A stretch of DNA of 64,000 nt from assembly GCF_017356035.1 (NCBI RefSeq), contig NZ_JAFIQX010000003.1:310001-374000 (forward strand). The letters run 5' to 3'. Position 1 is the first letter of the stretch, and the number at the start of each line of letters is the position of its first letter. Shown here piece after piece: positions 1 to 64,000 of the stretch. Source of the stretch: Longitalea luteola (lineage in GTDB: Bacteria > Bacteroidota > Bacteroidia > Chitinophagales > Chitinophagaceae). The notes under the pieces are model-generated. The model had not been told where the DNA came from and did no database searches. It worked only from the letters and a program-made list of their open reading frames with translations. The position numbers and the translations under genes were made by a program.

Positions 1-2
1 AT

Positions 3-1514
3 CTGGCCATTGCATATTTCGCCATCAGGGAACCGGAGAAGGCAAAAGAATTCTACTTACAATGCGCCCGCCTGTCGGAGGCCGATGGCAAAATACCGTC
101 TCTCATCAATATGTATAACAACCTGGCGGTTATTTATACCCAGCTGAAGCAATACGACAGTTCGCATCTACTGTTACAAAAAGCGGTGCAATTGGGTAAA
201 CCCCTGGAGCGCCGGGGGCTTATCAGTTTATCAAGTACTTATAATAACCTGGGCAATTTATATTTCAAGGAAAAAAAGTATGATGAAGCACTGCCGTATT
301 TCAGGCAGAATCTTATTAAACATACGAGGGACAGCGATCTGAACGGATTATGGGTAGCGAGGCTGAACCTGGCTGACCTGTATATTGAAAAACGGTTGTT
401 TGATTCAGCAGGCAAATATGCCGCAAGCGCCATGGAACTGGCGCAGCGCCTGGAGTCGAAAAGCAAGGAAGCTGATACTTATTCCATTTTTGCCAAGCTG
501 GCCGAGTACCGCGGTAATTACAAGGAAGCCTATCAGTACATAAAAAAATGGTATTCGCTCGATACGGCTATTCTGCATAGTGATACCTATAAGACCATTG
601 CAGCGCTGCAGGAACGTTTTCATGCGAGTGAGCGGGAAGCGGAGAACAAACTGTTACAGGAAAGGATAGAAAAGGAAACCATCCGTACCCGGGAGCTAAC
701 GCTGGTGGCGGCCGCCCTGGGTATTATTGGGATACTGGTTGCCATTGGCTTTGTAATAAAACGGAATGCGAACCGGAGATTGCAGGCAACCAATGACCTG
801 ATCATTCAGCAGAATGAAAAACTTTCCGAGCTGAACTATGAAAAGAATTCGCTTATCAGTATAGTGTCGCATGATCTGAACACCCCATTTGCCACGATAC
901 AGATCTGGGGACAGGTATTTGAAAATGAAGCCGACCGGTTAACGCCGGAACAGCAAAAAGCCCTGAAACGCATATTGCAGGCCGGTGAATACGGTGAGCG
1001 ATTGATCAGGCAGATCCTCGATGTTGAACGGGCAGATATCGGTAACCATAAAATGCAGCTGGAAAAATTTGATCTGAGAGCTTTTGCAGAAGAAATGATC
1101 GACAACTTCAAACCCATGGCCAACAGAAAGAATATTCAACTGCATGCCGAGGTTACCGGCAAGAAGCTGTTTATCTTAAGCGACCGCTACCTGGTTAGCC
1201 GCATTTGTGAGAACCTGTTGTCGAATGCTATCAAATATACACCGCATGGCCGGCAGGTATGGATGAGCATTCATGATGAGCAGGATACCGTTGTTATAAA
1301 AGTTCGGGATGAAGGCGTTGGGATTGAAAAAGAAGAATTGCCTTTTCTCTTCTCTAAATACAGTAAGATCTCTTCCCGGCCTACAGACGGCGAAACTTCC
1401 AACGGACTGGGTCTTTCTATCGTAAAAAGGATCGTGGAAGAGATCAATGGCCGCATCAGTTGTGAGAGTGAACCAGGGAAAGGGTCTGTATTCACAGTTA
1501 CACTCAGAAAATAA
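3..1514 (+). CDS. TPR-containing sensor histidine kinase (5' end outside window)
   Basis: Membrane sensor kinase that autophosphorylates a histidine and passes the phosphate to a response regulator not present here. The frame is open from base 3 to the first in-window ATG at 111, and the residues upstream of that ATG continue the helical TPR pattern, so the gene starts outside the window. Counting from the ATG at 111, TPR-like repeats fill about residues 1-170. A coiled stretch and one membrane segment follow (about 195-216), then the H-box SHDLNTPFA with the phospho-acceptor His codon at 870-872. The ATPase domain shows the N-box NLLSNAIKY, G1 box DEGVGIE and G2 box GLGLSIVKR. The TPRs are probably periplasmic or cytoplasmic protein-interaction modules, as in many Bacteroidota kinases of this build. 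No receiver domain is visible. A strong terminator lies about 160 bp downstream. Confidence 0.9.
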   Translation: MAIAYFAIREPEKAKEFYLQCARLSEADGKIPSLINMYNNLAVIYTQLKQYDSSHLLLQKAVQLGKPLERRGLISLSSTYNNLGNLYFKEKKYDEALPYFRQNLIKHTRDSDLNGLWVARLNLADLYIEKRLFDSAGKYAASAMELAQRLESKSKEADTYSIFAKLAEYRGNYKEAYQYIKKWYSLDTAILHSDTYKTIAALQERFHASEREAENKLLQERIEKETIRTRELTLVAAALGIIGILVAIGFVIKRNANRRLQATNDLIIQQNEKLSELNYEKNSLISIVSHDLNTPFATIQIWGQVFENEADRLTPEQQKALKRILQAGEYGERLIRQILDVERADIGNHKMQLEKFDLRAFAEEMIDNFKPMANRKNIQLHAEVTGKKLFILSDRYLVSRICENLLSNAIKYTPHGRQVWMSIHDEQDTVVIKVRDEGVGIEKEELPFLFSKYSKISSRPTDGETSNGLGLSIVKRIVEEINGRISCESEPGKGSVFTVTLRK

Positions 1515-1673
1515 AGCAAACGCAGGAGACACAAGGTTAAAGTGCCTAAGGCGGGCTTCCTGCATCAGCTTTTATATTAACTGTACTGCATTAAGGAGTT
1601 TGCGTAGATAAAATAATTTTTGTATCTTAACGTTATACCTTTACTTACTAACCCTTGATCATATATGTTTATA

Positions 1674-1705
1674 AGCCCTGACGGAACCGTCAGGGCTGTT
1701 TTTTT
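1674..1705 (+). terminator. Intrinsic terminator after the histidine kinase
   Basis: A perfect 10-bp stem (1674-1683 with 1688-1697) and a GAAC loop are followed by G and seven T (1699-1705). This is a textbook plus-strand terminator 160 bp downstream of the kinase stop. It touches the stop codon of the convergent mannosidase gene, so it may also slow transcription from that side, although the minus-strand T-tract is poor. Confidence 0.85.
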
Positions 1706-3986
1706 ATTTGCCGGGTTTGGCCGACATATAGAACACAAGCGTACCACCTTTCAAAATGTCCTCATGGCTAATAACCGGTTGCGTAAGTTGTTTGCCATTG
1801 AGCAATACTTTCTGTACATACACATTTTTATCGCTTTGGTTAATAGCCTCTACCGTGAATCTGTTCCCATTCTCCAGTTGTATACTGGCCTTATTGATTG
1901 CCGGGCTGCCCAGCTGGTATTCAGCAGCACCGGGGGCAACCGGATAAAAGCCCAGTGTTGAGAAAAGATACCAGGCACTCATCTGGCCACAATCATCATT
2001 ACCACCCAGGCCATCAGGCGCCGGTTTGTATTGATTTTTAAGGATCATTCTAACGCGCTGCTGCGTTTTCCACGGCTGACCGGCGAAATTGTACAAATAC
2101 GCTACATGGTGTGCAGGTTCGTTGCCATGAACATAATTGCCAATGATACCGTCGCGGGTAATATCTTCTGTTTCGGCAAAATATTTATCGGGCAGGTACA
2201 TGGTGAATAAGGAATCCAGACGGGCGCTGAACTTCTTTTTGCCGCCCATTAAGTTGATAAGTGCAATGGGGTCATGCGGCACAAAAAAGCTGTAGTTCCA
2301 GGAATTGCCTTCAATGAAACCCTGTCCGTGTGTGCTTAACGGATCAAATTCCTGCTTAAAGCTGCCATCTTCCTTACGGGAGCGCATAAAGCCGGTGGTG
2401 GCGTCATACAGGTTATTAAAAGCGGCCGACCGTTTTAAGAAGGTGGAACTGATATCGGCGCGGCCCTGTAACCGGGCGATCTGGGCTATACACCAGTCAT
2501 CATACGCATATTCCAATGTAGTAGAAGCGGAGGTGCCCAGCTTTTCATCAGGAATGTAGCCTTTGTTTATATAGTGATCGAGCCCTTCATAGTTCTTACG
2601 GGTAGCTGTTGCAACACAGGCTTCCAGCGCATGAGCGGCATCAAATGACTTATTTCCTTTTACCAGGGCATCGGCAATTACCGATACGCTGTGATAACCG
2701 CTCATACACCAGTTGTCGTTATTGTAATGGCTCCAGATAGGCAGCATCTTTAATACACTCTGATCGTAATGCGCCAGCATACTGTTGATCATATCGCCAT
2801 TACGCGCAGGTTGTACAAGGTTAAAGAAAGGATGCAGTGCCCGGTACGTATCCCACAAGGAAAAGGTAGTATAGTTAGTGAAGTTTCTGGCAGTATGAAT
2901 ATTCTGATCGAGCCCCCTGTATTTGCGGTCAACGTCCATATAAACCGTGGGTCCCAGGAAGGCATGGTATAAAGCGGTATAAAAGTTCTGCTTTTCAGTT
3001 TCGGGCGCTTCAACAGAGATCTTTGACAGCTCCCTGTTCCAGGCATCCTGTGCTGCAGCCTTTGTTTTAACAAAGTCCCAGTGAGGTATTTCCGTTCTCA
3101 GGTTTAACAGAGCGCCTTCCGTGCTTACAGACGATAGTGCCAGTTTGATCTTTATCTTTTCGCCTTCATCAGTATTAAAGTTGAAGAACATACGCAATTG
3201 CCTGCCGGCCAGGTCGGGGAAATTCTTCGACTGATCGAATTTGCGCCAGAAGCCGCGGTACACCTGCTTTTTGCTGAAGTCTTTACAGCCGTATTCCTTG
3301 AAAGGTTTTGAAAAGGTCATGGCAAAATACACGGTGCGGGTGCGTGCCCAGCCATTGGTTTGCCGGTAGCCGGTAACCAGGGTATCGTTCTCAACACGAA
3401 CGAATGTCCACACATTTTTGTCATCGTAATTGTAAATGCCATGCATCAGATCGAAGATGATATGCGCATCGTTCGTTTCAGGGAAAGTGTATTGGTGAAA
3501 TCCGGTTCTTGTAGTGGCGGTTAATTCTGCGGTGATGTTGTCATCATCGAGCTGTACTTTGTAATAACCCGCTTCGGCCTTTTCGTTGGCATGCGAATAG
3601 GCGGAACGAAAGCCGGTCTTTGTGTCTGAAGCAATGCCCGGATTCAACTGCAGGTTGCCCGTTGTAGGCATGATGAGGAAATCGCCCAGATCGCTATGGC
3701 CTGTGCCGCTGAAATGGGTGTGACTGAACCCGACAATGGTCTTATCATCGTACTGGTAACCGGCGCAGTACTTATATACATCCGGATTATATTTTCCATT
3801 CATTTCATAGGGAATCGTATCTGTATCCGGACTGAGCTGTACCATACCAAAGGGAACTGTAGCGCCCGGATAGGTATGGCCCATGCGTTGGGTACCGATC
3901 AAAGGATTTACATAGTTGACTACATTTTTTTCTTGTGCAAATGCGGATAAGGGCGACACCCATAACAATAGTGACCATTTATTCAT
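1704..3986 (-). CDS. GH92 family alpha-mannosidase (secreted)
   Basis: Predicted calcium-dependent exo-alpha-mannosidase of glycoside hydrolase family 92, which trims terminal mannose from N-glycan or mannan chains; most characterised members act on alpha-1,2 linkages. The 760 residues match the family length. An N-terminal signal peptide ends near SAFAQ. The N-terminal beta-sandwich begins with VNPLIGT and HTYPGATVPFGMVQLSP, both hallmarks of the family. The (alpha/alpha)6 catalytic domain contains GNDDCGQMSAWY near residue 658, close to the C-terminus as expected. The gene stands alone between two terminators, with no SusC/SusD pair or sulfatase nearby, so it is not part of an obvious polysaccharide-utilisation locus here. 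It is probably periplasmic or surface-exposed; exact linkage specificity cannot be read from the sequence. Confidence 0.93.
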   Translation of the reverse strand: MNKWSLLLWVSPLSAFAQEKNVVNYVNPLIGTQRMGHTYPGATVPFGMVQLSPDTDTIPYEMNGKYNPDVYKYCAGYQYDDKTIVGFSHTHFSGTGHSDLGDFLIMPTTGNLQLNPGIASDTKTGFRSAYSHANEKAEAGYYKVQLDDDNITAELTATTRTGFHQYTFPETNDAHIIFDLMHGIYNYDDKNVWTFVRVENDTLVTGYRQTNGWARTRTVYFAMTFSKPFKEYGCKDFSKKQVYRGFWRKFDQSKNFPDLAGRQLRMFFNFNTDEGEKIKIKLALSSVSTEGALLNLRTEIPHWDFVKTKAAAQDAWNRELSKISVEAPETEKQNFYTALYHAFLGPTVYMDVDRKYRGLDQNIHTARNFTNYTTFSLWDTYRALHPFFNLVQPARNGDMINSMLAHYDQSVLKMLPIWSHYNNDNWCMSGYHSVSVIADALVKGNKSFDAAHALEACVATATRKNYEGLDHYINKGYIPDEKLGTSASTTLEYAYDDWCIAQIARLQGRADISSTFLKRSAAFNNLYDATTGFMRSRKEDGSFKQEFDPLSTHGQGFIEGNSWNYSFFVPHDPIALINLMGGKKKFSARLDSLFTMYLPDKYFAETEDITRDGIIGNYVHGNEPAHHVAYLYNFAGQPWKTQQRVRMILKNQYKPAPDGLGGNDDCGQMSAWYLFSTLGFYPVAPGAAEYQLGSPAINKASIQLENGNRFTVEAINQSDKNVYVQKVLLNGKQLTQPVISHEDILKGGTLVFYMSAKPGK

Positions 3987-4126
3987 CTGATAGTATTTGG
4001 TTTTTTTGCCAGCACGGCAGTTTCATTTATATATGTCTTTTTATAATGGATCAGGTGGGCGTTCACAAAACTAGTGCTAATATCATCTAGCAACCGTCCG
4101 GAGCGATCTGTAAACGGCTGAAGCAA

Positions 4127-4163
4127 AAAAAATCGCCATAAACACTGTTTATGGCGATTTTTT
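4127..4163 (-). terminator. Bidirectional terminator downstream of the DUF983 gene
   Basis: A perfect 17-bp inverted repeat (4127-4143 and 4147-4163) with a 3-nt loop, an A-tract on the left and a T-tract on the right. It sits 22 bp past the stop of the minus-strand DUF983 gene and upstream of the mannosidase gene, so it insulates the two. Symmetry suggests it works in either direction. Confidence 0.85.
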
Positions 4164-4185
4164 GAAGTTATGAGTAGACTGCTAA

Positions 4186-4647
4186 TTATGGCTGATTTTC
4201 CTGACCTTCGTAATAGGAATCTGTTTCATAATCGAATTTTTTGGCCTGGGTGGATCTATAGTTAGGGTCATAGCGTACAAAGAAGTACAGATAGATGACC
4301 CGGCTTATACGCATGAGCCAGGGTTGTAAAACGATCAATAAAAAGATATTGATGCCTAACCACCAGAAGAACCGGTTATCCTGGGTGCTCATGCCTATGA
4401 GCACATACCAGGCAACAAAAGTGGCAACAGACAGCGCTACAGATAAAGCATAGCTAACGTACCCGGTACCATACCAAAAACCTACTTCCATTTCAAATTT
4501 TTGACCGCACTCTTCACAATGTACGGGCATGTCGAATACTTTTTTAAGGTTCCAGGGATTGTTGTTCCTGAACATTGGTCCGCGTCGGCAGCGGGGACAT
4601 TTCATGGTTAAGATGCTCCAGAGGAAATTGGGTTTTGATGCGGGCAT
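4186..4647 (-). CDS. DUF983 membrane protein with zinc ribbon
   Basis: Small membrane protein of the DUF983 family, function unknown. Near the N-terminus two CxxC pairs (CPRC at about 16-19 and CEECG at about 45-49) form a likely treble-clef/zinc-ribbon knuckle. Two hydrophobic segments follow (about 65-90 and 97-117), then a cytoplasmic tail ending in acidic residues. The start was set at the ATG at 4647: the frame can be opened three codons further up only with a TTG, and MPASKPNFLWSIL is a typical beginning for this family. The gene is single, with a terminator behind it and a hairpin (the terminator of the ABC transporter gene) in front. Confidence 0.82.
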   Translation of the reverse strand: MPASKPNFLWSILTMKCPRCRRGPMFRNNNPWNLKKVFDMPVHCEECGQKFEMEVGFWYGTGYVSYALSVALSVATFVAWYVLIGMSTQDNRFFWWLGINIFLLIVLQPWLMRISRVIYLYFFVRYDPNYRSTQAKKFDYETDSYYEGQENQP

Positions 4648-4730
4648 GATGCACAAGGTTGTTGAAACGCAAAAGTATAAAAATAAGCCGGGAGGTCAAG
4701 ATAAAGGCTCAAGGCACAACAGGAACAGGC

Positions 4731-4789
4731 AAAAATTAAAGTTCCTGAGTTAATTCAGGCTGAAACAGCGACCAAATAACTCAGGAACT
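4731..4789 (-). terminator. Terminator of the ABC exporter gene
   Basis: A perfect 13-bp inverted repeat (4740-4752 and 4777-4789) with a 24-nt loop lies 40 bp past the stop of the minus-strand ABC transporter gene. Read on the minus strand it is followed by a TTAATTTTT tract (4739-4731). The loop is longer than in a classical terminator, so a regulatory role cannot be excluded. Confidence 0.6.
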
Positions 4790-4828
4790 AAAAAGTAAAA
4801 GACTTATGTATCCCGCTTTAAGCGAGGG

Positions 4829-6619
4829 CTAGGCAGTTGCCAATGTCTTTTTACGTTCGCCGATCTGCTGGCGCCACATGGCATAATACAGCCCTTTTTC
4901 TTCGAGCAGGCTCTCGTGACTGCCGGTTTCTACTACATCGCCCTTTTCAAGCACATATATGCGATCTGCATGCATGATGGTCGATAAGCGGTGCGCGATC
5001 AGGATCGTGATCTGATTGCGTTGTGATGAAATTTCTTTTATGGTATTGGTGATCTCTTCTTCAGTCAGTGAATCCAGCGAAGAAGTGGCTTCATCAAAGA
5101 TCAGTAAGCGCGGTTTGCGTAACAGTGCCCGGGCAATGGACAGGCGTTGTTTTTCACCGCCGGATAACTTAAGACCGCCTTCCCCGATCATGGTGTCCAA
5201 TCCCTTTTCTGCACGGGCCAGCAAATTGGTGCAGGAGGCTTTTTTCAGCGCATCCATCAGTTCTTCCTCCGATGCCGTTGTATTTACGAACATCAGGTTC
5301 TCCCTGATCGTACCAGAGAATAACTGGGTGTCCTGGGTCACGAAACCGATCTGGTTGCGCAGGTCTTCAAAGTTGATGTCGGTTTCATCGATGCCGTTGT
5401 ACAGGATCTTTCCTTCCTGGGGGCGATACAAACCTACCAGCAATTTCATCAGAGTTGATTTTCCGGAACCTGAAGGACCAACGAAGGCGATGGTTTCCCC
5501 TGTCTTAGCGGAAAAGCTGATATCGTCAATTGCTTTTTGTTGGGCTGTCTGGTGTTTAAAACTTACCGCCTGAAAGTCGAGGGTTTGAATATTGCCGAGG
5601 TGTTTGGGATGTTCCGGTTGACGTTCGGGCTTTTTCTGCATCAGGTTATGGAAATTGTTCAATGATGCTTCTGCCTCGCGGTAGGCGATGATGATGTTGC
5701 TGATCTCCTGCAGGGGACTAAAAATAAAAAAGGAGAAGAACTGCATGGTCACCATCTGACCTGCGTTCATTTCCTCATGGAAGATCAAATACATCAAGAT
5801 GAAAAGAATTACCTGCCGAAGGGTGTTCACAAAAGTTCCCTGAACGAAACTGATGCTGCGTACCCGCTTTACCTTGGTGAGCTCAAGTCCAAGGATCTTA
5901 TAGGTGTTCTTGTTCAGGCGGGTTACTTCCTGGTTGGTAAGACCCAGACTTTTCACCAGTTCTATATTGCGTAAGGATTCAGTGGTAGCTCCGGCCAGTG
6001 CGGTCGTCTGTGATACAATATTCTTCTGAATGGATTTTATTTTTTTGCTCAGCAGGTTAGTGATCCAGGTAAGGAGGAAAATGCCGATAACATAAGCGAT
6101 AGTAATATACCAGCTTATCCACAGCGAAGCATATATCATTACAAATGTTACCCCTACAAGTACGCCAAATAATATGTTGATAAAATAATTCATGAATTTT
6201 TCCGTGTCGGTCCTCACTTTGGTGAGCACGCTGAGGGTTTCGCCACTGCGCTGGTCTTCGAACTCCTGGTAAGGTAAACGCATTGCATGTTTCAATCCGT
6301 CGGTAAACACCCTTGCGCCAAACTTCTGTACGATCACATTTAAGCAATAGTCCTGGAAGTTCTTCGCAATACGGCTTACCATGGCCACCCCGATCGATGC
6401 TAATAAAAGCCAGATAACTCCATAGTAAGGCGTTGTGGCGGTAAAGAATGACCTGCCGGGAAAACGGGCGGGGTCATCTAAATAGTTATTGGCCAAGTTG
6501 ATGAGATGGCCAAAAATGATGGGATCAAATAAAGAGAATCCGGTATTTATGGCTGCCAGCACAAGCGTCAATACCACCAGCCATTTGTATGGTTTCAGAT
6601 ACGTTAATAGGATCTTCAT
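4829..6619 (-). CDS. ABC exporter, fused permease and ATPase (MsbA-like)
   Basis: Half-transporter of the type IV ABC exporter fold, expected to act as a homodimer in the inner membrane and export a lipid, peptide or drug. The membrane domain (about residues 1-310, six helices) is followed by an ATPase domain with Walker A GPSGSGKST at about 380, Q-loop region FVTQD, signature LSGGEKQR at about 484, Walker B LLIFDEATSSLD at about 503 and H-loop AHRLSTI at about 539. The 596-residue length fits the MsbA/LmrA group. It is single-gene, with its own terminator; the substrate cannot be told. Proximity to the glycan locus makes a lipid or lipid-linked substrate attractive, but this is inference only. 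Confidence 0.92.
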   Translation of the reverse strand: MKILLTYLKPYKWLVVLTLVLAAINTGFSLFDPIIFGHLINLANNYLDDPARFPGRSFFTATTPYYGVIWLLLASIGVAMVSRIAKNFQDYCLNVIVQKFGARVFTDGLKHAMRLPYQEFEDQRSGETLSVLTKVRTDTEKFMNYFINILFGVLVGVTFVMIYASLWISWYITIAYVIGIFLLTWITNLLSKKIKSIQKNIVSQTTALAGATTESLRNIELVKSLGLTNQEVTRLNKNTYKILGLELTKVKRVRSISFVQGTFVNTLRQVILFILMYLIFHEEMNAGQMVTMQFFSFFIFSPLQEISNIIIAYREAEASLNNFHNLMQKKPERQPEHPKHLGNIQTLDFQAVSFKHQTAQQKAIDDISFSAKTGETIAFVGPSGSGKSTLMKLLVGLYRPQEGKILYNGIDETDINFEDLRNQIGFVTQDTQLFSGTIRENLMFVNTTASEEELMDALKKASCTNLLARAEKGLDTMIGEGGLKLSGGEKQRLSIARALLRKPRLLIFDEATSSLDSLTEEEITNTIKEISSQRNQITILIAHRLSTIMHADRIYVLEKGDVVETGSHESLLEEKGLYYAMWRQQIGERKKTLATA

Positions 6620-6766
6620 AATTGCATTTAACAGTTTACTAACCCGAATGTTTATCTAGCGGAAATGGAATCGGAGTACAATTTATAGAAATCTACCAAA
6701 TTCGCCTTCCCGCCTGAAAAGAGTGCAGGGAAATCCGCGAAAAGTACAATCGGGAGGAGAGCGGGT

Positions 6767-7060
6767 GCAATATGTTTTATCGCTGGAAATGAGGCATAAA
6801 GAGTTTTTGGCGCTATTTTATAGCTGGAAATGGGTCGTTAATAGTTTTTAGCGTATGGTTTATAGCTACAAACGGTACCCTAATAGTTTTTAGGGTATGG
6901 TTTATAGCTACAAATGGTACCCCAAAAGTTTTTAGCGTATGGTTTATAGCTGGAAACGGGTCGTTAATAGTTTTTAGCGTACCATTTAAAACTATAAATT
7001 AGGCCTTAAAAATTTTTACAATACGGTTTACGGCTGAAAATGGGATGCTGCCAGCTAGCG
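6767..7060. repeat. Degenerate 42-bp tandem repeat (about 7 units)
   Basis: The 450-bp gap between the ABC exporter and the next gene is largely filled by a tandem repeat with an exact 42-bp step: units begin at 6809, 6851, 6893, 6935, 6977 and 7019, with a weaker unit near 6767. A typical unit contains GTATGGTTTATAGCT and ends in AGTTTTTA. As 42 is a multiple of three, reading frames persist: one plus frame stays open from 6793 to 6999, and one minus frame stays open through the central units down to a stop near 6817. Neither frame has an ATG, so I do not call a gene. There are no spacers, so it is not a CRISPR. The first 145 bp of the gap (6620-6766) show nothing else. Confidence 0.85.
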
Positions 7061-7069
7061 GCGGGTTAT

Positions 7070-8353
7070 TCAATAAACTGTGTCAATTGGCTCTGGGAAG
7101 CTGAATAGCAATGGCAAAAATATAAAGATGATCAGTCCGTATTGTGTTTCAAGCACCGATTCAGTAAAGGAGTATGCCAGCAGCAATAATACCAGCGAAT
7201 GGAGCATGCTGCGGTTTTTCCCGACGGCCAGCCGCACCATTTCAAAACAGATGAATGAAAAACAAACCAAACCTATGAACCCCGACTGCAGCAAGGATTC
7301 CAGGAACTGGTTATGCGTGTTGTAGCCTAAAAATCCACGATCATTTGTGCCTGCTACACCGGTGTACATGTGCGTGGCTGCATATTTCTGATCTAATAAC
7401 GACTGCGCCTTTGCAGGAGAAACACCAGCGATCCAGGCTTTGTTTTCCTGCAATATTTCTTTCACAAAACGCCATTGCAGCAACCGGAACTGTACGCCGT
7501 TGAAATAATCGCCGGGATCAAAGGACGATTGTTGCACCAGGGTTATGTTTCCCTGCATAATGTCATTAAACCGGCGGCTGATGGGGTTCCGGGTAAACAG
7601 AATAATACTGCTGATAAATAAACCGGCAACCGCAATGATAGAAACCACCTGCCAGGTATCAACACTCTTTTTAAGCGTAATAAAAAGATAATAGAAAAGG
7701 CTGCCTACCATGAAAAGGATCACCAGCTTCGACGAGAGTAAAAGAATGCCTGCTATAAAATAACCCATCAGCAACAGGTGTATATTTCTGTTCACCACAT
7801 ACCTGCCTTCGTAACCGGTTTGTAACAGGTAGATCAGTGCTGCATAAACTAGAATAGCGAATTGTACAGCATGATGCCCCAGGTCAGCGACTAACTGGTG
7901 GTAGAAAAATACGTTTATGCCAGCCTGATTAGAGTATTTAAAGCAACTGAGTACAAGGCACCAGGTAAGCAACAGCGCAAGTGTGAAAACAGTTACCTTC
8001 ATCAATAGCTGGAACCGGGTTTTATTAATGAACGGGTAACTATAATAGCATAGGGGAAGGAACAGCAGGGCGCTTTTGACCTGAACATGTTTCCAGGCTT
8101 CGATAAAATGGTCGCTGTAAGCAAGCGGGATCAGTTGCAGTAAAAAGAACAGGCTGCAGGCCAAAACATATCTATTCTTTACATCGCGGTGCAACCACGC
8201 GCCGGTAGCCATCCTGTTCTTGAAAACGGCGGTAATCAATATTGACCCGATCGCCATACTGCTGACGGCCCTGAAACCACAAACCACACTTGCGAGAAAA
8301 CACCCGTAAAGAAGGAGCAAGAGACTGTTGGAAAGGTGATTTTTGTCAGTCAT
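7070..8353 (-). CDS. O-antigen ligase/polymerase-like membrane protein
   Basis: Polytopic inner-membrane protein of the Wzy/WaaL (O-antigen ligase, PF04932) type, which joins lipid-linked glycan repeats to each other or to an acceptor. It has about 10-12 hydrophobic segments and, in the C-terminal half, a long periplasmic loop containing GYNTHNQFLESLLQSGFIG, the usual signature with the conserved His in NTHN. The 427 residues match the family. It heads a minus-strand cluster after the Wzz-like gene (107-bp gap) and is one of three such proteins in this locus, so whether it polymerises or ligates cannot be decided from sequence. Confidence 0.85.
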   Translation of the reverse strand: MTDKNHLSNSLLLLLYGCFLASVVCGFRAVSSMAIGSILITAVFKNRMATGAWLHRDVKNRYVLACSLFFLLQLIPLAYSDHFIEAWKHVQVKSALLFLPLCYYSYPFINKTRFQLLMKVTVFTLALLLTWCLVLSCFKYSNQAGINVFFYHQLVADLGHHAVQFAILVYAALIYLLQTGYEGRYVVNRNIHLLLMGYFIAGILLLSSKLVILFMVGSLFYYLFITLKKSVDTWQVVSIIAVAGLFISSIILFTRNPISRRFNDIMQGNITLVQQSSFDPGDYFNGVQFRLLQWRFVKEILQENKAWIAGVSPAKAQSLLDQKYAATHMYTGVAGTNDRGFLGYNTHNQFLESLLQSGFIGLVCFSFICFEMVRLAVGKNRSMLHSLVLLLLAYSFTESVLETQYGLIIFIFLPLLFSFPEPIDTVY

Positions 8354-8460
8354 TCGAACGACACAGGTTTACGTTTTTCGGCTTGATTAGCCGACCTCAA
8401 AAAGGTGTGCCACATGTGCTTTTAGCGTTGACCCAAAATGTGGCACAGCTTGTTTTTTGC

Positions 8461-9306
8461 TTATTGCCTATTGACATTGGTTTTTCGTTGAATATGCAGG
8501 TAAAATGCAATGACGCTGCCCAGCAACAGTCCGCCCGCCAAACCCATGAGCAATTGTTTAATTAACTGGGGGTAGGTTGGTTTCGACGGATTATAAAAAT
8601 TCTGCAACACATATACGGCCGAGGTGAAACTGAGCGCTTCTTTAAAATTCAGTTGCTTTTCCTTGAGGCCGGCTATCTGGCCGCTGATATCCGACACATT
8701 CAGCAGAAGCTGTCCGCCCGTATTGCTATGCTGCTGTAAGCTGCTTTCCACGGCTGCCTGCAGGGTGCTCAGGCGGGTAATTTCCTGTTGTATGGACTCG
8801 ATCATCGATTGCAGATTATTCCTCTTAAAAACCAGTTTGTCTTTAATATGCTCACTGTTGTCAAGCGCATATTTAATGCTTCGCTGCAGCGGCTGTAAGA
8901 TGGCAGTGTCAGTTACCAGAACCGTAAGGGTGTAGGCGCCGTAATTTTTCGGGTCGTAAGATTTTTGCAATTCTTCCGTCTTGATCGACTTCAGTTTTTT
9001 CAGGGTGCTCACATCCAGCCGGAACAGCCGGGCCAGCGCCGGCCATTCTTTTTTCTTCAGGAGGGCCGACCAGTTATTGATCAATGCGATTTGCTCAGGG
9101 GCGCTTAGTAACGTGGGTTGCAATAACAGCGAGGAAGAATACAGGTCAGGGGTTCCCCAGAACCGGAATAATCCGGCCAACATGCCCACCAAAGCAACTG
9201 TAAGTAATAGTTTTCCGTAATGCCTGAAAAATGAGAAGGCATTTTGGAAAAGTTCCACCATATCAAAATCCTCTGTAGGGATTTGTACCCGTTTAACCTG
9301 TTTCAT
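8461..9306 (-). CDS. Wzz-like polysaccharide co-polymerase
   Basis: Chain-length determinant type protein: an N-terminal membrane helix (about residues 32-50), a long helical periplasmic region (about 55-250) with a coiled-coil stretch near 160-200, and a C-terminal membrane helix (about 255-273) followed by a short basic tail. This TM-helix-TM build is that of Wzz/PCP-1 proteins that set polysaccharide chain length. There is no C-terminal tyrosine kinase domain. It is transcribed away from the flippase gene at 9390 and towards the Wzy-like gene at 7070, a sensible pairing with a polymerase. The similarity is structural rather than motif-based, so the family call is moderate. Confidence 0.75.
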   Translation of the reverse strand: MKQVKRVQIPTEDFDMVELFQNAFSFFRHYGKLLLTVALVGMLAGLFRFWGTPDLYSSSLLLQPTLLSAPEQIALINNWSALLKKKEWPALARLFRLDVSTLKKLKSIKTEELQKSYDPKNYGAYTLTVLVTDTAILQPLQRSIKYALDNSEHIKDKLVFKRNNLQSMIESIQQEITRLSTLQAAVESSLQQHSNTGGQLLLNVSDISGQIAGLKEKQLNFKEALSFTSAVYVLQNFYNPSKPTYPQLIKQLLMGLAGGLLLGSVIAFYLHIQRKTNVNRQ

Positions 9307-9389
9307 CTACAGGCATTACGGAAATTTAAATTTAAAGGTTGCGTTTATTGTTATAATTTGATATTAACCATTTTCTGAATAGATCCATT

Positions 9390-10658
9390 ATGGAAGGCAG
9401 CAGCAGGCGCAGCCAGCTTTTTTCGAATTTTTTGGCATTGGGCATTTTACAGGGAACCAATTTATTGCTGCCCTTACTGGTAATGCCTTTCGCGATTGAA
9501 AAAATAGGGCTCGATGGATACGGGGTAGTGGCGGTGGCCCAGGTAGTAATGCTTATCTTTTGTACCATCACTGATTATGGTTTCAATTTAACGGCTACAC
9601 GCGCCCTTGCCTTACACCGGGAAGATGTTGTAAAAAATGCCCGGCTTTTTTTTACCGTGCTGGCCGCCAAGATGTTTATCTGTCTTTTGCTGTTAGGGGT
9701 ACTGGTGGTGCTTATAACGCTGGTTCCCTTTTTCAGGCCTCATGCTCAATTATACCTGTTCGCATTTACCTGGGTAGTGGGGCAGTCGCTGCTGGTAAGC
9801 TGGTTCTTTCAGGGGATGGAAAAAATGAAATACATCACCATTTATACCCTTCTGGCGCGGCTGCTTTTTGTTATGCTGGTATTTGCATGTATCAGGGAGA
9901 AGGCTGATAACAGGTTCTTTATTTTATTTATGGGCATTGGCAGCCTGATAGCCGGCATGCTGAGCATCTTACAGGCCATGCGGCTTTTCCGCCTGCCGGT
10001 GTTTCGCCCAAACTGGCGCGATATTCTACAGGAGTTGAAACACGGCTGGCCGGTAATGGTTTCCAATATTTCAATAAACACTTTTTTAAGCATCAATGTG
10101 TTCATTTTACGGCTGTTTACGAATGACCTGGTTGCCGGTTCTTACAGTGTTGCTGAAAAGATATTCCTGGCCACCCGGCAAATAGCAGTGATGTTCTCGC
10201 AGGTAATATATCCACCGCTCTGTCAATTGCTGCAAAAGGGAGAATCGGCAACGCGGTCGTTCTTCAGAACCGTGTACCTGCCTTTTCTTATGCTCGTGTC
10301 AGGGGCTTGTGTATTGTTGTTCGGCTTTTCTGATTATATCATTTCGTTTTTTTTAGGGCAGCACAGTGGTCAGGCGGTATTGCTGTTGCGGTTGTTCTGC
10401 CTGGGACCGGTAATTGTTTGTTTGCATATACCGGCCAGTCAGCTGTTAATGGCAGCCGACCAAAAGAAAAGTTACCTGTACGTATTGACCCGGGGCGCTC
10501 TCATAAACGGGCTTTGTAACCTGGCACTGGTGCCTGTATGGGGGGCAACAGGTACAGCCCTGAGTGTTTTACTCACTGAATTGTTTATAACGGTGGGCTT
10601 TAACCGGGCACTATATAGAAATAAACTGGCAGGTTACCTGGGCGCCAGCATACGCTAA
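9390..10658 (+). CDS. Wzx-like oligosaccharide flippase
   Basis: Member of the MOP (polysaccharide transporter, PST) family that flips undecaprenyl-linked oligosaccharide repeats across the inner membrane. At 422 residues with about 12 hydrophobic segments it is full length. The N-terminal region (LGILQGTNLLLPLLVMPFA, then GLDGYGVVAVAQ) carries the typical start of this family. It is followed 19 bp later by a polymerase-like gene in the same direction, giving a Wzx-Wzy pair. It is divergent from the Wzz-like gene; the 83-bp gap between them must hold both promoters. Confidence 0.88.
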   Translation: MEGSSRRSQLFSNFLALGILQGTNLLLPLLVMPFAIEKIGLDGYGVVAVAQVVMLIFCTITDYGFNLTATRALALHREDVVKNARLFFTVLAAKMFICLLLLGVLVVLITLVPFFRPHAQLYLFAFTWVVGQSLLVSWFFQGMEKMKYITIYTLLARLLFVMLVFACIREKADNRFFILFMGIGSLIAGMLSILQAMRLFRLPVFRPNWRDILQELKHGWPVMVSNISINTFLSINVFILRLFTNDLVAGSYSVAEKIFLATRQIAVMFSQVIYPPLCQLLQKGESATRSFFRTVYLPFLMLVSGACVLLFGFSDYIISFFLGQHSGQAVLLLRLFCLGPVIVCLHIPASQLLMAADQKKSYLYVLTRGALINGLCNLALVPVWGATGTALSVLLTELFITVGFNRALYRNKLAGYLGASIR

Positions 10659-10677
10659 ATTTTTACAACAGACAGGC

Positions 10678-11988
10678 ATGCGAATCAGTAAATATTTTCC
10701 TTTTGCATTCATTTACTTTTTTATCAACTCTTTTGCGTTGCCGTACGGGTTAACCTATACTGCCCTGTTAAGTCCGCTTTTTTATATTTGGGTGTTGGCC
10801 ACCCGCAGGCAGGAAGTATTGTGGCCGTTTTTTCTGTTTTTAACCCCGTTTGTGGTTATACATTTTTGCCTGGGAGTAGATACAAAAAGTTATTTTGTTT
10901 CGCTGCTGAACATGACGCTGGTGTATATTTTTTGCCAAACGATGTACACCTTCCTGTTGCAATGCGACCGGCCCGCAAAGATCTTCCAGCAATTGCTCGT
11001 CATCAATTTTATATGTTGCCTGCTCGCTATTGCCTTATTCTTCACGCCGTACAATATATGGGTTTGGGCAAAACAGTTCCTGACAACGGGTGTGTATAAT
11101 TTTAAAAGATTAACCCTGCTTAGTTATGAGCCATCGTATTATGCATTGTTGTTCACGCCCCTGTTCTTCTATTTTGGCCTGCAGTTGATCTTTGCGCGCA
11201 ATACCATCAACAGCTGGTTAATGCTGGCGATGCTGTTGTTGCCCCTCGTCCTGTCTTTTTCGCTGGGCGTTATCAGTACGATATTACTGGCGGTTGCCAT
11301 AACGTTTTTCGTTCATTTCAAAACATTTACCCGCAACCGGCGGGCGATGAATCTGCTGGCACTTGGCGCCATTGCAGGAGTGATGGCGCTGCTGGTAGGC
11401 ATAGTTTTTTTCCCGGACAACATTCTCTTCGTACGGGTTGTAAATGTTATTTCCGGTAAAGATCCTTCAGGCAAGGGCAGAACTTTTGAAGCTTTCTGGC
11501 TGGCGGAGCAGTTGCTGCAGCAAAAGAGTTATTGGTGGGGCATTGGTCCGGGGCAGATCAAAATACTCGGCTTTGAGTTGATTCGTAATTATTATGGTTA
11601 TGGAGCGGAAACCACCCGCGTGGCTATACCCAATGCCGCTGCTGAAACCCTCGCGATTTTTGGCTGGGCAGGTTTTGTACTGAGGATAGCGGCTGCCTGT
11701 TTTCTTTTCGTTTATACCAAAGTATGGCATAATTACTACCGGCTACTGTTGTTCAGTTTCATATTCATTTACCAGTTTACCGGCAGCTTCATCACCAACG
11801 TGGCGGAATACGTTATCTGGATAATGGCTTTTACACCCGTTTTTAAAGAATACGATATTGCGAAACGGAATATTCCGGCAGATGACGGCAAACTGGTAAA
11901 TGTAAAATCGCGGCAAGCGGGTGGGGGCAGGCAAAACCGCCTGCGGGCAGGCAGGTTAAAGAGGGTAATGACCGGACTTAAAACTTAG
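10678..11988 (+). CDS. O-antigen polymerase-like membrane protein (Wzy type)
   Basis: Polytopic membrane protein with about 11-12 hydrophobic segments, 436 residues, lying directly after a flippase gene with a 19-bp gap. The family is suggested by topology, the large loop before the last helices (WWGIGPGQIKILGFEL region) and context; the ligase signature is weak. The likely role is polymerisation of flipped repeat units. The last residues form a basic, low-complexity tail (GGGRQNRLRAGRLKR) that does not look membrane-associated. The final codons and the stop lie inside a 7-bp tandem repeat shared with the convergent gene at 11992, so the tail may have been altered by repeat growth. Confidence 0.7.
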   Translation: MRISKYFPFAFIYFFINSFALPYGLTYTALLSPLFYIWVLATRRQEVLWPFFLFLTPFVVIHFCLGVDTKSYFVSLLNMTLVYIFCQTMYTFLLQCDRPAKIFQQLLVINFICCLLAIALFFTPYNIWVWAKQFLTTGVYNFKRLTLLSYEPSYYALLFTPLFFYFGLQLIFARNTINSWLMLAMLLLPLVLSFSLGVISTILLAVAITFFVHFKTFTRNRRAMNLLALGAIAGVMALLVGIVFFPDNILFVRVVNVISGKDPSGKGRTFEAFWLAEQLLQQKSYWWGIGPGQIKILGFELIRNYYGYGAETTRVAIPNAAAETLAIFGWAGFVLRIAAACFLFVYTKVWHNYYRLLLFSFIFIYQFTGSFITNVAEYVIWIMAFTPVFKEYDIAKRNIPADDGKLVNVKSRQAGGGRQNRLRAGRLKRVMTGLKT

Positions 11989-12010
11989 AACTTAAAACTT
12001 TGAACTTTGT
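11974..12010. repeat. Heptanucleotide repeat across two convergent stop codons
   Basis: Five 7-bp units of the type [ag][ag]ACTT[at] from 11974 to 12008. The TAG of the plus-strand polymerase gene (11986-11988) and the TAA of the minus-strand glycosyltransferase gene (11992-11994) both lie inside, so the array encodes the last residues of both proteins. On the minus strand the unit reads as AAGTT[ct], related to the repeats near 46.7 and 52.3 kb. Confidence 0.75.
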
Positions 12011-13128
12011 AATGACCTGCTCACTTTTTCCAAAACGCAGCGTTGAAGAAAGTCTTCATATTTTTTAATGACATTATCCCAGCTGAACTGCTCCCTGATC
12101 TTGTTGAGGTTATTATTCACCATAACCATTTCGAGGCCGTTGCGGTGAGTGTTTTCGATGATCTCGCGCACTTCATTACAGGAAGAAAAATAAAATGCAT
12201 CCTGCTGTAATACCGACCGGTTAAACGGATTATCATGGGCCGCTATCAATGCGCGGCTGGCCATGGCCTCCAGCAGGGAAGGGTTGGTGCCGCCCACGCT
12301 ATGTCCGTGAAAATACAGGGTTGAATATACCTTCAGCGAGTGGATCTTTTTGGGATGGTTGTAAATGCCACCGGTGAACATGATCCGTTCATCGTTCCTG
12401 AATTTATGTACCAGTTGCCGTCCGGGTTTATTGTCAACCGCACCTACTACCAGGAATTTTTTGTTGCTGTTACTGGCATGAAAGCCGTCGAGGATCATTT
12501 CGATATTGTTCTCGGCTGCCATACGTGCCATTAAAATAAAGTACTCATTCTTTTTTATGCCGTATTCCTGTAAGAGGCTTTCATCTTCGTTGTAATGTAT
12601 TTCCGCTCCATACGGGATATGTTCGCTGGCAATGGCGTATTTGCGCTGGAGGTATGATTGAATGACAACCGAGTCGGCAATATGATAATGGCTGAACCGC
12701 ACAGCGAGCCGCTCGGCCAGCTTTAAGAATTTTTGAACGGGTTTTGAATATTTCGTGCGCTTCCATTCAAGGCCGTCCATATTAAAAATCAGGGTGCTTT
12801 GATGGGGGTAGAACCAACCCCAGGCCGAACTGCTCGTAAAGCCCAGCATCAGAATGACATCGAAGTTCCGGCGCCGGGCATCGAGGATGCAATTGAGATC
12901 GTATATGAATTGCCCAAAGCTGCCCAGGTGGTATTCGGGATCGAAACAATGAATAAGCTGCACATTTTTCCAGGTGTTGCTATGGTAAGGGTGATTGTGT
13001 GAGTTGTAAACAAACACCTCATGGCCTTTAGCTGCCAGTCCGGTTGACAGGTATTCGGCAAACTGTTCAAAGCCACCGTAATGATTGGGAATGCCCCTGG
13101 TACCTAATATGCCTATCCGTAAAGTCAT
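11992..13128 (-). CDS. GT4 glycosyltransferase with DUF1972 N-domain
   Basis: Retaining GT-B glycosyltransferase, cytoplasmic face of the membrane. The N-terminal half is of the DUF1972 type: it starts with RIGILGTRGIPNHYGGFEQ, the glycine-rich loop of this group, often annotated as rhamnosyltransferase. The C-terminal Rossmann domain carries the donor-binding region GGTNPSLLEAMASRA with the EX7E-like pattern and HDNPFNR. Donor and acceptor cannot be deduced. Its start ATG overlaps the stop of the upstream GT4 gene in an ATGA (13125-13128), so the two are translationally coupled. Its C-terminus lies in the heptanucleotide repeat. Confidence 0.9.
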   Translation of the reverse strand: MTLRIGILGTRGIPNHYGGFEQFAEYLSTGLAAKGHEVFVYNSHNHPYHSNTWKNVQLIHCFDPEYHLGSFGQFIYDLNCILDARRRNFDVILMLGFTSSSAWGWFYPHQSTLIFNMDGLEWKRTKYSKPVQKFLKLAERLAVRFSHYHIADSVVIQSYLQRKYAIASEHIPYGAEIHYNEDESLLQEYGIKKNEYFILMARMAAENNIEMILDGFHASNSNKKFLVVGAVDNKPGRQLVHKFRNDERIMFTGGIYNHPKKIHSLKVYSTLYFHGHSVGGTNPSLLEAMASRALIAAHDNPFNRSVLQQDAFYFSSCNEVREIIENTHRNGLEMVMVNNNLNKIREQFSWDNVIKKYEDFLQRCVLEKVSRSLQSSKF

Positions 13129-14204
13129 TGTTGTAATACTTGTTTATATGCAGCAGCAGTTTTCCAGGCTGCCTGTTGCCAGGTGTATTGATCTAATATT
13201 TTTTTCCGGAGTGTATCCGTGCGGGGTCTGGCTGCCGCGGTTTCCACTGCCTTCAATATGCTTGGGGGCGAAGCAGGGTCGCAATAAGCCGCTTCGTCTT
13301 CAAAATATTCCCGGGTGTACCCCTTGTCAGTGATCACTACGCGGCAACCCATGGCCGCTGCTTCCAACGTAGAAAGGCCACAGGTTTCAAACCAGCTGGG
13401 AAGTATGTGGATGTTGGCTTTCTGATACCAGCTGGCCAGTGCTTCCTGTGGTAGTTGTTGTATGAAGGAAATATTGGCGGCTGCCTGTTTACGGCATTCA
13501 TGATAATAGGATAATTGGTTGGGGGCCGGGTTGCCGATCACTACCAGCCGGTATCTGGTATTGTTCAGCGCTTTTATGAGGTTTAGCTGGTTCTTGAGGC
13601 CTTCGATCCTGGCTACACAGAGTACCAGGTTGGCTTCTTTGGGTTGGCTGCTGTTCCAATTGAACAGCCTGGGATCAATACCATTCGGTATCAGCCTGTA
13701 ACCGGGCAGGGAAGTGCCAAATGCTGACAGCTGTGCATATTCCAGGTTCGAGTTGGGCAGAATAAGCGCTGCCTGCTGTAGAATGGTCCTTATACTTTTT
13801 TTATGACCTTTCCATAAGTAGGAGGGGGTCATTAATACATCGTTCCGCTGCAGCCAACGGGCGACCGTTTTAATATATTCTATGTTGTTTTTTGACAGAC
13901 AGCGGAAAACGCTGCCCGCTACGCCTTTGCGGTACAGTTGATCATATTCATAATAATCCACCAGGTTGGGCGAAACCACGAACGGTTTTTTCGATTTGGT
14001 GATATGGCAGATAATATCGGCCGGCCGTACGAGATTGAAAAAGTGCAGCAGGTCGTATTGCTGATAATTTACGGGTTGATTGGTTAATTTAATATCGACC
14101 TCGATGCCCAGCAGTTTTAATTGCTTTGCGGTATTGATGAGCTGAAAGGTATCTCCGCCCTTAACCGTATATAAAGTTGACCTGGTAATGAACGCGATTT
14201 TCAT
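13125..14204 (-). CDS. GT4 family glycosyltransferase
   Basis: GT-B fold retaining glycosyltransferase of 359 residues. The N-terminal domain starts with MKIAFITRSTLYTVKGGDTFQ, with a typical acceptor-side glycine-rich loop. The C-terminal domain shows NGIDPRLFN, ARIEGLKNQ and the EX7E donor site in WFETCGLSTLEAAAMGC. It probably adds one sugar to the growing lipid-linked repeat unit. It is coupled to the downstream DUF1972 glycosyltransferase by a 4-nt overlap and is divergent from the ligase-like gene at 14379. Confidence 0.9.
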   Translation of the reverse strand: MKIAFITRSTLYTVKGGDTFQLINTAKQLKLLGIEVDIKLTNQPVNYQQYDLLHFFNLVRPADIICHITKSKKPFVVSPNLVDYYEYDQLYRKGVAGSVFRCLSKNNIEYIKTVARWLQRNDVLMTPSYLWKGHKKSIRTILQQAALILPNSNLEYAQLSAFGTSLPGYRLIPNGIDPRLFNWNSSQPKEANLVLCVARIEGLKNQLNLIKALNNTRYRLVVIGNPAPNQLSYYHECRKQAAANISFIQQLPQEALASWYQKANIHILPSWFETCGLSTLEAAAMGCRVVITDKGYTREYFEDEAAYCDPASPPSILKAVETAAARPRTDTLRKKILDQYTWQQAAWKTAAAYKQVLQQ

Positions 14205-14378
14205 GATAACCTTTCTTACTAATATTTATTCGTAGTAAAATGCGCTACAGTTGCCTGGCATAGTTTTTATTTTGGCTGCAGCCGGCAACATAGGCCTCAT
14301 GAATTCGTTAAATGGAATTATATTATTCCTGTAAGTAACCGGGTAAATGTATTTTTGCCCGTAAAGGAGATACCCTAT

Positions 14379-15683
14379 ATGCGATCCCTGTTTTTGATGG
14401 ATGATGAGGCTGGTTTACTGACTATAAAGGATAAAATATTATATATTCTGCTGGTCATATTCCTTCTTACATTTTATCCGGGCCATATACCGGCCGTAAA
14501 CAATATTGCGCTGGCGCTCTTTTCTATATACTGCTTTTTTTTCTATAGTTCCTTCCGCGAAAAATTTTATTTATTGCGCAAGCGCAAGGAAGTGGTGGCC
14601 ATGGCCCTTTTTTATTTGCTGCACATTGTGAGCGCATATTTCTCAAAAGACCAAAAGGAAGGATTTTCCTGGGTGGTGGTGCGTATGCCTTTATTCGTGT
14701 TCCCGGTTTCCCTGGGCCTGATATATATTAAGCAGGCACTGAAAGAAAGGATCATCTGGGTGTTTTCGATCATTACTACGCTTACGCTGCTGATCTGCAC
14801 GATCTGGTCGGTTTACCACACCATTGCCAAACAGGACGTAACGCTATTGTATAATGATAATCTTACGATACTTACTGACAAACAATCAATATATATAGCG
14901 CTGCTGGTCAATCTGGCTGTATTTGGCTTAGGGTACCTGCTGGCTATCAGATCGAGGGTGATATCGAATAAGTGGCTGGTATATGGGAGTCTCTTTATTT
15001 TACTGGTAGCTAATTTTTTACTCGCCAGCCGGATCGCTATTATTACCTTATACGGCAGTATCCTTTGTGCGGCGGTATGGTATGCTATTCAGAGAAAGAA
15101 GTTCAGGCTGCTGGGCCTTGTTGTGGCAGGTATGGTGGCAACTGCGGTGATACTGGTTAGTTTATTCCCGAAAACGCTGAACCGTTTTCGCGAACTGAAG
15201 TATACCGATTATGAGTATACCCATAAGGGCGTGGAAAGTCATTTCGATATGGTTATTACTGCTGACCAGTGGAATGGCGCCAACATCAGGCTGGCGGTAT
15301 GGAGCTGCGGATGGGAACTGGTAAAACAGCATCCCTGGCTGGGTGTACAGCTGGGTGACAAGTTACACCGGCTGGTAGATGTATATGCGGCCAAACAATT
15401 TGATTTTGCTTACGACAGCCGCCGTAACATGCACAATAATTACCTGGATATACTGGTGACTTTTGGAATAACCGGTTTCCTTCTGTTCTTCTGGGGATTT
15501 TTATTTGAGCCTTTGCGCCAGAGCATTCGTACCAAAGACTTTTTCGGCATACTGGTCATTGCTGCTTTTATGCTGTCGTTTATTCCCGAGAATTATTTCG
15601 ATCGCAGTATGGGCAATATGATGTTTGCCTTTTTTATTGCATTTATTGTGAGCTACCGGGAGCCGGTAGCTAAAAAAAATTAA
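14379..15683 (+). CDS. O-antigen ligase-like membrane protein
   Basis: Polytopic membrane protein of the O-antigen ligase (PF04932) type with 10-12 hydrophobic segments. The signature region is clear in the C-terminal third: GVQLGD, then the His-bearing MHNNYLDILVTFGITGFLLF. I set the start at the ATG at 14379 because AAGGAG ends nine bases before it. The frame can be opened eight codons earlier only by a TTG at 14355, which would place that AAGGAG inside the coding region. Its 3' end overlaps the stop region of the convergent wzt gene by 4 bp. With the genes at 7070 and 10678, this is the third polymerase/ligase candidate of the locus. Confidence 0.85.
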   Translation: MRSLFLMDDEAGLLTIKDKILYILLVIFLLTFYPGHIPAVNNIALALFSIYCFFFYSSFREKFYLLRKRKEVVAMALFYLLHIVSAYFSKDQKEGFSWVVVRMPLFVFPVSLGLIYIKQALKERIIWVFSIITTLTLLICTIWSVYHTIAKQDVTLLYNDNLTILTDKQSIYIALLVNLAVFGLGYLLAIRSRVISNKWLVYGSLFILLVANFLLASRIAIITLYGSILCAAVWYAIQRKKFRLLGLVVAGMVATAVILVSLFPKTLNRFRELKYTDYEYTHKGVESHFDMVITADQWNGANIRLAVWSCGWELVKQHPWLGVQLGDKLHRLVDVYAAKQFDFAYDSRRNMHNNYLDILVTFGITGFLLFFWGFLFEPLRQSIRTKDFFGILVIAAFMLSFIPENYFDRSMGNMMFAFFIAFIVSYREPVAKKN

Positions 15684-16414
15684 TGATTGTCCTCAATATA
15701 CATTTGAATAGCCTTATCGGTATCGCCGAAGTAAACCAGGCTGCCGTTTTTCATAAATGCGCTACGGTTGCAGTACTTTTTTATAACATCCATGCCATGG
15801 CTAACCAGGATAACTGTTTTACCTTCTATCCAGCTTGATTCAAATACTTTAATGGCTTTTTCCTGAAATTTCATATCGCCCACGGCAAAGATCTCATCGA
15901 GGAACATAATATCAGCACCTCCATTAACGGCTATGGAAAAGCCAAGCCTGGCTACCATGCCGGAAGAAAAATATTTGATCTTGGTATCAACAAATTCCCG
16001 GATTTCAGCAAAGTCTACTATTTGATCAAAGATCTTGTCTATCTCTTTTATTTTCAATCCCAATACAGATGCAGATACGTAAATATTTTCGCGCGCTGTA
16101 AGCTGATGACTCATGCCTACACCCAGGTTCATTAATAACGTATTTCCATAAATATTAATGGTACCGGTGTCTGTTGGGTAAACGCCTGCCAATAATCTTA
16201 TCAGTGTGGATTTGCCACAGCCGTTCCTTCCCAGCAGCCCGATGCATTCGCCTTTGTACACGTCAAAGTCCATAGTTTTTATGGCCTGCACCTTTTTTGC
16301 GCGGGGCGGATTAAACAGGTTGAATAACCGGTGTTTAACGGTATTATGGCTGTCTTCTGATATATGAAACGTTTTGCTGATCCCTTTTGCCTGTATTGCC
16401 AGAGCCTTTGTCAT
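15680..16414 (-). CDS. wzt: ABC transporter ATPase for polysaccharide export (Wzt type)
   Basis: ATPase subunit of an ABC-2 polysaccharide exporter. It has Walker A GRNGCGKST at about residue 60, signature FSSGMVARLGFSIA, Walker B IMFLDEIFAVGD and H-loop VSHGMD, all typical of the Wzt/TagH/KpsT branch. At 244 residues it lacks the C-terminal carbohydrate-binding domain that lets O9a-type Wzt recognise a capped chain end, so it resembles Wzt of O-antigens without a terminal cap, or KpsT. It lies 2 bp after the permease gene, so the two form one transcription unit. Confidence 0.93.
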   Translation of the reverse strand: MTKALAIQAKGISKTFHISEDSHNTVKHRLFNLFNPPRAKKVQAIKTMDFDVYKGECIGLLGRNGCGKSTLIRLLAGVYPTDTGTINIYGNTLLMNLGVGMSHQLTARENIYVSASVLGLKIKEIDKIFDQIVDFAEIREFVDTKIKYFSSGMVARLGFSIAVNGGADIMFLDEIFAVGDMKFQEKAIKVFESSWIEGKTVILVSHGMDVIKKYCNRSAFMKNGSLVYFGDTDKAIQMYIEDNH

Positions 16415-16416
16415 GT

Positions 16417-17214
16417 TTATAATTTTTCGGCAGCTTTAGAACCAAGTTTATTTAGCAGGAAAGTACCAAACATCAATAATGCAATGGCATACGCGAAATC
16501 AAATACAAACAATTTGAAATCGGGATAAGTTCCTTCCATGGTTGCTTTCCGGGCATTGATAATGATACCCGCTAACGGGTTAATGTAATCAAATGATGGT
16601 AAAGCTGCTTTAAAAGTGTCAAGTTTATAAAATATTGGAGATAGGAAAAACAAGAATGATGTAAATACCGTCCAGATCTGTGTGATATCTTTTGCGATCA
16701 CGTATATATTTGATAATATGAGCGAAGTCGCAAGTGATAAAATATAAAGATTTATAAAAAGCGGAAGGATCCATAACGTATGAATGGTACTGTATGTAGT
16801 ATCCTTCTCGAGCAAATTATAAAACAGGAGAAACATTATGAAGTTGAAAAAGAAACCGATGGTATTGCTTAGCAGCGTGGAAACATAAATTTCCAGCTTG
16901 TTCATGTTACTGTATTCGTATAAATATTTTTTTGTATTGAGGATTTGTACAGTTCCCGTAGTTGATTCAACAAAAAAGTTCCATAGGATCAACCCGATAA
17001 ATAGATAAGAAGCAAAAGCAGGAACGTTTTGCTTCATGATGGTTTGAAATACTACATAATAAATAGCAATGTCCATTATAGGCTTTATCAGAGCCCAAAA
17101 TAATCCGAGTTTATTTTCATAGTATCTTAACTTGAATTCAATTTTCGCCAGCAACCACAATCGCTCAGACTTGTTCGATCGCCTGAACCAATCCGTTAAT
17201 ATTCCTATGATCAT
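16417..17214 (-). CDS. wzm: ABC-2 polysaccharide export permease (Wzm type)
   Basis: Membrane subunit of the polysaccharide exporter encoded with the ATPase at 15680. It has 265 residues with six hydrophobic segments in the ABC-2 arrangement. An amphipathic N-terminus (WLLAKIEFKLRYYENKLGLFWAL) precedes helix 1, and PLAGIIINARKATMEG lies before the last helix; both are typical of Wzm/TagG/KpsM. It pumps a lipid-linked glycan across the inner membrane. The gene begins after a 508-bp AT-rich gap and probably has its own promoter there. Confidence 0.92.
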   Translation of the reverse strand: MIIGILTDWFRRSNKSERLWLLAKIEFKLRYYENKLGLFWALIKPIMDIAIYYVVFQTIMKQNVPAFASYLFIGLILWNFFVESTTGTVQILNTKKYLYEYSNMNKLEIYVSTLLSNTIGFFFNFIMFLLFYNLLEKDTTYSTIHTLWILPLFINLYILSLATSLILSNIYVIAKDITQIWTVFTSFLFFLSPIFYKLDTFKAALPSFDYINPLAGIIINARKATMEGTYPDFKLFVFDFAYAIALLMFGTFLLNKLGSKAAEKL

Positions 17215-17722
17215 TAATTTTTGTTTTTTTAATGCTTAATGCCGGTTGTTTTAACCCTGGCGTTCAATAGCTTAATTTGTGGGGGCAAAGGTAATATAAT
17301 CAGAGCTATGTTTTTCAGCCATGTATGCATAGATCATGGAATCTGCATGCCGGGTACATCAAAATAAATTTATGAGTTTTTAGAATTTTTGAATCCTTTA
17401 AACGTTTGCGCAGGTCATTATATTTTCCTGGTTTATAATTAATTTATAAAATATACCGTATTGACTTTCAATTGTTTTTAAATTTTATTAAATTGATAAA
17501 CTTTTGCAATAGGGTGGTTTCAGCCCCGGGCGACAGGTTCCTGACCGGCTGAACTTAATGCCATTTTGAGGTCGTGCAGGCGCTTATCTACCAGGCATGT
17601 ATCTACAAGTTCATTCCAAAAAGGTGCTGCCATTATCATAAAACAAAAATGATCAACTCCCAACTGTGTATTCATCCTGGTCTTTTACAATAATTGCAAG
17701 CAATAAGGTAGCTATCGTGCTT
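17215..17722. other. 508-bp AT-rich intergenic region
   Basis: Gap between the start of the permease gene and the stop of the GT4-GT2 fusion gene, both on the minus strand. The part next to the permease (17215-17510) is very AT-rich and probably carries its promoter; I cannot fix one with confidence. The remainder holds a possible 51-codon frame described separately. There is no inverted repeat suitable as a terminator for the upstream fusion gene. Confidence 0.6.
17520..17675 (-). CDS. Possible small protein (51 aa), unrecognised
   Basis: An ATG at 17675 opens 51 codons to a TGA at 17520. The product has mixed, protein-like composition: a hydrophobic patch (FCFMIMAAPFW), then NELVDTCLVDKRLHDLK. 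Its base composition is more GC-rich than the surrounding spacer, which suggests a coding origin or a leftover of a longer gene. A stop lies 12 bases upstream of the ATG, so it is not simply the tail of a longer frame. I recognise no family and no ribosome-binding site; it may be spurious. Confidence 0.25.
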   Translation of the reverse strand: MNTQLGVDHFCFMIMAAPFWNELVDTCLVDKRLHDLKMALSSAGQEPVARG

Positions 17723-19882
17723 TTAATTTTTTCGAGGTTTCAAATACACAATGGCCAGTAATGCTTTTTTTATAAAAGGATATTTTGCCGCCAGGCGTTT
17801 TGCATGGCGATATAGAAATCTTAAGTGTTTTGATTTGGTAAAGCTAACCTGTTCAATGGTTGGATTATCGTAGGTATAACCAGGACCGTTGGCATTGAGT
17901 AAATGCGAGACTGGGGCTGCAAATTTAGCATAATAATCTGCATGCTTCGAAGCAATATACTTATACGAATACAACCACTTTTCTTTACGAATAGCCCGGA
18001 TCATTGAATTCGTTCGTACCCGATAATAAAAATGCACTTCCGGAATAATGATACCGTTATAGCCTCCCTTTACCATGTTTACTACACTTTCGTAATCCTC
18101 CAGCCCATAATCAACGGTTTTATCATTCAACCCGCTTTTTAAAAAAGCCGAACGCTCGTACACCAGGGCGCTGCTGTTAACAGGATTGTGCACCAGCAGG
18201 TAAGGCGGTTGAGGTGTAAACGTGGGCCATTTTACTGAGCTGTTTTCGAAGTACTGTGTCCAGCAGCCAACGAAAAAAACGTTGTCATAGATTTCCAGTA
18301 GCTGAATGGCTTTGGAATAGTACGAGGCAGAAACCATATCGTCGGCATCCAGAAAAGCCAGGAACCTGCCTGATGCCGCCCTTGCGCCAATATTCCTGGT
18401 ATCTGCCAGCCCTTTGTTAGGCTGATGAATGACCTGTATGCCTTTTTTGTTACTTAAATCCTGCAGCTTTTTGATGCTTGTGGCATCTGTACTGCCATCA
18501 TTCACTATTATTACTTCCAGATGCGGATAATCTGATGCCATCACCGATTTTATGCAGTCATCAATGTATTGTCCCATATTAAAATAAGGGATAACAACAG
18601 ATAGCAGTTTGCCGGCCGGTGGGCTCTTTTTCTCGAACTTTTCCTGGTATACAAATGGGTAATACCGTTCTTTAGCGGCCGCCTGCGTCTTTAGATGTTC
18701 AAGTAGCTGAAGTTTTTCAGCAAGCACCACATCCGGATGATAGCGGTTCAGTGATTCATATCCTTTACGCGAAACCTGCTGTAACTGATCATCCGGTTTT
18801 GATAATATGTCAAGCAGTTTTTGAGAGAAACTGTTTTCCTGTTCATGATCAAATAAAAAGCCCGTTTCATTATCAGCAATGATTTCGCGCTGACCTCCCT
18901 GTACGGAAGTTAAAACAGGTTTCATTCTGGCCATTGATTCCAGTACAACATAGGGAAGGTTGTCTACTATGCTGGGTACCACTATTACATGCGCATCCCG
19001 TATGGCGTCAGTGATCTTATCGGGGCTGATTTTACCTTCGATCTTCAAAAGTCCTTTTTTGATATACCGTTGATAACGTTCTTCCACAATTCGTTGCATC
19101 GTCTTGTATTCCGGATGGTATACAATATCGGTTCCACCTATAATATGGAGAGGATGGCTGAATCCATCAGTCCAAAGTTTATCAAAGTACTCAAGTAATT
19201 TAAAGCTTCCTTTTTGCGCCGATAGTTTTCCGTAAAAAACAATTTTGTTTTTTTGAAAGGCCGGGGGGCCGTCTATAGGATCGGGCACAAAAGGATTAGG
19301 AATAACATAGACTTTTTTAGTGGAAATGTCAAGGTACCTTTGTATTTCTTCAATTAAAAAATGTGTGGGTGAAATCAGAATGTCAGCGGCAATAATAGAC
19401 GCTTTTTCCATTTCACAGGTCCAGAATTCGGGAAAGCGATAGGTTGGTACCCGGTTGTATTCAAGATAAACAAAAGCAGGCGAATGAAGCGTAACAATAA
19501 GTGGCGTGTCGGTTAGTGGTAGCAAACCGGTAAGTTTGAACTGTTGCAGGTAGTAGGCGATGCCTAAATAGTCCTGGGCTTCAATAAAATCAGGGACTCC
19601 GTTGTCAGCAATAAATCGTTTTGCAATTGCTGCAAACGAATAGCTCAAATTGGCCGTATAACCCAGTATCTGGCTATGTTTGCAATAATCCGGATTAAAA
19701 TTTACAATAGTCAGATTGTTATTTTCAACTTGTATGGCGTAGGAGCGAACGGCGGTATCTGGTACAAAAACTGTTACCCTGATCCCTTTTTGGGCCATTG
19801 CATCAGCAGTAATCTTACAATATGTACTAATGCCGCCTCCGTGAAAAGGAGGATATTCTGTAGTGAGAAGCCAGTAGTTCAA
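17723..19882 (-). CDS. Bifunctional glycosyltransferase, GT4-GT2 fusion
   Basis: Two complete glycosyltransferase domains in one 719-residue chain. Residues 1 to about 390 are a GT4 (GT-B) enzyme: LLTTEYPPFHGGGISTY acceptor loop, GKLSAQKGSF, and the EX7E-type donor site around VPSIVDNLPYVVLES near 299. Residues about 425-719 are a GT2 (GT-A) enzyme: VVIPYFNMGQYIDDCIKSV, IIVNDGSTD and a DxD-like FLDADD near 512. A single protein probably adds two successive sugars. The start codon is a TTG: an in-frame TAA lies 15 nt upstream and no ATG is close, while NYWLLTTEYPP is the normal beginning for this family. It is divergent from the truncated flippase gene, with a 149-bp gap. Confidence 0.88.
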   Translation of the reverse strand: MNYWLLTTEYPPFHGGGISTYCKITADAMAQKGIRVTVFVPDTAVRSYAIQVENNNLTIVNFNPDYCKHSQILGYTANLSYSFAAIAKRFIADNGVPDFIEAQDYLGIAYYLQQFKLTGLLPLTDTPLIVTLHSPAFVYLEYNRVPTYRFPEFWTCEMEKASIIAADILISPTHFLIEEIQRYLDISTKKVYVIPNPFVPDPIDGPPAFQKNKIVFYGKLSAQKGSFKLLEYFDKLWTDGFSHPLHIIGGTDIVYHPEYKTMQRIVEERYQRYIKKGLLKIEGKISPDKITDAIRDAHVIVVPSIVDNLPYVVLESMARMKPVLTSVQGGQREIIADNETGFLFDHEQENSFSQKLLDILSKPDDQLQQVSRKGYESLNRYHPDVVLAEKLQLLEHLKTQAAAKERYYPFVYQEKFEKKSPPAGKLLSVVIPYFNMGQYIDDCIKSVMASDYPHLEVIIVNDGSTDATSIKKLQDLSNKKGIQVIHQPNKGLADTRNIGARAASGRFLAFLDADDMVSASYYSKAIQLLEIYDNVFFVGCWTQYFENSSVKWPTFTPQPPYLLVHNPVNSSALVYERSAFLKSGLNDKTVDYGLEDYESVVNMVKGGYNGIIIPEVHFYYRVRTNSMIRAIRKEKWLYSYKYIASKHADYYAKFAAPVSHLLNANGPGYTYDNPTIEQVSFTKSKHLRFLYRHAKRLAAKYPFIKKALLAIVYLKPRKN

Positions 19883-20031
19883 CTCGTATGCTTTTTACAT
19901 TGTATTTGCGGGCTAAATTATTTAATTTTCACCCGATTTCGGATGCCGGGTTACGTTTATTTTTATTTTCGGAAAATAAAAGAAAGAAGAGGATCCTGAT
20001 ACAACAAGTGTTGGGGTAACAAACAATCAGA

Positions 20032-21093
20032 ATGAGTATATTAAAGAACTCCACCCTTGTAATTGCCGGGGTTATCGTTTCCAATATGCTGGCTTATGCG
20101 TTTCATTTTGTTGCCGGAAGAATGCTGGGACCGCAGGATTACGGCGTTTTCGGTGCATTAATGTCATTATTTCTACTGGTAGCATTACCTGCCGGAGCCT
20201 TAAGCTTTGCCATTACTAAATACACTGCCAGGTTTAATTATGAGAAAGAGCTTGGAATGATAGGTGTACTGAGAAAGAAAATTCAGAATGACATTCTCGT
20301 CTTTTCCGGTATTACGCTGCTATTTATCTTAGTGTTTGCAAAATTTATTGCCAACTTTCTTAAAATATCTTCTGTTATTCCTGTTATTATAATAGGCGTT
20401 ACGCTGGCCTTTTCTTTGCTTTTACCGGTTAACCGGGGAATTCTGCAAGGCATGCAGAAATTTTTTCATTATAGCATGAATACAATTATTGAAGCATTTG
20501 CCAGGCTAGTTCTTTTAGTCTCATTGTTATTTTTAGGGTATGGTGTTAATGGAGCCATTTTGGCGTACGGCTTTGCTTATTTGATTGCCTTCCTGTGGAT
20601 CTTTCCATATATCAAAGAGACTAAGGAAACAATAGCTGTAACAAAGAAAATTGACATCAAGCCAATTTACAGGTTTATTTTCCAGGTTTTGACAGTAAAT
20701 ACGATATTACAATCTATACTTAATATCCCCTCGTTATTAATAAAGCATTTCTACTCCAGCGAATTAACAGGAAACTGGATAGCTGCCCTTAATTTAGCAA
20801 GACTATCCTTATTTCTTGTAACTGCTATTTCCCTTGTGATGTTCCCTGAAATTTCAAAAGAAAAGGATGTGGCTGTCAAAAAGAAAATTTTTTACAAATC
20901 CACTATTTTGGTATTGATTGTTACTTCGCTTATGGCAATGGTGTTTTTCTTTATCCCTCAATTCCTGATCGGGGGACTTTATGGTAACTCATTTTTGGGA
21001 GCAGCTTCCATCCTTAAGTTCATGGGTTTTGCCATGATATTTTTTGGATTGCTGCAACTTAGAATGGATTATTTTTTAGCTGGTTTAAAATGA
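20032..21093 (+). CDS. Wzx-like flippase, C-terminally truncated
   Basis: MOP-family polysaccharide flippase related to Wzx. It begins normally (MSILKNSTLVIAGVIVSNM, then GRMLGPQDYGVFGALMSL), but the chain stops at 353 residues with DYFLAGLK, where relatives run on for roughly 60-120 more residues and two to four further membrane helices. The stop lies only 24 bp from the stop of the convergent GT2 gene, which suggests that a rearrangement brought in the neighbour and cut off the end. It may be non-functional; the intact flippase at 9390 could cover the role. The gene is AT-rich like the region to its right. Confidence 0.8.
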   Translation: MSILKNSTLVIAGVIVSNMLAYAFHFVAGRMLGPQDYGVFGALMSLFLLVALPAGALSFAITKYTARFNYEKELGMIGVLRKKIQNDILVFSGITLLFILVFAKFIANFLKISSVIPVIIIGVTLAFSLLLPVNRGILQGMQKFFHYSMNTIIEAFARLVLLVSLLFLGYGVNGAILAYGFAYLIAFLWIFPYIKETKETIAVTKKIDIKPIYRFIFQVLTVNTILQSILNIPSLLIKHFYSSELTGNWIAALNLARLSLFLVTAISLVMFPEISKEKDVAVKKKIFYKSTILVLIVTSLMAMVFFFIPQFLIGGLYGNSFLGAASILKFMGFAMIFFGLLQLRMDYFLAGLK

Positions 21094-21117
21094 TTTTTGT
21101 GAAAGCGCCGGATTGGC

Positions 21118-21882
21118 TCATTTTAATATGGAATAACTCAAATTAATTACCTTATTGTGCAGGGAATGAAGGAAAATCAGAAATTGATTTTTCTGATATT
21201 GCTTCGCTACCGCAATTTCTTCTCTGAACTGTTCTTTATATCGACTTCCTCCCTTTGAATTCTTATGAATTCTGAAAGCAGACAATTTATCGGTTACAAT
21301 GATTGGTTTTTGAATTTTAATGGCTCTCAACCAAAATTCATAATCCATTGTGTAATGTAAATCTTCCTTGAAATTTTGAAGCTGCTCTATTAATTGCCTT
21401 CTAAAAAAGGTGCTCGGCTGATTAATTGGGTTTAAGACGGTAAGCAGATTAAATGAAAGAAACTTTCTGTAAAATGATTTATATTTTATTACGAGGGATT
21501 GAATTCTTTTGCCTTGCTCATTAACGATTATGTAGTCACCGGTGAGCCAGATTTTTTCTTTTTTCGCTTGAAATTGAGCCGCAACTGTTTTCAACGTTCC
21601 CTCCAGGTAATAATCGTCTGAATTTAAGAAAGTGATAATATCTCCTTTAGCCAGGGCAAGTCCTTTATTAATGGCATGCGTTTGTCCTCTGTCTTTTTCG
21701 GATAACCAGAAAATTTTATCTCCGTATGTTTTTAAAACCTCGATTGTTGAATCGGTTGATCCTCCATCTATGACCAGAACTTCCACATTTTTATAAGACT
21801 GGTTTAAGATACTATCTATAGTTTCGGCAATAAAGCTACCCTGGTTATACGAAGGAACGATTATTGAAAATTTCAAATCCAT
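21118..21882 (-). CDS. GT2 family glycosyltransferase
   Basis: Inverting GT-A glycosyltransferase, 254 residues. Visible motifs are FSIIVPSYNQGSFIAETIDSI (nucleotide-binding start), VLVIDGGSTD, EKDRGQTHAINKGL and the metal-binding NSDD, with MDYEFWLR in the acceptor-side region. This WcaA-like group is common in O-antigen and capsule loci. It is soluble or membrane-associated and probably adds one hexose or deoxyhexose. It is convergent with the truncated flippase and follows the polyprenol-phosphate glycosyltransferase gene with a 39-bp gap. Confidence 0.9.
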   Translation of the reverse strand: MDLKFSIIVPSYNQGSFIAETIDSILNQSYKNVEVLVIDGGSTDSTIEVLKTYGDKIFWLSEKDRGQTHAINKGLALAKGDIITFLNSDDYYLEGTLKTVAAQFQAKKEKIWLTGDYIIVNEQGKRIQSLVIKYKSFYRKFLSFNLLTVLNPINQPSTFFRRQLIEQLQNFKEDLHYTMDYEFWLRAIKIQKPIIVTDKLSAFRIHKNSKGGSRYKEQFREEIAVAKQYQKNQFLIFLHSLHNKVINLSYSILK

Positions 21883-21921
21883 TTTTTTGTTTTTAAACTG
21901 AGTTTATTTCGGAGCATATTT

Positions 21922-22821
21922 TTAACTGTCTTGCTGTATTTGCGATCTCCTTAAGTTACCTAACTGTTCTGCAATTAATCCTAATAAGAAAAAGATCAAT
22001 CCTGTAATGAACCCCAGCAAGGCGCCTGTACTTACTACATAACCTTTTGAAATAAAGATCCACACTTCCCAGGCTAATGAAATAAGAATAAAGAATATGG
22101 AGAGAGGTAAGAAAATTCGCAACGGATTGAACAGGGTAACAATATTAACGATCTCCATGACCGTTTCAAAAGCTGTTTTCATTCCGATGGTACTTTCCCC
22201 TCCAATTCTTTGTTTAATGTTAATTGGCATTTCCAGAACAAGGTTCCGCTGATAAATAAATGTGAGGGTTATAGTGTCGCTAAAGGCCATACCGTCCGGA
22301 CAAATTGTTATATATCTTTTAGCGAATTCTGCGTCATACATTTTCATTCCCGAATTGATATCATACACAGTTAAAGGCATCAGCATTTTTGCTACACTAC
22401 GAATGATCGACTTGCCAAATTCCCTATACTTCTTAAGATTTGCGTTTCCTTTCCTGCTGCCTACAATCATGTCTGCATTTGTTTCGATCATTTTCTGAAA
22501 CATTAAATCCACGTCGCGCAAGTCATGCTGACCGTCTGCATCTATCGTAACGCAATACTTTGTCGTAACATTTCTGATGCCCGTTTTTAATGCGCCTCCA
22601 TAACCTCTGTTTAGTTTGTGGTGTACAACTTTTAATACCTTATTTTCTGAATATTTATTCAAAATATTCTTTGTATTATCTTTCGAGCCATCATTTACAA
22701 TAATGATCTTCCAATTTTTCTCTTCGCAATAAGCAATCAGGCCACCTATAAAATTTGGTAAAGATTCCTCCTCATTATAAGCTGGTATTACAAGTGTTAA
22801 TAAAGAATTACCTGGTTCCAT
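21922..22821 (-). CDS. Polyprenyl-phosphate glycosyltransferase (DPM1/GtrB-like GT2)
   Basis: GT2 enzyme with a C-terminal membrane anchor, likely making polyprenyl-phosphate-linked sugar (glucose or mannose type) as a periplasmic donor. Motifs are TLVIPAYNEEESLP, IIVNDGSKD, HKLNRGYGGALKTG and TIDADGQHD with the metal-binding Asp residues. Two membrane helices follow at about 225-285. Enzymes of this type supply GT-C transferases that act outside the inner membrane. The neighbouring 658-residue polytopic protein (23068) is a good candidate partner, as in GtrB/GtrC pairs; this link is inference from adjacency. Confidence 0.88.
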   Translation of the reverse strand: MEPGNSLLTLVIPAYNEEESLPNFIGGLIAYCEEKNWKIIIVNDGSKDNTKNILNKYSENKVLKVVHHKLNRGYGGALKTGIRNVTTKYCVTIDADGQHDLRDVDLMFQKMIETNADMIVGSRKGNANLKKYREFGKSIIRSVAKMLMPLTVYDINSGMKMYDAEFAKRYITICPDGMAFSDTITLTFIYQRNLVLEMPINIKQRIGGESTIGMKTAFETVMEIVNIVTLFNPLRIFLPLSIFFILISLAWEVWIFISKGYVVSTGALLGFITGLIFFLLGLIAEQLGNLRRSQIQQDS

Positions 22822-23067
22822 GTTATGTTTTCTAATTTTTAATATTAATAATACCCTTATTTCCCTTCATAGCTCATATTTCCCGCACCAAAAGCAACAA
22901 ACAAAGCAAAAAGCTATATAAAATTTTTTACCTCCTTATCGAATCGGATCAATTCAATCTCAGGCTGATCCCTGTAGAGAGCACCGGTATCTTTTCGTTA
23001 CCGCTTTTCCAATTTCAATATGTCATCCTGGTTTGGATACATTATTCTCTTTTATACCACTCAGGGA

Positions 23068-25044
23068 TTATAAGCCTTTACGTTTAAAAATGTAGAAGCC
23101 ATTGGATTCATCTACCTTTTCCAGGCACCTGGTTTGATCTTCAGGTGGCTGATAGCTGAATAGTAGATATTTTATTCCCATTTGTAGTAATCGTGGAGAA
23201 CAGGGGTCTATCCTGATCGTGTAAAGATCTGCCTGCTTAAGATTAAATTCAATCGAGTCTTTAGCATTAACATATGGGGAAACCACAACATGCGCATATC
23301 GGTTATAAACGTCCTGGTTCTTGCCCGAGGGGTCTAGTATGCGCAGTTTTTTAAGTGGCGGCGCGAAGTTAACGCCATTAAAACAATTTATTCCGGCAGC
23401 TTTTAAAAAATCCGGGGCAGTCATATGTTCAAATGCAATCCAGCCAGCTTCGGGGTCTTTTTCTTCTATTGCCGTTAATTTTTTATATAATGGATTTTCA
23501 AAAAAGGGCGACAGGCCTTTGCTTAAAGGATTAATAAATAAATTCGATGCAACAAAAAAGAAGCAGCTGACATAAAATAAGTATTGAAATGATTTGCTTT
23601 CGCCAAAATATACTATTAACCAATTCAGCGCGGCAAACAGGATAGAAGCATTAATAACCTGGGTTCTGGTAAAAAAGTGATCGGCCTGCTTGTTTATTAA
23701 ATAATTTATCAGGAATACAATTGCTAAAATAATTGAAAAACTAACAACCATACCGGGCCTAAAATGCGTTGCCTCTGATGTTTTGCGGAACTGGCTTAAA
23801 TATAAAAGGGTAAAAACAATATTTGCAAACCCGAATACAAAGAGAGTTCTCACTACCGGGCTGGTACTAAACATCGTAAGCCGGGATAAAAATGGAGGAA
23901 AACCGTGTAAAAGCCAGATATAAATAATTGCCTGGAAAATTAACAGCGGTATAAAAAGAAGGTTAATCTTTTTGGTTTTAAAATACGAATAGATAATAAG
24001 AATAGTGGCAATCGGAGACAGCATAAGGAAAGAAGAAAGCTCACAAATGTTTAGCCATTGTGGAGGAAAAGTATTTTGATTTAAAAACCAGGAAAAATTA
24101 TCTCTAAACATTGCCGGAAAGAAAAAATTACCCCCGCTTTCATCTCTTTTACCAGGATAAACTGTATCTGCAACTACCTGAATGGTTTCTTTACATTCGT
24201 TATACCAAAAAAGAAGCAGGGATAGTAAAAAAACTATACTTACAGCTAATACCGAAAATTTAACCCATTTATTATTCAACAGTACCCTAAACTCTTTTTT
24301 GCTTATTACATATCCCGCCAGTAATGCCAATAAAAAATAGGAGAGGGGTACCTGGTAAGCAGGGTACAGGACCATTACATAAGAATAGGACGCCAGCAAA
24401 AATAGCAAACCATTTAATATAATTACCCATGTTTTACCTGAGTATAATATATATATTAATGAAATAATGCTAACAAGCCCCCATGTAAATATTTCGGTAT
24501 TAATAGACCACCATTGGATGGCGGAAGATAAAAAGAGCCAAATGCTTCCAAACAAACTGACAAGAAAGTTATTATTTGTAAAAAGCAACAGGAATAAAAA
24601 AGATGAAATCAAAAAAGGGAAGATTTTGAAATTCCAGTGCCAGGAAAACCCCCTTTCTATATCAAGAAAGTAATATCCCCATAAGTTAGGTTTAATTATG
24701 CTTAGAAGATGATTTGCAGGTAATCCCATTATCAATGAAATTTTTCCAAAGCCAAGAGCTTCGTTTGTAACGGGAAGATCATTTTTTTCCTGCGATACAA
24801 TGAAAGGAGAGTTAACCAGCCATTCATCGGATCTGATTGGTAAAGGGTCCCCTGCTACTACTCCTCTTCTTTCGTCGGCCCCGTCATTCATGTTTCCATT
24901 CCATAAAGGAACAGAGGAGTTATGCAATTTAAAGGCAACGAACAGTATGAAAAGAAATGAACAAATGCCCAGGTATGTTTTTACTTTCCTGTCAAACCGT
25001 ATTAATTCAAGTTGATAACTGGTATCCAACGAAATTTTGTTCAT
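23068..25044 (-). CDS. Large polytopic membrane protein, possible GT-C transferase
   Basis: A 658-residue protein with about 13 hydrophobic segments, an N-terminal extracytoplasmic loop after the first helix (with DPLPIRSDEWLVNSPF) and a soluble C-terminal domain of about 150 residues. This layout resembles GT-C glycosyltransferases and YfhO-like proteins, and the RSDEW segment resembles an N-terminal motif I associate with uncharacterised glycan-locus membrane proteins. I cannot point to a proven catalytic residue. It lies 246 bp upstream of a GtrB-like gene in the same direction, which fits transfer of a sugar from a polyprenyl-phosphate donor. The gene is very AT-rich compared with the window flanks. 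Confidence 0.6.
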   Translation of the reverse strand: MNKISLDTSYQLELIRFDRKVKTYLGICSFLFILFVAFKLHNSSVPLWNGNMNDGADERRGVVAGDPLPIRSDEWLVNSPFIVSQEKNDLPVTNEALGFGKISLIMGLPANHLLSIIKPNLWGYYFLDIERGFSWHWNFKIFPFLISSFLFLLLFTNNNFLVSLFGSIWLFLSSAIQWWSINTEIFTWGLVSIISLIYILYSGKTWVIILNGLLFLLASYSYVMVLYPAYQVPLSYFLLALLAGYVISKKEFRVLLNNKWVKFSVLAVSIVFLLSLLLFWYNECKETIQVVADTVYPGKRDESGGNFFFPAMFRDNFSWFLNQNTFPPQWLNICELSSFLMLSPIATILIIYSYFKTKKINLLFIPLLIFQAIIYIWLLHGFPPFLSRLTMFSTSPVVRTLFVFGFANIVFTLLYLSQFRKTSEATHFRPGMVVSFSIILAIVFLINYLINKQADHFFTRTQVINASILFAALNWLIVYFGESKSFQYLFYVSCFFFVASNLFINPLSKGLSPFFENPLYKKLTAIEEKDPEAGWIAFEHMTAPDFLKAAGINCFNGVNFAPPLKKLRILDPSGKNQDVYNRYAHVVVSPYVNAKDSIEFNLKQADLYTIRIDPCSPRLLQMGIKYLLFSYQPPEDQTRCLEKVDESNGFYIFKRKGL

Positions 25045-25088
25045 TGTTATATTTAAGTCTTATTATAAATAGAGGGATAAAAATCTAC

Positions 25089-25940
25089 CTACTCCTTGTT
25101 TCTTTTTACATTGTCACTAAACAGCGATTTGAAAGTCCTTTTTCCTGTTAACACTTTTACAATATGTCCTAACCGCTTGAACCAAAGAGGAAGTATTTCA
25201 TATTCCTGGTGATACCATTGTCTTATTTCGTAATATTCTTTTTCTCCAACCTCCTTACCCAAAGCTATAAATGACAGATACAAGCTGGCTCTCTTTTGCC
25301 ATAATTTGGTCTGATGCAAAAGCCAATGCTCATTATTCTTTACCGCAGCCGTTTGGAACAAGGTCTTAATATATTGATTCTCGTTTGACAGCGCTTTTAC
25401 TGAAGCTATTGTGCCTGTTAGCGGAGCTGAGTTGTTTACTGCTAATATAACCTGACCGATCTCTTGAACACGAAATTGAGCCAGTTTATAGGCGTCGAAT
25501 GTTGATAATTGCCCGATGTCTAAAAAAAGGGTATCATTTTTTACCTGCGTTTTATCAGGTTCAAACACCGTAAAGTCAATATCCTGTTCACCCTGAAGTA
25601 TAAAATAATCTTTTATTATATGCAAGTTTAATATGTGTTCACCGGGCGTATATGAAAATACCGGAATTTTGTTGTTTCCCCGGCGAAAGCAGGCCGATAG
25701 CGTAAACAAGGTATATAACCGGGCAAGCAATATATTAATATCGCTGTTATTAAGTATCTCACCCGATAAACTATATATATAATTATAATTGAATTGCCTG
25801 ATACAATTGAGAATAGCGGGCATATCAATCTCAATAGCGTCTAACAGAATATTAATTCCTGTTTCTTTTTCTGTTTGGATCCCGGTTTCCTTTATTATCA
25901 CGGAATATGGAACCAGGATATATGTTACAGGTTCGTTCAT
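25089..25940 (-). CDS. Unrecognised glycan-locus protein with basic C-terminal tail motif
   Basis: I do not recognise the family of this 283-residue protein. It has no signal peptide or membrane helix and appears cytoplasmic. The N-terminal half is of mixed alpha/beta composition. The C-terminus has an aromatic-basic stretch (WYHQEYEILPLWFKRLGHIV, then GKRTFKSLF), which recalls the WYKRTYE...RS.LG.LK tail in the proteins at 26710 and 30144 and tails I have seen on enzymes of surface-glycan clusters. Its start overlaps the stop of the upstream RgpF-like gene by one base (TAATG), so the two are translated together and probably act in the same pathway. Confidence 0.5.
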   Translation of the reverse strand: MNEPVTYILVPYSVIIKETGIQTEKETGINILLDAIEIDMPAILNCIRQFNYNYIYSLSGEILNNSDINILLARLYTLFTLSACFRRGNNKIPVFSYTPGEHILNLHIIKDYFILQGEQDIDFTVFEPDKTQVKNDTLFLDIGQLSTFDAYKLAQFRVQEIGQVILAVNNSAPLTGTIASVKALSNENQYIKTLFQTAAVKNNEHWLLHQTKLWQKRASLYLSFIALGKEVGEKEYYEIRQWYHQEYEILPLWFKRLGHIVKVLTGKRTFKSLFSDNVKRNKE

Positions 25941-26671
25941 TATTCCAGTGTTTTAATTTTTAATCCCTGGCTTGTCACGATCCAGCTTAGCATTCTTTCC
26001 CAGGAGTGTGTGTAGGTGCCACTAAAATTATCTATTACGTTCCCCCCTTCCAGGGTCTGCCGGATTTTCAATGGGTCAAATTTCCTGAAAAAAGCCATTA
26101 AAGCAGATGCTTTTGCCCAGAACATAGTGCCAGCCACATACTCATAATCTGTACAGTTAATATTGTAATCTTTAATTAATTGAGATAGTATTTGACCATT
26201 ATTGGCCGTAAACATGCCTTCCTGTCTTAACTCTTTTCGAACATAGTTTTTCATAGCAATTATGCCATACCCGGTGTTGTTTTTCGAAATGATAGCTTCA
26301 ATATTGGTAAGCTGCTCATTGTCTACAATCTTGAACAGATCATTTTTCCAGGTTTTTGCATTTAAAGCCTGCAGACTCTTTTTGTCATGTAAGAAAACGA
26401 TCCAGTCGGGCTCAACTCCGGCTTGCATGCATGCGCCCAGCAACAATAATTTACCACCTATGTCTTTCCCTTTATTACTGCTGATAGTAACAATGGCATT
26501 CGGAAAAAGACTCAATAACGCATCTTTGGTTTCAAGTTGATTAGGCATTTCAGCGCTTAGATTAAAAAAGTAGTTAGTATCAAAGCGATGTAATCCTTTC
26601 AACTCATGTTCAATATGGTTGATTGAATCTTCATAAAAAATGTGATATAAGACTGCTATCTTTTTGGTCAT
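25940..26671 (-). CDS. Rhamnan synthesis protein F-like (RgpF family)
   Basis: Protein of 243 residues resembling the RgpF/rhamnan-synthesis family (PF05045). Supporting motifs are AVLYHIFYED near the start, SSNKGKDIGGKL in the middle (the family's NxGxDxG loop), FLHDKKS and AGTMFWAK towards the end. Members take part in building rhamnose-containing or other surface polysaccharides, probably as glycosyltransferases of unusual fold. It lies 38 bp after the large methyltransferase-glycosyltransferase gene and overlaps the following orphan gene by one base, so all three are likely one operon. Confidence 0.75.
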   Translation of the reverse strand: MTKKIAVLYHIFYEDSINHIEHELKGLHRFDTNYFFNLSAEMPNQLETKDALLSLFPNAIVTISSNKGKDIGGKLLLLGACMQAGVEPDWIVFLHDKKSLQALNAKTWKNDLFKIVDNEQLTNIEAIISKNNTGYGIIAMKNYVRKELRQEGMFTANNGQILSQLIKDYNINCTDYEYVAGTMFWAKASALMAFFRKFDPLKIRQTLEGGNVIDNFSGTYTHSWERMLSWIVTSQGLKIKTLE

Positions 26672-26709
26672 TCTATTTCTAAAGTAATGGACTTTTAAAG
26701 GGAACTACT

Positions 26710-29700
26710 TTATATGTTCTGCCATTCATATCTGATCCTCGGAGGACTGGCAAGTTGCGTTACATGAGTTTCAATGGCCAAATTATGGTTAAAGAAAGGA
26801 TCATTCATTGCGTGTTTCCATTTGGTTAACATAAAGCTGTGTTCTTTCTTAAAACGCGCAATGTTTTTTTCGTTCAGGTCATTACCACGAGACAGGGATT
26901 CATAATGATATAATTGTGCAAAGGGAGTCCAAAGATTGGTATATCCGAGATCACGCACCTTTAAACAAAAATCAACATCATTGTATGCTACTTTTAAATT
27001 CTTTTCGTCAAATCCGCCTGCTTGTAAATATATCTGTTTTCTTACGGCAAGGCAGGCACCTGTAACAGCACTATAATTCTGAACGAGGTTTAGTTTATTG
27101 AAATAGCCGGGGTCATTTTTTTCACGTTTTAAATAAATATGGTTACCCGGGTGCCCTTCATACAGAAAAACGCCGGCATGTTGAATCAATCCGTTTGGAT
27201 AGTACAGTTTGGCGCCTACAGCACCAATTCCCTTACGCAAACAGTGGCTGACCATCTCATATAACCAGTCCTGATTGATCACTTCTGTATCATTGTTTAG
27301 TAATACTATTATTTCACCCTGCGATTGATCTACTCCGTAATTAACAATAGCTGAAAAGTTGAACTCTGATTGATATGAAAGGATCTTTACCTGCTTAAAT
27401 TTTGATTGAATGGATTGATAATAAGCAAACGTTTCGGCGTTTACACTGTTATTGTCAACAATCAAAATTTCATAATTATCATAATTCGTTTTGTGGAGAA
27501 CGCTTTCAACACAGGTGGATAAAACTTCGATCTTATCTTTTGTGGGAATGACAATAGAAACCAAAGGGTGGGGATCAGGCACCGGCCATTTTACCCTGTA
27601 CGAATTGTGAACATTTTGTTCTACCGTCACCTGTTGATTGGTTCTTTTAAAGTGATCCCTGAGTGCCTTTATTCCCGCATCAATTGCGTAGTTTTTGCTA
27701 GACATGGAATGCGATGTGGAACCTTTTATCGCTCTCCAGTGATAAAGAATATACGGTATATGATGAATCTGACCGGGTTTTATTTGTTCTATACAGCGCA
27801 GTGCCAAATCATGATCCTGACTACCTTCATATCCCTGTCTGAAACCGCCCACCTTTTTCACCAGCGAATGTTTATAAACGCCAAGGTGGTTGATCATGTT
27901 CTGCCCATAAAATAAATCTGCATTCCAGTCGGTCTTGAAATAGGGGTCGAATCTGACCTCGTCTTCGGCTATCTTATCCTCATCGCTGTAAAACAGTTGT
28001 GCGTCTGGGTTTTCATTAATGGCTTTGGCTACCATGTATAAACTGTGGGGCCGTAATTCGTCATCCTGGTCAAGCAGCGCTATATAATCACCAGAAGCCA
28101 GTTCCAGGGCGCTATTGGATGCCAGGCTAATATGTCCGTTTGTTTCCCTGAAAACAACCTTAATGCGGCTGTCCAGTTTTTGATATTCCTTTAATATATT
28201 TATTACCGCCTTATTGGTTGATCTATCATCGGCGATACATAATTCCCAGTTTTTGTAAGCCTGGCTTCTAACAGATTCAATAGCCTTTTTCAGGTATTTT
28301 ACAGGTGCATTATAAACTGGCATTATAACTGAGAAAAGCGGTTGGTAGGTAAGCTTTTGTGAAAGTGAGCGAATAATCTCAAGGTCACGTTCTGTTATTG
28401 TATCGTATAACTCGTACCATTTTTTATATGACGTTTTTTCACTGGTTGTGCCTTTATTATATATAAAATCGCTGACGTTTTGTTTTAGCGTAAATTTCCC
28501 TGTTTTTAGGAATGCGCTTATGGATCTCATCCAAAATGAGATAAGCTTTTCATCAGGGTAGTACTTTTTTCTGTAAGCTTCAATGGCGATAAAAAATGCG
28601 TTAAGTTTATTTACCGGCTGTAGGGTGAACCGGTCTATTTGAAAAGTGCATTCTGTTATTGAAGGATCAAATCGCAGACTATATATTTTACCGGGCAGGT
28701 ATACAAGGCTTTCAATTTTCCCATTGGAAATGACAGGCAGGTTCCAAATATCAGACTCATTAAAGCCCCGGCCTCTATCGAAGTATAATTTAGACCCGAA
28801 AAGTTGTCCTTTGATCTCATGAATGTTTGCTGATAACCAATACCAACCCCTGTTAAGTTTCCGGTCTTTGAGATCTATGATAAAGTATGGATCAGCGCCT
28901 TCGCATGTATACTGTTTTCTTAAAGCGTCGTAAGTTAAGCCATTAACATGTTGCAGGAAATAGCTGTGTTTGGCAAGTGGGGTACCGAAAGGATCAATAT
29001 AAGTTGTCGCAGGCATTGCATCACTTAAAAAATTTTTTTTTTGCTTCAACTTTTCTTTCAGAACACCCAAAATGCTTCTGTCTTCATAAGTTCTTTTGTA
29101 CCAGGCAATGATCTGCTGCTGGTGTTGGATCTGGTTGTTTAGTTCTTCGATCTTGTTCTTTATGACCGACAATTCTACAGTATAGCTGCTGCATGAATTA
29201 TCGGCTGCATTTAACTTTTCAGAAAGCTCAACAAGCTCCTTTCTGTATTTTTCATCTATATTATTAAAATCAACCTGTATGTGTTTGAAATTTTCTTCTA
29301 AATTCGCATGGCTTTCTTTTAAGGCATTATATTCAGTTTCCAGCGAACTAAAATTCTTTTGCAAAGTCGCGTGTTGTTCTCTTTCCTTTTTTAATGTTAA
29401 CGAAGTATAAAATTCATTTTTGATAAAGGTTCCGCGATCGAAAAAAAAATTTCTAAGGAAAAGATAATGGGCGTCGCTCGTGTTATGATCGAACAATATA
29501 GATAGTTCTCGGGCTTGAGGTTTTCCTATACAGATAATACCCAGTCCATAGCCAAAGTCAAATTGAAAATGAGGATACCGCAGTTTCAACTCGTCCCAAA
29601 ACCTGAAAACGCCAAAACCCCTTTCCCTTACATTGATATCGTGGAACAATACGATGGCATTTTCAGACAGTTTAGGCAACCAGGTTTCAAAGTCACGTTT

Positions 29701-30120
29701 TACGGCTTCATAAGTATGGAAACCATCAATGTGCAGCAGGTCGATGGAGCCATCTATGAAATAATCTTTTGCTCCATCGAACGTTGATCTAATAAGTGTT
29801 GAAAATCTGGAATATTTTGTGTTGTTGTAGGCAGCAACTTTATTATAAACTTCATCTGAATAAAAACCAGCATGTTCATCTCCTGTCCACATATCCACAC
29901 CATAGCAGGTGCTATTGATGTTCAATCTTTTTATGGCCTGACAAAAAGCAAAGTAAGATGTGCCGGTATGCACACCCAGTTCTACAACCATTTTGGGTTT
30001 TAGTACGTCAATGATCCAGAAAGCAAAGGGAATGTGTTCAATCCATGCGGAAACGTCGACATAATCCGGAGTCCAGAAATAAGATGGCCGGTCAATAAGG
30101 GTTTTTTCAAAATCAATCAT
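26710..30120 (-). CDS. Methyltransferase-coiled coil-GT2-GT2 fusion protein
   Basis: A 1136-residue cytoplasmic multi-enzyme. Domains in order: a SAM-dependent methyltransferase (about 1-225; VVELGVHTGTSYF glycine loop near 45, LLHIDGFHTYEAVKRDF, LFHDIN); a coiled coil (about 235-340) closed by WYKRTYEDRSILGVLK; a beta-rich region of unknown role (about 365-530); GT2 domain A from about 592 (VIMPVYNAPVKYL, ADDRST, LLDQDDE); GT2 domain B from about 851 (VSIVIPTKDK, IVDNNS, LLNNDTEV, NDVDFCL near 1048). The order recalls WbdD and WsaE, where methylation and elongation are joined and, in WbdD, a coiled coil gauges chain length. It may both extend and modify the chain. The two GT2 domains could add two sugars. 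Confidence 0.85.
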   Translation of the reverse strand: MIDFEKTLIDRPSYFWTPDYVDVSAWIEHIPFAFWIIDVLKPKMVVELGVHTGTSYFAFCQAIKRLNINSTCYGVDMWTGDEHAGFYSDEVYNKVAAYNNTKYSRFSTLIRSTFDGAKDYFIDGSIDLLHIDGFHTYEAVKRDFETWLPKLSENAIVLFHDINVRERGFGVFRFWDELKLRYPHFQFDFGYGLGIICIGKPQARELSILFDHNTSDAHYLFLRNFFFDRGTFIKNEFYTSLTLKKEREQHATLQKNFSSLETEYNALKESHANLEENFKHIQVDFNNIDEKYRKELVELSEKLNAADNSCSSYTVELSVIKNKIEELNNQIQHQQQIIAWYKRTYEDRSILGVLKEKLKQKKNFLSDAMPATTYIDPFGTPLAKHSYFLQHVNGLTYDALRKQYTCEGADPYFIIDLKDRKLNRGWYWLSANIHEIKGQLFGSKLYFDRGRGFNESDIWNLPVISNGKIESLVYLPGKIYSLRFDPSITECTFQIDRFTLQPVNKLNAFFIAIEAYRKKYYPDEKLISFWMRSISAFLKTGKFTLKQNVSDFIYNKGTTSEKTSYKKWYELYDTITERDLEIIRSLSQKLTYQPLFSVIMPVYNAPVKYLKKAIESVRSQAYKNWELCIADDRSTNKAVINILKEYQKLDSRIKVVFRETNGHISLASNSALELASGDYIALLDQDDELRPHSLYMVAKAINENPDAQLFYSDEDKIAEDEVRFDPYFKTDWNADLFYGQNMINHLGVYKHSLVKKVGGFRQGYEGSQDHDLALRCIEQIKPGQIHHIPYILYHWRAIKGSTSHSMSSKNYAIDAGIKALRDHFKRTNQQVTVEQNVHNSYRVKWPVPDPHPLVSIVIPTKDKIEVLSTCVESVLHKTNYDNYEILIVDNNSVNAETFAYYQSIQSKFKQVKILSYQSEFNFSAIVNYGVDQSQGEIIVLLNNDTEVINQDWLYEMVSHCLRKGIGAVGAKLYYPNGLIQHAGVFLYEGHPGNHIYLKREKNDPGYFNKLNLVQNYSAVTGACLAVRKQIYLQAGGFDEKNLKVAYNDVDFCLKVRDLGYTNLWTPFAQLYHYESLSRGNDLNEKNIARFKKEHSFMLTKWKHAMNDPFFNHNLAIETHVTQLASPPRIRYEWQNI

Positions 30121-30143
30121 ATAAGGTTGGCAAACAGTGCGAA

Positions 30144-30500
30144 TTACTTATTAAAGAAATATTTGAATCTGTCTTTTAAAAGGCCGAGTAAACTCCTCTT
30201 TTCGTATGTCCGTTTATACCAATCCACATCATTCTGCAAACGGCTTATATCGCCCAATAATTTATTGATCAGTTGCCTGTTACCCTCTGCCGTTGATTGA
30301 AATTCCCGGGTATTGGCTTCATAGTTACTAATGGCAATGTCTTTTTGCTGGATAAGCTTTTTCAGTTCTTCAATTTCCGCCGCCTGCTCTTTAATGGTTT
30401 CTTTTTTTTCGGCCAGCTCAATTTCAATGAAGCTCCTGATATGATCAAGGTTCTGCCTGATCATGTCGTGGCTCATGACCCCGTTTAATTGTTTCTCCAT
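30144..30500 (-). CDS. Small coiled-coil protein with WYKRTYE tail
   Basis: A 118-residue protein made almost entirely of a charged coiled coil (about 10-90), followed by DWYKRTYEKRSLLGLLKD and a short basic end. The same tail closes the coiled coil of the large fusion protein encoded 23 bp downstream (WYKRTYEDRSILGVLK), so the two segments are clearly related. It could pair with the coiled coil of that protein, or be a fragment left from a related fusion gene. No enzyme domain is present. It lies 10 bp after the GT4 gene at 30511, in the same operon. Confidence 0.7.
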   Translation of the reverse strand: MEKQLNGVMSHDMIRQNLDHIRSFIEIELAEKKETIKEQAAEIEELKKLIQQKDIAISNYEANTREFQSTAEGNRQLINKLLGDISRLQNDVDWYKRTYEKRSLLGLLKDRFKYFFNK

Positions 30501-30510
30501 GGTTGACTGT

Positions 30511-31644
30511 TTAATTGGCGTTTACCAGGGCCGGCTTTAAATATTTATCATCTGCAATATGATTGCCAGCATATAGATGCCTGTACCGGGTAAAGGTATG
30601 ATTTACATTAAACGATTCTTTTCCATGCATGGCAGAATATTCTCCCATCACACTGAGCATACTGGTATTGTTAAAATATTGCAATAGTTTGACTATTGCT
30701 TCGGAGTGATGTTTAAACAGATCGCCGTTCAAACATGCTTTTACCAGGTCGCGATTGCCAACACTGTCTGTAAGCAGAACCGGTTTTTTCAACGCGAGGG
30801 CTTCGAGCACTGCATAGGGAAGGCCTTCAAAATTGGCGGTTGAAAGATATACATTGGCAGCGGTAATGATCCGGGCTACTTCTTCGCCCGGCATCCAGCC
30901 GGTAATGGTAATATTAGAGGCTGTTAAAAGTTCCCTTTCAGGGCCGTCTCCAATCCATATAAATTCAAATTGTTGAAACTCTTCAAAATACCGGGCTATG
31001 TTATTAAAAAGGGCAGGATTCTTTTGATTAATAATGCGGCCGCTCGTTACAATGCGGAATTTGTTGCCGGAAGGATTAAACTCATAACCAGTGCTGCGGT
31101 GATCGAAAGTAATTCCATTATTGATAGTTATCGCTGAGATGCCAACCTTTTCATACTCAGCCTGTTCTGAAGGAGAACAGCATACCACCTGGCCGCCAAA
31201 ACCACTTCCCAGGCGTTCAAGCACCCGGTAAATGTAGTTGGATATTTTACTGGTTCCTACCAGGAACGGCGCTCCATTAGGTGTGTAAATTACATTATTG
31301 ATCCCCAGCAATTTACATACGGCTCTGCCGATAAAACCACTTTTGGATGAGTGCAGGTGAACCGCATCTATCTGGTGTTGCTTTTTGAGGCGTTTTAAAA
31401 TGCGGTATAATTCAAGAAATGCGGCAAAATCTTTAGATATCTTGATGCTCCGTTGTGCTGAATGCCAGCGGACAAACCGGGCATTGGTTCGGGCAAATTG
31501 TTTTCTAATATCAGTAAATCTTGTAACATGGGCCCTTTCGCCATGTACAATAATATGCTCGTCATCAGGCATATTCTCAACCAAGGATTTAACAAAGACT
31601 ACGATCCCCCCAGCAAAAGCCTCCGCCACATGTACTATTTTCAT
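30511..31644 (-). CDS. GT4 family glycosyltransferase
   Basis: GT-B retaining glycosyltransferase, 377 residues. The start MKIVHVAEAFAGGIVVFVK holds the acceptor-side glycine loop, followed by VHLHSSKSGFIGR, a group often seen in capsule glycosyltransferases. The donor site is TANFEGLPYAVLEALALKKP (EX7E), preceded by SGRIINQKNP and IGDGPER. It likely adds one sugar at the cytoplasmic face. It stands at the start of the run of tightly spaced minus-strand genes 30511 to 25089, after a 106-bp gap from the GT2 gene at 31751. Confidence 0.9.
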   Translation of the reverse strand: MKIVHVAEAFAGGIVVFVKSLVENMPDDEHIIVHGERAHVTRFTDIRKQFARTNARFVRWHSAQRSIKISKDFAAFLELYRILKRLKKQHQIDAVHLHSSKSGFIGRAVCKLLGINNVIYTPNGAPFLVGTSKISNYIYRVLERLGSGFGGQVVCCSPSEQAEYEKVGISAITINNGITFDHRSTGYEFNPSGNKFRIVTSGRIINQKNPALFNNIARYFEEFQQFEFIWIGDGPERELLTASNITITGWMPGEEVARIITAANVYLSTANFEGLPYAVLEALALKKPVLLTDSVGNRDLVKACLNGDLFKHHSEAIVKLLQYFNNTSMLSVMGEYSAMHGKESFNVNHTFTRYRHLYAGNHIADDKYLKPALVNAN

Positions 31645-31750
31645 AATAAATGGATTTAATGGTAATCTGCAAACACGTTTGTCTATCAGGAACTTAAACT
31701 AAATAAGCTCCCTTGTTCTTCTTCATATGGCATTTGTTAGTGTGCGTTCA

Positions 31751-32572
31751 TTATACCCCATACAAGGTTCTCTTTACGGCGAAAACAAGGTTATATGGGA
31801 TAATAAGTAATAACCTTAATTTAAAAACTCCCAAATAACGTAAAACCCTATTTCTTCCGTATTCCTTCACCACTTTAATCCGGCTTTTTAGCTGCTTTTT
31901 CCTGGAACTCAGCGAAATCCCTTTGTGGTTAATTTCGCAGGTCACCAGGTATTCCGGAATAATGGCCGATTCTCCCTTCTGCATCAATTGATAAAAAAAA
32001 CCATAGTCCTCTGCGTCAGGAAAAGTATAGGGATACAGTTCGTTGTCTTTTATGGCATCACATCGCCACATAACTGTAGGATGGATGAAAATATTCCGAA
32101 AATGCATACCTCTTTTTATCTTTTTATGCCGGGTTGGGGTTATATATCGAAATGCTACATTGGTAGTATAGTCTTTAAAAATGCACCAGCTGCCAACCAG
32201 GTTAACCTGGGGGTTTTGTTGTAAAAACGCAACCTGGCGATAGAACCGTTCGGGCGTACAGCTGTCCCCACAATCGAGCCGGGCAATATAACGGGCGTTA
32301 TCCTGTTTCAGGATCCATTGTAACCCGGTGTTCAAAGCCGTTGTAATGCCTTTATTACAAGGTAATTGTATTATTTCAACGGAAATATGATGGGGAATAT
32401 GTTTGTATAGTTCGTCAAGGGTAATAGGTTGATCGCTACCATCATCAACAATCACCACTTTATACTTATCTGCATCATATTGTACGCTTTGCAGCGAATG
32501 AAGCAGTCCCGGCAGGTTATTGTAGAAGGGTATTAACAGGTAAAAATCAATTTTATGGGGATAAGATTCCAT
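31751..32572 (-). CDS. GT2 family glycosyltransferase
   Basis: GT-A inverting glycosyltransferase, 273 residues: LLIPFYNNLPGLLHSLQSV at the start, VVIVDDGSDQPI, NKGITTALNTGL and the metal-binding ARLDCGD. The last 50 residues are basic and hydrophobic (RVLRYLGVFKLRLLLIIPYNLV), probably for membrane association. It is the first gene of the minus-strand set and is divergent from the initiating sugar transferase gene, with a 467-bp AT-rich gap that should hold promoters for both directions. Confidence 0.9.
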   Translation of the reverse strand: MESYPHKIDFYLLIPFYNNLPGLLHSLQSVQYDADKYKVVIVDDGSDQPITLDELYKHIPHHISVEIIQLPCNKGITTALNTGLQWILKQDNARYIARLDCGDSCTPERFYRQVAFLQQNPQVNLVGSWCIFKDYTTNVAFRYITPTRHKKIKRGMHFRNIFIHPTVMWRCDAIKDNELYPYTFPDAEDYGFFYQLMQKGESAIIPEYLVTCEINHKGISLSSRKKQLKSRIKVVKEYGRNRVLRYLGVFKLRLLLIIPYNLVFAVKRTLYGV

Positions 32573-33039
32573 CTTTTTATAACGGTTATCCGAAATCTAA
32601 CCTCAGGTCACTGTGATTTTTTTATTAATAACGCAAATGTAAAAGCATTTTTAAACATTTGTGAATTAATGGACTGCAAAAATGCCTTAAAACGTTGCTT
32701 GGGTAACGGTTTAAATCCTGTTAAGGTGTGCTTTTTAAGCAATAACTGCGTTGTTTTAGCAGATATTCGTGCGATTTTCGGCAATATTCGTGAACGGTGG
32801 ATAAATCAAATAAAAACGTGAAATATTTTTTAAACCTTTTTTGGTGCAACCTTTCTTAAGTTTGCATTGTCAATGGTGTGATTTATAAGATCAAAAAGTG
32901 GTTTTAACATTTAATTATTAGGGATTTAGGTGATTTTGTTGTTATAGATGTTAAAAGTGAAGTTAAAGGCAGCATCAAAGCACTAATACGGCACTAATTT
33001 CGTTAAACAAAATCCTTGGAGAACCATAATACCTATGCT
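32573..33039. other. AT-rich divergent intergenic region
   Basis: A 467-bp spacer between the divergent GT2 and sugar-transferase genes. It is strongly AT-rich and contains the candidate promoter element at 32857. A plus-strand frame of about 88 codons crosses it from inside the GT2 gene but has no supporting composition. I see no repeat or RNA structure. Confidence 0.5.
32857..32864 (+). promoter_or_regulatory. Candidate Bacteroidota -7 element (TAAGTTTG)
   Basis: TAAGTTTG is an exact match to the Bacteroidota -7 consensus TAnnTTTG and lies upstream of the sugar-transferase gene, which would give a leader of about 170 nt. The nearest TTG upstream (32841) leaves a spacer shorter than the usual 17-23 bp, so the -33 part is weak. 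Confidence 0.3.
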
Positions 33040-33798
33040 ATGATCGAGCGACCTGAAAATTTAGTATATAAAAGAATAAAGTTTTTTACCGAGCACCCCA
33101 CCTCCCTTAGACTTTATCTGGAACAAAAGCATGGCTATTTCGTTGCCAAGCGGTGTTTCGATATTATGGCATCCCTGATGGTTATCGTTCTCTTACTATC
33201 ATGGTTACTGCCTATCCTGATGGTATTGATAAAACTCGATTCAAGGGGCCCGGTCTTCTTTAAGCAAAAACGCGTAGGTTTTCTGGGCCGCGTATTCTGG
33301 TGCTACAAGTTGCGTACTATGTACATCAATAAGGATGCGGATGTACGTCAGGCCAGTGAAAATGATCCGCGCATCACCAGGGTCGGTAGTTTCTTACGGG
33401 TTACCGGTTTGGATGAATTCCCTCAATTTTTCAATGTGCTGCTGGGACAAATGAGTATTGTTGGGCCCCGCCCGCACATGCACGCCGACTGTAACAAATT
33501 TGCCAATGCCATCAACGGCTATAAATTCAGAAACCTGGCAAAACCTGGTATCACCGGTTTAGCCCAGATCAAAGGCTATCGTGGTCCTACCAAAGATTTT
33601 GAAAGCATTTTTCACCGTTACCAGTTCGATGCTTTTTATGTTCGTAATGCTAATTTCTGGTTAGATGCCCGCATCGTACGTAAAACGATAGCTCAGATCA
33701 TTGGTGAAATATTTGCCACCGTGTTCAAAACAAAAAACCGGAAGAACATGCCTGCTGAAGAGTGGAACACCTCTTCACTGAAAACGATCCAGAACTAG
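33040..33798 (+). CDS. Initiating sugar transferase (polyprenyl-phosphate sugar phosphotransferase)
   Basis: Bacterial sugar transferase (PF02397; WcaJ/WbaP C-terminal-domain type) that moves a sugar-1-phosphate onto undecaprenyl phosphate, the first committed step of the glycan. A re-entrant membrane helix follows KRCFDIMASLMVIV. Then come the family motifs: KLDSRGPVFFKQKRVG, YKLRTM, the catalytic-type DEFPQFFNVLLGQMSIVGPRPH and KPGITGLAQI. The product has only the catalytic part, without the large N-terminal membrane domain of WbaP. I place the start at the ATG at 33040; the frame extends eight codons up to a TTG at 33016, which is less likely. Confidence 0.92.
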   Translation: MIERPENLVYKRIKFFTEHPTSLRLYLEQKHGYFVAKRCFDIMASLMVIVLLLSWLLPILMVLIKLDSRGPVFFKQKRVGFLGRVFWCYKLRTMYINKDADVRQASENDPRITRVGSFLRVTGLDEFPQFFNVLLGQMSIVGPRPHMHADCNKFANAINGYKFRNLAKPGITGLAQIKGYRGPTKDFESIFHRYQFDAFYVRNANFWLDARIVRKTIAQIIGEIFATVFKTKNRKNMPAEEWNTSSLKTIQN

Positions 33799-33858
33799 TT
33801 GACAGTTCATTGCTTGCCGTATCTTTCTTCGATTATAATTCACTGCTCACCTTATCCA

Positions 33859-35403
33859 TCATCCTCCCCAACCATCTCTGTCGAGATTCCTGTACGTAAT
33901 AGCTTCCGCTATGTGCTCCGGTAAAATGGATTCACTGGCCGCCAGATCGGCAATCGTTCTACTTACTTTCAGGATGCGATCATAGGCCCGCGCCGATAAA
34001 TTCAGTTTGGTCATGGCCGCCTTTAACAGGTTTTGCCCCGTTGTATCCAGCACACATACTTCTTTCAATTGTTTACTGTTGATCTGCGCGTTGCAATAAA
34101 CGCCTGCTTTGTTTTTATAACGCTCGGTTTGAATACTGCGGGCATCGATCACTCTTGTTCGAATAACTTCAGATGATTCGCCATTCTTATGCGCACTAAG
34201 ATCATTAAAGGCAACGGGCGTTACTTCCACATGCAGGTCTATACGATCGAGGAGGGGACCCGATATTCTATTGAGGTATTTATGAACAGCGCCCGGGGCG
34301 CAGGTGCATTCTTTTTCGGGATGGTTATAGAAGCCGCAGGGGCAGGGGTTCATAGACGATATCAGCATAAAACTGGCGGGAAAGTCAATTGCTACTTTTG
34401 CCCGGCTGATGGTTACCCGCCGTTCTTCCATCGGCTGCCGCATTACCTCCAGCACACTTCGTTTGAACTCAGGCAGCTCATCGAGAAACAGCACGCCATT
34501 ATGTGCCAAAGAAATTTCACCGGGCTGGGGAATACCACCTCCACCTACCAGCGCTACATCGCTGATGGTATGGTGCGGTGAACGGAATGGCCTTTTGGCG
34601 ATCAGCGTGGCATGGGCCGGCAACTTACCGGCTACGGAATGGATCTTCGTGGTCTCCAGCGCTTCGCGCAACGACAGGGGCGGCAGAATACTTGGCAGGC
34701 GCTTAGCCAGCATCGTTTTACCGGCGCCGGGCGGGCCAACCAAAATGGCGTTATGACTACCTGCAGCTGCAATCTCAAGCGCCCGCTTTATATTTTCCTG
34801 TCCTTTTACTTCACTGAAATCAAACTCAAATTCATCCTGCGCCTGAAAGAATTCTTCACGGGTATTGACGGCCACCGGTTCAATACTGGCCGGGTCATTC
34901 ATAAGGTTGATCAGTTCGGTAAGATGCCCTATCCCATACACCGGCAGCGAATTCACCATGCCTGCTTCGCGGCAGTTTTGTTTGGGAACGATCAATCCCT
35001 TAAAGCCTTCTTTGCGTGCAGTAATAGCAATTGGTAATGCGCCCCTGATGGGCTGAACCGTTCCATCAAGATTGAGTTCGCCCATGATAACATAATCTCT
35101 TAATTTATCAGGATCGTTCAATTGTTTGTTGGCGGCAATGATGCCGATGGCAATGGCGAGATCAAAGGCAGAGCCGGTTTTCTTGATATCGGCTGGCGCC
35201 AGATTTATGACGAGTTTGGTACGCGGCATCTGGTACCCGATGGTCTTTATGGCGCTTTCTACCCGCTGCAGGCTTTCCTTAACGGCATTATCCGGCAGCC
35301 CTACAATGTAATAGTGTATGTTGCCGGGCATTACATTTACCTCCACCGTAATGGTAATGGCTTCCACCCCATATACGGCGCTTCCATACGTTTTGACAAG
35401 CAT
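33859..35403 (-). CDS. YifB/ComM family Mg-chelatase-like AAA+ ATPase
   Basis: Cytoplasmic AAA+ protein of 514 residues, homologous to ComM, a hexameric helicase that aids branch migration when incoming DNA is integrated during natural transformation. An N-terminal ChlI/Lon-protease-like fold (about 1-170, VEVNVMPGNIHYYIVGLPD) precedes the AAA+ module, with Walker A GPPGAGKT near 223, Walker B GVLFLDELPEF, a CPCGFY cysteine cluster and the C-terminal Mg-chelatase subdomain ending in TYRNLDRD. The length is typical. It is a single gene, convergent with the sugar transferase gene and unrelated to the glycan locus. Confidence 0.93.
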   Translation of the reverse strand: MLVKTYGSAVYGVEAITITVEVNVMPGNIHYYIVGLPDNAVKESLQRVESAIKTIGYQMPRTKLVINLAPADIKKTGSAFDLAIAIGIIAANKQLNDPDKLRDYVIMGELNLDGTVQPIRGALPIAITARKEGFKGLIVPKQNCREAGMVNSLPVYGIGHLTELINLMNDPASIEPVAVNTREEFFQAQDEFEFDFSEVKGQENIKRALEIAAAGSHNAILVGPPGAGKTMLAKRLPSILPPLSLREALETTKIHSVAGKLPAHATLIAKRPFRSPHHTISDVALVGGGGIPQPGEISLAHNGVLFLDELPEFKRSVLEVMRQPMEERRVTISRAKVAIDFPASFMLISSMNPCPCGFYNHPEKECTCAPGAVHKYLNRISGPLLDRIDLHVEVTPVAFNDLSAHKNGESSEVIRTRVIDARSIQTERYKNKAGVYCNAQINSKQLKEVCVLDTTGQNLLKAAMTKLNLSARAYDRILKVSRTIADLAASESILPEHIAEAITYRNLDRDGWGG

Positions 35404-35523
35404 GAATAAAGTTTATGGTTAAACGTATGGAAAGATAATGAATAATCTTTATTCGTTATGGCAATTGCAGGAAAGCCGGGAGTGACATATTGTTCAGATT
35501 TGACCTGCAAGAAGTATGTTGTT

Positions 35524-37104
35524 TTACTTCTTAGATAAATCTTCGAATAACAGGTTTACCTGTGGATCGGCTTTAACGAACGAAGGCTGTTTGAGCACCG
35601 GAAAGCTGAGGCGGGTTTCACGGTCTTTAACCAAAACTTTTATTGTATCGGTACCGATCTGCAATTCGAGCGGAAACCGGTACAACTCATTTTGTTTTTG
35701 AACAACCGTTATGTTCACCGTTTTATTTTTTGCATGATAGGTCCATGTTACCTCCAGCTTAGGATGGCCGGCCCTGAACAACCATTGATCGAAAAATCCT
35801 TTCAGCGCTTTGCCTGATACTTCTTCCATGATCCTGCAAAGGTCGCCGGTCACGGCATTTTTACCGGCATAACGGCTGTAATAGGTTCTGACTCCTTTCC
35901 AGAAAAGCGAATCGCCCAGCTCTCGGCGCAACATATGTAATACCCAGCCGCCTTTTTGATATGAGTTGGCGTTCAGCAATTCCATATAATTGGTAATCGA
36001 TGAATCTACCACGGGGCGTACCTTTTTGCGGGCAAAATCAATGACCTGCTGACGGTTCTTCACAAGCATTTTTTGTGCGGTGTCGATCCCGTATTTCTGT
36101 TCAAAGTATAAAATGGTCATATAAGTGGCGAAACCTTCGCTTAACCACAGATGGCTCCAATCGGCTTCCGTAGCCATATTACCAAACCACTGATGGGCGA
36201 TCTCATGCGCCAGCAATGCTTCGCTTTTGCGGGTACCGGTGATAGAAGTTTCATCTGAATAGAATATGGCGCTGGCATTTTCCATTCCGCCAAAGATGGT
36301 GGTCGATTCAACATTGGCCAGTTTTTTAAAAGCGTACGGACCTACATTTTTTATAAAATAGGGCAGAATGTCTACGGCCAGGGCATAATCGTAAAACCCT
36401 TTTTCCTTTTCTTCGGGATACACCCAGCTTGATACCGGAATATCCTGTACCATGCCCGACTGCTCGATCGCAAACCGGGCAACGCCGATCACCATTATTT
36501 TGGTAGAAAGGGGTGTGCTTTCTGTATAATGGGTGCGCCTTTGCTGACCATTCAGCGTAGTATCTGCTATTTTTATACCGTTTGAAATTACCTGGTAATG
36601 AGCGGGCGCCGTTACCACAAAGTCAAGTGCTGCTTTATCGGAAGGGTGGTCAACACAGGGTAACCAGTGACGGGCACGGTTAGGCCAGTTATCGGCAAAG
36701 AACACGCGGTGACCGTACTTGTTTTTGGTGATGATGAGTCCATCAGCAGGAATGCCTTCATAAGTAACCGCAATATTTTTGCGTGCTCCTTTTTTAACGG
36801 TGGTGTCAAACTGAATGCTGATGAGGTCATTGATGTGCGAGAAACCAAGCGGCTTGCCGTTCTCTGTAACCTGCAATACCGTCATGCCCTTCTTGTTGTC
36901 CTTTGAAATAAGATCGAGGGTGATGGTTTTGGTATCTTCACTGATCAGGATGTCTATGGCTGCGCTGCCCTTTATGAGGTCGCTTGTGTCGCTAAGCGCA
37001 ACAGAGAATTCATAGTGCTGTACATCAATGACCGAACCGGGTCTTTGCGCTACCGTGCTGAATGTAACTGATAATATAGCAAAAAGCAGCCATGTCTTTT
37101 TCAT
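35524..37104 (-). CDS. M1 family metalloaminopeptidase (secreted)
   Basis: Zinc aminopeptidase of family M1, likely periplasmic. The N-terminal signal peptide is MKKTWLLFAILSVTFSTVAQ. The GGMENASAI motif matches GxMEN, and the zinc site is HEIAHQWFGN near residue 293, with the third ligand in WLSEGFATY about 18 residues later. At 526 residues it has the shorter, two- to three-domain form, without the large C-terminal helical domain of PepN. The frame is open 86 codons further up, but that part would overlap the MutS-like gene; the signal peptide fixes the start at 37104, 9 bp after that gene's stop. It is the third gene of a pyrC-mutS-like-pepM1 run. Confidence 0.92.
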   Translation of the reverse strand: MKKTWLLFAILSVTFSTVAQRPGSVIDVQHYEFSVALSDTSDLIKGSAAIDILISEDTKTITLDLISKDNKKGMTVLQVTENGKPLGFSHINDLISIQFDTTVKKGARKNIAVTYEGIPADGLIITKNKYGHRVFFADNWPNRARHWLPCVDHPSDKAALDFVVTAPAHYQVISNGIKIADTTLNGQQRRTHYTESTPLSTKIMVIGVARFAIEQSGMVQDIPVSSWVYPEEKEKGFYDYALAVDILPYFIKNVGPYAFKKLANVESTTIFGGMENASAIFYSDETSITGTRKSEALLAHEIAHQWFGNMATEADWSHLWLSEGFATYMTILYFEQKYGIDTAQKMLVKNRQQVIDFARKKVRPVVDSSITNYMELLNANSYQKGGWVLHMLRRELGDSLFWKGVRTYYSRYAGKNAVTGDLCRIMEEVSGKALKGFFDQWLFRAGHPKLEVTWTYHAKNKTVNITVVQKQNELYRFPLELQIGTDTIKVLVKDRETRLSFPVLKQPSFVKADPQVNLLFEDLSKK

Positions 37105-37112
37105 GCAGCAGT

Positions 37113-38426
37113 TTACAACTTTTCGAGCAAATCGACCACCTTTTCCCTTTTGAGGATAAGGTAACCGAGGCGGTCGTTGCTGATACCTTCGCGTAACTGA
37201 TAACTGAATTCCAGCTGGTCTTCCCTGACGGAAGTTTCGAAGAAGCGGAAGCTGATATTGGGATACTGTTTCAACTCTTCGCCGATCTCGTACAAATGGG
37301 TGGAAAGAATGAACAGGGAGCTTTTTATTTTGATCAGTCCTTTTATGACCACAGATGAACATTTCATGGCATCCTGCACATTGGTGCCTTTGAACAACTC
37401 GTCAATCAACACCAGCCATTTACGGCCATCGTTTATTTTAGTAATCGTGTTTTTTATGCGCTGCACTTCATTGAAGAAATAACTTTCGCCCTTGACGATA
37501 TTATCAACTACATTGATATTGCTTAACAACCCATCGAAGAGCGTTAAGCGCATAGACCGGGCCGGTACGCCCATGCCCAGATGGGCGAGGAATACGGTGC
37601 TTCCTACTGCCTTAATGAAAGTGCTTTTGCCGGCCATATTGGCGCCGGTCAGGAACAGGAAATTATTATCGCGATCTAACTGTACGTCGTATGGCGTTGG
37701 TGTGTGTAGCAGGATATGATACAGGTTGCGGGCCTCTATGGCAGGTTGTTGCTGGTCGATGAACTCAGGAAAGCAAAGCCCCAGCTTTTTTACGGCTACC
37801 GCCATGGAATACCACGCGTCGATACGGCCGTAAATGCCTATGAGCTCAAAAGAGGCGTGCCTGAATTCATCCCTGATGAAACGGCCAAAATGCAGGGTTT
37901 CCGTCCAGCTGAATTCCTTGCCGCGTTGCCGTTCTCTCAATTCGACCAGGACCGGTTTATTCATGAGGTCGGCAGCGCGCCGTAAATAAGTGCGTAACAT
38001 TAACGGTGCATCGTCTTTATCGAGCAGCTGCACCAGCTGGTGCATACCTTTCAGAAAATCTGAAAAATGCGAAATGGAATACCGCACCAGCGAAAAATCG
38101 GCTACATTGAAAACTTTATAGGTAAAAGCGTTGAACGGATTGGCGTTGGGAATGGAATCAACATTGCTGTCATAGAACTTTTCAATGACCATCAGCGTGC
38201 CATTGGTAATTTCAGCAGGCCATTGGCCTAACTGGTCAATGATCGACCGCAGGATCTGCTGTGTATCCAATATCGGGCGCAGGTCACTGAACGGGTTGCT
38301 GAAGTATTTCAACAACCAGTCGCGGCCCTGGGAAGTAAGGGTAAAACAAAGGCGGTGGAAAATTGAAAATTCTTCCTCATGCTGAAAAACCGACAGGTCA
38401 TTATAGGTGGTATTGTCCAGTTCCAT
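37113..38426 (-). CDS. Short MutS-family ATPase
   Basis: ATPase of the MutS superfamily, 437 residues. It has the helical core/lever region (about 1-230) and the ABC-type ATPase domain (Walker A GANMAGKST near 259, Walker B LVLIDELFKGTN, then STHLYEI) but lacks the N-terminal mismatch-recognition and connector domains. There is also no C-terminal Smr nuclease domain, so it is not MutS1 or MutS2 in the strict sense. Its role is unknown; it may bind branched DNA. It sits between the dihydroorotase gene (27-bp gap) and the M1 peptidase gene (8-bp gap), an operon with no evident shared function. Confidence 0.88.
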   Translation of the reverse strand: MELDNTTYNDLSVFQHEEEFSIFHRLCFTLTSQGRDWLLKYFSNPFSDLRPILDTQQILRSIIDQLGQWPAEITNGTLMVIEKFYDSNVDSIPNANPFNAFTYKVFNVADFSLVRYSISHFSDFLKGMHQLVQLLDKDDAPLMLRTYLRRAADLMNKPVLVELRERQRGKEFSWTETLHFGRFIRDEFRHASFELIGIYGRIDAWYSMAVAVKKLGLCFPEFIDQQQPAIEARNLYHILLHTPTPYDVQLDRDNNFLFLTGANMAGKSTFIKAVGSTVFLAHLGMGVPARSMRLTLFDGLLSNINVVDNIVKGESYFFNEVQRIKNTITKINDGRKWLVLIDELFKGTNVQDAMKCSSVVIKGLIKIKSSLFILSTHLYEIGEELKQYPNISFRFFETSVREDQLEFSYQLREGISNDRLGYLILKREKVVDLLEKL

Positions 38427-38453
38427 GAATAGGGTTGCTGTTGTTTTCGTAAG

Positions 38454-39842
38454 TTACCGATTAAATAACAATCGCTCTCCTTTATTAGATTCATTCCACT
38501 GTCCGTTTCCATAAACAAGGTTGCCATTTACAAAAGTATGCGTAATTGCTGCCGGGAACGTAAATTGCTCCAGGGGGCTCCAGCCGCATTTATACAGTAT
38601 ATTCTCTTTTGCCGCCGTGGTTGTTGCGTTCATATTAACTATCACCAGATCAGCCTTATAGCCTTCCCTGATATAACCGCGGTCGGCGATCTGGTAGCAG
38701 GTCGCCACTGCATGGCTCATTTTTTCCACCACCTTTTCCAGGGTAATGCGGCCTTCTTTTACATAATGTAACATCAGCAACAGGCTGTGCTGTACCAGTG
38801 GCAAACCGGCATGTGATCTTTCATACATACCTGGCTCGTTTGGTGGCAGGGTCAGTAACCCCCCGGCATTCCGGGTAACGTGTTTTTCTTCCATGGTGTG
38901 AGGAGCATGGTCGGTAGCAATTACATCCAGACGGTCATCGAGCAGCGCCTGCCAAAGGGCCTCGCGGTTGTTGGGCGCTTTAATGGCCGGATTACATTTT
39001 ATCAAATTGCCAAGGCGGCTGTAATCGTTGCTGGTAAAATGCAGGTGATGCACACACACTTCTGCCGTGATATTCTTTTGCGCCAAAGGCTTCATATTGG
39101 AGAACAATGCCAGTTCTTTCTCGGTGCTGATATGCAGGATATGCAGGCGGGTATTGTATTTCTGGGCAAACTGAATGGCTGCCAGGGAGCTTTCAAAACA
39201 ACCGTTCTCATCGCGGATCAACGGATGATCTGCTGGCTCCAACACACCCTTTTCTTTTTTTAATCTTTCGAAATTCGACTTTATGATCTTTTCATCTTCG
39301 CAGTGGGTGGCAATAAGTACTTCACTTTCCTGGAAAACCTTATCGAGGGTGAGATAGTTATCAACGAGCAACCCACCGGTAGAAGAACCCATAAAGATCT
39401 TAATGCCGCAAATATCTTTTTTCCGGCTATTTGTTTTCAGGGCTTCACCCGCGTTTTCGTTGGATGTTCCCATATAGAATGAATAGTTAGCCAATGCGCT
39501 ATTGGCAGCAATGGCGTATTTTTCTTCCAGCAGCTCGTGGGTAAATACAGGTGGCATGGTATTGGGCATTTCCATAAAGGAAGTAACACCACCGGCTACG
39601 GCTGCTTTCGATTCGGTATAAATAGTAGCTTTGTGCGTGAGGCCGGGTTCGCGAAAATGAACCTGGTCGTCAATGGCGCCGGGCAACAAATGCAGTCCTT
39701 CGCCATTTATTTCAGTAACTAATATAGCTGGTTGAATGTTACGATCTATCCGCTCAATGTGGCCGTTTTTAATCAGTACATCCCGTACGGCTGAAACGCC
39801 TTCATTCACGACCATTATATTTTTTATCAGGTAATTTTGCAT
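38454..39842 (-). CDS. pyrC: Dihydroorotase
   Basis: Amidohydrolase of pyrimidine synthesis that interconverts carbamoyl aspartate and dihydroorotate. Recognisable parts are LLPGAIDDQVHFREPGLTHK, GGVTSFMEMPNT, ATHCEDE, LHILHIST and ATDHAPHT. The first metal-binding motif reads QxH (Gln60, His62) where characterised class I enzymes have HxH; I believe this is usual in Bacteroidota, but it changes one metal ligand. Other ligands (His in THCE, His in HIST, Asp in ATDHAPH) are kept. The start is the ATG at 39842 (MQNYLIKN); a frame 13 codons longer would run into the divergent gene at 39876. Confidence 0.93.
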   Translation of the reverse strand: MQNYLIKNIMVVNEGVSAVRDVLIKNGHIERIDRNIQPAILVTEINGEGLHLLPGAIDDQVHFREPGLTHKATIYTESKAAVAGGVTSFMEMPNTMPPVFTHELLEEKYAIAANSALANYSFYMGTSNENAGEALKTNSRKKDICGIKIFMGSSTGGLLVDNYLTLDKVFQESEVLIATHCEDEKIIKSNFERLKKEKGVLEPADHPLIRDENGCFESSLAAIQFAQKYNTRLHILHISTEKELALFSNMKPLAQKNITAEVCVHHLHFTSNDYSRLGNLIKCNPAIKAPNNREALWQALLDDRLDVIATDHAPHTMEEKHVTRNAGGLLTLPPNEPGMYERSHAGLPLVQHSLLLMLHYVKEGRITLEKVVEKMSHAVATCYQIADRGYIREGYKADLVIVNMNATTTAAKENILYKCGWSPLEQFTFPAAITHTFVNGNLVYGNGQWNESNKGERLLFNR

Positions 39843-39875
39843 ATCTTGAAAAAATAATATTTTTAAAAACTGGCC

Positions 39876-41576
39876 ATGCAATATATTATAAAAACCATTG
39901 TCCCCTTATTGTTTTTATTAATTCCATTCGGGTTGTTAGCACAGTCAACGTATTTACCGCAGGGAAATAAACACCAACCTTTTTTAAACCGGCTCGAAAT
40001 ATTGCTGCAAAGTAATGATGATCTAAACCTTTCAACTGTAAAGCCCTTAAGCCGCAGATTTGCCGTTCGTGCGGCAGAGTACGCTGATTCGGTGCATAAA
40101 GCCTCGGGTAACCTGTTATCGAAAGTAGATGAATACAACCTGCGCAGCCTGCTCATGAATAACTCTGAATGGGTAACCGTAGCTGATACCAGCGACTTTT
40201 ATAGTAAGAGGAGTATCTGGAACACTTTTTATAAAACCAAGGCCAATTTGCTGGAGGTAAATACCAAAGATTTTTTCTTCACGGTTAATCCTGTATTACA
40301 GGCAGGCCTTTCTGCTGAAAGCGATTACTCAGGTGACCGGCTCTTTTTAAATACCAGAGGGATCACCGTGCGCGGTATGATCGCCAAAAAGATCGGGTTT
40401 TCTGCTTATATGACCGATAATCAGGAAAGGGGACCGCAGTTTGTTCAGGAAAGGATCATCCGCGACGATGCAGTACCTGGTTACGGCTTTTATAAAGATT
40501 TTAAAACAACGGCTACTGATTACCTGGATGCCAGGGGCTCTATAAATTTTACAGCTGCCAAATACCTCGATTTTCAATTCGGGTACGACAAACATTTCAT
40601 CGGCAATGGTTACCGGAGCTTCTTCCTGAGCGACTTCAGCAACAGTTATCTCTTCTTAAAGATCAACACCCGTATCTGGAAGTTCAATTACACGAACATT
40701 TTCACCGAGCTGGTGCCCCAAACCATCAACATCAGCACCGGTAATAAATTACTCGATAAGAAATATGCAGCCATGCATCACCTGAGTATGGACGTTACCA
40801 AATGGTTGAACGTTGGTATATTTGAAGCCGTGGTATTTGGCCGCGAAAATCATTTTGAGTTCTCTTACCTGAACCCCGTGATCTTCCTGCGCCTGGCTGA
40901 ACAGCAAAACGGAAGTGCAGATAATGCCTTTGTGGGCATCGATCTGAAAGCCAATGTAGCAAAGCGGTTACAGTTCTATGGTCAAATGTTACTCGACGAA
41001 TTAGTGGTGAAAGAATTAAAGGATGGCAACGGCTGGTGGGCCAATAAGTTCGCCATACAAATGGGAGGTAAATACATCAATGCCTTCAGTGTGAAAAACC
41101 TTGACCTGCAGGGTGAGATCAACCTGGTACGCCCATTCACCTATTCGCATTTCGACAGTGTGGCCAATTACACGCATTATAACCAACCCATGGCCCATCC
41201 TTTGGGCGCCAATTTTGTGGAAGCCATTGGTATTGTTCGATACCAGCCGCATCCCAAATGGACAACATCGGCCCGATTGATCGTATGGAAGCAGGGTACA
41301 GACACAGCCGATAGTAATTTTGGCTCCAATATTTTTATACCCAACCGGAACCGTCCGGCTGGTGATTACGGTTATAAATTGCCCAATGGTCCCCGCGCCA
41401 CCGGTGTAAATGCACAGTTGCTGGTGTCGTATGAAGTGAAGGAGAATCTGTTCCTCGAAGCTTCGGCCCTGCTCAGGAATTATAAATCAGGAGTTGGCAG
41501 CCTTGCCGACCGCAATTCTTCTGTGATCACTGCAGGCATCCGCATGAATATGTTCAGGCGGGAATATGATTATTAA
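39876..41576 (+). CDS. Wzi/RemB-like outer-membrane beta-barrel protein
   Basis: A 566-residue secreted protein with a signal peptide (LLFLLIPFGLLAQS). The rest alternates amphipathic beta strands with aromatic girdle residues, typical of an outer-membrane barrel, and closes with RMNMFRREYDY. It resembles the capsule-assembly Wzi family, to which the flavobacterial gliding protein RemB is also related: FDYxxGYDKHFIGNGYRSFFLSDF and NPVIFLRLAEQQNGSADN are its characteristic parts. It may bind or anchor surface polysaccharide or serve motility. It lies 6 kb from the glycan locus. Only 33 bp separate its start from that of pyrC on the other strand. A terminator follows at 41686. Confidence 0.75.
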   Translation: MQYIIKTIVPLLFLLIPFGLLAQSTYLPQGNKHQPFLNRLEILLQSNDDLNLSTVKPLSRRFAVRAAEYADSVHKASGNLLSKVDEYNLRSLLMNNSEWVTVADTSDFYSKRSIWNTFYKTKANLLEVNTKDFFFTVNPVLQAGLSAESDYSGDRLFLNTRGITVRGMIAKKIGFSAYMTDNQERGPQFVQERIIRDDAVPGYGFYKDFKTTATDYLDARGSINFTAAKYLDFQFGYDKHFIGNGYRSFFLSDFSNSYLFLKINTRIWKFNYTNIFTELVPQTINISTGNKLLDKKYAAMHHLSMDVTKWLNVGIFEAVVFGRENHFEFSYLNPVIFLRLAEQQNGSADNAFVGIDLKANVAKRLQFYGQMLLDELVVKELKDGNGWWANKFAIQMGGKYINAFSVKNLDLQGEINLVRPFTYSHFDSVANYTHYNQPMAHPLGANFVEAIGIVRYQPHPKWTTSARLIVWKQGTDTADSNFGSNIFIPNRNRPAGDYGYKLPNGPRATGVNAQLLVSYEVKENLFLEASALLRNYKSGVGSLADRNSSVITAGIRMNMFRREYDY

Positions 41577-41578
41577 TG

Positions 41579-41648
41579 CTGAACGCTAAACACTAAACGC
41601 AAAACGCCAAACGCTGAACGCGGAACGCAAAACGCCAAAAGCCAAACG
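41579..41648. repeat. Heptanucleotide repeat, 10 units
   Basis: Ten 7-bp units of the type C[tgca][ga]AACG (for example CTGAACG, CCAAACG, CGGAACG) begin 3 bp after the stop of the Wzi-like gene. They belong to the same repeat type as the array at 60774. Together with the terminator at 41686 they occupy the first quarter of a 542-bp gap. The rest of that gap (41718-42118) holds the promoter region of the adhesin gene, with a possible TATATTTG element at 42027, and nothing else I can identify. Confidence 0.85.
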
Positions 41649-41685
41649 CGCAATTTTATAGTAAGATCGTTGTTACAATGAAAAT

Positions 41686-41717
41686 GCAGGCGGCAATAAT
41701 GCCACCTGCTTTTTTTT
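41686..41717 (+). terminator. Terminator of the Wzi-like gene
   Basis: A 10-bp stem with one non-Watson-Crick pair (41686-41695 with 41700-41709), a 4-nt loop and eight T (41710-41717). It acts on the plus-strand gene ending at 41576, so the heptanucleotide array would be part of its 3' untranslated RNA. Confidence 0.8.
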
Positions 41718-42118
41718 CATCGGTGATACACCGACCGGGTCTATAGGGTATCACCCGTGAACCACCTCTAAGAACCTGTTACAAATCAGAACCCCTGGTT
41801 GGGCTTGTGTGCCGTTTATGTTGCTTTTTCCTTTGACTGTTTAAATGGCTTTATTTCAATGCCGGTGCTAAACTACCATTCAAACAGGCAGGGTGGGGCC
41901 GTATGTATGTAAATGACCTGATTTTGTATGTGAATGTACCCGTGGCAGGGGCGAAGCGGGAGCAGCTGTTTGCAAATATTTCCTAACAGGTAAGACCAGC
42001 GCTTTCATTAAATTAAATACAATAATTATATTTGATTATTATTATGTAAATTGTATTCAAGGCTTATTTGTAGTTGCTAATTGTCTTAATTACATTGTTA
42101 AAATCTAGCATCTGTACA

Positions 42119-45100
42119 ATGAAGCCAGCTTTACTCTTTTCGTTTTCCCTTTTGTTTTTTATTGGAACCTCGCTAGCACAATCGCCCGGCATTATTGTGA
42201 GGCCGGCAGCAGGAAGCGGTGTCACTCCGCTTAACCCGAATGGTGATGGTTTTTCTTCCGCAACTACCAGCGGTTTTGTAAGCAGCGATATTACAGAAAG
42301 TGAGATTGCATACAAAGTTATTCCTCCCGTTTTTCTGGAGCCTACCGCCGATCTGCTACGCGGCCCCGCCGATCTGTACAGCGACCTGGTTCGCCAGGTA
42401 GATGGCAGCGGCTTTTACGTATTTAACGATGGAACCAACCTGCTCTTCCGCTTGCGGATAGGCAGTATTGTAAGTGGCTCCAAAGGGTATAGCGTATTGA
42501 TAGACACCGACGGAAAAATGGGAAATACCGGTGCTAATGCAGATCCCAATTACCAGGCTGCTACCACAGGCGTCAATGGTAACCCGGGATTTGAACTGGA
42601 AGTAGTGCTGGAAACCAATTTCCGGGTGGCTGTATACAATGTTGATGGCACCAGCACACCGGCGTTGATCAACAGTTATGGCATCAATACCAATTCGCAG
42701 GTATCGGTAGCCTTATCGACCGTGTCTGCCACGCCGGATTATTTTTATGATTTTTATGTGCCCAACAGCGTATTGGGTATTACTGCCAGTACGCCGTTGC
42801 GTATGGTAGCCACTACGGTTATGGCGCCTGCTGCTGCTATTGGCGGACCCAAGTCAGATATATTCGGCGTAAATGACGGTTCTTATAAAGACCCCATGAA
42901 AAGCTGGGAAGCCGTTATCAATAACACGCCTCCTGTTACTTTAACTAATCTTACCAGTGGCGGCAGTGGCGCCGGCGCAGTTTGTACAGCAGCGCCAACG
43001 GTTACCGGCCCCATCCAGGCGGGGACCGGCATTGCTGTTACCGGCAGCTGGGCTGCGCTCGATGGTTCAAAACCTTTAACGGCTACCATCACCCTGTATA
43101 AAAATGGCATTGCTGCCGGCACCACTTCGGTTACTTCTGGTAATAGCTGGAGCATAAGCGGTGTTACTGTAGCGAATGGTGACGTGTTATATGCCAAAGC
43201 ACAGGCCACCGGTGAATCCATGTGTTTACAATCGAACAGTGTGCAGGTGGTAAGCTGTTCACCCGCGAACACCACTACCACAACCGGCCTGGATTTTACC
43301 TGTGCCGAACGTAAAGGGATGAAAGGGAACCGGCCGGCAAATGCGGCCATAAGATTGTATACAGTTACTACCACTGGCCTTACTTTACTTGCTGATGACA
43401 ACACCACCACTAATAGAATAACGTATCCCACAGCTACCACCTGGTGGTACGACGGGCCCAGCGGCGGTGGCACTGATCCCTGTACCAGTGCTAGTAATGA
43501 TGTTGATGCGGGCAGTTATGCAATAACGGCACAAGAGGCCGGTAAATGTGAGTCAGGTCCGGTATTCGGGTGTATTCAGTTGACAGCCGCCAGCACACCC
43601 GTTATCACGCAAACCAATTTATACAGCAGTTCAACGGTTGTATCGGGTACTGCCGTCAGCGGCGCTACCGTTCGCTTATATGTTAATGGTAAATTGCAAA
43701 CCTCCGCTACGGCAACGGGCGGTAACTATAGCTTCAATAACCTGGTATTATCCCAGGGTGATGTGGTAAATGTTGTAGCCCAGGTAAGCGGTGGGTGCGT
43801 AAGCGCTGCAGCAACCCGTACAGTTACCTGTTTCACTACACCGCCTGTAATAATAACTGATAACAACGGCAACCTGTCCGCCGGATCAACAGCCATTACA
43901 GGGAGGTCGGGGGAACCCGCAGGTACTGTAGTTACTGTTTATGAAAACGGTGTAAGTATAGGCACCACCAATGTGCAGGCAGATGGAACATGGAGCCTTA
44001 CCTTTACACCGGTGGCTACCAGGAGTTATACGGCCACCCAGCAAAACGGAAGCTGTGCGGCCAGCGTAGCCTCTACTGCTGCAACTGCATTGGCTGCCAC
44101 CACTGTTTGCGCCACCATTACAGGAACCTACACGGCCAATGCTACTTCTGTATCCGGTACTTTGCCCAGTGCTTTTACGGGAACTGTACGATTATACCTG
44201 GATGGTACCAGCATTGGATCAACCAGTGTGAGCAGTGCAACATCATGGACAGTCTCCGGCTTGAATACCAGCTACATCAATACGTTATATGCGGGTGGTG
44301 TGTTAACAGCCACTACACAGGCCACCGGCGCGGCTGAAAGAACCAATTGCAGTGGCAGCGTTACAGTAAGTTGCGCTTTGCCCGCAACGCCGGTGATTTC
44401 GCCTACATCTTCATCCATTGAAACGGGACAAACCGTTACTTATAATGTAACCACTACCCAGTCGGGTATTATTTACTCGGTAACCGATGCCACTACGGCC
44501 ACTACCAACTATGCGGTTTCAAAATGGGGAACTGGTGGCGGAATTACCTTGCCTACCAATATATTTAATTCCGTTGGAACCTTTAATGTGCTGGTAAAAG
44601 CGGTTTCTTTATCAGGACCGGGTTGTGTATCGAGCGCAGCCGCTACCATTACCGTAAGTTCCGCATTGCCGGTTACCCTTGCCTGGTTCACCGGCCGGTA
44701 TGTGAATGGGCGATCGCTGCTTAGCTGGGAAACGGTCATGGAAGAGCAGGTTGATCATTTTGCTATTGAACGCAGCGATGACGGGCGCCAGTACACGCAG
44801 ATTGGAACAGTTAAAGCAGCCGGCAATAGCAATACGGCCATTAAGTATGCCTATACCGACAACAAACCGGTGATCAATAACGCCTGGTATCGGTTACGAA
44901 GCGTGGATATAGATGGTAAATCGCGTTACAGTAATGTGATCCGAATTGCCAGTGAAACCCGCGATATCAGCGTATTATCCGTTACACCAAATCCGTTTGA
45001 AAGTACAGTGCGGGTTCAGGTATATTCCAGTAAGGTATTACCGGCCGCCATTCGCATCGTGGATGTCGCCGGCCGCGAAATGTACAAGCGCAATAATATG

Positions 45101-45223
45101 CTTGCTGCGGGAAATAATACCATTATATTACACCCTGCTCCGCTGGCAAAAGGTGTGTATGTGTTGCAACTGGTAGCTGGTCATGAAGTGATCTGGCAAC
45201 AAATGATGCAGAAGACAAAATAG
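42119..45223 (+). CDS. Large secreted Ig-repeat protein with type IX sorting domain
   Basis: A 1034-residue secreted protein. A signal peptide (LLFFIGTSLAQS) is followed by a beta-sandwich region similar in feel to DOMON/CBM9 domains (about 20-260; VLIDTDGKMGNTG), then several Ser/Thr-rich Ig-like repeats with recurring phrases such as GTAVSGATVRLYVNG, GTVVTVYENG and GTVRLYLDGTSIGST, each about 85-100 residues. The C-terminal 90 residues (LSVTPNPFESTVRV to KGVYVLQLVAG) form a type A sorting domain for the type IX system. It is probably surface-anchored or released and adhesive or glycan-binding. The start is the ATG at 42119, which gives a proper signal peptide; 15 extra upstream codons are not used. 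It is convergent with porT. Confidence 0.85.
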   Translation: MKPALLFSFSLLFFIGTSLAQSPGIIVRPAAGSGVTPLNPNGDGFSSATTSGFVSSDITESEIAYKVIPPVFLEPTADLLRGPADLYSDLVRQVDGSGFYVFNDGTNLLFRLRIGSIVSGSKGYSVLIDTDGKMGNTGANADPNYQAATTGVNGNPGFELEVVLETNFRVAVYNVDGTSTPALINSYGINTNSQVSVALSTVSATPDYFYDFYVPNSVLGITASTPLRMVATTVMAPAAAIGGPKSDIFGVNDGSYKDPMKSWEAVINNTPPVTLTNLTSGGSGAGAVCTAAPTVTGPIQAGTGIAVTGSWAALDGSKPLTATITLYKNGIAAGTTSVTSGNSWSISGVTVANGDVLYAKAQATGESMCLQSNSVQVVSCSPANTTTTTGLDFTCAERKGMKGNRPANAAIRLYTVTTTGLTLLADDNTTTNRITYPTATTWWYDGPSGGGTDPCTSASNDVDAGSYAITAQEAGKCESGPVFGCIQLTAASTPVITQTNLYSSSTVVSGTAVSGATVRLYVNGKLQTSATATGGNYSFNNLVLSQGDVVNVVAQVSGGCVSAAATRTVTCFTTPPVIITDNNGNLSAGSTAITGRSGEPAGTVVTVYENGVSIGTTNVQADGTWSLTFTPVATRSYTATQQNGSCAASVASTAATALAATTVCATITGTYTANATSVSGTLPSAFTGTVRLYLDGTSIGSTSVSSATSWTVSGLNTSYINTLYAGGVLTATTQATGAAERTNCSGSVTVSCALPATPVISPTSSSIETGQTVTYNVTTTQSGIIYSVTDATTATTNYAVSKWGTGGGITLPTNIFNSVGTFNVLVKAVSLSGPGCVSSAAATITVSSALPVTLAWFTGRYVNGRSLLSWETVMEEQVDHFAIERSDDGRQYTQIGTVKAAGNSNTAIKYAYTDNKPVINNAWYRLRSVDIDGKSRYSNVIRIASETRDISVLSVTPNPFESTVRVQVYSSKVLPAAIRIVDVAGREMYKRNNMLAAGNNTIILHPAPLAKGVYVLQLVAGHEVIWQQMMQKTK

Positions 45224-45252
45224 TGAATATGTAAAAAACAACCGCCTTGCTC

Positions 45253-45999
45253 TTAACCTTCAAAGATAAGCGAGAACACGATCATGCGGGAATTCAGCTG
45301 ATCGATGGAACGCGAATATTTGAGGTTCACATCGCGCGAGTGAATATTCGACAATCCGTTACTCACCTTGATCTCCGGAGAAAGGATGAAGACCGGGAAA
45401 TAAAAGTTGAACCCGATGCCGGCCTCTACCCCAAAATCATATTTTTTGAGTTTTACCAGGTCCTCGGCTTTACGGGCCGTGGAATTGGAGGCCAGGTCAT
45501 ACTCGAACTTGGCGCCACCGAACATATACACCCTGAAATTGCCGATGCGGTCGCTACGGAACTTCAGGTGCACGGGCAGGCCCAGCAAGATACTTTCTAC
45601 CCGTTTTGTCATGATGGGTTGTTCATTCTTGCTTACATCCGGGTGCTTTATGTGATAGGTGAGATTTTTATAGGCGAATAATAACTGCGGGAAAATGGCC
45701 CGCAGCTCAAAACGGTTCGATAAACGCAGGGTGTGCATACCCGCCAGACCAAATCCGCCCACGTTTTGCGGCTCTGACACCATCACGCTGTCTTCATTCA
45801 GAAATGAGGGGTGCTGGCTTACCTGGAAGCGGGAATTATTGTAAATAAGCCCGATACCCAGATAATATTTTTTACTATCGTGATCTGGAAGGTTTAATTC
45901 ATCCCTTAATTGAGCATTTACCTGTTGAGAGGTGATCAAAAGCATTAGCCCTGCTGCCCATCTTTTTAACTGGCTTTTCTGCCGCAATAAATAGTACAT
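45253..45999 (-). CDS. porT: Type IX secretion outer-membrane protein PorT
   Basis: An eight-stranded beta-barrel type protein of 248 residues with a signal peptide (AAGLMLLITSQQVNAQ), resembling PorT/SprT, a component needed for the type IX secretion system and gliding of Bacteroidota. Supporting features are LPDHDSKKYYLGIGLIYNNSRF at the start of the mature part, alternating amphipathic strands, and SIDQLNSRMIVFSLIFEG at the end. Its position directly after ubiE, with a 34-bp overlap, is an arrangement I know from many Bacteroidota genomes. It gives the two cargo-like proteins of this window a secretion route. Confidence 0.85.
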   Translation of the reverse strand: MYYLLRQKSQLKRWAAGLMLLITSQQVNAQLRDELNLPDHDSKKYYLGIGLIYNNSRFQVSQHPSFLNEDSVMVSEPQNVGGFGLAGMHTLRLSNRFELRAIFPQLLFAYKNLTYHIKHPDVSKNEQPIMTKRVESILLGLPVHLKFRSDRIGNFRVYMFGGAKFEYDLASNSTARKAEDLVKLKKYDFGVEAGIGFNFYFPVFILSPEIKVSNGLSNIHSRDVNLKYSRSIDQLNSRMIVFSLIFEG

Positions 46000-46715
46000 A
46001 TTCCTAAACTCAGCCGTTTTAGTGTAGTATTCGTAAACCCAACTTGTTGTAAAATATGTAGAAATGTTTCGCCTTCGGGAAATGCTTTTACTGATTGATT
46101 CAAATATTGATACGCGTCCTTATTTTTCGACAGCCATTGCCCCGCACGCGGCGCAACGATGTTCATGTAAAGGTTATATAAACTTTTGAAGCCCGTTTTA
46201 CGGGGTTTCGAGAATTCAAGTATAACTACTTTACCACCAGGCTTTAGTACACGGAACATTTCAGCCAGCCCTTTTTCAAGGTTTTCGAAGTTCCGCACAC
46301 CAAAGGCCACCGTAATAGCATCAAACGTGCGGTCGGGAAAATTTATTGCCTCACTATCGCCCTTTAACAATTCTATTTGCTTACTAAGCAATAATTTATC
46401 GATCTTCTGCCGCCCCAGGTTCAGCATTCCTTCCGAAATATCTATGCCAACAATTTTTTCGGGGCGCAGGTACTTCCACGTCATAATGGCCACATCGGCT
46501 GTGCCGGTTGCCACATCCAGCACCAGACGCGGTTGGATCTCTTTCAGTTCGCCGATGGCGCGTTTGCGCCAGGAAACATCGATGCCTCCCGATAAAAAGC
46601 GGTTCAGGAAGTCGTATCTGAAGGCGATCTGATCGAACATGGCCGCTACCTGCTCCTTTTTGGTCTGCTGCGAGTCGTTGAACGGCACTATATTATCGTG
46701 TGAATATTTCGACAT
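45966..46715 (-). CDS. ubiE: Demethylmenaquinone/ubiquinone methyltransferase UbiE/MenG
   Basis: SAM-dependent C-methyltransferase; in Bacteroidota it makes menaquinone from demethylmenaquinone. Motifs are KKEQVAAMFDQIAFRYDFLN (family start), RFLSGGIDVSWRKRAI, LDVATGTADVA, DISEGMLNLGRQK, VAFGVRNFENLEKGL and KVVILEFSKPR. I prefer the ATG at 46715 (MSKYSHD); another ATG six codons up at 46733 lies partly inside the heptanucleotide repeat. The 3' end overlaps porT by 34 bp in another frame. The gene is divergent from engB. Confidence 0.94.
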   Translation of the reverse strand: MSKYSHDNIVPFNDSQQTKKEQVAAMFDQIAFRYDFLNRFLSGGIDVSWRKRAIGELKEIQPRLVLDVATGTADVAIMTWKYLRPEKIVGIDISEGMLNLGRQKIDKLLLSKQIELLKGDSEAINFPDRTFDAITVAFGVRNFENLEKGLAEMFRVLKPGGKVVILEFSKPRKTGFKSLYNLYMNIVAPRAGQWLSKNKDAYQYLNQSVKAFPEGETFLHILQQVGFTNTTLKRLSLGICTIYCGRKAS

Positions 46716-46732
46716 GGTGGGCAAAGATAGCA

Positions 46733-46760
46733 TAGTTTATAGTTCAAGGTTTGTAGTTTA
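46733..46760. repeat. Heptanucleotide repeat, left arm
   Basis: Four 7-bp units of the type TAGTT[tc]A (TAGTTTA, TAGTTCA, AGGTTTG, TAGTTTA) directly upstream of ubiE. They face the array at 46884, whose units are the reverse complement (TAAACTA type). Confidence 0.75.
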
Positions 46761-46883
46761 TTGTCCCGGCTGATAATTCCTGTCAGCTTCCGTTGCGTCG
46801 CACACTTCAGCGGCTGCTCCGCTGATCGGCTTTTAAAAAATGCAGGTAGGTGAAATTAGTCATGAGGTTACCGGTGAAGAATC

Positions 46884-46925
46884 ACAACCACAAACTATAA
46901 ACCACAAACTACAAACCATAAACTA
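46884..46925. repeat. Heptanucleotide repeat, right arm
   Basis: Six 7-bp units of the type [tc]AAAC[tc]A end 15 bp before the engB start. They are in opposite orientation to the array at 46733, so the 120 bp between the arrays is framed by an imperfect inverted repeat in the divergent ubiE/engB control region. Confidence 0.8.
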
Positions 46926-46940
46926 ATTCTATCTTGCAGC

Positions 46941-47597
46941 ATGATCATTCAGTCAGCCACCTATCTCATCAGCAGCCCGGATTATACGAAATGCCCAAAG
47001 GCCGACCGGCCCGAATATGCTTTTATTGGCCGAAGCAATGTGGGCAAATCGTCATTGATCAATATGATCTGTGATAACCATAAACTGGCAAAAACGTCTG
47101 CTTCGCCCGGTAAAACACAACTGATCAATCATTTTGATATAAAAAGTATTTCGGGAGAAAGCAGCCCGGCACGGCGGGGAGAAACTACCGCGTGGTATCT
47201 GGTGGATCTGCCGGGTTATGGATTTGCGAAAGTTTCGCAAACCCAGCGTAAACAGTGGGAGAAAATGATCGAGAACTATTTGCGCAACCGCGAGAACCTG
47301 GTGAATGTGTTCGTGCTGATCGATAGCCGGCATAGTCCGCAAAAGCTCGATCTTGAGTTTATAAACCAACTGGGTGAATGGCAGGTACCGTTTAACCTCG
47401 TGTTTACCAAAGCCGATAAAGAGACCCAGAAAGAAGTGAGCAAGAATGTAAAAGCGTTCCTCGACGCCATGCGCAAAACATGGCAATTCTTACCTCAGCA
47501 TTTTGTGACCAGCGCCGAAAAAAAAATGGGAAGGGATAAATTACTGCAGTTCATTGATGCCTGCAACCAGGAAGTGAACAATGGGGAAGATAGTTAA
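46941..47597 (+). CDS. engB: Ribosome biogenesis GTPase EngB (YihA/YsxC)
   Basis: Essential GTPase needed for late assembly of the large ribosomal subunit. The G motifs are clear: G1 GRSNVGKSS near residue 30, G2 region KTSASPGKT, G3 DLPGYG near 89, G4 TKAD near 156, and TSAEKKMGRDK for the G5 area. The length of 218 exceeds the usual 195-205, because the hairpin between G2 and G3 carries an extra stretch (SISGESSPARRGETTA). No partner gene lies in the same direction; ubiE is divergent with the repeat arrays in between. Confidence 0.95.
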   Translation: MIIQSATYLISSPDYTKCPKADRPEYAFIGRSNVGKSSLINMICDNHKLAKTSASPGKTQLINHFDIKSISGESSPARRGETTAWYLVDLPGYGFAKVSQTQRKQWEKMIENYLRNRENLVNVFVLIDSRHSPQKLDLEFINQLGEWQVPFNLVFTKADKETQKEVSKNVKAFLDAMRKTWQFLPQHFVTSAEKKMGRDKLLQFIDACNQEVNNGEDS

Positions 47598-47674
47598 GCG
47601 TTGTGCAAGCGGCGCTGATGTAGTAAAAATAGAAGCGACAAACCCTCGAGTTGTGGCCGGTGCACAACTGAACA

Positions 47675-47707
47675 TTAAAAAACCCTCCGTTTGCAGCGTG
47701 AGGGTTT
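47675..47707 (-). terminator. Terminator of the YkuK-like gene
   Basis: An 8-bp stem (47680-47687 with 47700-47707) directly after the TAG at 47708; on the minus strand it is followed by six T (47682-47677, partly shared with the stem). It separates the gene from the convergent engB. Confidence 0.75.
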
Positions 47708-48184
47708 CTAGTTTACTACTTTATTGGCACAGCTGCTGCTGGCGAAGGCTTCAGGTTTGGCTTTAAAGGCAAAGCCCATTCCCAATATGTAACCCATGGC
47801 TTCCTTCAGGGCATCGTTGCTTTTGAAGTGCGGATTGGTGTTAATGTCCGCATGAACTTCCATGTCTACATTGTACAGGTTGAACAGGTGACAAAGGTCA
47901 TAAGCTATTTCAATGCTCTTGGCCACCTCTACCAGCATCCTTTCTTTGATGCTGTATTGTTTCCTGGTTTTTTCATTGTGAATGAACATAAATCCTCCAT
48001 GTCCTTCACGTAGAAAGACAATAACCGTGGCAAATTCGGTTTCTGCGCCCTTTACCTGTGAATCGGTACCGATACAAACTTTAAGGTGATACCCTTTTTC
48101 TGTTTCGCGTTTGATAGCAAGTTCAACGGCATCGACAATGGGCAGGTCTATCGGGTCGCCATTAAATTTTCTCCATAACATCAT
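47708..48184 (-). CDS. YkuK-like ribonuclease H-fold protein (DUF458)
   Basis: A 158-residue cytoplasmic protein of the DUF458/YkuK group, with a predicted RNase H-like fold. VCIGTDSQVKGAETEFATVIVFLREG carries the first acidic residue of such a site; DMEVHADINTNPHFKSNDALKEA and GYILGMGFAFKAKPEAFASS are the conserved C-terminal parts. The molecular role is not known to me. Its start is either the ATG at 48184 or the next codon, also ATG. A perfect 17-bp hairpin lies only 3 bp upstream, which leaves almost no room for a free ribosome-binding site. Confidence 0.85.
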   Translation of the reverse strand: MMLWRKFNGDPIDLPIVDAVELAIKRETEKGYHLKVCIGTDSQVKGAETEFATVIVFLREGHGGFMFIHNEKTRKQYSIKERMLVEVAKSIEIAYDLCHLFNLYNVDMEVHADINTNPHFKSNDALKEAMGYILGMGFAFKAKPEAFASSSCANKVVN

Positions 48185-48187
48185 AAT

Positions 48188-48228
48188 GAAAAACGGGTTT
48201 TTCGAATTTACCGAAAAACCCGTTTTTC
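48188..48228 (-). terminator. 17-bp perfect hairpin after the zincin gene
   Basis: A perfect 17-bp inverted repeat (48188-48204 and 48212-48228) with a 7-nt loop, made of CGAAAAACCCGTTTTTC and its complement. It follows the stop of the minus-strand metalloprotease gene (48246) and ends 3 bp before the start of the next gene. It is likely a terminator, though its T-tract lies within the stem. Confidence 0.75.
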
Positions 48229-48245
48229 ACCAAATCATATGATTA

Positions 48246-49832
48246 TTATTGTTTTATTAATTTCCAGGTAGCAGTCTCTGCTTCGCCTTGAATTCTAAGC
48301 AGAACCATGCCTTTTTGTGCGTTTGTTATATCAATGTTATTTGTTCCGGAAAAGAGTTTGCCACGTTGTAACAGGCGGCCCGTTCCATCAAGAACCTGGT
48401 AGTTGCTTTCATTATTGGAATTAACAACTATTGCATTAGTAACCATGGTATTCATGATCCTGGCAATGGCCTTGTCGTCGTTTTTGTCGCGCAGCGTAAT
48501 TACGTTCGAATAGTATGATCTTTCATCCGCAGCAGTGATAACCCGTATACGATAAAAGGGCGCATTATCCGTTAATGGCTTCCACGAGAAGGTCTTTGTG
48601 CCGGCGCTCAGCTGGGCAAGGGCTTCATAACGCACTCCATCTTTTGAGTTCTGAATTTCAATATGTTTAACGGCTTCATCGGCTTCATACGTCCAGCTGA
48701 GGTTATGCGTTCCTGCACTCGTTTTGCCCGACAATGCCAACCGGTGAATGGGTAATACACTGATGGGCGAGGCGCTGATGGAATAATAACCGAGGCTTTC
48801 ATTTTTTACCAGGTGTGCATTGGCTGTGCCTTCCACCACCAGGTAATAAGTGCCACTGTTAAGGTTACTGTCGAGGCTGGCATTTACCAAAGCGGCCGGG
48901 TTGTACTGGCCAATGGTATCGGCTTTATCATTCAGCAGACTGACCTTGATATCGAGGTTGGCGCCCGAGTTGTTCGAACCTACGTTCTGGGGCACTGCAC
49001 TCAGGTGTACATAAGTTGGGTTGGAGATCGTGAATTTGAAAACATCTTTATCAGTTCCCGAGTTTATCAAGCCGGTAGTGGTAAAACCGGTATTGGTAAA
49101 TCCTACTGAGGTTGCTGTCATATGGTTGTTGCCAATATCATCGGTACGGTAACCAAAATTGTTCACGGGGCCTGAAATGATGGCCATATCATCCTGGTAG
49201 TAATTACAACCGTATGTATTGGTGCCATAGTGCCAGGTAGTAATGTTCCTGTAATAGCCTACACCCATGATAGGCGCCCAGCTGGTCTCTCCACTGCCGG
49301 TGCCGGGATTGTATTCGGTTTTCTGACACGCGGTTGTGTAGGCGCTCTGGTGTTGCAGGCCAAGGGTATGGCCGGCTTCATGTGAAGCAGCTTCTGCTAC
49401 ATTTTTGGTATTGTTTCCCAGTAAACTGCTGAATACAAAACAAGGCGTATTGTCGCCCCAGGTAAAGGAGCCCACCATAGCTACACCGCCTGCGCTGCCA
49501 TACCATTGGTAGGTAGGTGTAATGATCACACGCATGCGTTGCTTTAAAGGGGCAGCAGCATACACGGTTGAGTCGGTGGTAATGTTAACATTAAAAATGC
49601 GGTAATCTTCAGCAACCCGGTTAAAGATCTCGGTCATGCTGGTTGTAGTAAAGCCCGAAGGTTGGGCGTTGATAGGACCGCCCCAGTTCCAGGAGGTGCC
49701 GGTTACGTATTGTCCGTCAAAGTCCAGGTAAATAGTGGCCCTGGCCGATGGATAACTGTTCAGGATTGGAACCTGTGCTTGCAAGCTGGACGCAACTGCT
49801 AGTCCAAACAGTACGGTAAAAATGGTTTTCAT
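48246..49832 (-). CDS. Secreted zinc metalloprotease with type IX sorting domain
   Basis: A 528-residue secreted peptidase of the metzincin type. The signal peptide (FGLAVASSLQAQV) is followed by YLDFDGQYVTGTSWN and the zinc site HEAGHTLGLQH (HExxHxxGxxH) near residue 149, with the Met-turn probably in APIMGVGYY. A beta-sandwich (about 235-345), an Ig/Fn3-like domain (about 355-440) and a C-terminal sorting domain (NESNYQVLDGTGRLLQRG to WKLIKQ) complete it. It is expected to be exported by the type IX system and to act outside the cell. The small secreted protein gene 76 bp upstream may be its partner. Confidence 0.87.
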   Translation of the reverse strand: MKTIFTVLFGLAVASSLQAQVPILNSYPSARATIYLDFDGQYVTGTSWNWGGPINAQPSGFTTTSMTEIFNRVAEDYRIFNVNITTDSTVYAAAPLKQRMRVIITPTYQWYGSAGGVAMVGSFTWGDNTPCFVFSSLLGNNTKNVAEAASHEAGHTLGLQHQSAYTTACQKTEYNPGTGSGETSWAPIMGVGYYRNITTWHYGTNTYGCNYYQDDMAIISGPVNNFGYRTDDIGNNHMTATSVGFTNTGFTTTGLINSGTDKDVFKFTISNPTYVHLSAVPQNVGSNNSGANLDIKVSLLNDKADTIGQYNPAALVNASLDSNLNSGTYYLVVEGTANAHLVKNESLGYYSISASPISVLPIHRLALSGKTSAGTHNLSWTYEADEAVKHIEIQNSKDGVRYEALAQLSAGTKTFSWKPLTDNAPFYRIRVITAADERSYYSNVITLRDKNDDKAIARIMNTMVTNAIVVNSNNESNYQVLDGTGRLLQRGKLFSGTNNIDITNAQKGMVLLRIQGEAETATWKLIKQ

Positions 49833-49908
49833 TGGATCAGATGCGGATTTGGAGGTTAAACTAAATAGTGCTGAAAGGTTTCTGTAGGTTATATGCGATC
49901 AACAATGG

Positions 49909-50367
49909 TTATTCAACCATAAAATGGGCTTTGGGCTTCTTTATCCAGTAATACCGGTTGTTTTCTTCTGTTAGGACCAGTACTTCATCTGACTTCGGGT
50001 TAATAATGCGGCCTACCAGTTTTTGCGTATTGTCGGCCTCGGTGATAACTGATACCGTGCAAAAAGCGCCGGGCATCGTGATAGAACGAATATTCATGCT
50101 TTCGACGCCTGCTGCCGATCGCACTCTTTCAACCAGCTCTCCGTCAAATTCAAAATTGCCGAGCGCCAGGTTTACTCTTTCAGAAACGCGGGAAGAAGTA
50201 AGTTTTTTTAATGCCGGAAGATTACATTCCAGTTTCAGCGGGAGCTGCGTTAGCGATGTAGCCTTGTTTAAAACAGGCTTTTGGGTGATGGGTTGTTGTT
50301 GGGCCGAAATTGTCTGGTATGCGAATATGCATGCCACTAAGAGCCCCACAGCATGTAGGTTTTTCAT
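49909..50367 (-). CDS. Small secreted protein, unrecognised
   Basis: A 152-residue protein with a signal peptide (LLVACIFAYQTISAQ). The mature part of about 130 residues starts with a Gln/Pro-rich segment, then a compact mixed alpha/beta region (LALGNFEFDGELVERV, FCTVSVITEADNTQKLVGRI, VLVLTEENNRYYWIKKP). There is no sorting domain and only one Cys pair. I know no family. It stands just before the zincin gene on the same strand with a 76-bp gap, so it could be an inhibitor, chaperone or propeptide-like partner; that is inference from position only. Confidence 0.6.
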   Translation of the reverse strand: MKNLHAVGLLVACIFAYQTISAQQQPITQKPVLNKATSLTQLPLKLECNLPALKKLTSSRVSERVNLALGNFEFDGELVERVRSAAGVESMNIRSITMPGAFCTVSVITEADNTQKLVGRIINPKSDEVLVLTEENNRYYWIKKPKAHFMVE

Positions 50368-50567
50368 TTGTACGGGTTTTAAATGTACGGATCTGGATTA
50401 CGTTGGTATGGGTCTTAGGGTGTATTAAATCTACGTGCCTTTCTACGTGCCTTTCGATCTGATACAAATGTAGAACGCAAATGATATTCGGTTATTTTAC
50501 AGGAGGGTAAGAATCAAAGTTATGAGTGTTAAATATTGATCCTACTAGGGGTATTTACTATCGCTAT

Positions 50568-50939
50568 TTAGTACTGACCCGTGCTTAACAACACTAAAGT
50601 GCAGGCTTCCAATGGCTGAATGCCGTTGTTTTTTGCAAGATCATACAGTTCAGCGTTTTCTGCCCCTGGATTAAATATAATACGTTTTGGCTGAAGGGAT
50701 AGTATATAATCGTAGTATTCTTTCTGATGAAGGGGGTTGAGGTACAGGGTAACTGTATCAACCGTTTCAAGGGGCTTTTTCTCGGTGGTTATATCCACAT
50801 CCAGCACCCGCCCCTGCTTGCGGCCAATGGCGGCTACCGGATGCTGATGCCTGCGTAAACTATTAATAGCCAGAAAACTATACCGGTTCGGATTTTCCGA
50901 AGCGCCTAGTACCAGCGTTTTTTTATTGCCTTTTTCCAT
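50568..50939 (-). CDS. CoA-binding Rossmann protein (YccU-like)
   Basis: Small cytoplasmic protein of the CoA-binding domain (PF13380/YccU) group, with the Rossmann start KKTLVLGASENPNRYSFLAI and IIFNPGAENAEL. Relatives bind CoA, but the metabolic role is unknown. It has 123 residues from the ATG at 50939 (MEKGNKKT); 13 further codons are open upstream but do not match the family. Single gene. Confidence 0.82.
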   Translation of the reverse strand: MEKGNKKTLVLGASENPNRYSFLAINSLRRHQHPVAAIGRKQGRVLDVDITTEKKPLETVDTVTLYLNPLHQKEYYDYILSLQPKRIIFNPGAENAELYDLAKNNGIQPLEACTLVLLSTGQY

Positions 50940-51024
50940 AATGCTATAAAACAATCTGTTTACTGGAATGGTTGTCATTCAAATCTATAATATTTATCGG
51001 GTAAACAAAACGGCTGGTAAAGTG

Positions 51025-52149
51025 TTAACACGACACTCTATTACTTCCAAACACATGATACTTACTCCGGGGTAATGTATGAATGATATCATTTAGCGCG
51101 TGCTCCAGGGCGTTATATTTGAACGTAAAGCCTGATCGCAGCATTCTGGCCGGATATACCCATCTGCTCTTTAAGATCAGTTCGGTTTCTGTACCAATGA
51201 GGGCGGCGCCCGCTTCCAGCATCCAGGCAAAGGCTGGTAAACCGATGGTATGACCTGTTATGCGACGCAGCGTTTTCATAAAGTGGGCATTGGTCACTGC
51301 ATTCGGCGAACCGGCGATGTATATACCCTCCATATCATTGTGTTCATAACACCATTCAACCATCCTGCACAGGTCTTCTATGTGTATCCAGCTATACATT
51401 TGCGTGCCATCGCCCTGGTAGCCACCCAGCCGGGCTTTTAACAGGTTGCAATAAGGTATCATTACCCCGCCCTGTCCGAGAGTGATGGCGGTGCGGAGCG
51501 CTATTTTCCGGGTGAAAGGCGTGCGTTGTTCAAAGAAGGCCTGTTCCCAGTGTTTGCACACCTGAACTGAAAAATCCGTGTCCAGTTCTTTATAGCGACT
51601 GCTATGCCGGCCTTCCCGAAACCGTGTTTTGATTTTTTTGTATTGATAGCGTAGCCGGTCGAAAAAGGAATAAGGCATATTGTCGGCTTTGGCGTCGCTG
51701 ATAACACCTGTGAATTCATCATTGGGTTTGTCGGTCGTATGGCGGTAAATAGTGGCTGAAGAGGAATTGATCCAAAGCCGGGGCGGAACGGTACATTGAC
51801 GTATCGCTTCTCCAAGCGCCCTGGTCGACAAAGTGCGGCTGTTGATGATCTGCTGTTTATTTCTTTCGGTATAACGGCAATTCACCGATTTGCCGGCCAG
51901 GTTGATCACAATGTCTGCACCGTCGATATCCTGCAACCAGTGCTTCTCAACATGCTCTCCATCCCATCGCCAATACGTGATGTTGTATCCATCGGCTGCT
52001 TTCACCAGGGGATGTTTATAATTGTTATTTTGACTGCTGACCGCCTGACGGCTCAGTATTATTACATGGTTGTCATTTCCGAAATACCGGGCCATTGCCT
52101 GGCCAATAAAACCGGTTCCACCGGCAATGACAATTTTTTTGTGTTTCAT
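51025..52149 (-). CDS. TIGR01777 family NAD(P)-dependent epimerase
   Basis: Extended short-chain dehydrogenase of the TIGR01777/SDR39U1 group, substrate unknown. The N-terminal nucleotide-binding loop is VIAGGTGFIGQAMARYF, followed by VINLAGKSVNCRYTERNK and WINSSSATIYRHT (serine of the catalytic set). The C-terminal DUF1731 part is WMLEAGAALIGTETELILKSRWVYP. From the ATG at 52149 it has 374 residues, about 70 more than usual, due mainly to an inserted basic stretch (DRLRYQYKKIKTRFREGRHS). The frame is open 24 codons further up without family similarity. Confidence 0.87.
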   Translation of the reverse strand: MKHKKIVIAGGTGFIGQAMARYFGNDNHVIILSRQAVSSQNNNYKHPLVKAADGYNITYWRWDGEHVEKHWLQDIDGADIVINLAGKSVNCRYTERNKQQIINSRTLSTRALGEAIRQCTVPPRLWINSSSATIYRHTTDKPNDEFTGVISDAKADNMPYSFFDRLRYQYKKIKTRFREGRHSSRYKELDTDFSVQVCKHWEQAFFEQRTPFTRKIALRTAITLGQGGVMIPYCNLLKARLGGYQGDGTQMYSWIHIEDLCRMVEWCYEHNDMEGIYIAGSPNAVTNAHFMKTLRRITGHTIGLPAFAWMLEAGAALIGTETELILKSRWVYPARMLRSGFTFKYNALEHALNDIIHTLPRSKYHVFGSNRVSC

Positions 52150-52300
52150 AACAGGGGAATTAAGGTGGAAAGCACATCGATTAGGAAAGGGTAGAAACAG
52201 GCGGGTAAATAAACAGATCACATCTGTCCGGTTAACGATCCGGCCATCCTAACGGCGTGTTCATAGTTTTCATATTTTCAGAAATAAATGAAATGTAAAT

Positions 52301-52325
52301 GTATAATAAAAGCCGGCGAACCGGC
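52301..52325 (-). terminator. Terminator between gbsR-like and epimerase genes
   Basis: Stem GCCGG/CCGGC (52312-52316 with 52321-52325) with a TTCG loop on the minus strand, followed by TTTTATTAT. It is short but GC-rich, with a stable tetraloop. It separates the regulator gene from the epimerase gene. Confidence 0.55.
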
Positions 52326-52331
52326 GTTATT

Positions 52332-52387
52332 AAGTTTATAGTTCAAAGTTCATAGTTCTCAGTTAACACTTTCAGGTTCGAAGTGTA
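52332..52387. repeat. Heptanucleotide repeat
   Basis: Five clear 7-bp units from 52332 to 52366 (AAGTTTA, TAGTTCA, AAGTTCA, TAGTTCT, CAGTTAA) and three weaker ones to 52387. They are the same type and orientation as the array at 46733. The repeat fills the start of the gap behind the regulator gene. Confidence 0.75.
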
Positions 52388-52441
52388 GGGCCCAGGTTTC
52401 TCACAGTTCTTAACTAAACTGCATATTTGATGTTTACAGCG

Positions 52442-52948
52442 TTACCGGAAGATCTTCATCAGGTTGCCCAGGAACCAGTTCTCATCAGCTTTGACCAGTC
52501 CATCGAGCATTTTATCGGCCTGTAAGCCAAAACGCCGGATGCTGCTAACGGTTTCGGTGAACTGTTTAATGTGTTTGTCTTTTTTATCGCCCTCTACATC
52601 TTCCAACTGGTCGAGCAGGCGTAACATAGGATCCAGCTCTCTTTTCTTGCGCTCTTTCACGATTTGCGTGGCTACCTTCCAGATATCTTTTTCGGCAGAA
52701 AAGAACTCTTTGCGTTCTCCGGGGATCAAAATGCGGAATACCAATCCCCAATCGACCAGGTCACGGATATTCATATTTACATTGCCACGGCTTATGTTCA
52801 GCTGTTCCATGATATCATCCTGGCTTAATGGATCGGGACTGATCATCAGCAAGGCATGAATTTGCGCCATGGTGCGGTTAATGCCCCAATGGGATCCAAA
52901 TGCCCCCCAGGAGGCTATGAATTGGTGTTGCGCTTCTTCCAGTTTCAT
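52442..52948 (-). CDS. GbsR/MarR family transcriptional regulator
   Basis: Winged-helix regulator of 168 residues, GbsR type. The N-terminal WGAFGSHWGINRTMAQIHALL and DDIMEQLNISRGNVNMNIRDLVDWGLV form the DNA-binding domain, and the C-terminal half is a helical dimer/ligand region. Members respond to small molecules such as choline or to envelope cues. It is encoded directly downstream of the polyketide/prenyltransferase operon in the same direction (66-bp gap), with an AT-rich palindrome between them, so it may control that operon and itself. Confidence 0.88.
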   Translation of the reverse strand: MKLEEAQHQFIASWGAFGSHWGINRTMAQIHALLMISPDPLSQDDIMEQLNISRGNVNMNIRDLVDWGLVFRILIPGERKEFFSAEKDIWKVATQIVKERKKRELDPMLRLLDQLEDVEGDKKDKHIKQFTETVSSIRRFGLQADKMLDGLVKADENWFLGNLMKIFR

Positions 52949-52992
52949 ATTTTACCCTTCTTCCCAAAATTAAGCCCTATTTCTGAAGTTTC

Positions 52993-53015
52993 AAAAATTA
53001 ATGAAATTAATTTTT
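52993..53015. promoter_or_regulatory. AT-rich palindrome upstream of the GbsR-like gene
   Basis: A perfect 10-bp inverted repeat AAAAATTAAT/ATTAATTTTT with a 3-nt centre, located 45 bp before the regulator start and touching the stop of the DUF5723 gene. MarR-type proteins bind palindromes of about this size, so it could be an operator. It could also be a weak terminator. Confidence 0.4.
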
Positions 53016-54525
53016 AGCGGGGCGGACAATTTAATCGCTGGCCCAACCGGTTCTTCTTATGCTTGCTGCCCACTTTCGGACACCTGTATCTTTTATCGGT
53101 ACGCTCATCGGCACTGTTTCCGGGCCTTATAACAAGGGCCAGGTAAGCACCGCCGTTTTGGGTTTTGTTTTTTGAGAACACCGTGGCCCAGTTATGAACA
53201 CCCAGTAACAATGGTCCCAGTTTAACCGCTCCGCCGATCCACAATTTTTCTTTGGTATTGAAATGTACCGGCATATAAAAGCCCAGCCGCCTGGTTTCCC
53301 AGCGGGGTGTAACGGTTAACAGGTTCAATTCGGTAAGACGATGCTGGCTGCCGCTTAAAGAGGAAAGGTTCAACGAGGCATTCCCATTTATATACCAGGC
53401 GCCGGTAATAAAATGATCAACATTCAATACGAGCCGGGTCGGATTCACTACATGGAATTTACCGCCTGGTTGCTGTACCGTGCCCGCAACACCCTGCACA
53501 CGCTCATTGAACTCATCGAAACTGCTAACGTCGGCGAATCGTACATCGATCACTGTATCTGTGATATTATCCTGGAAGCCGCTGAGAATACGGCTGTTGC
53601 GGCCATACCGGAACTGATTGAATCCGATGTCCAGTATTGACAGGCCGATCTTCCAGTCATAATCGTAATAAGTGTCTTCGTCAAAAACAGCTGATACCTG
53701 CCCGGGTTTGATGATGTATTCAGCGCCCAGGTCAAATGAAACGCCTGCCCTGGTATTTCTTAAAAAATCCTTCAGGTTCTGCCTGGTATTTTTTTCATCC
53801 TGCCAGGTATCATAATTATTGGAGTAGGCGTATTCAACAAATGCATCTTCGAGGGTATACGCAAACGAATTACCGTGGATGGTTTGCGCGGCTTTTCCGT
53901 TCAATACGTTAACGTAGGCGGCGGAGATACCGCGGCTGACTTTAGCGGTAATGCCGGCATTCAGGCGGGCGTCTGAACGGTCCCAGATCGTTTGTGCCCA
54001 GGTAACAAAGAACTCAGCCCAGCTGCTGTGAACCATATCGCCATACAGGGTGCGTGCATAATTGCCCAGATCGAAAAAGTCGCGGGTAGAACCCAATGTA
54101 TCAATATAATTTACCCGACCCGTACTTGCGTGGGCATAACCGCGCAGGTTAACGCCAAAGCCAATCGCCTGCTTTCGGTTCAGGGCTATGCGGGCATTCA
54201 ACAGGTTTACATTAAAATCAGTATAGGCATACCGCCTGAAATCACCCTCCTCGATGCTATATTCAGAATTGCGGGGATTGCTGAGGTAGGAATAATTGCG
54301 GATAATAACACTGTTGGTGGCATTTTTTTCCTGTATGGAAAATATATCGATATCCCACTTGTAAGGTGTATTTACAATGGAGGCCGGGTTATTACCAATA
54401 CCCAGACTACCTGCATAGTTGCTACCCAGGATGGCATAATAATTCTGCGAATGACCATACGTGTAAACCAGGAGCAGTACTGTTACAGGCAATAGACGCG
54501 TGCACCATTTAAAAGGGTTTTCCAT
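53014..54525 (-). CDS. DUF5723 family outer-membrane beta-barrel protein
   Basis: A 503-residue secreted protein with a signal peptide (VTVLLLVYTYGHSQ), then GSNYAGSLGIGNNPASIVNTP, the typical start of DUF5723 proteins, and many amphipathic beta strands of an outer-membrane barrel related to OmpP1/FadL-like or PorV-like proteins. The last 30 residues are very basic with two cysteines (RYRCPKVGSKHKKNRLGQRL). Its start overlaps the end of the FAD oxidoreductase gene by 17 bp, so it is the last member of the polyketide/prenyl operon and may move the product or a precursor across the outer membrane. This role is inference. Confidence 0.75.
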   Translation of the reverse strand: MENPFKWCTRLLPVTVLLLVYTYGHSQNYYAILGSNYAGSLGIGNNPASIVNTPYKWDIDIFSIQEKNATNSVIIRNYSYLSNPRNSEYSIEEGDFRRYAYTDFNVNLLNARIALNRKQAIGFGVNLRGYAHASTGRVNYIDTLGSTRDFFDLGNYARTLYGDMVHSSWAEFFVTWAQTIWDRSDARLNAGITAKVSRGISAAYVNVLNGKAAQTIHGNSFAYTLEDAFVEYAYSNNYDTWQDEKNTRQNLKDFLRNTRAGVSFDLGAEYIIKPGQVSAVFDEDTYYDYDWKIGLSILDIGFNQFRYGRNSRILSGFQDNITDTVIDVRFADVSSFDEFNERVQGVAGTVQQPGGKFHVVNPTRLVLNVDHFITGAWYINGNASLNLSSLSGSQHRLTELNLLTVTPRWETRRLGFYMPVHFNTKEKLWIGGAVKLGPLLLGVHNWATVFSKNKTQNGGAYLALVIRPGNSADERTDKRYRCPKVGSKHKKNRLGQRLNCPPR

Positions 54526-55648
54526 GTGTTTGCTGTATTAGGAACGCTACAAACTTTGGAAAGGGCTTTACCAGTTTTATGAGTACGTTGGATAAAATGG
54601 AGCTCCCGAAAAACGTTTGCAATAACCGTCCGACCTGCAGGCGACGGCCAAATTGTTTTTCCCATTGCTGGGTATACTGAATTTCCATTTCATAGCGATT
54701 AATTCTTCCCTGCAGGAACGAATCGATCTCTTCAAAGGCGAGTTTGCTGCTATGCAGGGCCATGCTCATCCCATTGCCACATAAAGGCGCAATAAGGCCG
54801 GCCGTATCGCCGATCATCAGGACGTGGTTTTCAATCTGTGTTTTTTTGTTGAAAGAGATCCGGGAAATGGTCAATGGCTCTTCATAGAGCATTTCAGCAT
54901 TGGAAAATATCTTTTCCAGGAAAGGATTTTTCATAAGAATATCTCTTTCCATACTGCTAATATCATTCCTGCATTTGCGCAGGTTAGCGGCCGTTGTTAA
55001 GTAGCAGAGGCAATATTTGTTTTCCTCAATTTGGGAAATTCCACAATAGCCATTTTCAAAATTGTGGAGGGCGATCAGATCGGCGGGATGATGAATGCGG
55101 ATGTGGTATTTTACGGCTATGTAATGGTTGAGTTTGTTGGGCTTTACTTTCGTGAACTGCCTTTTCCATTTAACATCCAGGTTGCCTCTTTTGCCATAAG
55201 CGCCGGCGACTACCATGGCTTCTGTATCGCCTTTGTTGGTAAATACCAGGAAGGCATTGTTCCGGTATACCACATTCATCACTTTGGTTTCTTCCATTAC
55301 GGTAACTCCTTCCTGCCGGGCAATATTGGCCAGCAGGCTGTCAATAGTATAGCGACTGATACCAAAGCCACCCAGCGGCAGGGTAGTCTCAATGTAATTG
55401 CCATCGGGTGTGGTAATGAGCAGGCGGTTAATAATGGGCAATTGCATATCGCTGAGCGGCAGGCCAAGGTCCTGCAGAAAGTTCCAGCTTTCGAGGCTTA
55501 TATATTCACCGCATACTTTATGGAAGGGATATTTTTCTCTTTCCAGCAATACGGTCTTATAACCTGCACGCGCGCTTTGAATGGCCAGCGCAAGTCCGGC
55601 CAGTCCTCCACCTACAATGGCAATATCATATTTGGGTTGAAGGATCAA
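54509..55648 (-). CDS. FAD-dependent oxidoreductase (geranylgeranyl-reductase-like)
   Basis: Flavoprotein of the group-A monooxygenase/geranylgeranyl reductase superfamily, 379 residues. It has the dinucleotide-binding loop IAIVGGGLAGLALAI at about 8-22, KVCGEYISLES, which aligns with the substrate-loop start of this family, and the second FAD motif MIGDTAGLIAPLCGNGMSMAL. In a cluster with a type III polyketide synthase, a methyltransferase and a UbiA enzyme, it likely hydroxylates the aromatic product or reduces a prenyl chain. The start codon is a TTG at 55648; the frame continues upward with no ATG, and the residues after the TTG match the family beginning. Confidence 0.87.
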   Translation of the reverse strand: MILQPKYDIAIVGGGLAGLALAIQSARAGYKTVLLEREKYPFHKVCGEYISLESWNFLQDLGLPLSDMQLPIINRLLITTPDGNYIETTLPLGGFGISRYTIDSLLANIARQEGVTVMEETKVMNVVYRNNAFLVFTNKGDTEAMVVAGAYGKRGNLDVKWKRQFTKVKPNKLNHYIAVKYHIRIHHPADLIALHNFENGYCGISQIEENKYCLCYLTTAANLRKCRNDISSMERDILMKNPFLEKIFSNAEMLYEEPLTISRISFNKKTQIENHVLMIGDTAGLIAPLCGNGMSMALHSSKLAFEEIDSFLQGRINRYEMEIQYTQQWEKQFGRRLQVGRLLQTFFGSSILSNVLIKLVKPFPKFVAFLIQQTHGKPF

Positions 55649-55676
55649 TATTGTAAATTCTTTATTCGCTTTTTCC

Positions 55677-56414
55677 CTAAGCGTTATTTTCTGGTCCTGT
55701 ATTCCTGCATACGATCAGCCAGCGAAAGGCCCATTTCCATTCAATGGAGAAGTCGCTGATACCGGCGATATTAAAAAATTGCAACCATTCGTCTTTGGTG
55801 AATCCACGGGCTACAGATAACGGAGCATCATGTTTGACCAGGTAACTGTTCGAAAACAATGCAGTGAGCGCTTTGATGGAATAATAAGCCAGCTTGTGCC
55901 GGTGAAGATCATTTATAAAAAAGCCAAGCCGGGCATTGGCTTTCATCCATTGTAACTGCTTTACCATTTCGCGGTCAGAGAAGTGATGGCAGAACAGGGA
56001 AGAGAAAATAATATCCGGCTGCGATTCCAGTTGAACGGTCTTATAATCGGCATTGATCAATCGGGTGTTATCGAGCGATCGTTTGGCGGCAACATCGATG
56101 CAATGCGGGTTAATGTCGATGCCAATAAAGGCTGCCGGAATATTCTTTTTGTTACACCATTTTTGAATAGCCGCCAGGTTGTCGCCGCCGCCACAGCCTA
56201 TTTCACAGATCGTGGTCCCCTTCGCAAAAGCGTTGGCGCGTGTAGCCGGGTCCTGAGCATCCATCAGGGCCTGCACACCGCTGAGTGTGATGGTATGACC
56301 GCCCAGCCAGGTATTGATAAAATTGAGCTCATGCATATTCCGTTGGATCTCTTCAAATGGAATATCCGGACGGTCGAGCAATTCGGGCTGGTATGATCGG
56401 TGGCGAAAATTCAC
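55677..56414 (-). CDS. Class I SAM-dependent methyltransferase
   Basis: Methyltransferase of 245 residues with motif I ICEIGCGGGDNL near 70, motif II FIGIDINPHCID and FSSLFCHHFSDREMVKQL in the middle. The C-terminal part (LSVARGFTKDEWLQFF) is typical of small-molecule O- or C-methyltransferases in polyketide clusters. The start is a GTG at 56414: an in-frame TAA lies 9 bases upstream and no ATG is available. It lies 84 bp after the polyketide synthase gene and 28 bp before the oxidoreductase gene, and probably methylates the polyketide product. Confidence 0.88.
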   Translation of the reverse strand: MNFRHRSYQPELLDRPDIPFEEIQRNMHELNFINTWLGGHTITLSGVQALMDAQDPATRANAFAKGTTICEIGCGGGDNLAAIQKWCNKKNIPAAFIGIDINPHCIDVAAKRSLDNTRLINADYKTVQLESQPDIIFSSLFCHHFSDREMVKQLQWMKANARLGFFINDLHRHKLAYYSIKALTALFSNSYLVKHDAPLSVARGFTKDEWLQFFNIAGISDFSIEWKWAFRWLIVCRNTGPENNA

Positions 56415-56498
56415 GATTGTAATTTATGATTTTCTGATCGACCCGCGAAACAGGTACAACGTCTATAAGGACGCAGCATACCGGCTAATAACAAAATA

Positions 56499-57599
56499 TT
56501 ATGAATTTGTTGATGCCACAAAGGTTTCCATGGTGAGGCCCGGGCCGAAGGCTGCTCCGAAAATATGTTCCTTCCTGTTATGGTTTTGTAAGAGGGCAGG
56601 TGCCATTTTTTTCAGCACGAAAAGTATAGTAGGAGACGACATGTTGCCGTAATGCTGTAGTATGTCGTACGAAGCCTGCAGTTCATGGGATTGAAACGAC
56701 AGCGTTTTGTGAACGGCTTCAAGAATTTTTCTACCGCCGGGATGTATACACCAGTGCGTAATGTCCTGTTGGGTTAAGCCGGTGCGGGCAAGTGCCCTGG
56801 TTGTGAAATGGTTGAAATCTTCTTCCAGCAGATCGGGAATATAACTGCTCAGGGTCATTAGAAAACCGCTGGAAGAGATTTCCCAGGCCATGTCTTTTTT
56901 GCCTTTCGGAATAACTTCCGAATAGAACCCATCGAGCCGGATACCTTTGGCCGGATGGCTGTCAGCCGTAACAACTGCTGCAGCGCTGCCATCGGCAAAT
57001 AAAAGGCTCGATGCAATATTGTCGATCGTTGGCTCACGTTGAAAGTGTAATGTGCACAATTCCGTGCATACGATCAATACTTTTGCCTGTTGATCGGCCC
57101 TGCAAATGGCGTCGGCCGTTTTCAATGCATGTATGCCTGCATAACAGCCCATAAAATTGATGGAGGAACGCACGGTGTGCCGGGGCAGGTCGAGCAGTTC
57201 CATTACATGCAGGTCGAGGCCCGGTGCGCTCATGCCGGTACAACTGACAGTGATCAGGTGGGTAATATCTGCTTCGGCCAATTTACCGTCGAGACAATCA
57301 CGAATGGCATTCACAGACAGCTGAGGGGCGTATTTGTGATACCAGATCATCCGTTGTTCCAGGGAAGGAAAAGGCTCCAGGTTTTCCGTATGCGGATAGA
57401 ACTTCCATTCAGGAACGGGGCGGCTGTAATCGGGAATGACGGAATAACGGGTATCAATATGGCTTTGGTGATATAAAAAGCGCAGGCGGCGCCTGTCGGC
57501 TTCCGTAAAAGAGTAGATCAGCTGCATGAATTGCAGAATATCCTGTTGATTGTGCCGGAAAGATGGCACAGCAGTTCCGATGGCAATAATTTTACTCAA
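56499..57599 (-). CDS. Type III polyketide synthase
   Basis: Chalcone-synthase-like enzyme, a homodimer that extends an acyl-CoA starter with malonyl-CoA and cyclises the product (alkylresorcinol, alkylpyrone or similar). The catalytic triad is visible: Cys152 in NFMGCYAG, His286 in CIHPGGRK and Asn319 in YGNMSSP. TVSCTGMSAPGLD and FGAAFGPGLTME are further family signatures, and the 366-residue length is typical. The start is a TTG at 57599 that overlaps the stop of the UbiA gene (8 bp shared); an in-frame TAA upstream rules out a longer product, so translation is coupled to UbiA. Confidence 0.94.
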   Translation of the reverse strand: MSKIIAIGTAVPSFRHNQQDILQFMQLIYSFTEADRRRLRFLYHQSHIDTRYSVIPDYSRPVPEWKFYPHTENLEPFPSLEQRMIWYHKYAPQLSVNAIRDCLDGKLAEADITHLITVSCTGMSAPGLDLHVMELLDLPRHTVRSSINFMGCYAGIHALKTADAICRADQQAKVLIVCTELCTLHFQREPTIDNIASSLLFADGSAAAVVTADSHPAKGIRLDGFYSEVIPKGKKDMAWEISSSGFLMTLSSYIPDLLEEDFNHFTTRALARTGLTQQDITHWCIHPGGRKILEAVHKTLSFQSHELQASYDILQHYGNMSSPTILFVLKKMAPALLQNHNRKEHIFGAAFGPGLTMETFVASTNS

Positions 57600-58455
57600 A
57601 TCCCCTCCAGATTAATAAGGTAAGGAAAGCAAGATTGGTGCAGATAGACGCCAGTATATTCATGCGCATGGTATTGGAAAAATCGGCCCTTTTTTCATCT
57701 TTCCAAACCAAACCGGCCCAACTGAAAAAATATACGAGTATGGGCAACATCATAGTTGCTAATGCCAGGAACTTTTTCTGTTGGTCATGGCTAATGAACC
57801 ACCAGGCCAGTATGCTCATGGCTATTGTATAGATCAATGCGGTGAAAACGAAAGTACCACGGTAACCCAGTAATGCGCTGATCGTAATAACGCCGTCTTT
57901 TCTGTCGGCCTCGTGCTGGTAGATCTGCGTGAGCGGATAAAATCCGCCGATGAGTAAACTGGCTGCTGCCATGCCGGCTGCTGGCACAGTCAGCGTTTTA
58001 TCATTACTGCTTCCATGATATACCATAAAAAATGTTACGGCGCCCTGAAATATGATGACGGTCAGATAGCCGGCAACCGGATATTTTTTCAACCGGATGC
58101 CCCGGTAGCTGTATGCTCTTGATGCGGCTATATAAGCTGCTATGCAAATTGTAAACCAGTAGCTGATGAACAGGCTGAGGCCGATGGCCACCAGATCCAT
58201 TATAACACTTATATAGAATAACTGCCGGGTAGGCGGCAGCGGAGATCTGATGCCGCCAATGCTGGTTTCATCGCGATCCATATAGGAATTATACCCGTTG
58301 CTGGAAGGATACACCAGCAAATGGAGGATGAAAAAGATCAGCAGGGCATGGCCTGGATGAATAACGGGTACCTGACTTACAGCGAATAAGTATACAGGTA
58401 ACAGAAAGAAGGAAAAGTGAAACCGGAGCAGTTGTATGGTAGATGGTGCAAGCAT
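57592..58455 (-). CDS. UbiA family prenyltransferase
   Basis: Integral membrane prenyltransferase of 287 residues with eight or nine helices. The first Asp-rich motif is NSYMDRDETS near residue 57, and a second Asp-rich site HEADRKDG lies near 180; both bind Mg and the prenyl diphosphate. It attaches a prenyl chain to an aromatic acceptor, which in this operon would be the product of the type III polyketide synthase translated right behind it. It is first in the operon; its ATG lies 2 bp after the hairpin that ends the flotillin gene. Confidence 0.87.
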   Translation of the reverse strand: MLAPSTIQLLRFHFSFFLLPVYLFAVSQVPVIHPGHALLIFFILHLLVYPSSNGYNSYMDRDETSIGGIRSPLPPTRQLFYISVIMDLVAIGLSLFISYWFTICIAAYIAASRAYSYRGIRLKKYPVAGYLTVIIFQGAVTFFMVYHGSSNDKTLTVPAAGMAAASLLIGGFYPLTQIYQHEADRKDGVITISALLGYRGTFVFTALIYTIAMSILAWWFISHDQQKKFLALATMMLPILVYFFSWAGLVWKDEKRADFSNTMRMNILASICTNLAFLTLLIWRGFE

Positions 58456-58456
58456 A

Positions 58457-58486
58457 AAACAGTCCCGGCTACAGCCAGGACTGTTT
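58457..58486 (-). terminator. Terminator of the flotillin gene
   Basis: A 13-bp stem with one G-T pair (58457-58469 with 58474-58486), followed on the minus strand by a short T-run that runs into the ATG of the UbiA gene (58455). As this terminator abuts the next start codon, transcription of the UbiA operon may depend on readthrough or on a promoter within the hairpin. Confidence 0.7.
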
Positions 58487-58525
58487 AAAGATATGAATAA
58501 GATGGTTACATAAACCAGCTGGCCG

Positions 58526-60112
58526 TTACTCTTTCACGATAACCTGTGTTGCGGTATCGGCTATTTCCTTGTGGTTGTGCTCCTCTTTTTTTGAATGTCC
58601 CAGGTAAGAAGGCAGATCCATACCAGCCATGTTAAATATGTCTTTTAACGGGGGCACGGCTTTGTACATGCCCGATATAAAGTTAGCGGTGGAGTTTTTG
58701 TCTGAACCGTTCTGGCCGTTTTCCCACACCGTAACTTTATCGATCTTGATATTTTTGATAGCATCGGTTTGCATCCGCACCAGTTCGGGCAGTTTATCAG
58801 AGATGAGCAACAGAACCGCATCTTTCGGATTGTTACCGGCGGCCTTCACTATTCTATCAAGACCCTCGGCTTGTTTGGTCAGGATCTCATACATACCGCG
58901 GGCTTCCGCTTCCAGTTTGGCATAAATAGCATCGGCTTCACCCTTTGCTTTCTCCCTGATCTTTTCGGCTTCGGCCTGCGCTTCTATGATCGCTTTTTGT
59001 TTTTGTATTTCTGCCGTTACCACAATGTTGGCGTTTTGCGAAGCACGTTCTTTTTCGGCGCGCGCATCCTCGGCTTTTTGTTCTGCGAGGTAAGCTTCTT
59101 CCAACGCTTTAGCGGCCTGTACCTTTTCGGCGGCAATAGCGCGTTTCAGGGCTTCCGCTTCACGTTCGCGGCGGGAAGCTTCTGAATCGGCGATCTGGAT
59201 CCTGGCAAGGTTTTCTCCCTGTACCGCAATAGAGTTTGCTTCTGCCGATTTAATACGGGTATCCCTTTCCGCTTCTACTTTACCGATCTGTTCATCTCTT
59301 TTGGCTGCTGCGATCAATATCTCTTTGTCTTTTTCAGCAACGGCGATCTTTGAGTCGCGGTCACGCTGCGTTTCGGCAATCTGTACGTCGCGCTCTTTCT
59401 GGGTTTGCTTCAGGCTGATATCGCGCTCTCTTTCTGCAATGGCTTTACCAATTTCACCCACTTTATCCTGTTCTGCCACGCTTTTCTTTGCTTCGTTGAT
59501 CGCTTTCGCAGAAGCTTCCTTGCCCAGCGCTTCAATGTAACCGCTTTCATCTTTGATGTCGGTTACGTTCACGTTGATCATTTTCAAACCGATCTTGTTC
59601 AGCTCAGCCTCCTCGTTAGAAGCAATGTTGGCAAGGAATTTATCGCGGTTGCTGTTGATCTCTTCAATATCCATCATGGCTACTACCAGCCGCATCTGGC
59701 CCAGGATGATATCTTTCGCCAGGTCATGTATTTGACCCTGCTGCAAACCCAGCAGGCGTTCAGCGGCGTTTTGCATAACACCCTGTTCGGTTGAAATACC
59801 AACGGTGAACCGGGAAGGTACATCAACGCGGATGTTTTGCTTGCTCAACGCATTGGTGAGGTTTACTTCGATAGAAATAGGCGTAAGGTCAAGGAATGAG
59901 TAGTCCTGGATGATGGGCCAGATGAACGCGGCGCCACCGTGAATACATTTGGCGCTCAGGTTGCCTTCTGAACCATCTTTTGACCGGCCTACTTTACCAT
60001 ATACAACGAGCACCCGGTCGCTGGGGCATCGTTTGTATCGTCTGAACATAGAAATGATAAGGATGAACAGGAACAATACACTTCCTGCCACCGCAATGAG
60101 GATGTAATCCAT
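58526..60112 (-). CDS. Flotillin family protein (SPFH domain)
   Basis: Membrane-scaffold protein of 528 residues, FloT/YqiK type. It has an N-terminal membrane helix (about 3-22), the SPFH domain (about 28-200), then a long alanine/glutamate-rich coiled coil (about 200-400; many EAE and KAKGEADAIYAKLEAEARG segments) and a C-terminal helical part with GLDRIVKAAGNNPKDAVLLLI. Flotillins gather in membrane microdomains rich in polyisoprenoid lipids. It follows the NfeD-like gene with a 37-bp gap, the usual pairing. Proximity to a prenyl/polyketide lipid operon is notable, though a terminator separates them. Confidence 0.93.
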   Translation of the reverse strand: MDYILIAVAGSVLFLFILIISMFRRYKRCPSDRVLVVYGKVGRSKDGSEGNLSAKCIHGGAAFIWPIIQDYSFLDLTPISIEVNLTNALSKQNIRVDVPSRFTVGISTEQGVMQNAAERLLGLQQGQIHDLAKDIILGQMRLVVAMMDIEEINSNRDKFLANIASNEEAELNKIGLKMINVNVTDIKDESGYIEALGKEASAKAINEAKKSVAEQDKVGEIGKAIAERERDISLKQTQKERDVQIAETQRDRDSKIAVAEKDKEILIAAAKRDEQIGKVEAERDTRIKSAEANSIAVQGENLARIQIADSEASRREREAEALKRAIAAEKVQAAKALEEAYLAEQKAEDARAEKERASQNANIVVTAEIQKQKAIIEAQAEAEKIREKAKGEADAIYAKLEAEARGMYEILTKQAEGLDRIVKAAGNNPKDAVLLLISDKLPELVRMQTDAIKNIKIDKVTVWENGQNGSDKNSTANFISGMYKAVPPLKDIFNMAGMDLPSYLGHSKKEEHNHKEIADTATQVIVKE

Positions 60113-60149
60113 GCGTTAAAAAATTAAGGGGTTGATATGTTGGTTTATT

Positions 60150-60749
60150 CTAAAAAAGACTATTGTCTGCAATAGTTACCAGTAAGATGCGGTCGTTGAT
60201 TATATTTTTTACCCTGATGAGTTTGCCGGTGGCAATTTCTATTTCATCATCAGTCATGGCGGGTAATTCATGCAGGGTTCCCTGTACTTTAATATGTACT
60301 TTGCCGGTACCGCCGCGTTTGGCCGGAATAAACAGGTAGGTCGTTCCGGTTTTGTTGATCGCATGCTGAATTTGCATGGCCCCATTGTGACGGAGCCGGC
60401 TCATGTTCTTTAAGATGAGCATCATCATTACTACTATGATGGTGCCCGCAGCCAGGCCCAACAGGATCGTTGCCAGCTTGCTCATGCCGCTGTAATGAGT
60501 GGCAATACCCACCCAGCCGAACATCGTGAAAAAGGCGATCATATTCTTGACGGTAAAGAACTGGTAGTCGATACCATCATCGTGGTCAATGGCTGTGTCT
60601 GCATCGCCGCCCGTATGGCCGGCGTCGCCGCCGGAAAGCGACAATACGCTTTGCAGCAGGTAGAGCGAAGAAAACACAATGGCAATGCCCCAAAGGATCT
60701 TTTCAAAGTTCTCGAGGTGCTGCCACCAGTCAGTTATACTTAGTAACAT
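60150..60749 (-). CDS. NfeD-like membrane protein with OB-fold domain
   Basis: A 199-residue partner of the flotillin gene behind it. It has an N-terminal helix (about 16-38), an acidic Gly/Asp-rich loop (GGDAGHTGGDADTAIDHDDG), two or three more membrane helices (about 70-112) and a C-terminal OB-fold of about 75 residues (GKVHIKVQGTLHELPAMTDD, ATGKLIRVKNIINDRILLV). It matches the short NfeD form (NfeD1b/YuaF type) without the serine-protease domain. NfeD and flotillin work together in membrane domains. The heptanucleotide array begins 24 bp upstream of its start. Confidence 0.88.
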   Translation of the reverse strand: MLLSITDWWQHLENFEKILWGIAIVFSSLYLLQSVLSLSGGDAGHTGGDADTAIDHDDGIDYQFFTVKNMIAFFTMFGWVGIATHYSGMSKLATILLGLAAGTIIVVMMMLILKNMSRLRHNGAMQIQHAINKTGTTYLFIPAKRGGTGKVHIKVQGTLHELPAMTDDEIEIATGKLIRVKNIINDRILLVTIADNSLF

Positions 60750-60773
60750 AGTGATTTAGGGTTTTATAATACG

Positions 60774-60885
60774 CTGAACGCGGAACGCTGAACGCTGAAC
60801 GCTGAACGCCAAACGCTGAACGCGAAACGCTGAACGCCAAACGCTGAACGCGGAACGCTGAACGCGGAACGCGGAACGCTGAACG
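60774..60885. repeat. Heptanucleotide repeat, 16 units
   Basis: Sixteen consecutive 7-bp units of the type C[tgc][ga]AACG (CTGAACG nine times, CGGAACG four times, CCAAACG twice, CGAAACG once). It is the same repeat type as at 41579. It fills the upstream part of the flotillin operon. The 467-bp gap 60750-61216 also holds the facing array at 60944 and a short direct repeat (GCACCAGGC at about 61040 and 61085); no gene is visible in it. Confidence 0.93.
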
Positions 60886-60943
60886 CTATAGTCCGAAATT
60901 TGAACCTGCTGACTGCGGGCGACGGTTCGCTGATGCAGATACC

Positions 60944-60971
60944 GGCGTTAGGCATTCGGCGTTAAGCATTT
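60944..60971. repeat. Heptanucleotide repeat, facing arm
   Basis: Four 7-bp units (GGCGTTA, GGCATTC, GGCGTTA, AGCATTT), which read as TAACGCC-type units on the other strand. They thus face the array at 60774 in inverted orientation, 58 bp away. Confidence 0.7.
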
Positions 60972-61216
60972 TTTATATTGGTAGCGCAAATGATTCAAAC
61001 ATTACAGGCGCACCCTTAATATTTGTGATTTAGAGATTGCGGCACCAGGCTGCCGGCCTTACTTCGCCTAGGCTTCGCGAAGGCGCACCAGGCAGGTTTT
61101 GAAATTTATTTTAATGTCAGCGTTGCGGTAAATCCCGAAATCCCCAAATCGTAATTTAATGTGCTTGCTGTTTTATGCTGGTAGTTACTGCTCATTTATA
61201 TCCTAATTTGGTGGCC

Positions 61217-63055
61217 ATGAAAAGGTTGTTTATCATTTCAATATTATTGCTGGGATATTTTGCCGTTCCCGCACAAATAAGATCCTTCCGTTTTATTCAT
61301 ATCAGTGATACGCATATCGGTTCGCCCAATGGCTCGGCTGAGGAAGACCTGCGCCGTACGGTGCGCGATATTAATGAGCAGCCGGATGTGGCGTTCGTGA
61401 TCATCACCGGCGATATTACCGAACTGGGTACCGATGCGCAGCTGATGGTGGCCAAACAGATCCTGGACAGTTTAAAAGTGAAATATTATATCATCCCGGG
61501 TAATCACGATACGGGGTGGAGCGAAAGCGGAGGCGACCATTATACCAGCACCTTTGGTTACGATAAATTCCAATTTGATCATAATGGTATTCGCTTTATC
61601 GGATGCGCTTCAGGTCCCTATGTAAGAATGAGCGATGGACATATTCCCCGCAGCGCGATTGTGTGGCTGGATAGCCTGCTGGCTAAAACACCGAGGGACC
61701 AGCCTATCATTTTCTGTAATCATTATCCCATCGATAATGGTCTCGACAACTGGTACGAGATCACCGACCGCCTGAAACACTACAATACAAAACTTATTAT
61801 TTGCGGTCATGGTCATAATAACCATGCGCTGAATTTTGAAGGTATTCCCGGAGTAATGGGTCGTTCAAACCTGCGCGCCAAAGCGCCGGTTGGCGGTTAT
61901 AATTTTGTTGATGTGTATAATGATTCCGTAGTTTATACCGAACGCACGCCGGGTGTGGAAACCCTGCCTTCCTGGACAAAGGTCAGCTTCAAAAAAATGG
62001 ATACTTCACAACATTTTGAGCGGCCTTCCTATGCCATCAATGCACAATACCCTCAGGTAAAACCGAAATGGACATTTGCCGACGATGCTAACGTGATCTC
62101 AACCCCGGCTGTCGCCAACAAGCTTGTTGTTTTCGGCAATCAGAATGGCTTGGTAAGGGCGTTGTCGCTGAAAGACGGAAAAAAGAAATGGAGTTATAAT
62201 ACGAACGGTGCTATTTTTTCATCGCCTGCTGTTAAGGCCGGGAAGGTAGTGCTGGGCTCAGGTGATGGGCATGTGTACTGTTTGAACCTGGCGTCGGGAA
62301 AATTGATCTGGAAGGTGAAGACGGATGCTTCTGTGCTCGGTTCGCCCGTGATCGCGGGAGATACTGTTTTTATTGGTGGCAGCGATCATAGTTTCAGGGC
62401 ATTAAATCTGAAGAACGGCACTGCTTTCTGGACGTTCAACGGCTTGCAGGGACCTGTTGTAAGCACGCCATTGCTTTATGGCAATTCAGTGATCTTTGGC
62501 GCCTGGGATAAACATTTATATGCAGTGAATAGAACGAACGGACAACTGTCCTGGCAATGGAACCCTGGTTTTTCAGTGATCAATTTCTCACCCGCTGCCT
62601 GTATTCCGGTGGCGCATGACAGTGTGGTGTATGTGGTTTGTCCGAACCGAACCATATATGCCATTGATGCGGTAACAGGAAATACCTTGTGGAAGAATAG
62701 TGAGACGCGCGTGCGCGAGTCGATCGGGATCTCGGCAGACGGAAAATACGTATATGGAAAAACCATGCAGGATACCATAGTGGCATATGCTACGAGCCGT
62801 ACAGCGCAGCGGCCTGCCTGGGTGATGAATGCAGGATTTGGTTATGAGCACGTACCATCGATGCTGATTGAAAAAGACGGACAGGTATTTTTTGGTACGC
62901 GCAATGGAGTGGTGTATGCGATTGATCCTGCCACGCAAAAAACGAACTGGGCTTATAAGATCGATAACTCCATGGTGAACACCGTGCGGGTGCTGAATAA
63001 GAAGCAATTGATCGCTTCTACGATGGATGGAAAGGTTGTGTTGATTGCCCATTGA
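61217..63055 (+). CDS. Secreted metallophosphatase fused to PQQ-like beta-propeller
   Basis: A 612-residue secreted protein. A signal peptide (LFIISILLLGYFAVPAQ) precedes a calcineurin-like phosphoesterase domain (about 20-250) with all metal motifs: SDTHIG, GDITE, GNHD, NHYPID and GHGHNNH. The second half is a beta-propeller of PQQ-like repeats (recurring phrases LKDGKKKWSY, LASGKLIWKV, LKNGTAFWTF, GNTLWKNS), about seven blades. It probably acts in the periplasm on a phosphoester or nucleotide, with the propeller as a binding platform. The start is the ATG at 61217, which yields the signal peptide; 14 upstream codons are open but unlikely. It is convergent with the lipoprotein gene. Confidence 0.9.
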   Translation: MKRLFIISILLLGYFAVPAQIRSFRFIHISDTHIGSPNGSAEEDLRRTVRDINEQPDVAFVIITGDITELGTDAQLMVAKQILDSLKVKYYIIPGNHDTGWSESGGDHYTSTFGYDKFQFDHNGIRFIGCASGPYVRMSDGHIPRSAIVWLDSLLAKTPRDQPIIFCNHYPIDNGLDNWYEITDRLKHYNTKLIICGHGHNNHALNFEGIPGVMGRSNLRAKAPVGGYNFVDVYNDSVVYTERTPGVETLPSWTKVSFKKMDTSQHFERPSYAINAQYPQVKPKWTFADDANVISTPAVANKLVVFGNQNGLVRALSLKDGKKKWSYNTNGAIFSSPAVKAGKVVLGSGDGHVYCLNLASGKLIWKVKTDASVLGSPVIAGDTVFIGGSDHSFRALNLKNGTAFWTFNGLQGPVVSTPLLYGNSVIFGAWDKHLYAVNRTNGQLSWQWNPGFSVINFSPAACIPVAHDSVVYVVCPNRTIYAIDAVTGNTLWKNSETRVRESIGISADGKYVYGKTMQDTIVAYATSRTAQRPAWVMNAGFGYEHVPSMLIEKDGQVFFGTRNGVVYAIDPATQKTNWAYKIDNSMVNTVRVLNKKQLIASTMDGKVVLIAH

Positions 63056-63058
63056 CCA

Positions 63059-63916
63059 TTATAAAGCATCAGCAACCAGCTTCAGCGCAACGATATATTC
63101 CTTTACGTAGTCGCGCCCCTGATCAGGATAGCCTTTTATATTGTCGAAGGCCTGGTTCAGCATGACATGTGCTTTTTTGGCGTCCTGGTTGTCGTAAAAA
63201 ACTTTTGTCCAGTCATCGTCTTCTTTATACCGTTTAACGCCAATACCGCCGCTATAGAACTTGATAGGAGCCAGGATCTTGGTTATATTGAAGTATGGTA
63301 CTTCGTTGCCGGAAATGTTGGCGAAATACGCGGAGTAGTAGTAAAGGACCTGTTTCAACCGTAATTTGATGGCCTCATCGCTTTCGGATTGTTGAGGTCT
63401 TTCACGCCATTTATTCAGGGCGGGGTCGAACAGGTCGGGAATGGTATCATTCACCCGTAGCTTTACCAGGTAGTAATCAACATACATGGTGTCTTCTTTT
63501 ATATCGATCACATTTTCCAACTCCAGGCTGTCGTGCCAGTAACGTTTTACAGCGAACAGCGATTTGTTCTTTTGTATAAGGTATTTATACTGCATGAGCA
63601 GTTCGCTTTTATCGTTAAACTGCCAGTTGCCGGTTATTTTTTCCACTTTCCCCTCATCAATGGTTACCACGCCGCTGGGCTGAAAGCGAAAGGCCGCCAT
63701 TTCCAGGTTATCATATAAAGGGGCCATTACTGAATCTTTATAATCATGGAATGCATCGCTGTTCCCTGACAGGATCTTTGCGTTTTGAATAACCCTTATC
63801 ATCATCCAGTTACCTATGAGGGAATCTTTAGTGAAAGGCAGTCCGGTTTCGGCATTATCTCCATTACAGGCAGAGAGAAGGATTACGGCAAACAGGAAGA
63901 GAAATACAGGTTTCAT
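63059..63916 (-). CDS. Lipoprotein, unrecognised
   Basis: A 285-residue predicted lipoprotein: signal peptide with lipobox LLSAC (Cys17). The first half resembles a lipocalin-like layout with strands (IGNWMMIRVIQ, GVVTIDEGKVEKITGNWQFN, LLMQYKYLI), and the second half is helical. I do not recognise the family. Its stop lies 3 bp from the stop of the convergent metallophosphatase gene. It probably sits in the outer or inner membrane facing the periplasm. Confidence 0.75.
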   Translation of the reverse strand: MKPVFLFLFAVILLSACNGDNAETGLPFTKDSLIGNWMMIRVIQNAKILSGNSDAFHDYKDSVMAPLYDNLEMAAFRFQPSGVVTIDEGKVEKITGNWQFNDKSELLMQYKYLIQKNKSLFAVKRYWHDSLELENVIDIKEDTMYVDYYLVKLRVNDTIPDLFDPALNKWRERPQQSESDEAIKLRLKQVLYYYSAYFANISGNEVPYFNITKILAPIKFYSGGIGVKRYKEDDDWTKVFYDNQDAKKAHVMLNQAFDNIKGYPDQGRDYVKEYIVALKLVADAL

Positions 63917-63972
63917 CGGGTTGTTGGGTGTTGAGTGGCGATAAAAATAGCTAAAATGCAGTAAAACCGAAG

Positions 63973-63996
63973 TGCTAATGTGCTGATTTGCTAATC
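63973..63996. repeat. 8-bp tandem repeat at the window edge
   Basis: Three 8-bp units (TGCTAATG, TGCTGATT, TGCTAATC) upstream of the lipoprotein gene. The array may continue beyond the window. Its period differs from the 7-bp arrays. Confidence 0.55.
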
Positions 63997-64000
63997 CCGC

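Follow-up and report, generated by a model that had tools for sequence, protein, structure and literature searches.

Gene content of the locus

The window (the whole stretch of 64,000 nucleotides of Longitalea luteola DNA that we analyzed) contains five open reading frames (ORFs) on the minus strand between positions 53014 and 58455. Listed as UbiA, polyketide synthase (PKS), methyltransferase (MT), FAD enzyme, and fifth gene, they are separated by -8, 84, 28, and -17 bases, respectively, and are therefore in an operon-like arrangement (Table 1). All five ORFs are real, and Pfam confirmed the assignment of the first four in the initial annotation (UbiA, type III PKS, methyltransferase, and FAD enzyme). 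The label DUF5723 given there to the fifth protein is unsupported, because a Pfam search up to E = 10 returned nothing for this protein; five homologues have no Pfam match up to E = 1 and none in NCBIfam, where the fifth protein itself gave only a chance-level match (E = 0.056).

Table 1. Features of the cassette and its flanks (window positions)
Feature	Position	Strand	Family match
NfeD-like gene (our label, without convincing family match), upstream flanking block	60150-60749	-	
Flotillin-like Band 7 gene, upstream flanking block	58526-60112	-	PF01145
TATCTTT box (58493-58487) and 13-bp hairpin (58486-58457)	58457..58493	-	
UbiA-superfamily membrane protein, 287 aa, first cassette gene	57592..58455	-	PF01040, 65.7 bits
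Type III PKS, 366 aa	56499..57599	-	PF00195 and PF02797
Class I SAM methyltransferase, 245 aa	55677..56414	-	PF13649
FAD enzyme, PHBH / geranylgeranyl-reductase superfamily, 379 aa	54509..55648	-	TIGR02032, 94.8 bits, below cut-off
503-aa protein, 17-base overlap with FAD gene	53014..54525	-	no family match
Promoter-like site before MarR gene	52994-52965		
MarR/GbsR-like regulator, downstream flanking block	52442..52948	-	PF12802

The Bacteroidota promoter pattern, TTG-N16-21-TAnnTTTG, does not occur before the UbiA gene in the part of the minus strand that was scanned (47000-61500); within the same range it matches before the MarR gene and before a CoA-binding gene. A looser box, TAnnTTT[AG], was set aside as too weak (31/111 before UbiA versus a background of 404/2075). 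A single base separates the 13-bp hairpin from the UbiA start codon; compared across nine Niastella/Longitalea leaders, the hairpin shows covariation with mixed controls, and it was not found in four folded leaders from other genera. The box and hairpin may be either a terminator of the Band 7 gene or a 5' leader of the cassette.

Conservation across genomes

We evaluated the co-occurrence of the UbiA gene with the PKS in 147 genomes of the family. UbiA, as one match per genome, was found in 65 of the 67 genomes that carry the window's PKS clade (it is absent from the other two) and in none of the 80 that do not (Fisher 5e-40), the 80 including nine genomes with only a distant PKS (identity of 33% or less, a cut of our own choosing). 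In 64 of the 65, the gene lies upstream of the PKS at a distance of no more than 300 bases (61 share the strand of the PKS and three lie on the opposite one); both genes are present but apart in six of 19 genomes checked outside the family. In a phylum sample of 395 genomes, the 60 that carry UbiA also carry a type III PKS without exception, a count affected by kinship among genomes (34 of the 60 come from one family, f24, at 23-29% identity), and UbiA is found in none of 216 PKS-less genomes; the 26/26 count for the phylum describes a hand-picked group (families f1, f2, f3, f8, f9, f10, and f13, with PKS E values of 1e-81 or better). This UbiA subfamily was never found without a type III PKS in the sampled genomes. 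Conversely, 119 of the 179 PKS genomes of the phylum sample have no UbiA match, including genomes of family f36 in which the PKS match (E to 1e-85) equals that of some UbiA carriers, indicating that the PKS is not dependent on UbiA everywhere.

The order UbiA-PKS-MT-FAD is found on one strand at 30 of 61 loci in a first set and at 60 of 79 in a second (78 loci plus the window, with L125 and L156 removed for want of a PKS ORF, and with many loci cut by contig ends). The four genes thus form a cassette whose grouping exceeds chance, and the operon proposed in the initial annotation is conserved in this part but not in its fifth member. A second type III PKS set, at about 30% identity, has the order FAD-MT-PKS in the three loci examined (L088-L090), with no UbiA in the locus.

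The fifth gene occurs in 29 of the 67 family genomes with a window-type PKS and in 26 of the 80 others (P = 0.23). Among eight PKS-less genomes inspected, it directly follows the NfeD-like and Band 7 genes in two (L175 and L178), and in four others it is followed by MarR, Epi, or CoA-binding genes (a MarR gene lies downstream of it in L176, L178, and L183, all PKS-less). Three genomes with the PKS carry it at a site separate from the cassette, and one locus (L032) has the cassette and its flanks without it. In our judgment the system does not include the fifth gene, whose link to the PKS is no more than chance, and the argument for export through its product falls with it.

Properties of the encoded proteins

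The UbiA-like protein is a proposed prenyltransferase with altered motifs. Its AlphaFold model (pLDDT 95.7) found UbiA homologues as best PDB matches in a structure search (4tq4, 7bpu, and 4od4, which include archaeal DGGGP synthase; for 4tq4, Foldseek E 1.4e-6 and TM 0.71), with a common fold but only 16-18% identity and altered Asp motifs. The cassette protein carries N56xxxD60xD62 and Q180xxxD184, all five residues being kept in 44 of 44 UbiA sequences. The second UbiA motif is DxxxD, and its first Asp in 4od4 corresponds to the invariant Q180; across the 44 sequences two classical Asp positions are not kept and neither classical motif is matched. The first motif is given for UbiA prenyltransferases as NxxxDxxxD (PMC4044012), and residue 64, the third Asp position, is D in only four of the 44.

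In the PKS, C152, H286, and N319, which we take to be the catalytic triad, are each present in 95% or more of 61 sequences compared, and the best PDB sequence match is Steely1 (4.5e-44); we propose that this enzyme makes an alkylresorcinol core. The methyltransferase, for which we propose C- or O-methylation of the ring, is homologous to those of other PKS sets and matches NF004851 (1.1e-34, but under that family's cut-off). It is a class I SAM enzyme, whereas SrsB, its counterpart in srsABC of Streptomyces griseus, is of the ICMT type.

The model of the FAD enzyme (pLDDT 90.3) matches halogenases, hydroxylases, and reductases alike, and both its fold and its sequence fit a hydroxylase as well as a reductase; we propose a ring hydroxylase. 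The best PDB profile matches, and the Steely1 match of the PKS (through the link to DIF-1), pointed to a halogenase, which was rejected: residues 200-205 read GYCGIS, without the flavin-dependent halogenase motif WxWxIP, where the aligned 5buk and PltA rows show WVWQIP.

Comparison with known systems

In agqABCD of Actinoplanes missouriensis, a type III PKS is encoded together with what are reportedly, as the single roles of agqB-D, a UbiA protein, a methyltransferase, and a flavin enzyme, the gene types of the cassette; the likeness is one of descriptions, between an actinomycete and a member of the Bacteroidota. Published accounts describe agqA as the type III PKS, with agqB-agqD (PMC7692728), and alkyl-O-dihydrogeranyl-methoxyhydroquinones as products (PMC7692728, PMC3569393), made by prenylation and hydroxylation of an alkylresorcinol (PMC10896814), with a membrane-bound prenyltransferase that O-prenylates the polyketide (PMC4044012). 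They supply a precedent with a product for the gene combination, one that the initial annotation missed; its statement that it knew of no described product in Bacteroidota stands, in that our literature search found no product for such a cassette there. The loseolamycin region of Micromonospora is described as holding UbiA, methyltransferase, and PKS genes and looks similar to agqABCD, but its fourth gene is annotated as an acyl-CoA dehydrogenase, a flavin family other than that of the cassette's FAD enzyme (PMC7587189). By the same description, the flavin-gene family of agq-type pathways may differ from the cassette's (PMC7587189).

Adjacent methyltransferase, oxidoreductase, and type III PKS genes, as in the cassette, are also found in hidABC of cyanobacteria (hierridins) and in a planctomycete operon, mostly in the order MT-oxidoreductase-PKS rather than PKS-MT-FAD, although a rarer cyanobacterial order, hidC-hidA-hidB, agrees with ours (PMC8086630). 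These sets are described without a prenyltransferase except in Raphidiopsis (PMC8086630), whereas the cassette has a dedicated UbiA. Planctomycete PKSs of such sets are reported to yield alkylresorcinols in a heterologous host, and co-expression of the methyltransferase and oxidoreductase to add one methyl group (PMC10896814). The Paludisphaera set is homologous to the cassette in all three proteins, at a distance (PKS 34%, MT 24%, and FAD 23% identity; E 9e-68, 1e-22, and 5e-12). The three genes lie side by side in Psychrobacter, Deinococcus, and Roseomonas also, and the FAD enzymes of these other sets are distant (23-28% identity, with the Deinococcus BLAST alignment covering 32 residues only; profile E 1e-36). 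Finally, srsABC and pkqABC are described as operons of PKS, methyltransferase, and hydroxylase/oxidoreductase genes that make alkylquinones; the cassette shares these gene types but has a UbiA gene, and no prenyltransferase is part of the three-gene operons as described (PMC9927152).

Proposed pathway and alternative explanations

We consider it fairly probable that the cassette is dedicated to making a phenolic or quinone membrane lipid that carries a prenyl group. A type III polyketide lipid with such a group, the core idea of the initial annotation, is the best-supported reading, given the link of UbiA to the PKS (65/67 versus 0/80), which is closer than the initial annotation had means to see. 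The PKS would be primed by a fatty acyl thioester, add malonyl units, and close a putative 5-alkylresorcinol-type ring (a pyrone fits as well); the methyltransferase would then methylate the ring at C or O, the FAD enzyme would hydroxylate it to a hydroquinone or quinone, and the UbiA enzyme would move a prenyl group onto it from a prenyl diphosphate. The substrates, the order of the steps, the kind of ring, the length of the prenyl group and its attachment to C or O, and the role in the cell are all inferred.

The lipid could serve as an alternative respiratory quinone under oxygen or menaquinone limitation, by analogy with mycobacterial and Streptomyces polyketide quinones, which M. smegmatis and a Streptomyces are described as making from operons of three genes, for a PKS, a methyltransferase, and an oxidoreductase (PMC9927152). 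We think this role unlikely; it is compatible with the prenylated-lipid pathway.

It is also quite unlikely that the UbiA-like protein carries out some other membrane reaction on the polyketide lipid (cyclization, use of another donor, or transport), leaving an unprenylated phenolic lipid. Two classical acidic positions are not kept while D62, Q180, and H181 (the last in 43 of 44 sequences) are conserved, the window protein scores below every NCBIfam cut-off, and a membrane phosphoribosyltransferase, 8j8j, is among the fold matches (E 6e-4). Prenyltransferase homologues are nevertheless the best fold matches, N56, D60, and D184 are invariant, and the Actinoplanes work (as cited in PMC4044012) provides a precedent for prenylation of a small polyketide by a membrane-bound enzyme.

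A role of the FAD enzyme like that of geranylgeranyl reductases, with reduction of the prenyl chain in place of ring hydroxylation, appears improbable. Its residues 200-205 (GYCGIS) lack the Trp and Pro expected in reductases in this region. The geranylgeranyl reductase superfamily TIGR02032 is its best NCBIfam match (94.8 bits, under the cut-off of 158.8), and the agq product is reported to carry a dihydrogeranyl group (PMC3569393); however, the FAD gene accompanies PKS and MT genes on plasmids of Psychrobacter, Deinococcus, Roseomonas, and Paludisphaera where no gene within 6 kb is annotated as UbiA, and the plasmid records, the only ones searched in this way, gave no match to the cassette UbiA. 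The five-gene system of the initial annotation, with a putative barrel protein exporting the lipid, is highly improbable: the fifth gene comes after the FAD gene and overlaps it by 17 bases, is present in nine of the 61 loci, and has the PKS nearby in 24 of the 79, but its presence is independent of the PKS, the flanks keep it in six of the eight PKS-less genomes, and cassette and fifth gene also occur apart.

Implications

Actinomycetes have a comparable gene set, and the Bacteroidota version stands apart by its unusual, proposed prenyltransferase. Possible, if doubtful, is a wider reading of the prenylated-lipid pathway, in which Bacteroidota may have evolved a UbiA subfamily for type III polyketides, marked by a metal-site signature of its own (NxxxDxD and QxxxD), and use it to make an unrecognized prenylated quinone lipid. 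This lipid would perhaps be a second quinone with a respiratory or protective role; 65 of the 147 family genomes sampled carry the subfamily. For the orphan type III PKS genes of Bacteroidota, our analysis yields a single prediction open to test, namely a phenolic or quinone lipid with a prenyl group; if this holds, the membranes of the lineage contain a lipid not yet described, and UbiA chemistry would proceed without two of its standard Asp residues.

Layout and conservation of the cassette

The gene set lies head to tail on one strand, with gaps between successive ORFs, starting from UbiA, of -8, 84, 28 and -17 bases. Pfam identified UbiA, a type III polyketide synthase (PKS), a class I methyltransferase and an FAD enzyme, all four as the initial annotation had named them; the fifth protein (503 amino acids) has no Pfam match, and the label 'DUF5723' attached to it is therefore not supported. 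The 7.3 Mb host genome holds a single match to the window PKS and five UbiA-family matches (four above the Pfam cut-off), and among named relatives its PKS is closest to those of Longitalea arenae and Niastella species (86-91% identity).

Features of the cassette and its leader, in window numbering
Feature	Positions	Strand	Remark
Five ORFs	53014-58455	-	head to tail
UbiA	57592-58455	-	
Type III PKS	56499-57599	-	
Methyltransferase	55677-56414	-	
FAD enzyme	54509-55648	-	
Fifth gene	53014-54525	-	
TATCTTT box and 13-bp hairpin	58457-58493	-	ends one base short of the UbiA start codon

The five-gene order proposed initially recurs in other genomes for its first four members. Among 60 chosen PKS loci plus the window (n = 61; usually 20 kb each, three shorter), UbiA, the methyltransferase, the FAD enzyme and the fifth gene are present in 44, 54, 52 and 9 loci, respectively; among 78 named loci plus the window (n = 79; counted within 6.5 kb of the PKS), the corresponding numbers are 67, 73, 75 and 24. 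The same-strand order UbiA-PKS-methyltransferase-FAD is found in 30/61 and 60/79 loci, respectively.

UbiA accompanies one type III PKS clade in the host's family

Within the host's own family, 76 of 147 sampled genomes have a type III PKS match, and in 67 of these it belongs to the clade of the window PKS. UbiA was found in 65 of these 67 genomes versus 0 of the 80 others (Fisher P 5e-40, although P values here and below overstate independence because the sampled genomes have common ancestry). In 64 of the 65 it sits upstream of the PKS at a distance of at most 300 bases (61 on the same strand, three on the opposite strand), and in the remaining one it is on a different contig. Across the phylum sample (395 Bacteroidota genomes) a PKS occurs in 179 and UbiA in 60, all 60 of which carry a PKS. 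A hand-picked group of families with a close PKS (f1, f2, f3, f8, f9, f10 and f13) has UbiA in 26/26 genomes; in the 19 of these outside f1, the two genes are together in 13 and apart in six. No UbiA match was found in 119 of the 179 phylum PKS genomes, and genomes of family f36 have PKS matches as good as some in the hand-picked group (E to 1e-85) yet no UbiA match; these results do not alter the odds of the prenylated-lipid reading, since it is made for genomes that carry UbiA. Family f24 has UbiA, at 23-29% identity, in 34 of its 45 PKS genomes; in the seven fetched (L192-L198) this divergent UbiA is apart from the PKS and agrees with the window UbiA at the N, D, D and Q, D residues. Its neighbours in one of them (L193) are thioredoxin, aminotransferase and aldehyde dehydrogenase genes.

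The PKS tree (65 rows, midpoint root) places every one of the 44 rows whose locus contains UbiA inside one starred 52-row group (97/94), alongside eight others, and the UbiA label requires 8 changes versus 18.1 in shuffles. The eight rows with no UbiA in the locus are L064, L066, Psychrobacter and five whose genomes were searched throughout; of these five, L061, L071, L075 and L078 carry UbiA elsewhere in the genome and L058 has none. Outside the group, three f24 loci (L079, L080 and L082) likewise have UbiA elsewhere in the genome.

The fifth gene probably belongs to a flanking frame

The fifth gene shows no comparable association: it occurs in 29/67 family genomes with the window-clade PKS versus 26/80 others (P = 0.23). 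Eleven fetched loci carry it away from the cassette, eight in PKS-less and three in PKS-bearing genomes. In two PKS-less genomes (L175 and L178) NfeD-like, Band7 and fifth genes are consecutive; four others (L176, L177, L180 and L183) keep only the downstream neighbours (CoA-binding, some also MarR or Epi), and L179 and L186 have neither upstream nor downstream flank genes around it, nor is there such a frame in the PKS-bearing L181, L182 and L184. This frame is found in the window too, where UbiA-PKS-methyltransferase-FAD separates Band7 from the fifth gene; another locus (L032) has cassette and frame with the fifth gene absent. We infer that an older block gained or lost the cassette as one unit inside it.

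Enzymes and related gene sets

The predicted UbiA model (pLDDT 95.7) has UbiA homologues as its best PDB matches (4tq4, E 1.4e-6, TM 0.71). All 44 UbiA sequences compared share N56, D60, D62, Q177, Q180 and D184; residue 64, the expected third Asp of NxxxDxxxD, is D in 4/44, and in an alignment to 4od4 Q180 occupies the first-Asp place of the second motif. We read these two changes, from sequence, as a putatively altered metal site. The PKS retains C152, H286 and N319, its best match being Steely1. The FAD enzyme model (pLDDT 90.3) matches halogenases, hydroxylases and reductases equally, and residues 200-205 are without the halogenase W.W.IP stretch.

PKS, methyltransferase and FAD genes are also direct neighbours on plasmids from Deinococcus, Roseomonas, Paludisphaera and Psychrobacter (in the last with the PKS on the other strand), and no UbiA is annotated within 6 kb. 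Identities to the window are 34-41% (PKS), 24-30% (methyltransferase) and 23-28% (FAD); for Deinococcus FAD the BLAST alignment spans just 32 residues, and the profile score is E 1e-36. In Deinococcus radiodurans (L172) the three genes are followed by one for a glycosyltransferase and one for a phospholipase D-like protein, and the lipid there may therefore be glycosylated. A MatE-type transporter adjoins the three genes in L082 (10207-11556). Three loci (L088, L089 and L090) contain a further, distantly related type III PKS set, at about 30% identity and arranged FAD-methyltransferase-PKS, with no UbiA within the locus and fatty-acid-type neighbours: SDR (L089, L090), FabA-like (L088, L089), ketosynthase (L090) and YceI (L088).

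A hairpin before UbiA

Box and hairpin are both present in nine Niastella/Longitalea leaders, with 89.7% of cells paired. Controls on covariation (L095 being out of register in the alignment) are mixed: the score is 0.295 versus 0.123 (0/500 shuffles), the four pairs changed on both sides are equalled by 104/500 shuffles, and further pair types are attained by 44/500. The exact stem occurs once elsewhere in the window's genome and nowhere in another genome (G071). The hairpin may be either a Band7 terminator or a leader element, and we do not rank the two.

Likely product and known systems

The accessible part of the open literature (subscription papers were mostly outside its scope) names no demonstrated product for any Bacteroidota type III PKS. 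Such clusters are catalogued with product not given (PMC10752948, PMC12565237), and a survey of genomes ranks them with the most frequent in Bacteroidetes (PMC9100364); the link to hypocrellin and kanamycin synthesis in that survey's table we judged unconvincing for this cassette. Planctomycete PKSs are described as yielding alkylresorcinols, with one methylation when methyltransferase and oxidoreductase genes are co-expressed (PMC10896814). Consecutive UbiA, methyltransferase, acyl-CoA dehydrogenase and type III PKS genes are described in the loseolamycin region (PMC7587189), and a prenyltransferase in one cyanobacterial hid-like cluster (PMC8086630). We take the cassette to work like agqABCD (PMC7692728, PMC3569393, PMC10896814, PMC4044012), a likeness drawn from published descriptions of agq, not its sequences.

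The prenylated polyketide lipid suggested initially remains the best-supported reading for the four-gene cassette, in which UbiA tracks the PKS clade; the fifth gene is judged to lie outside it. The product is most likely a prenylated phenolic or quinone lipid, whose role in these bacteria may be structural, respiratory or protective, in no order of preference.
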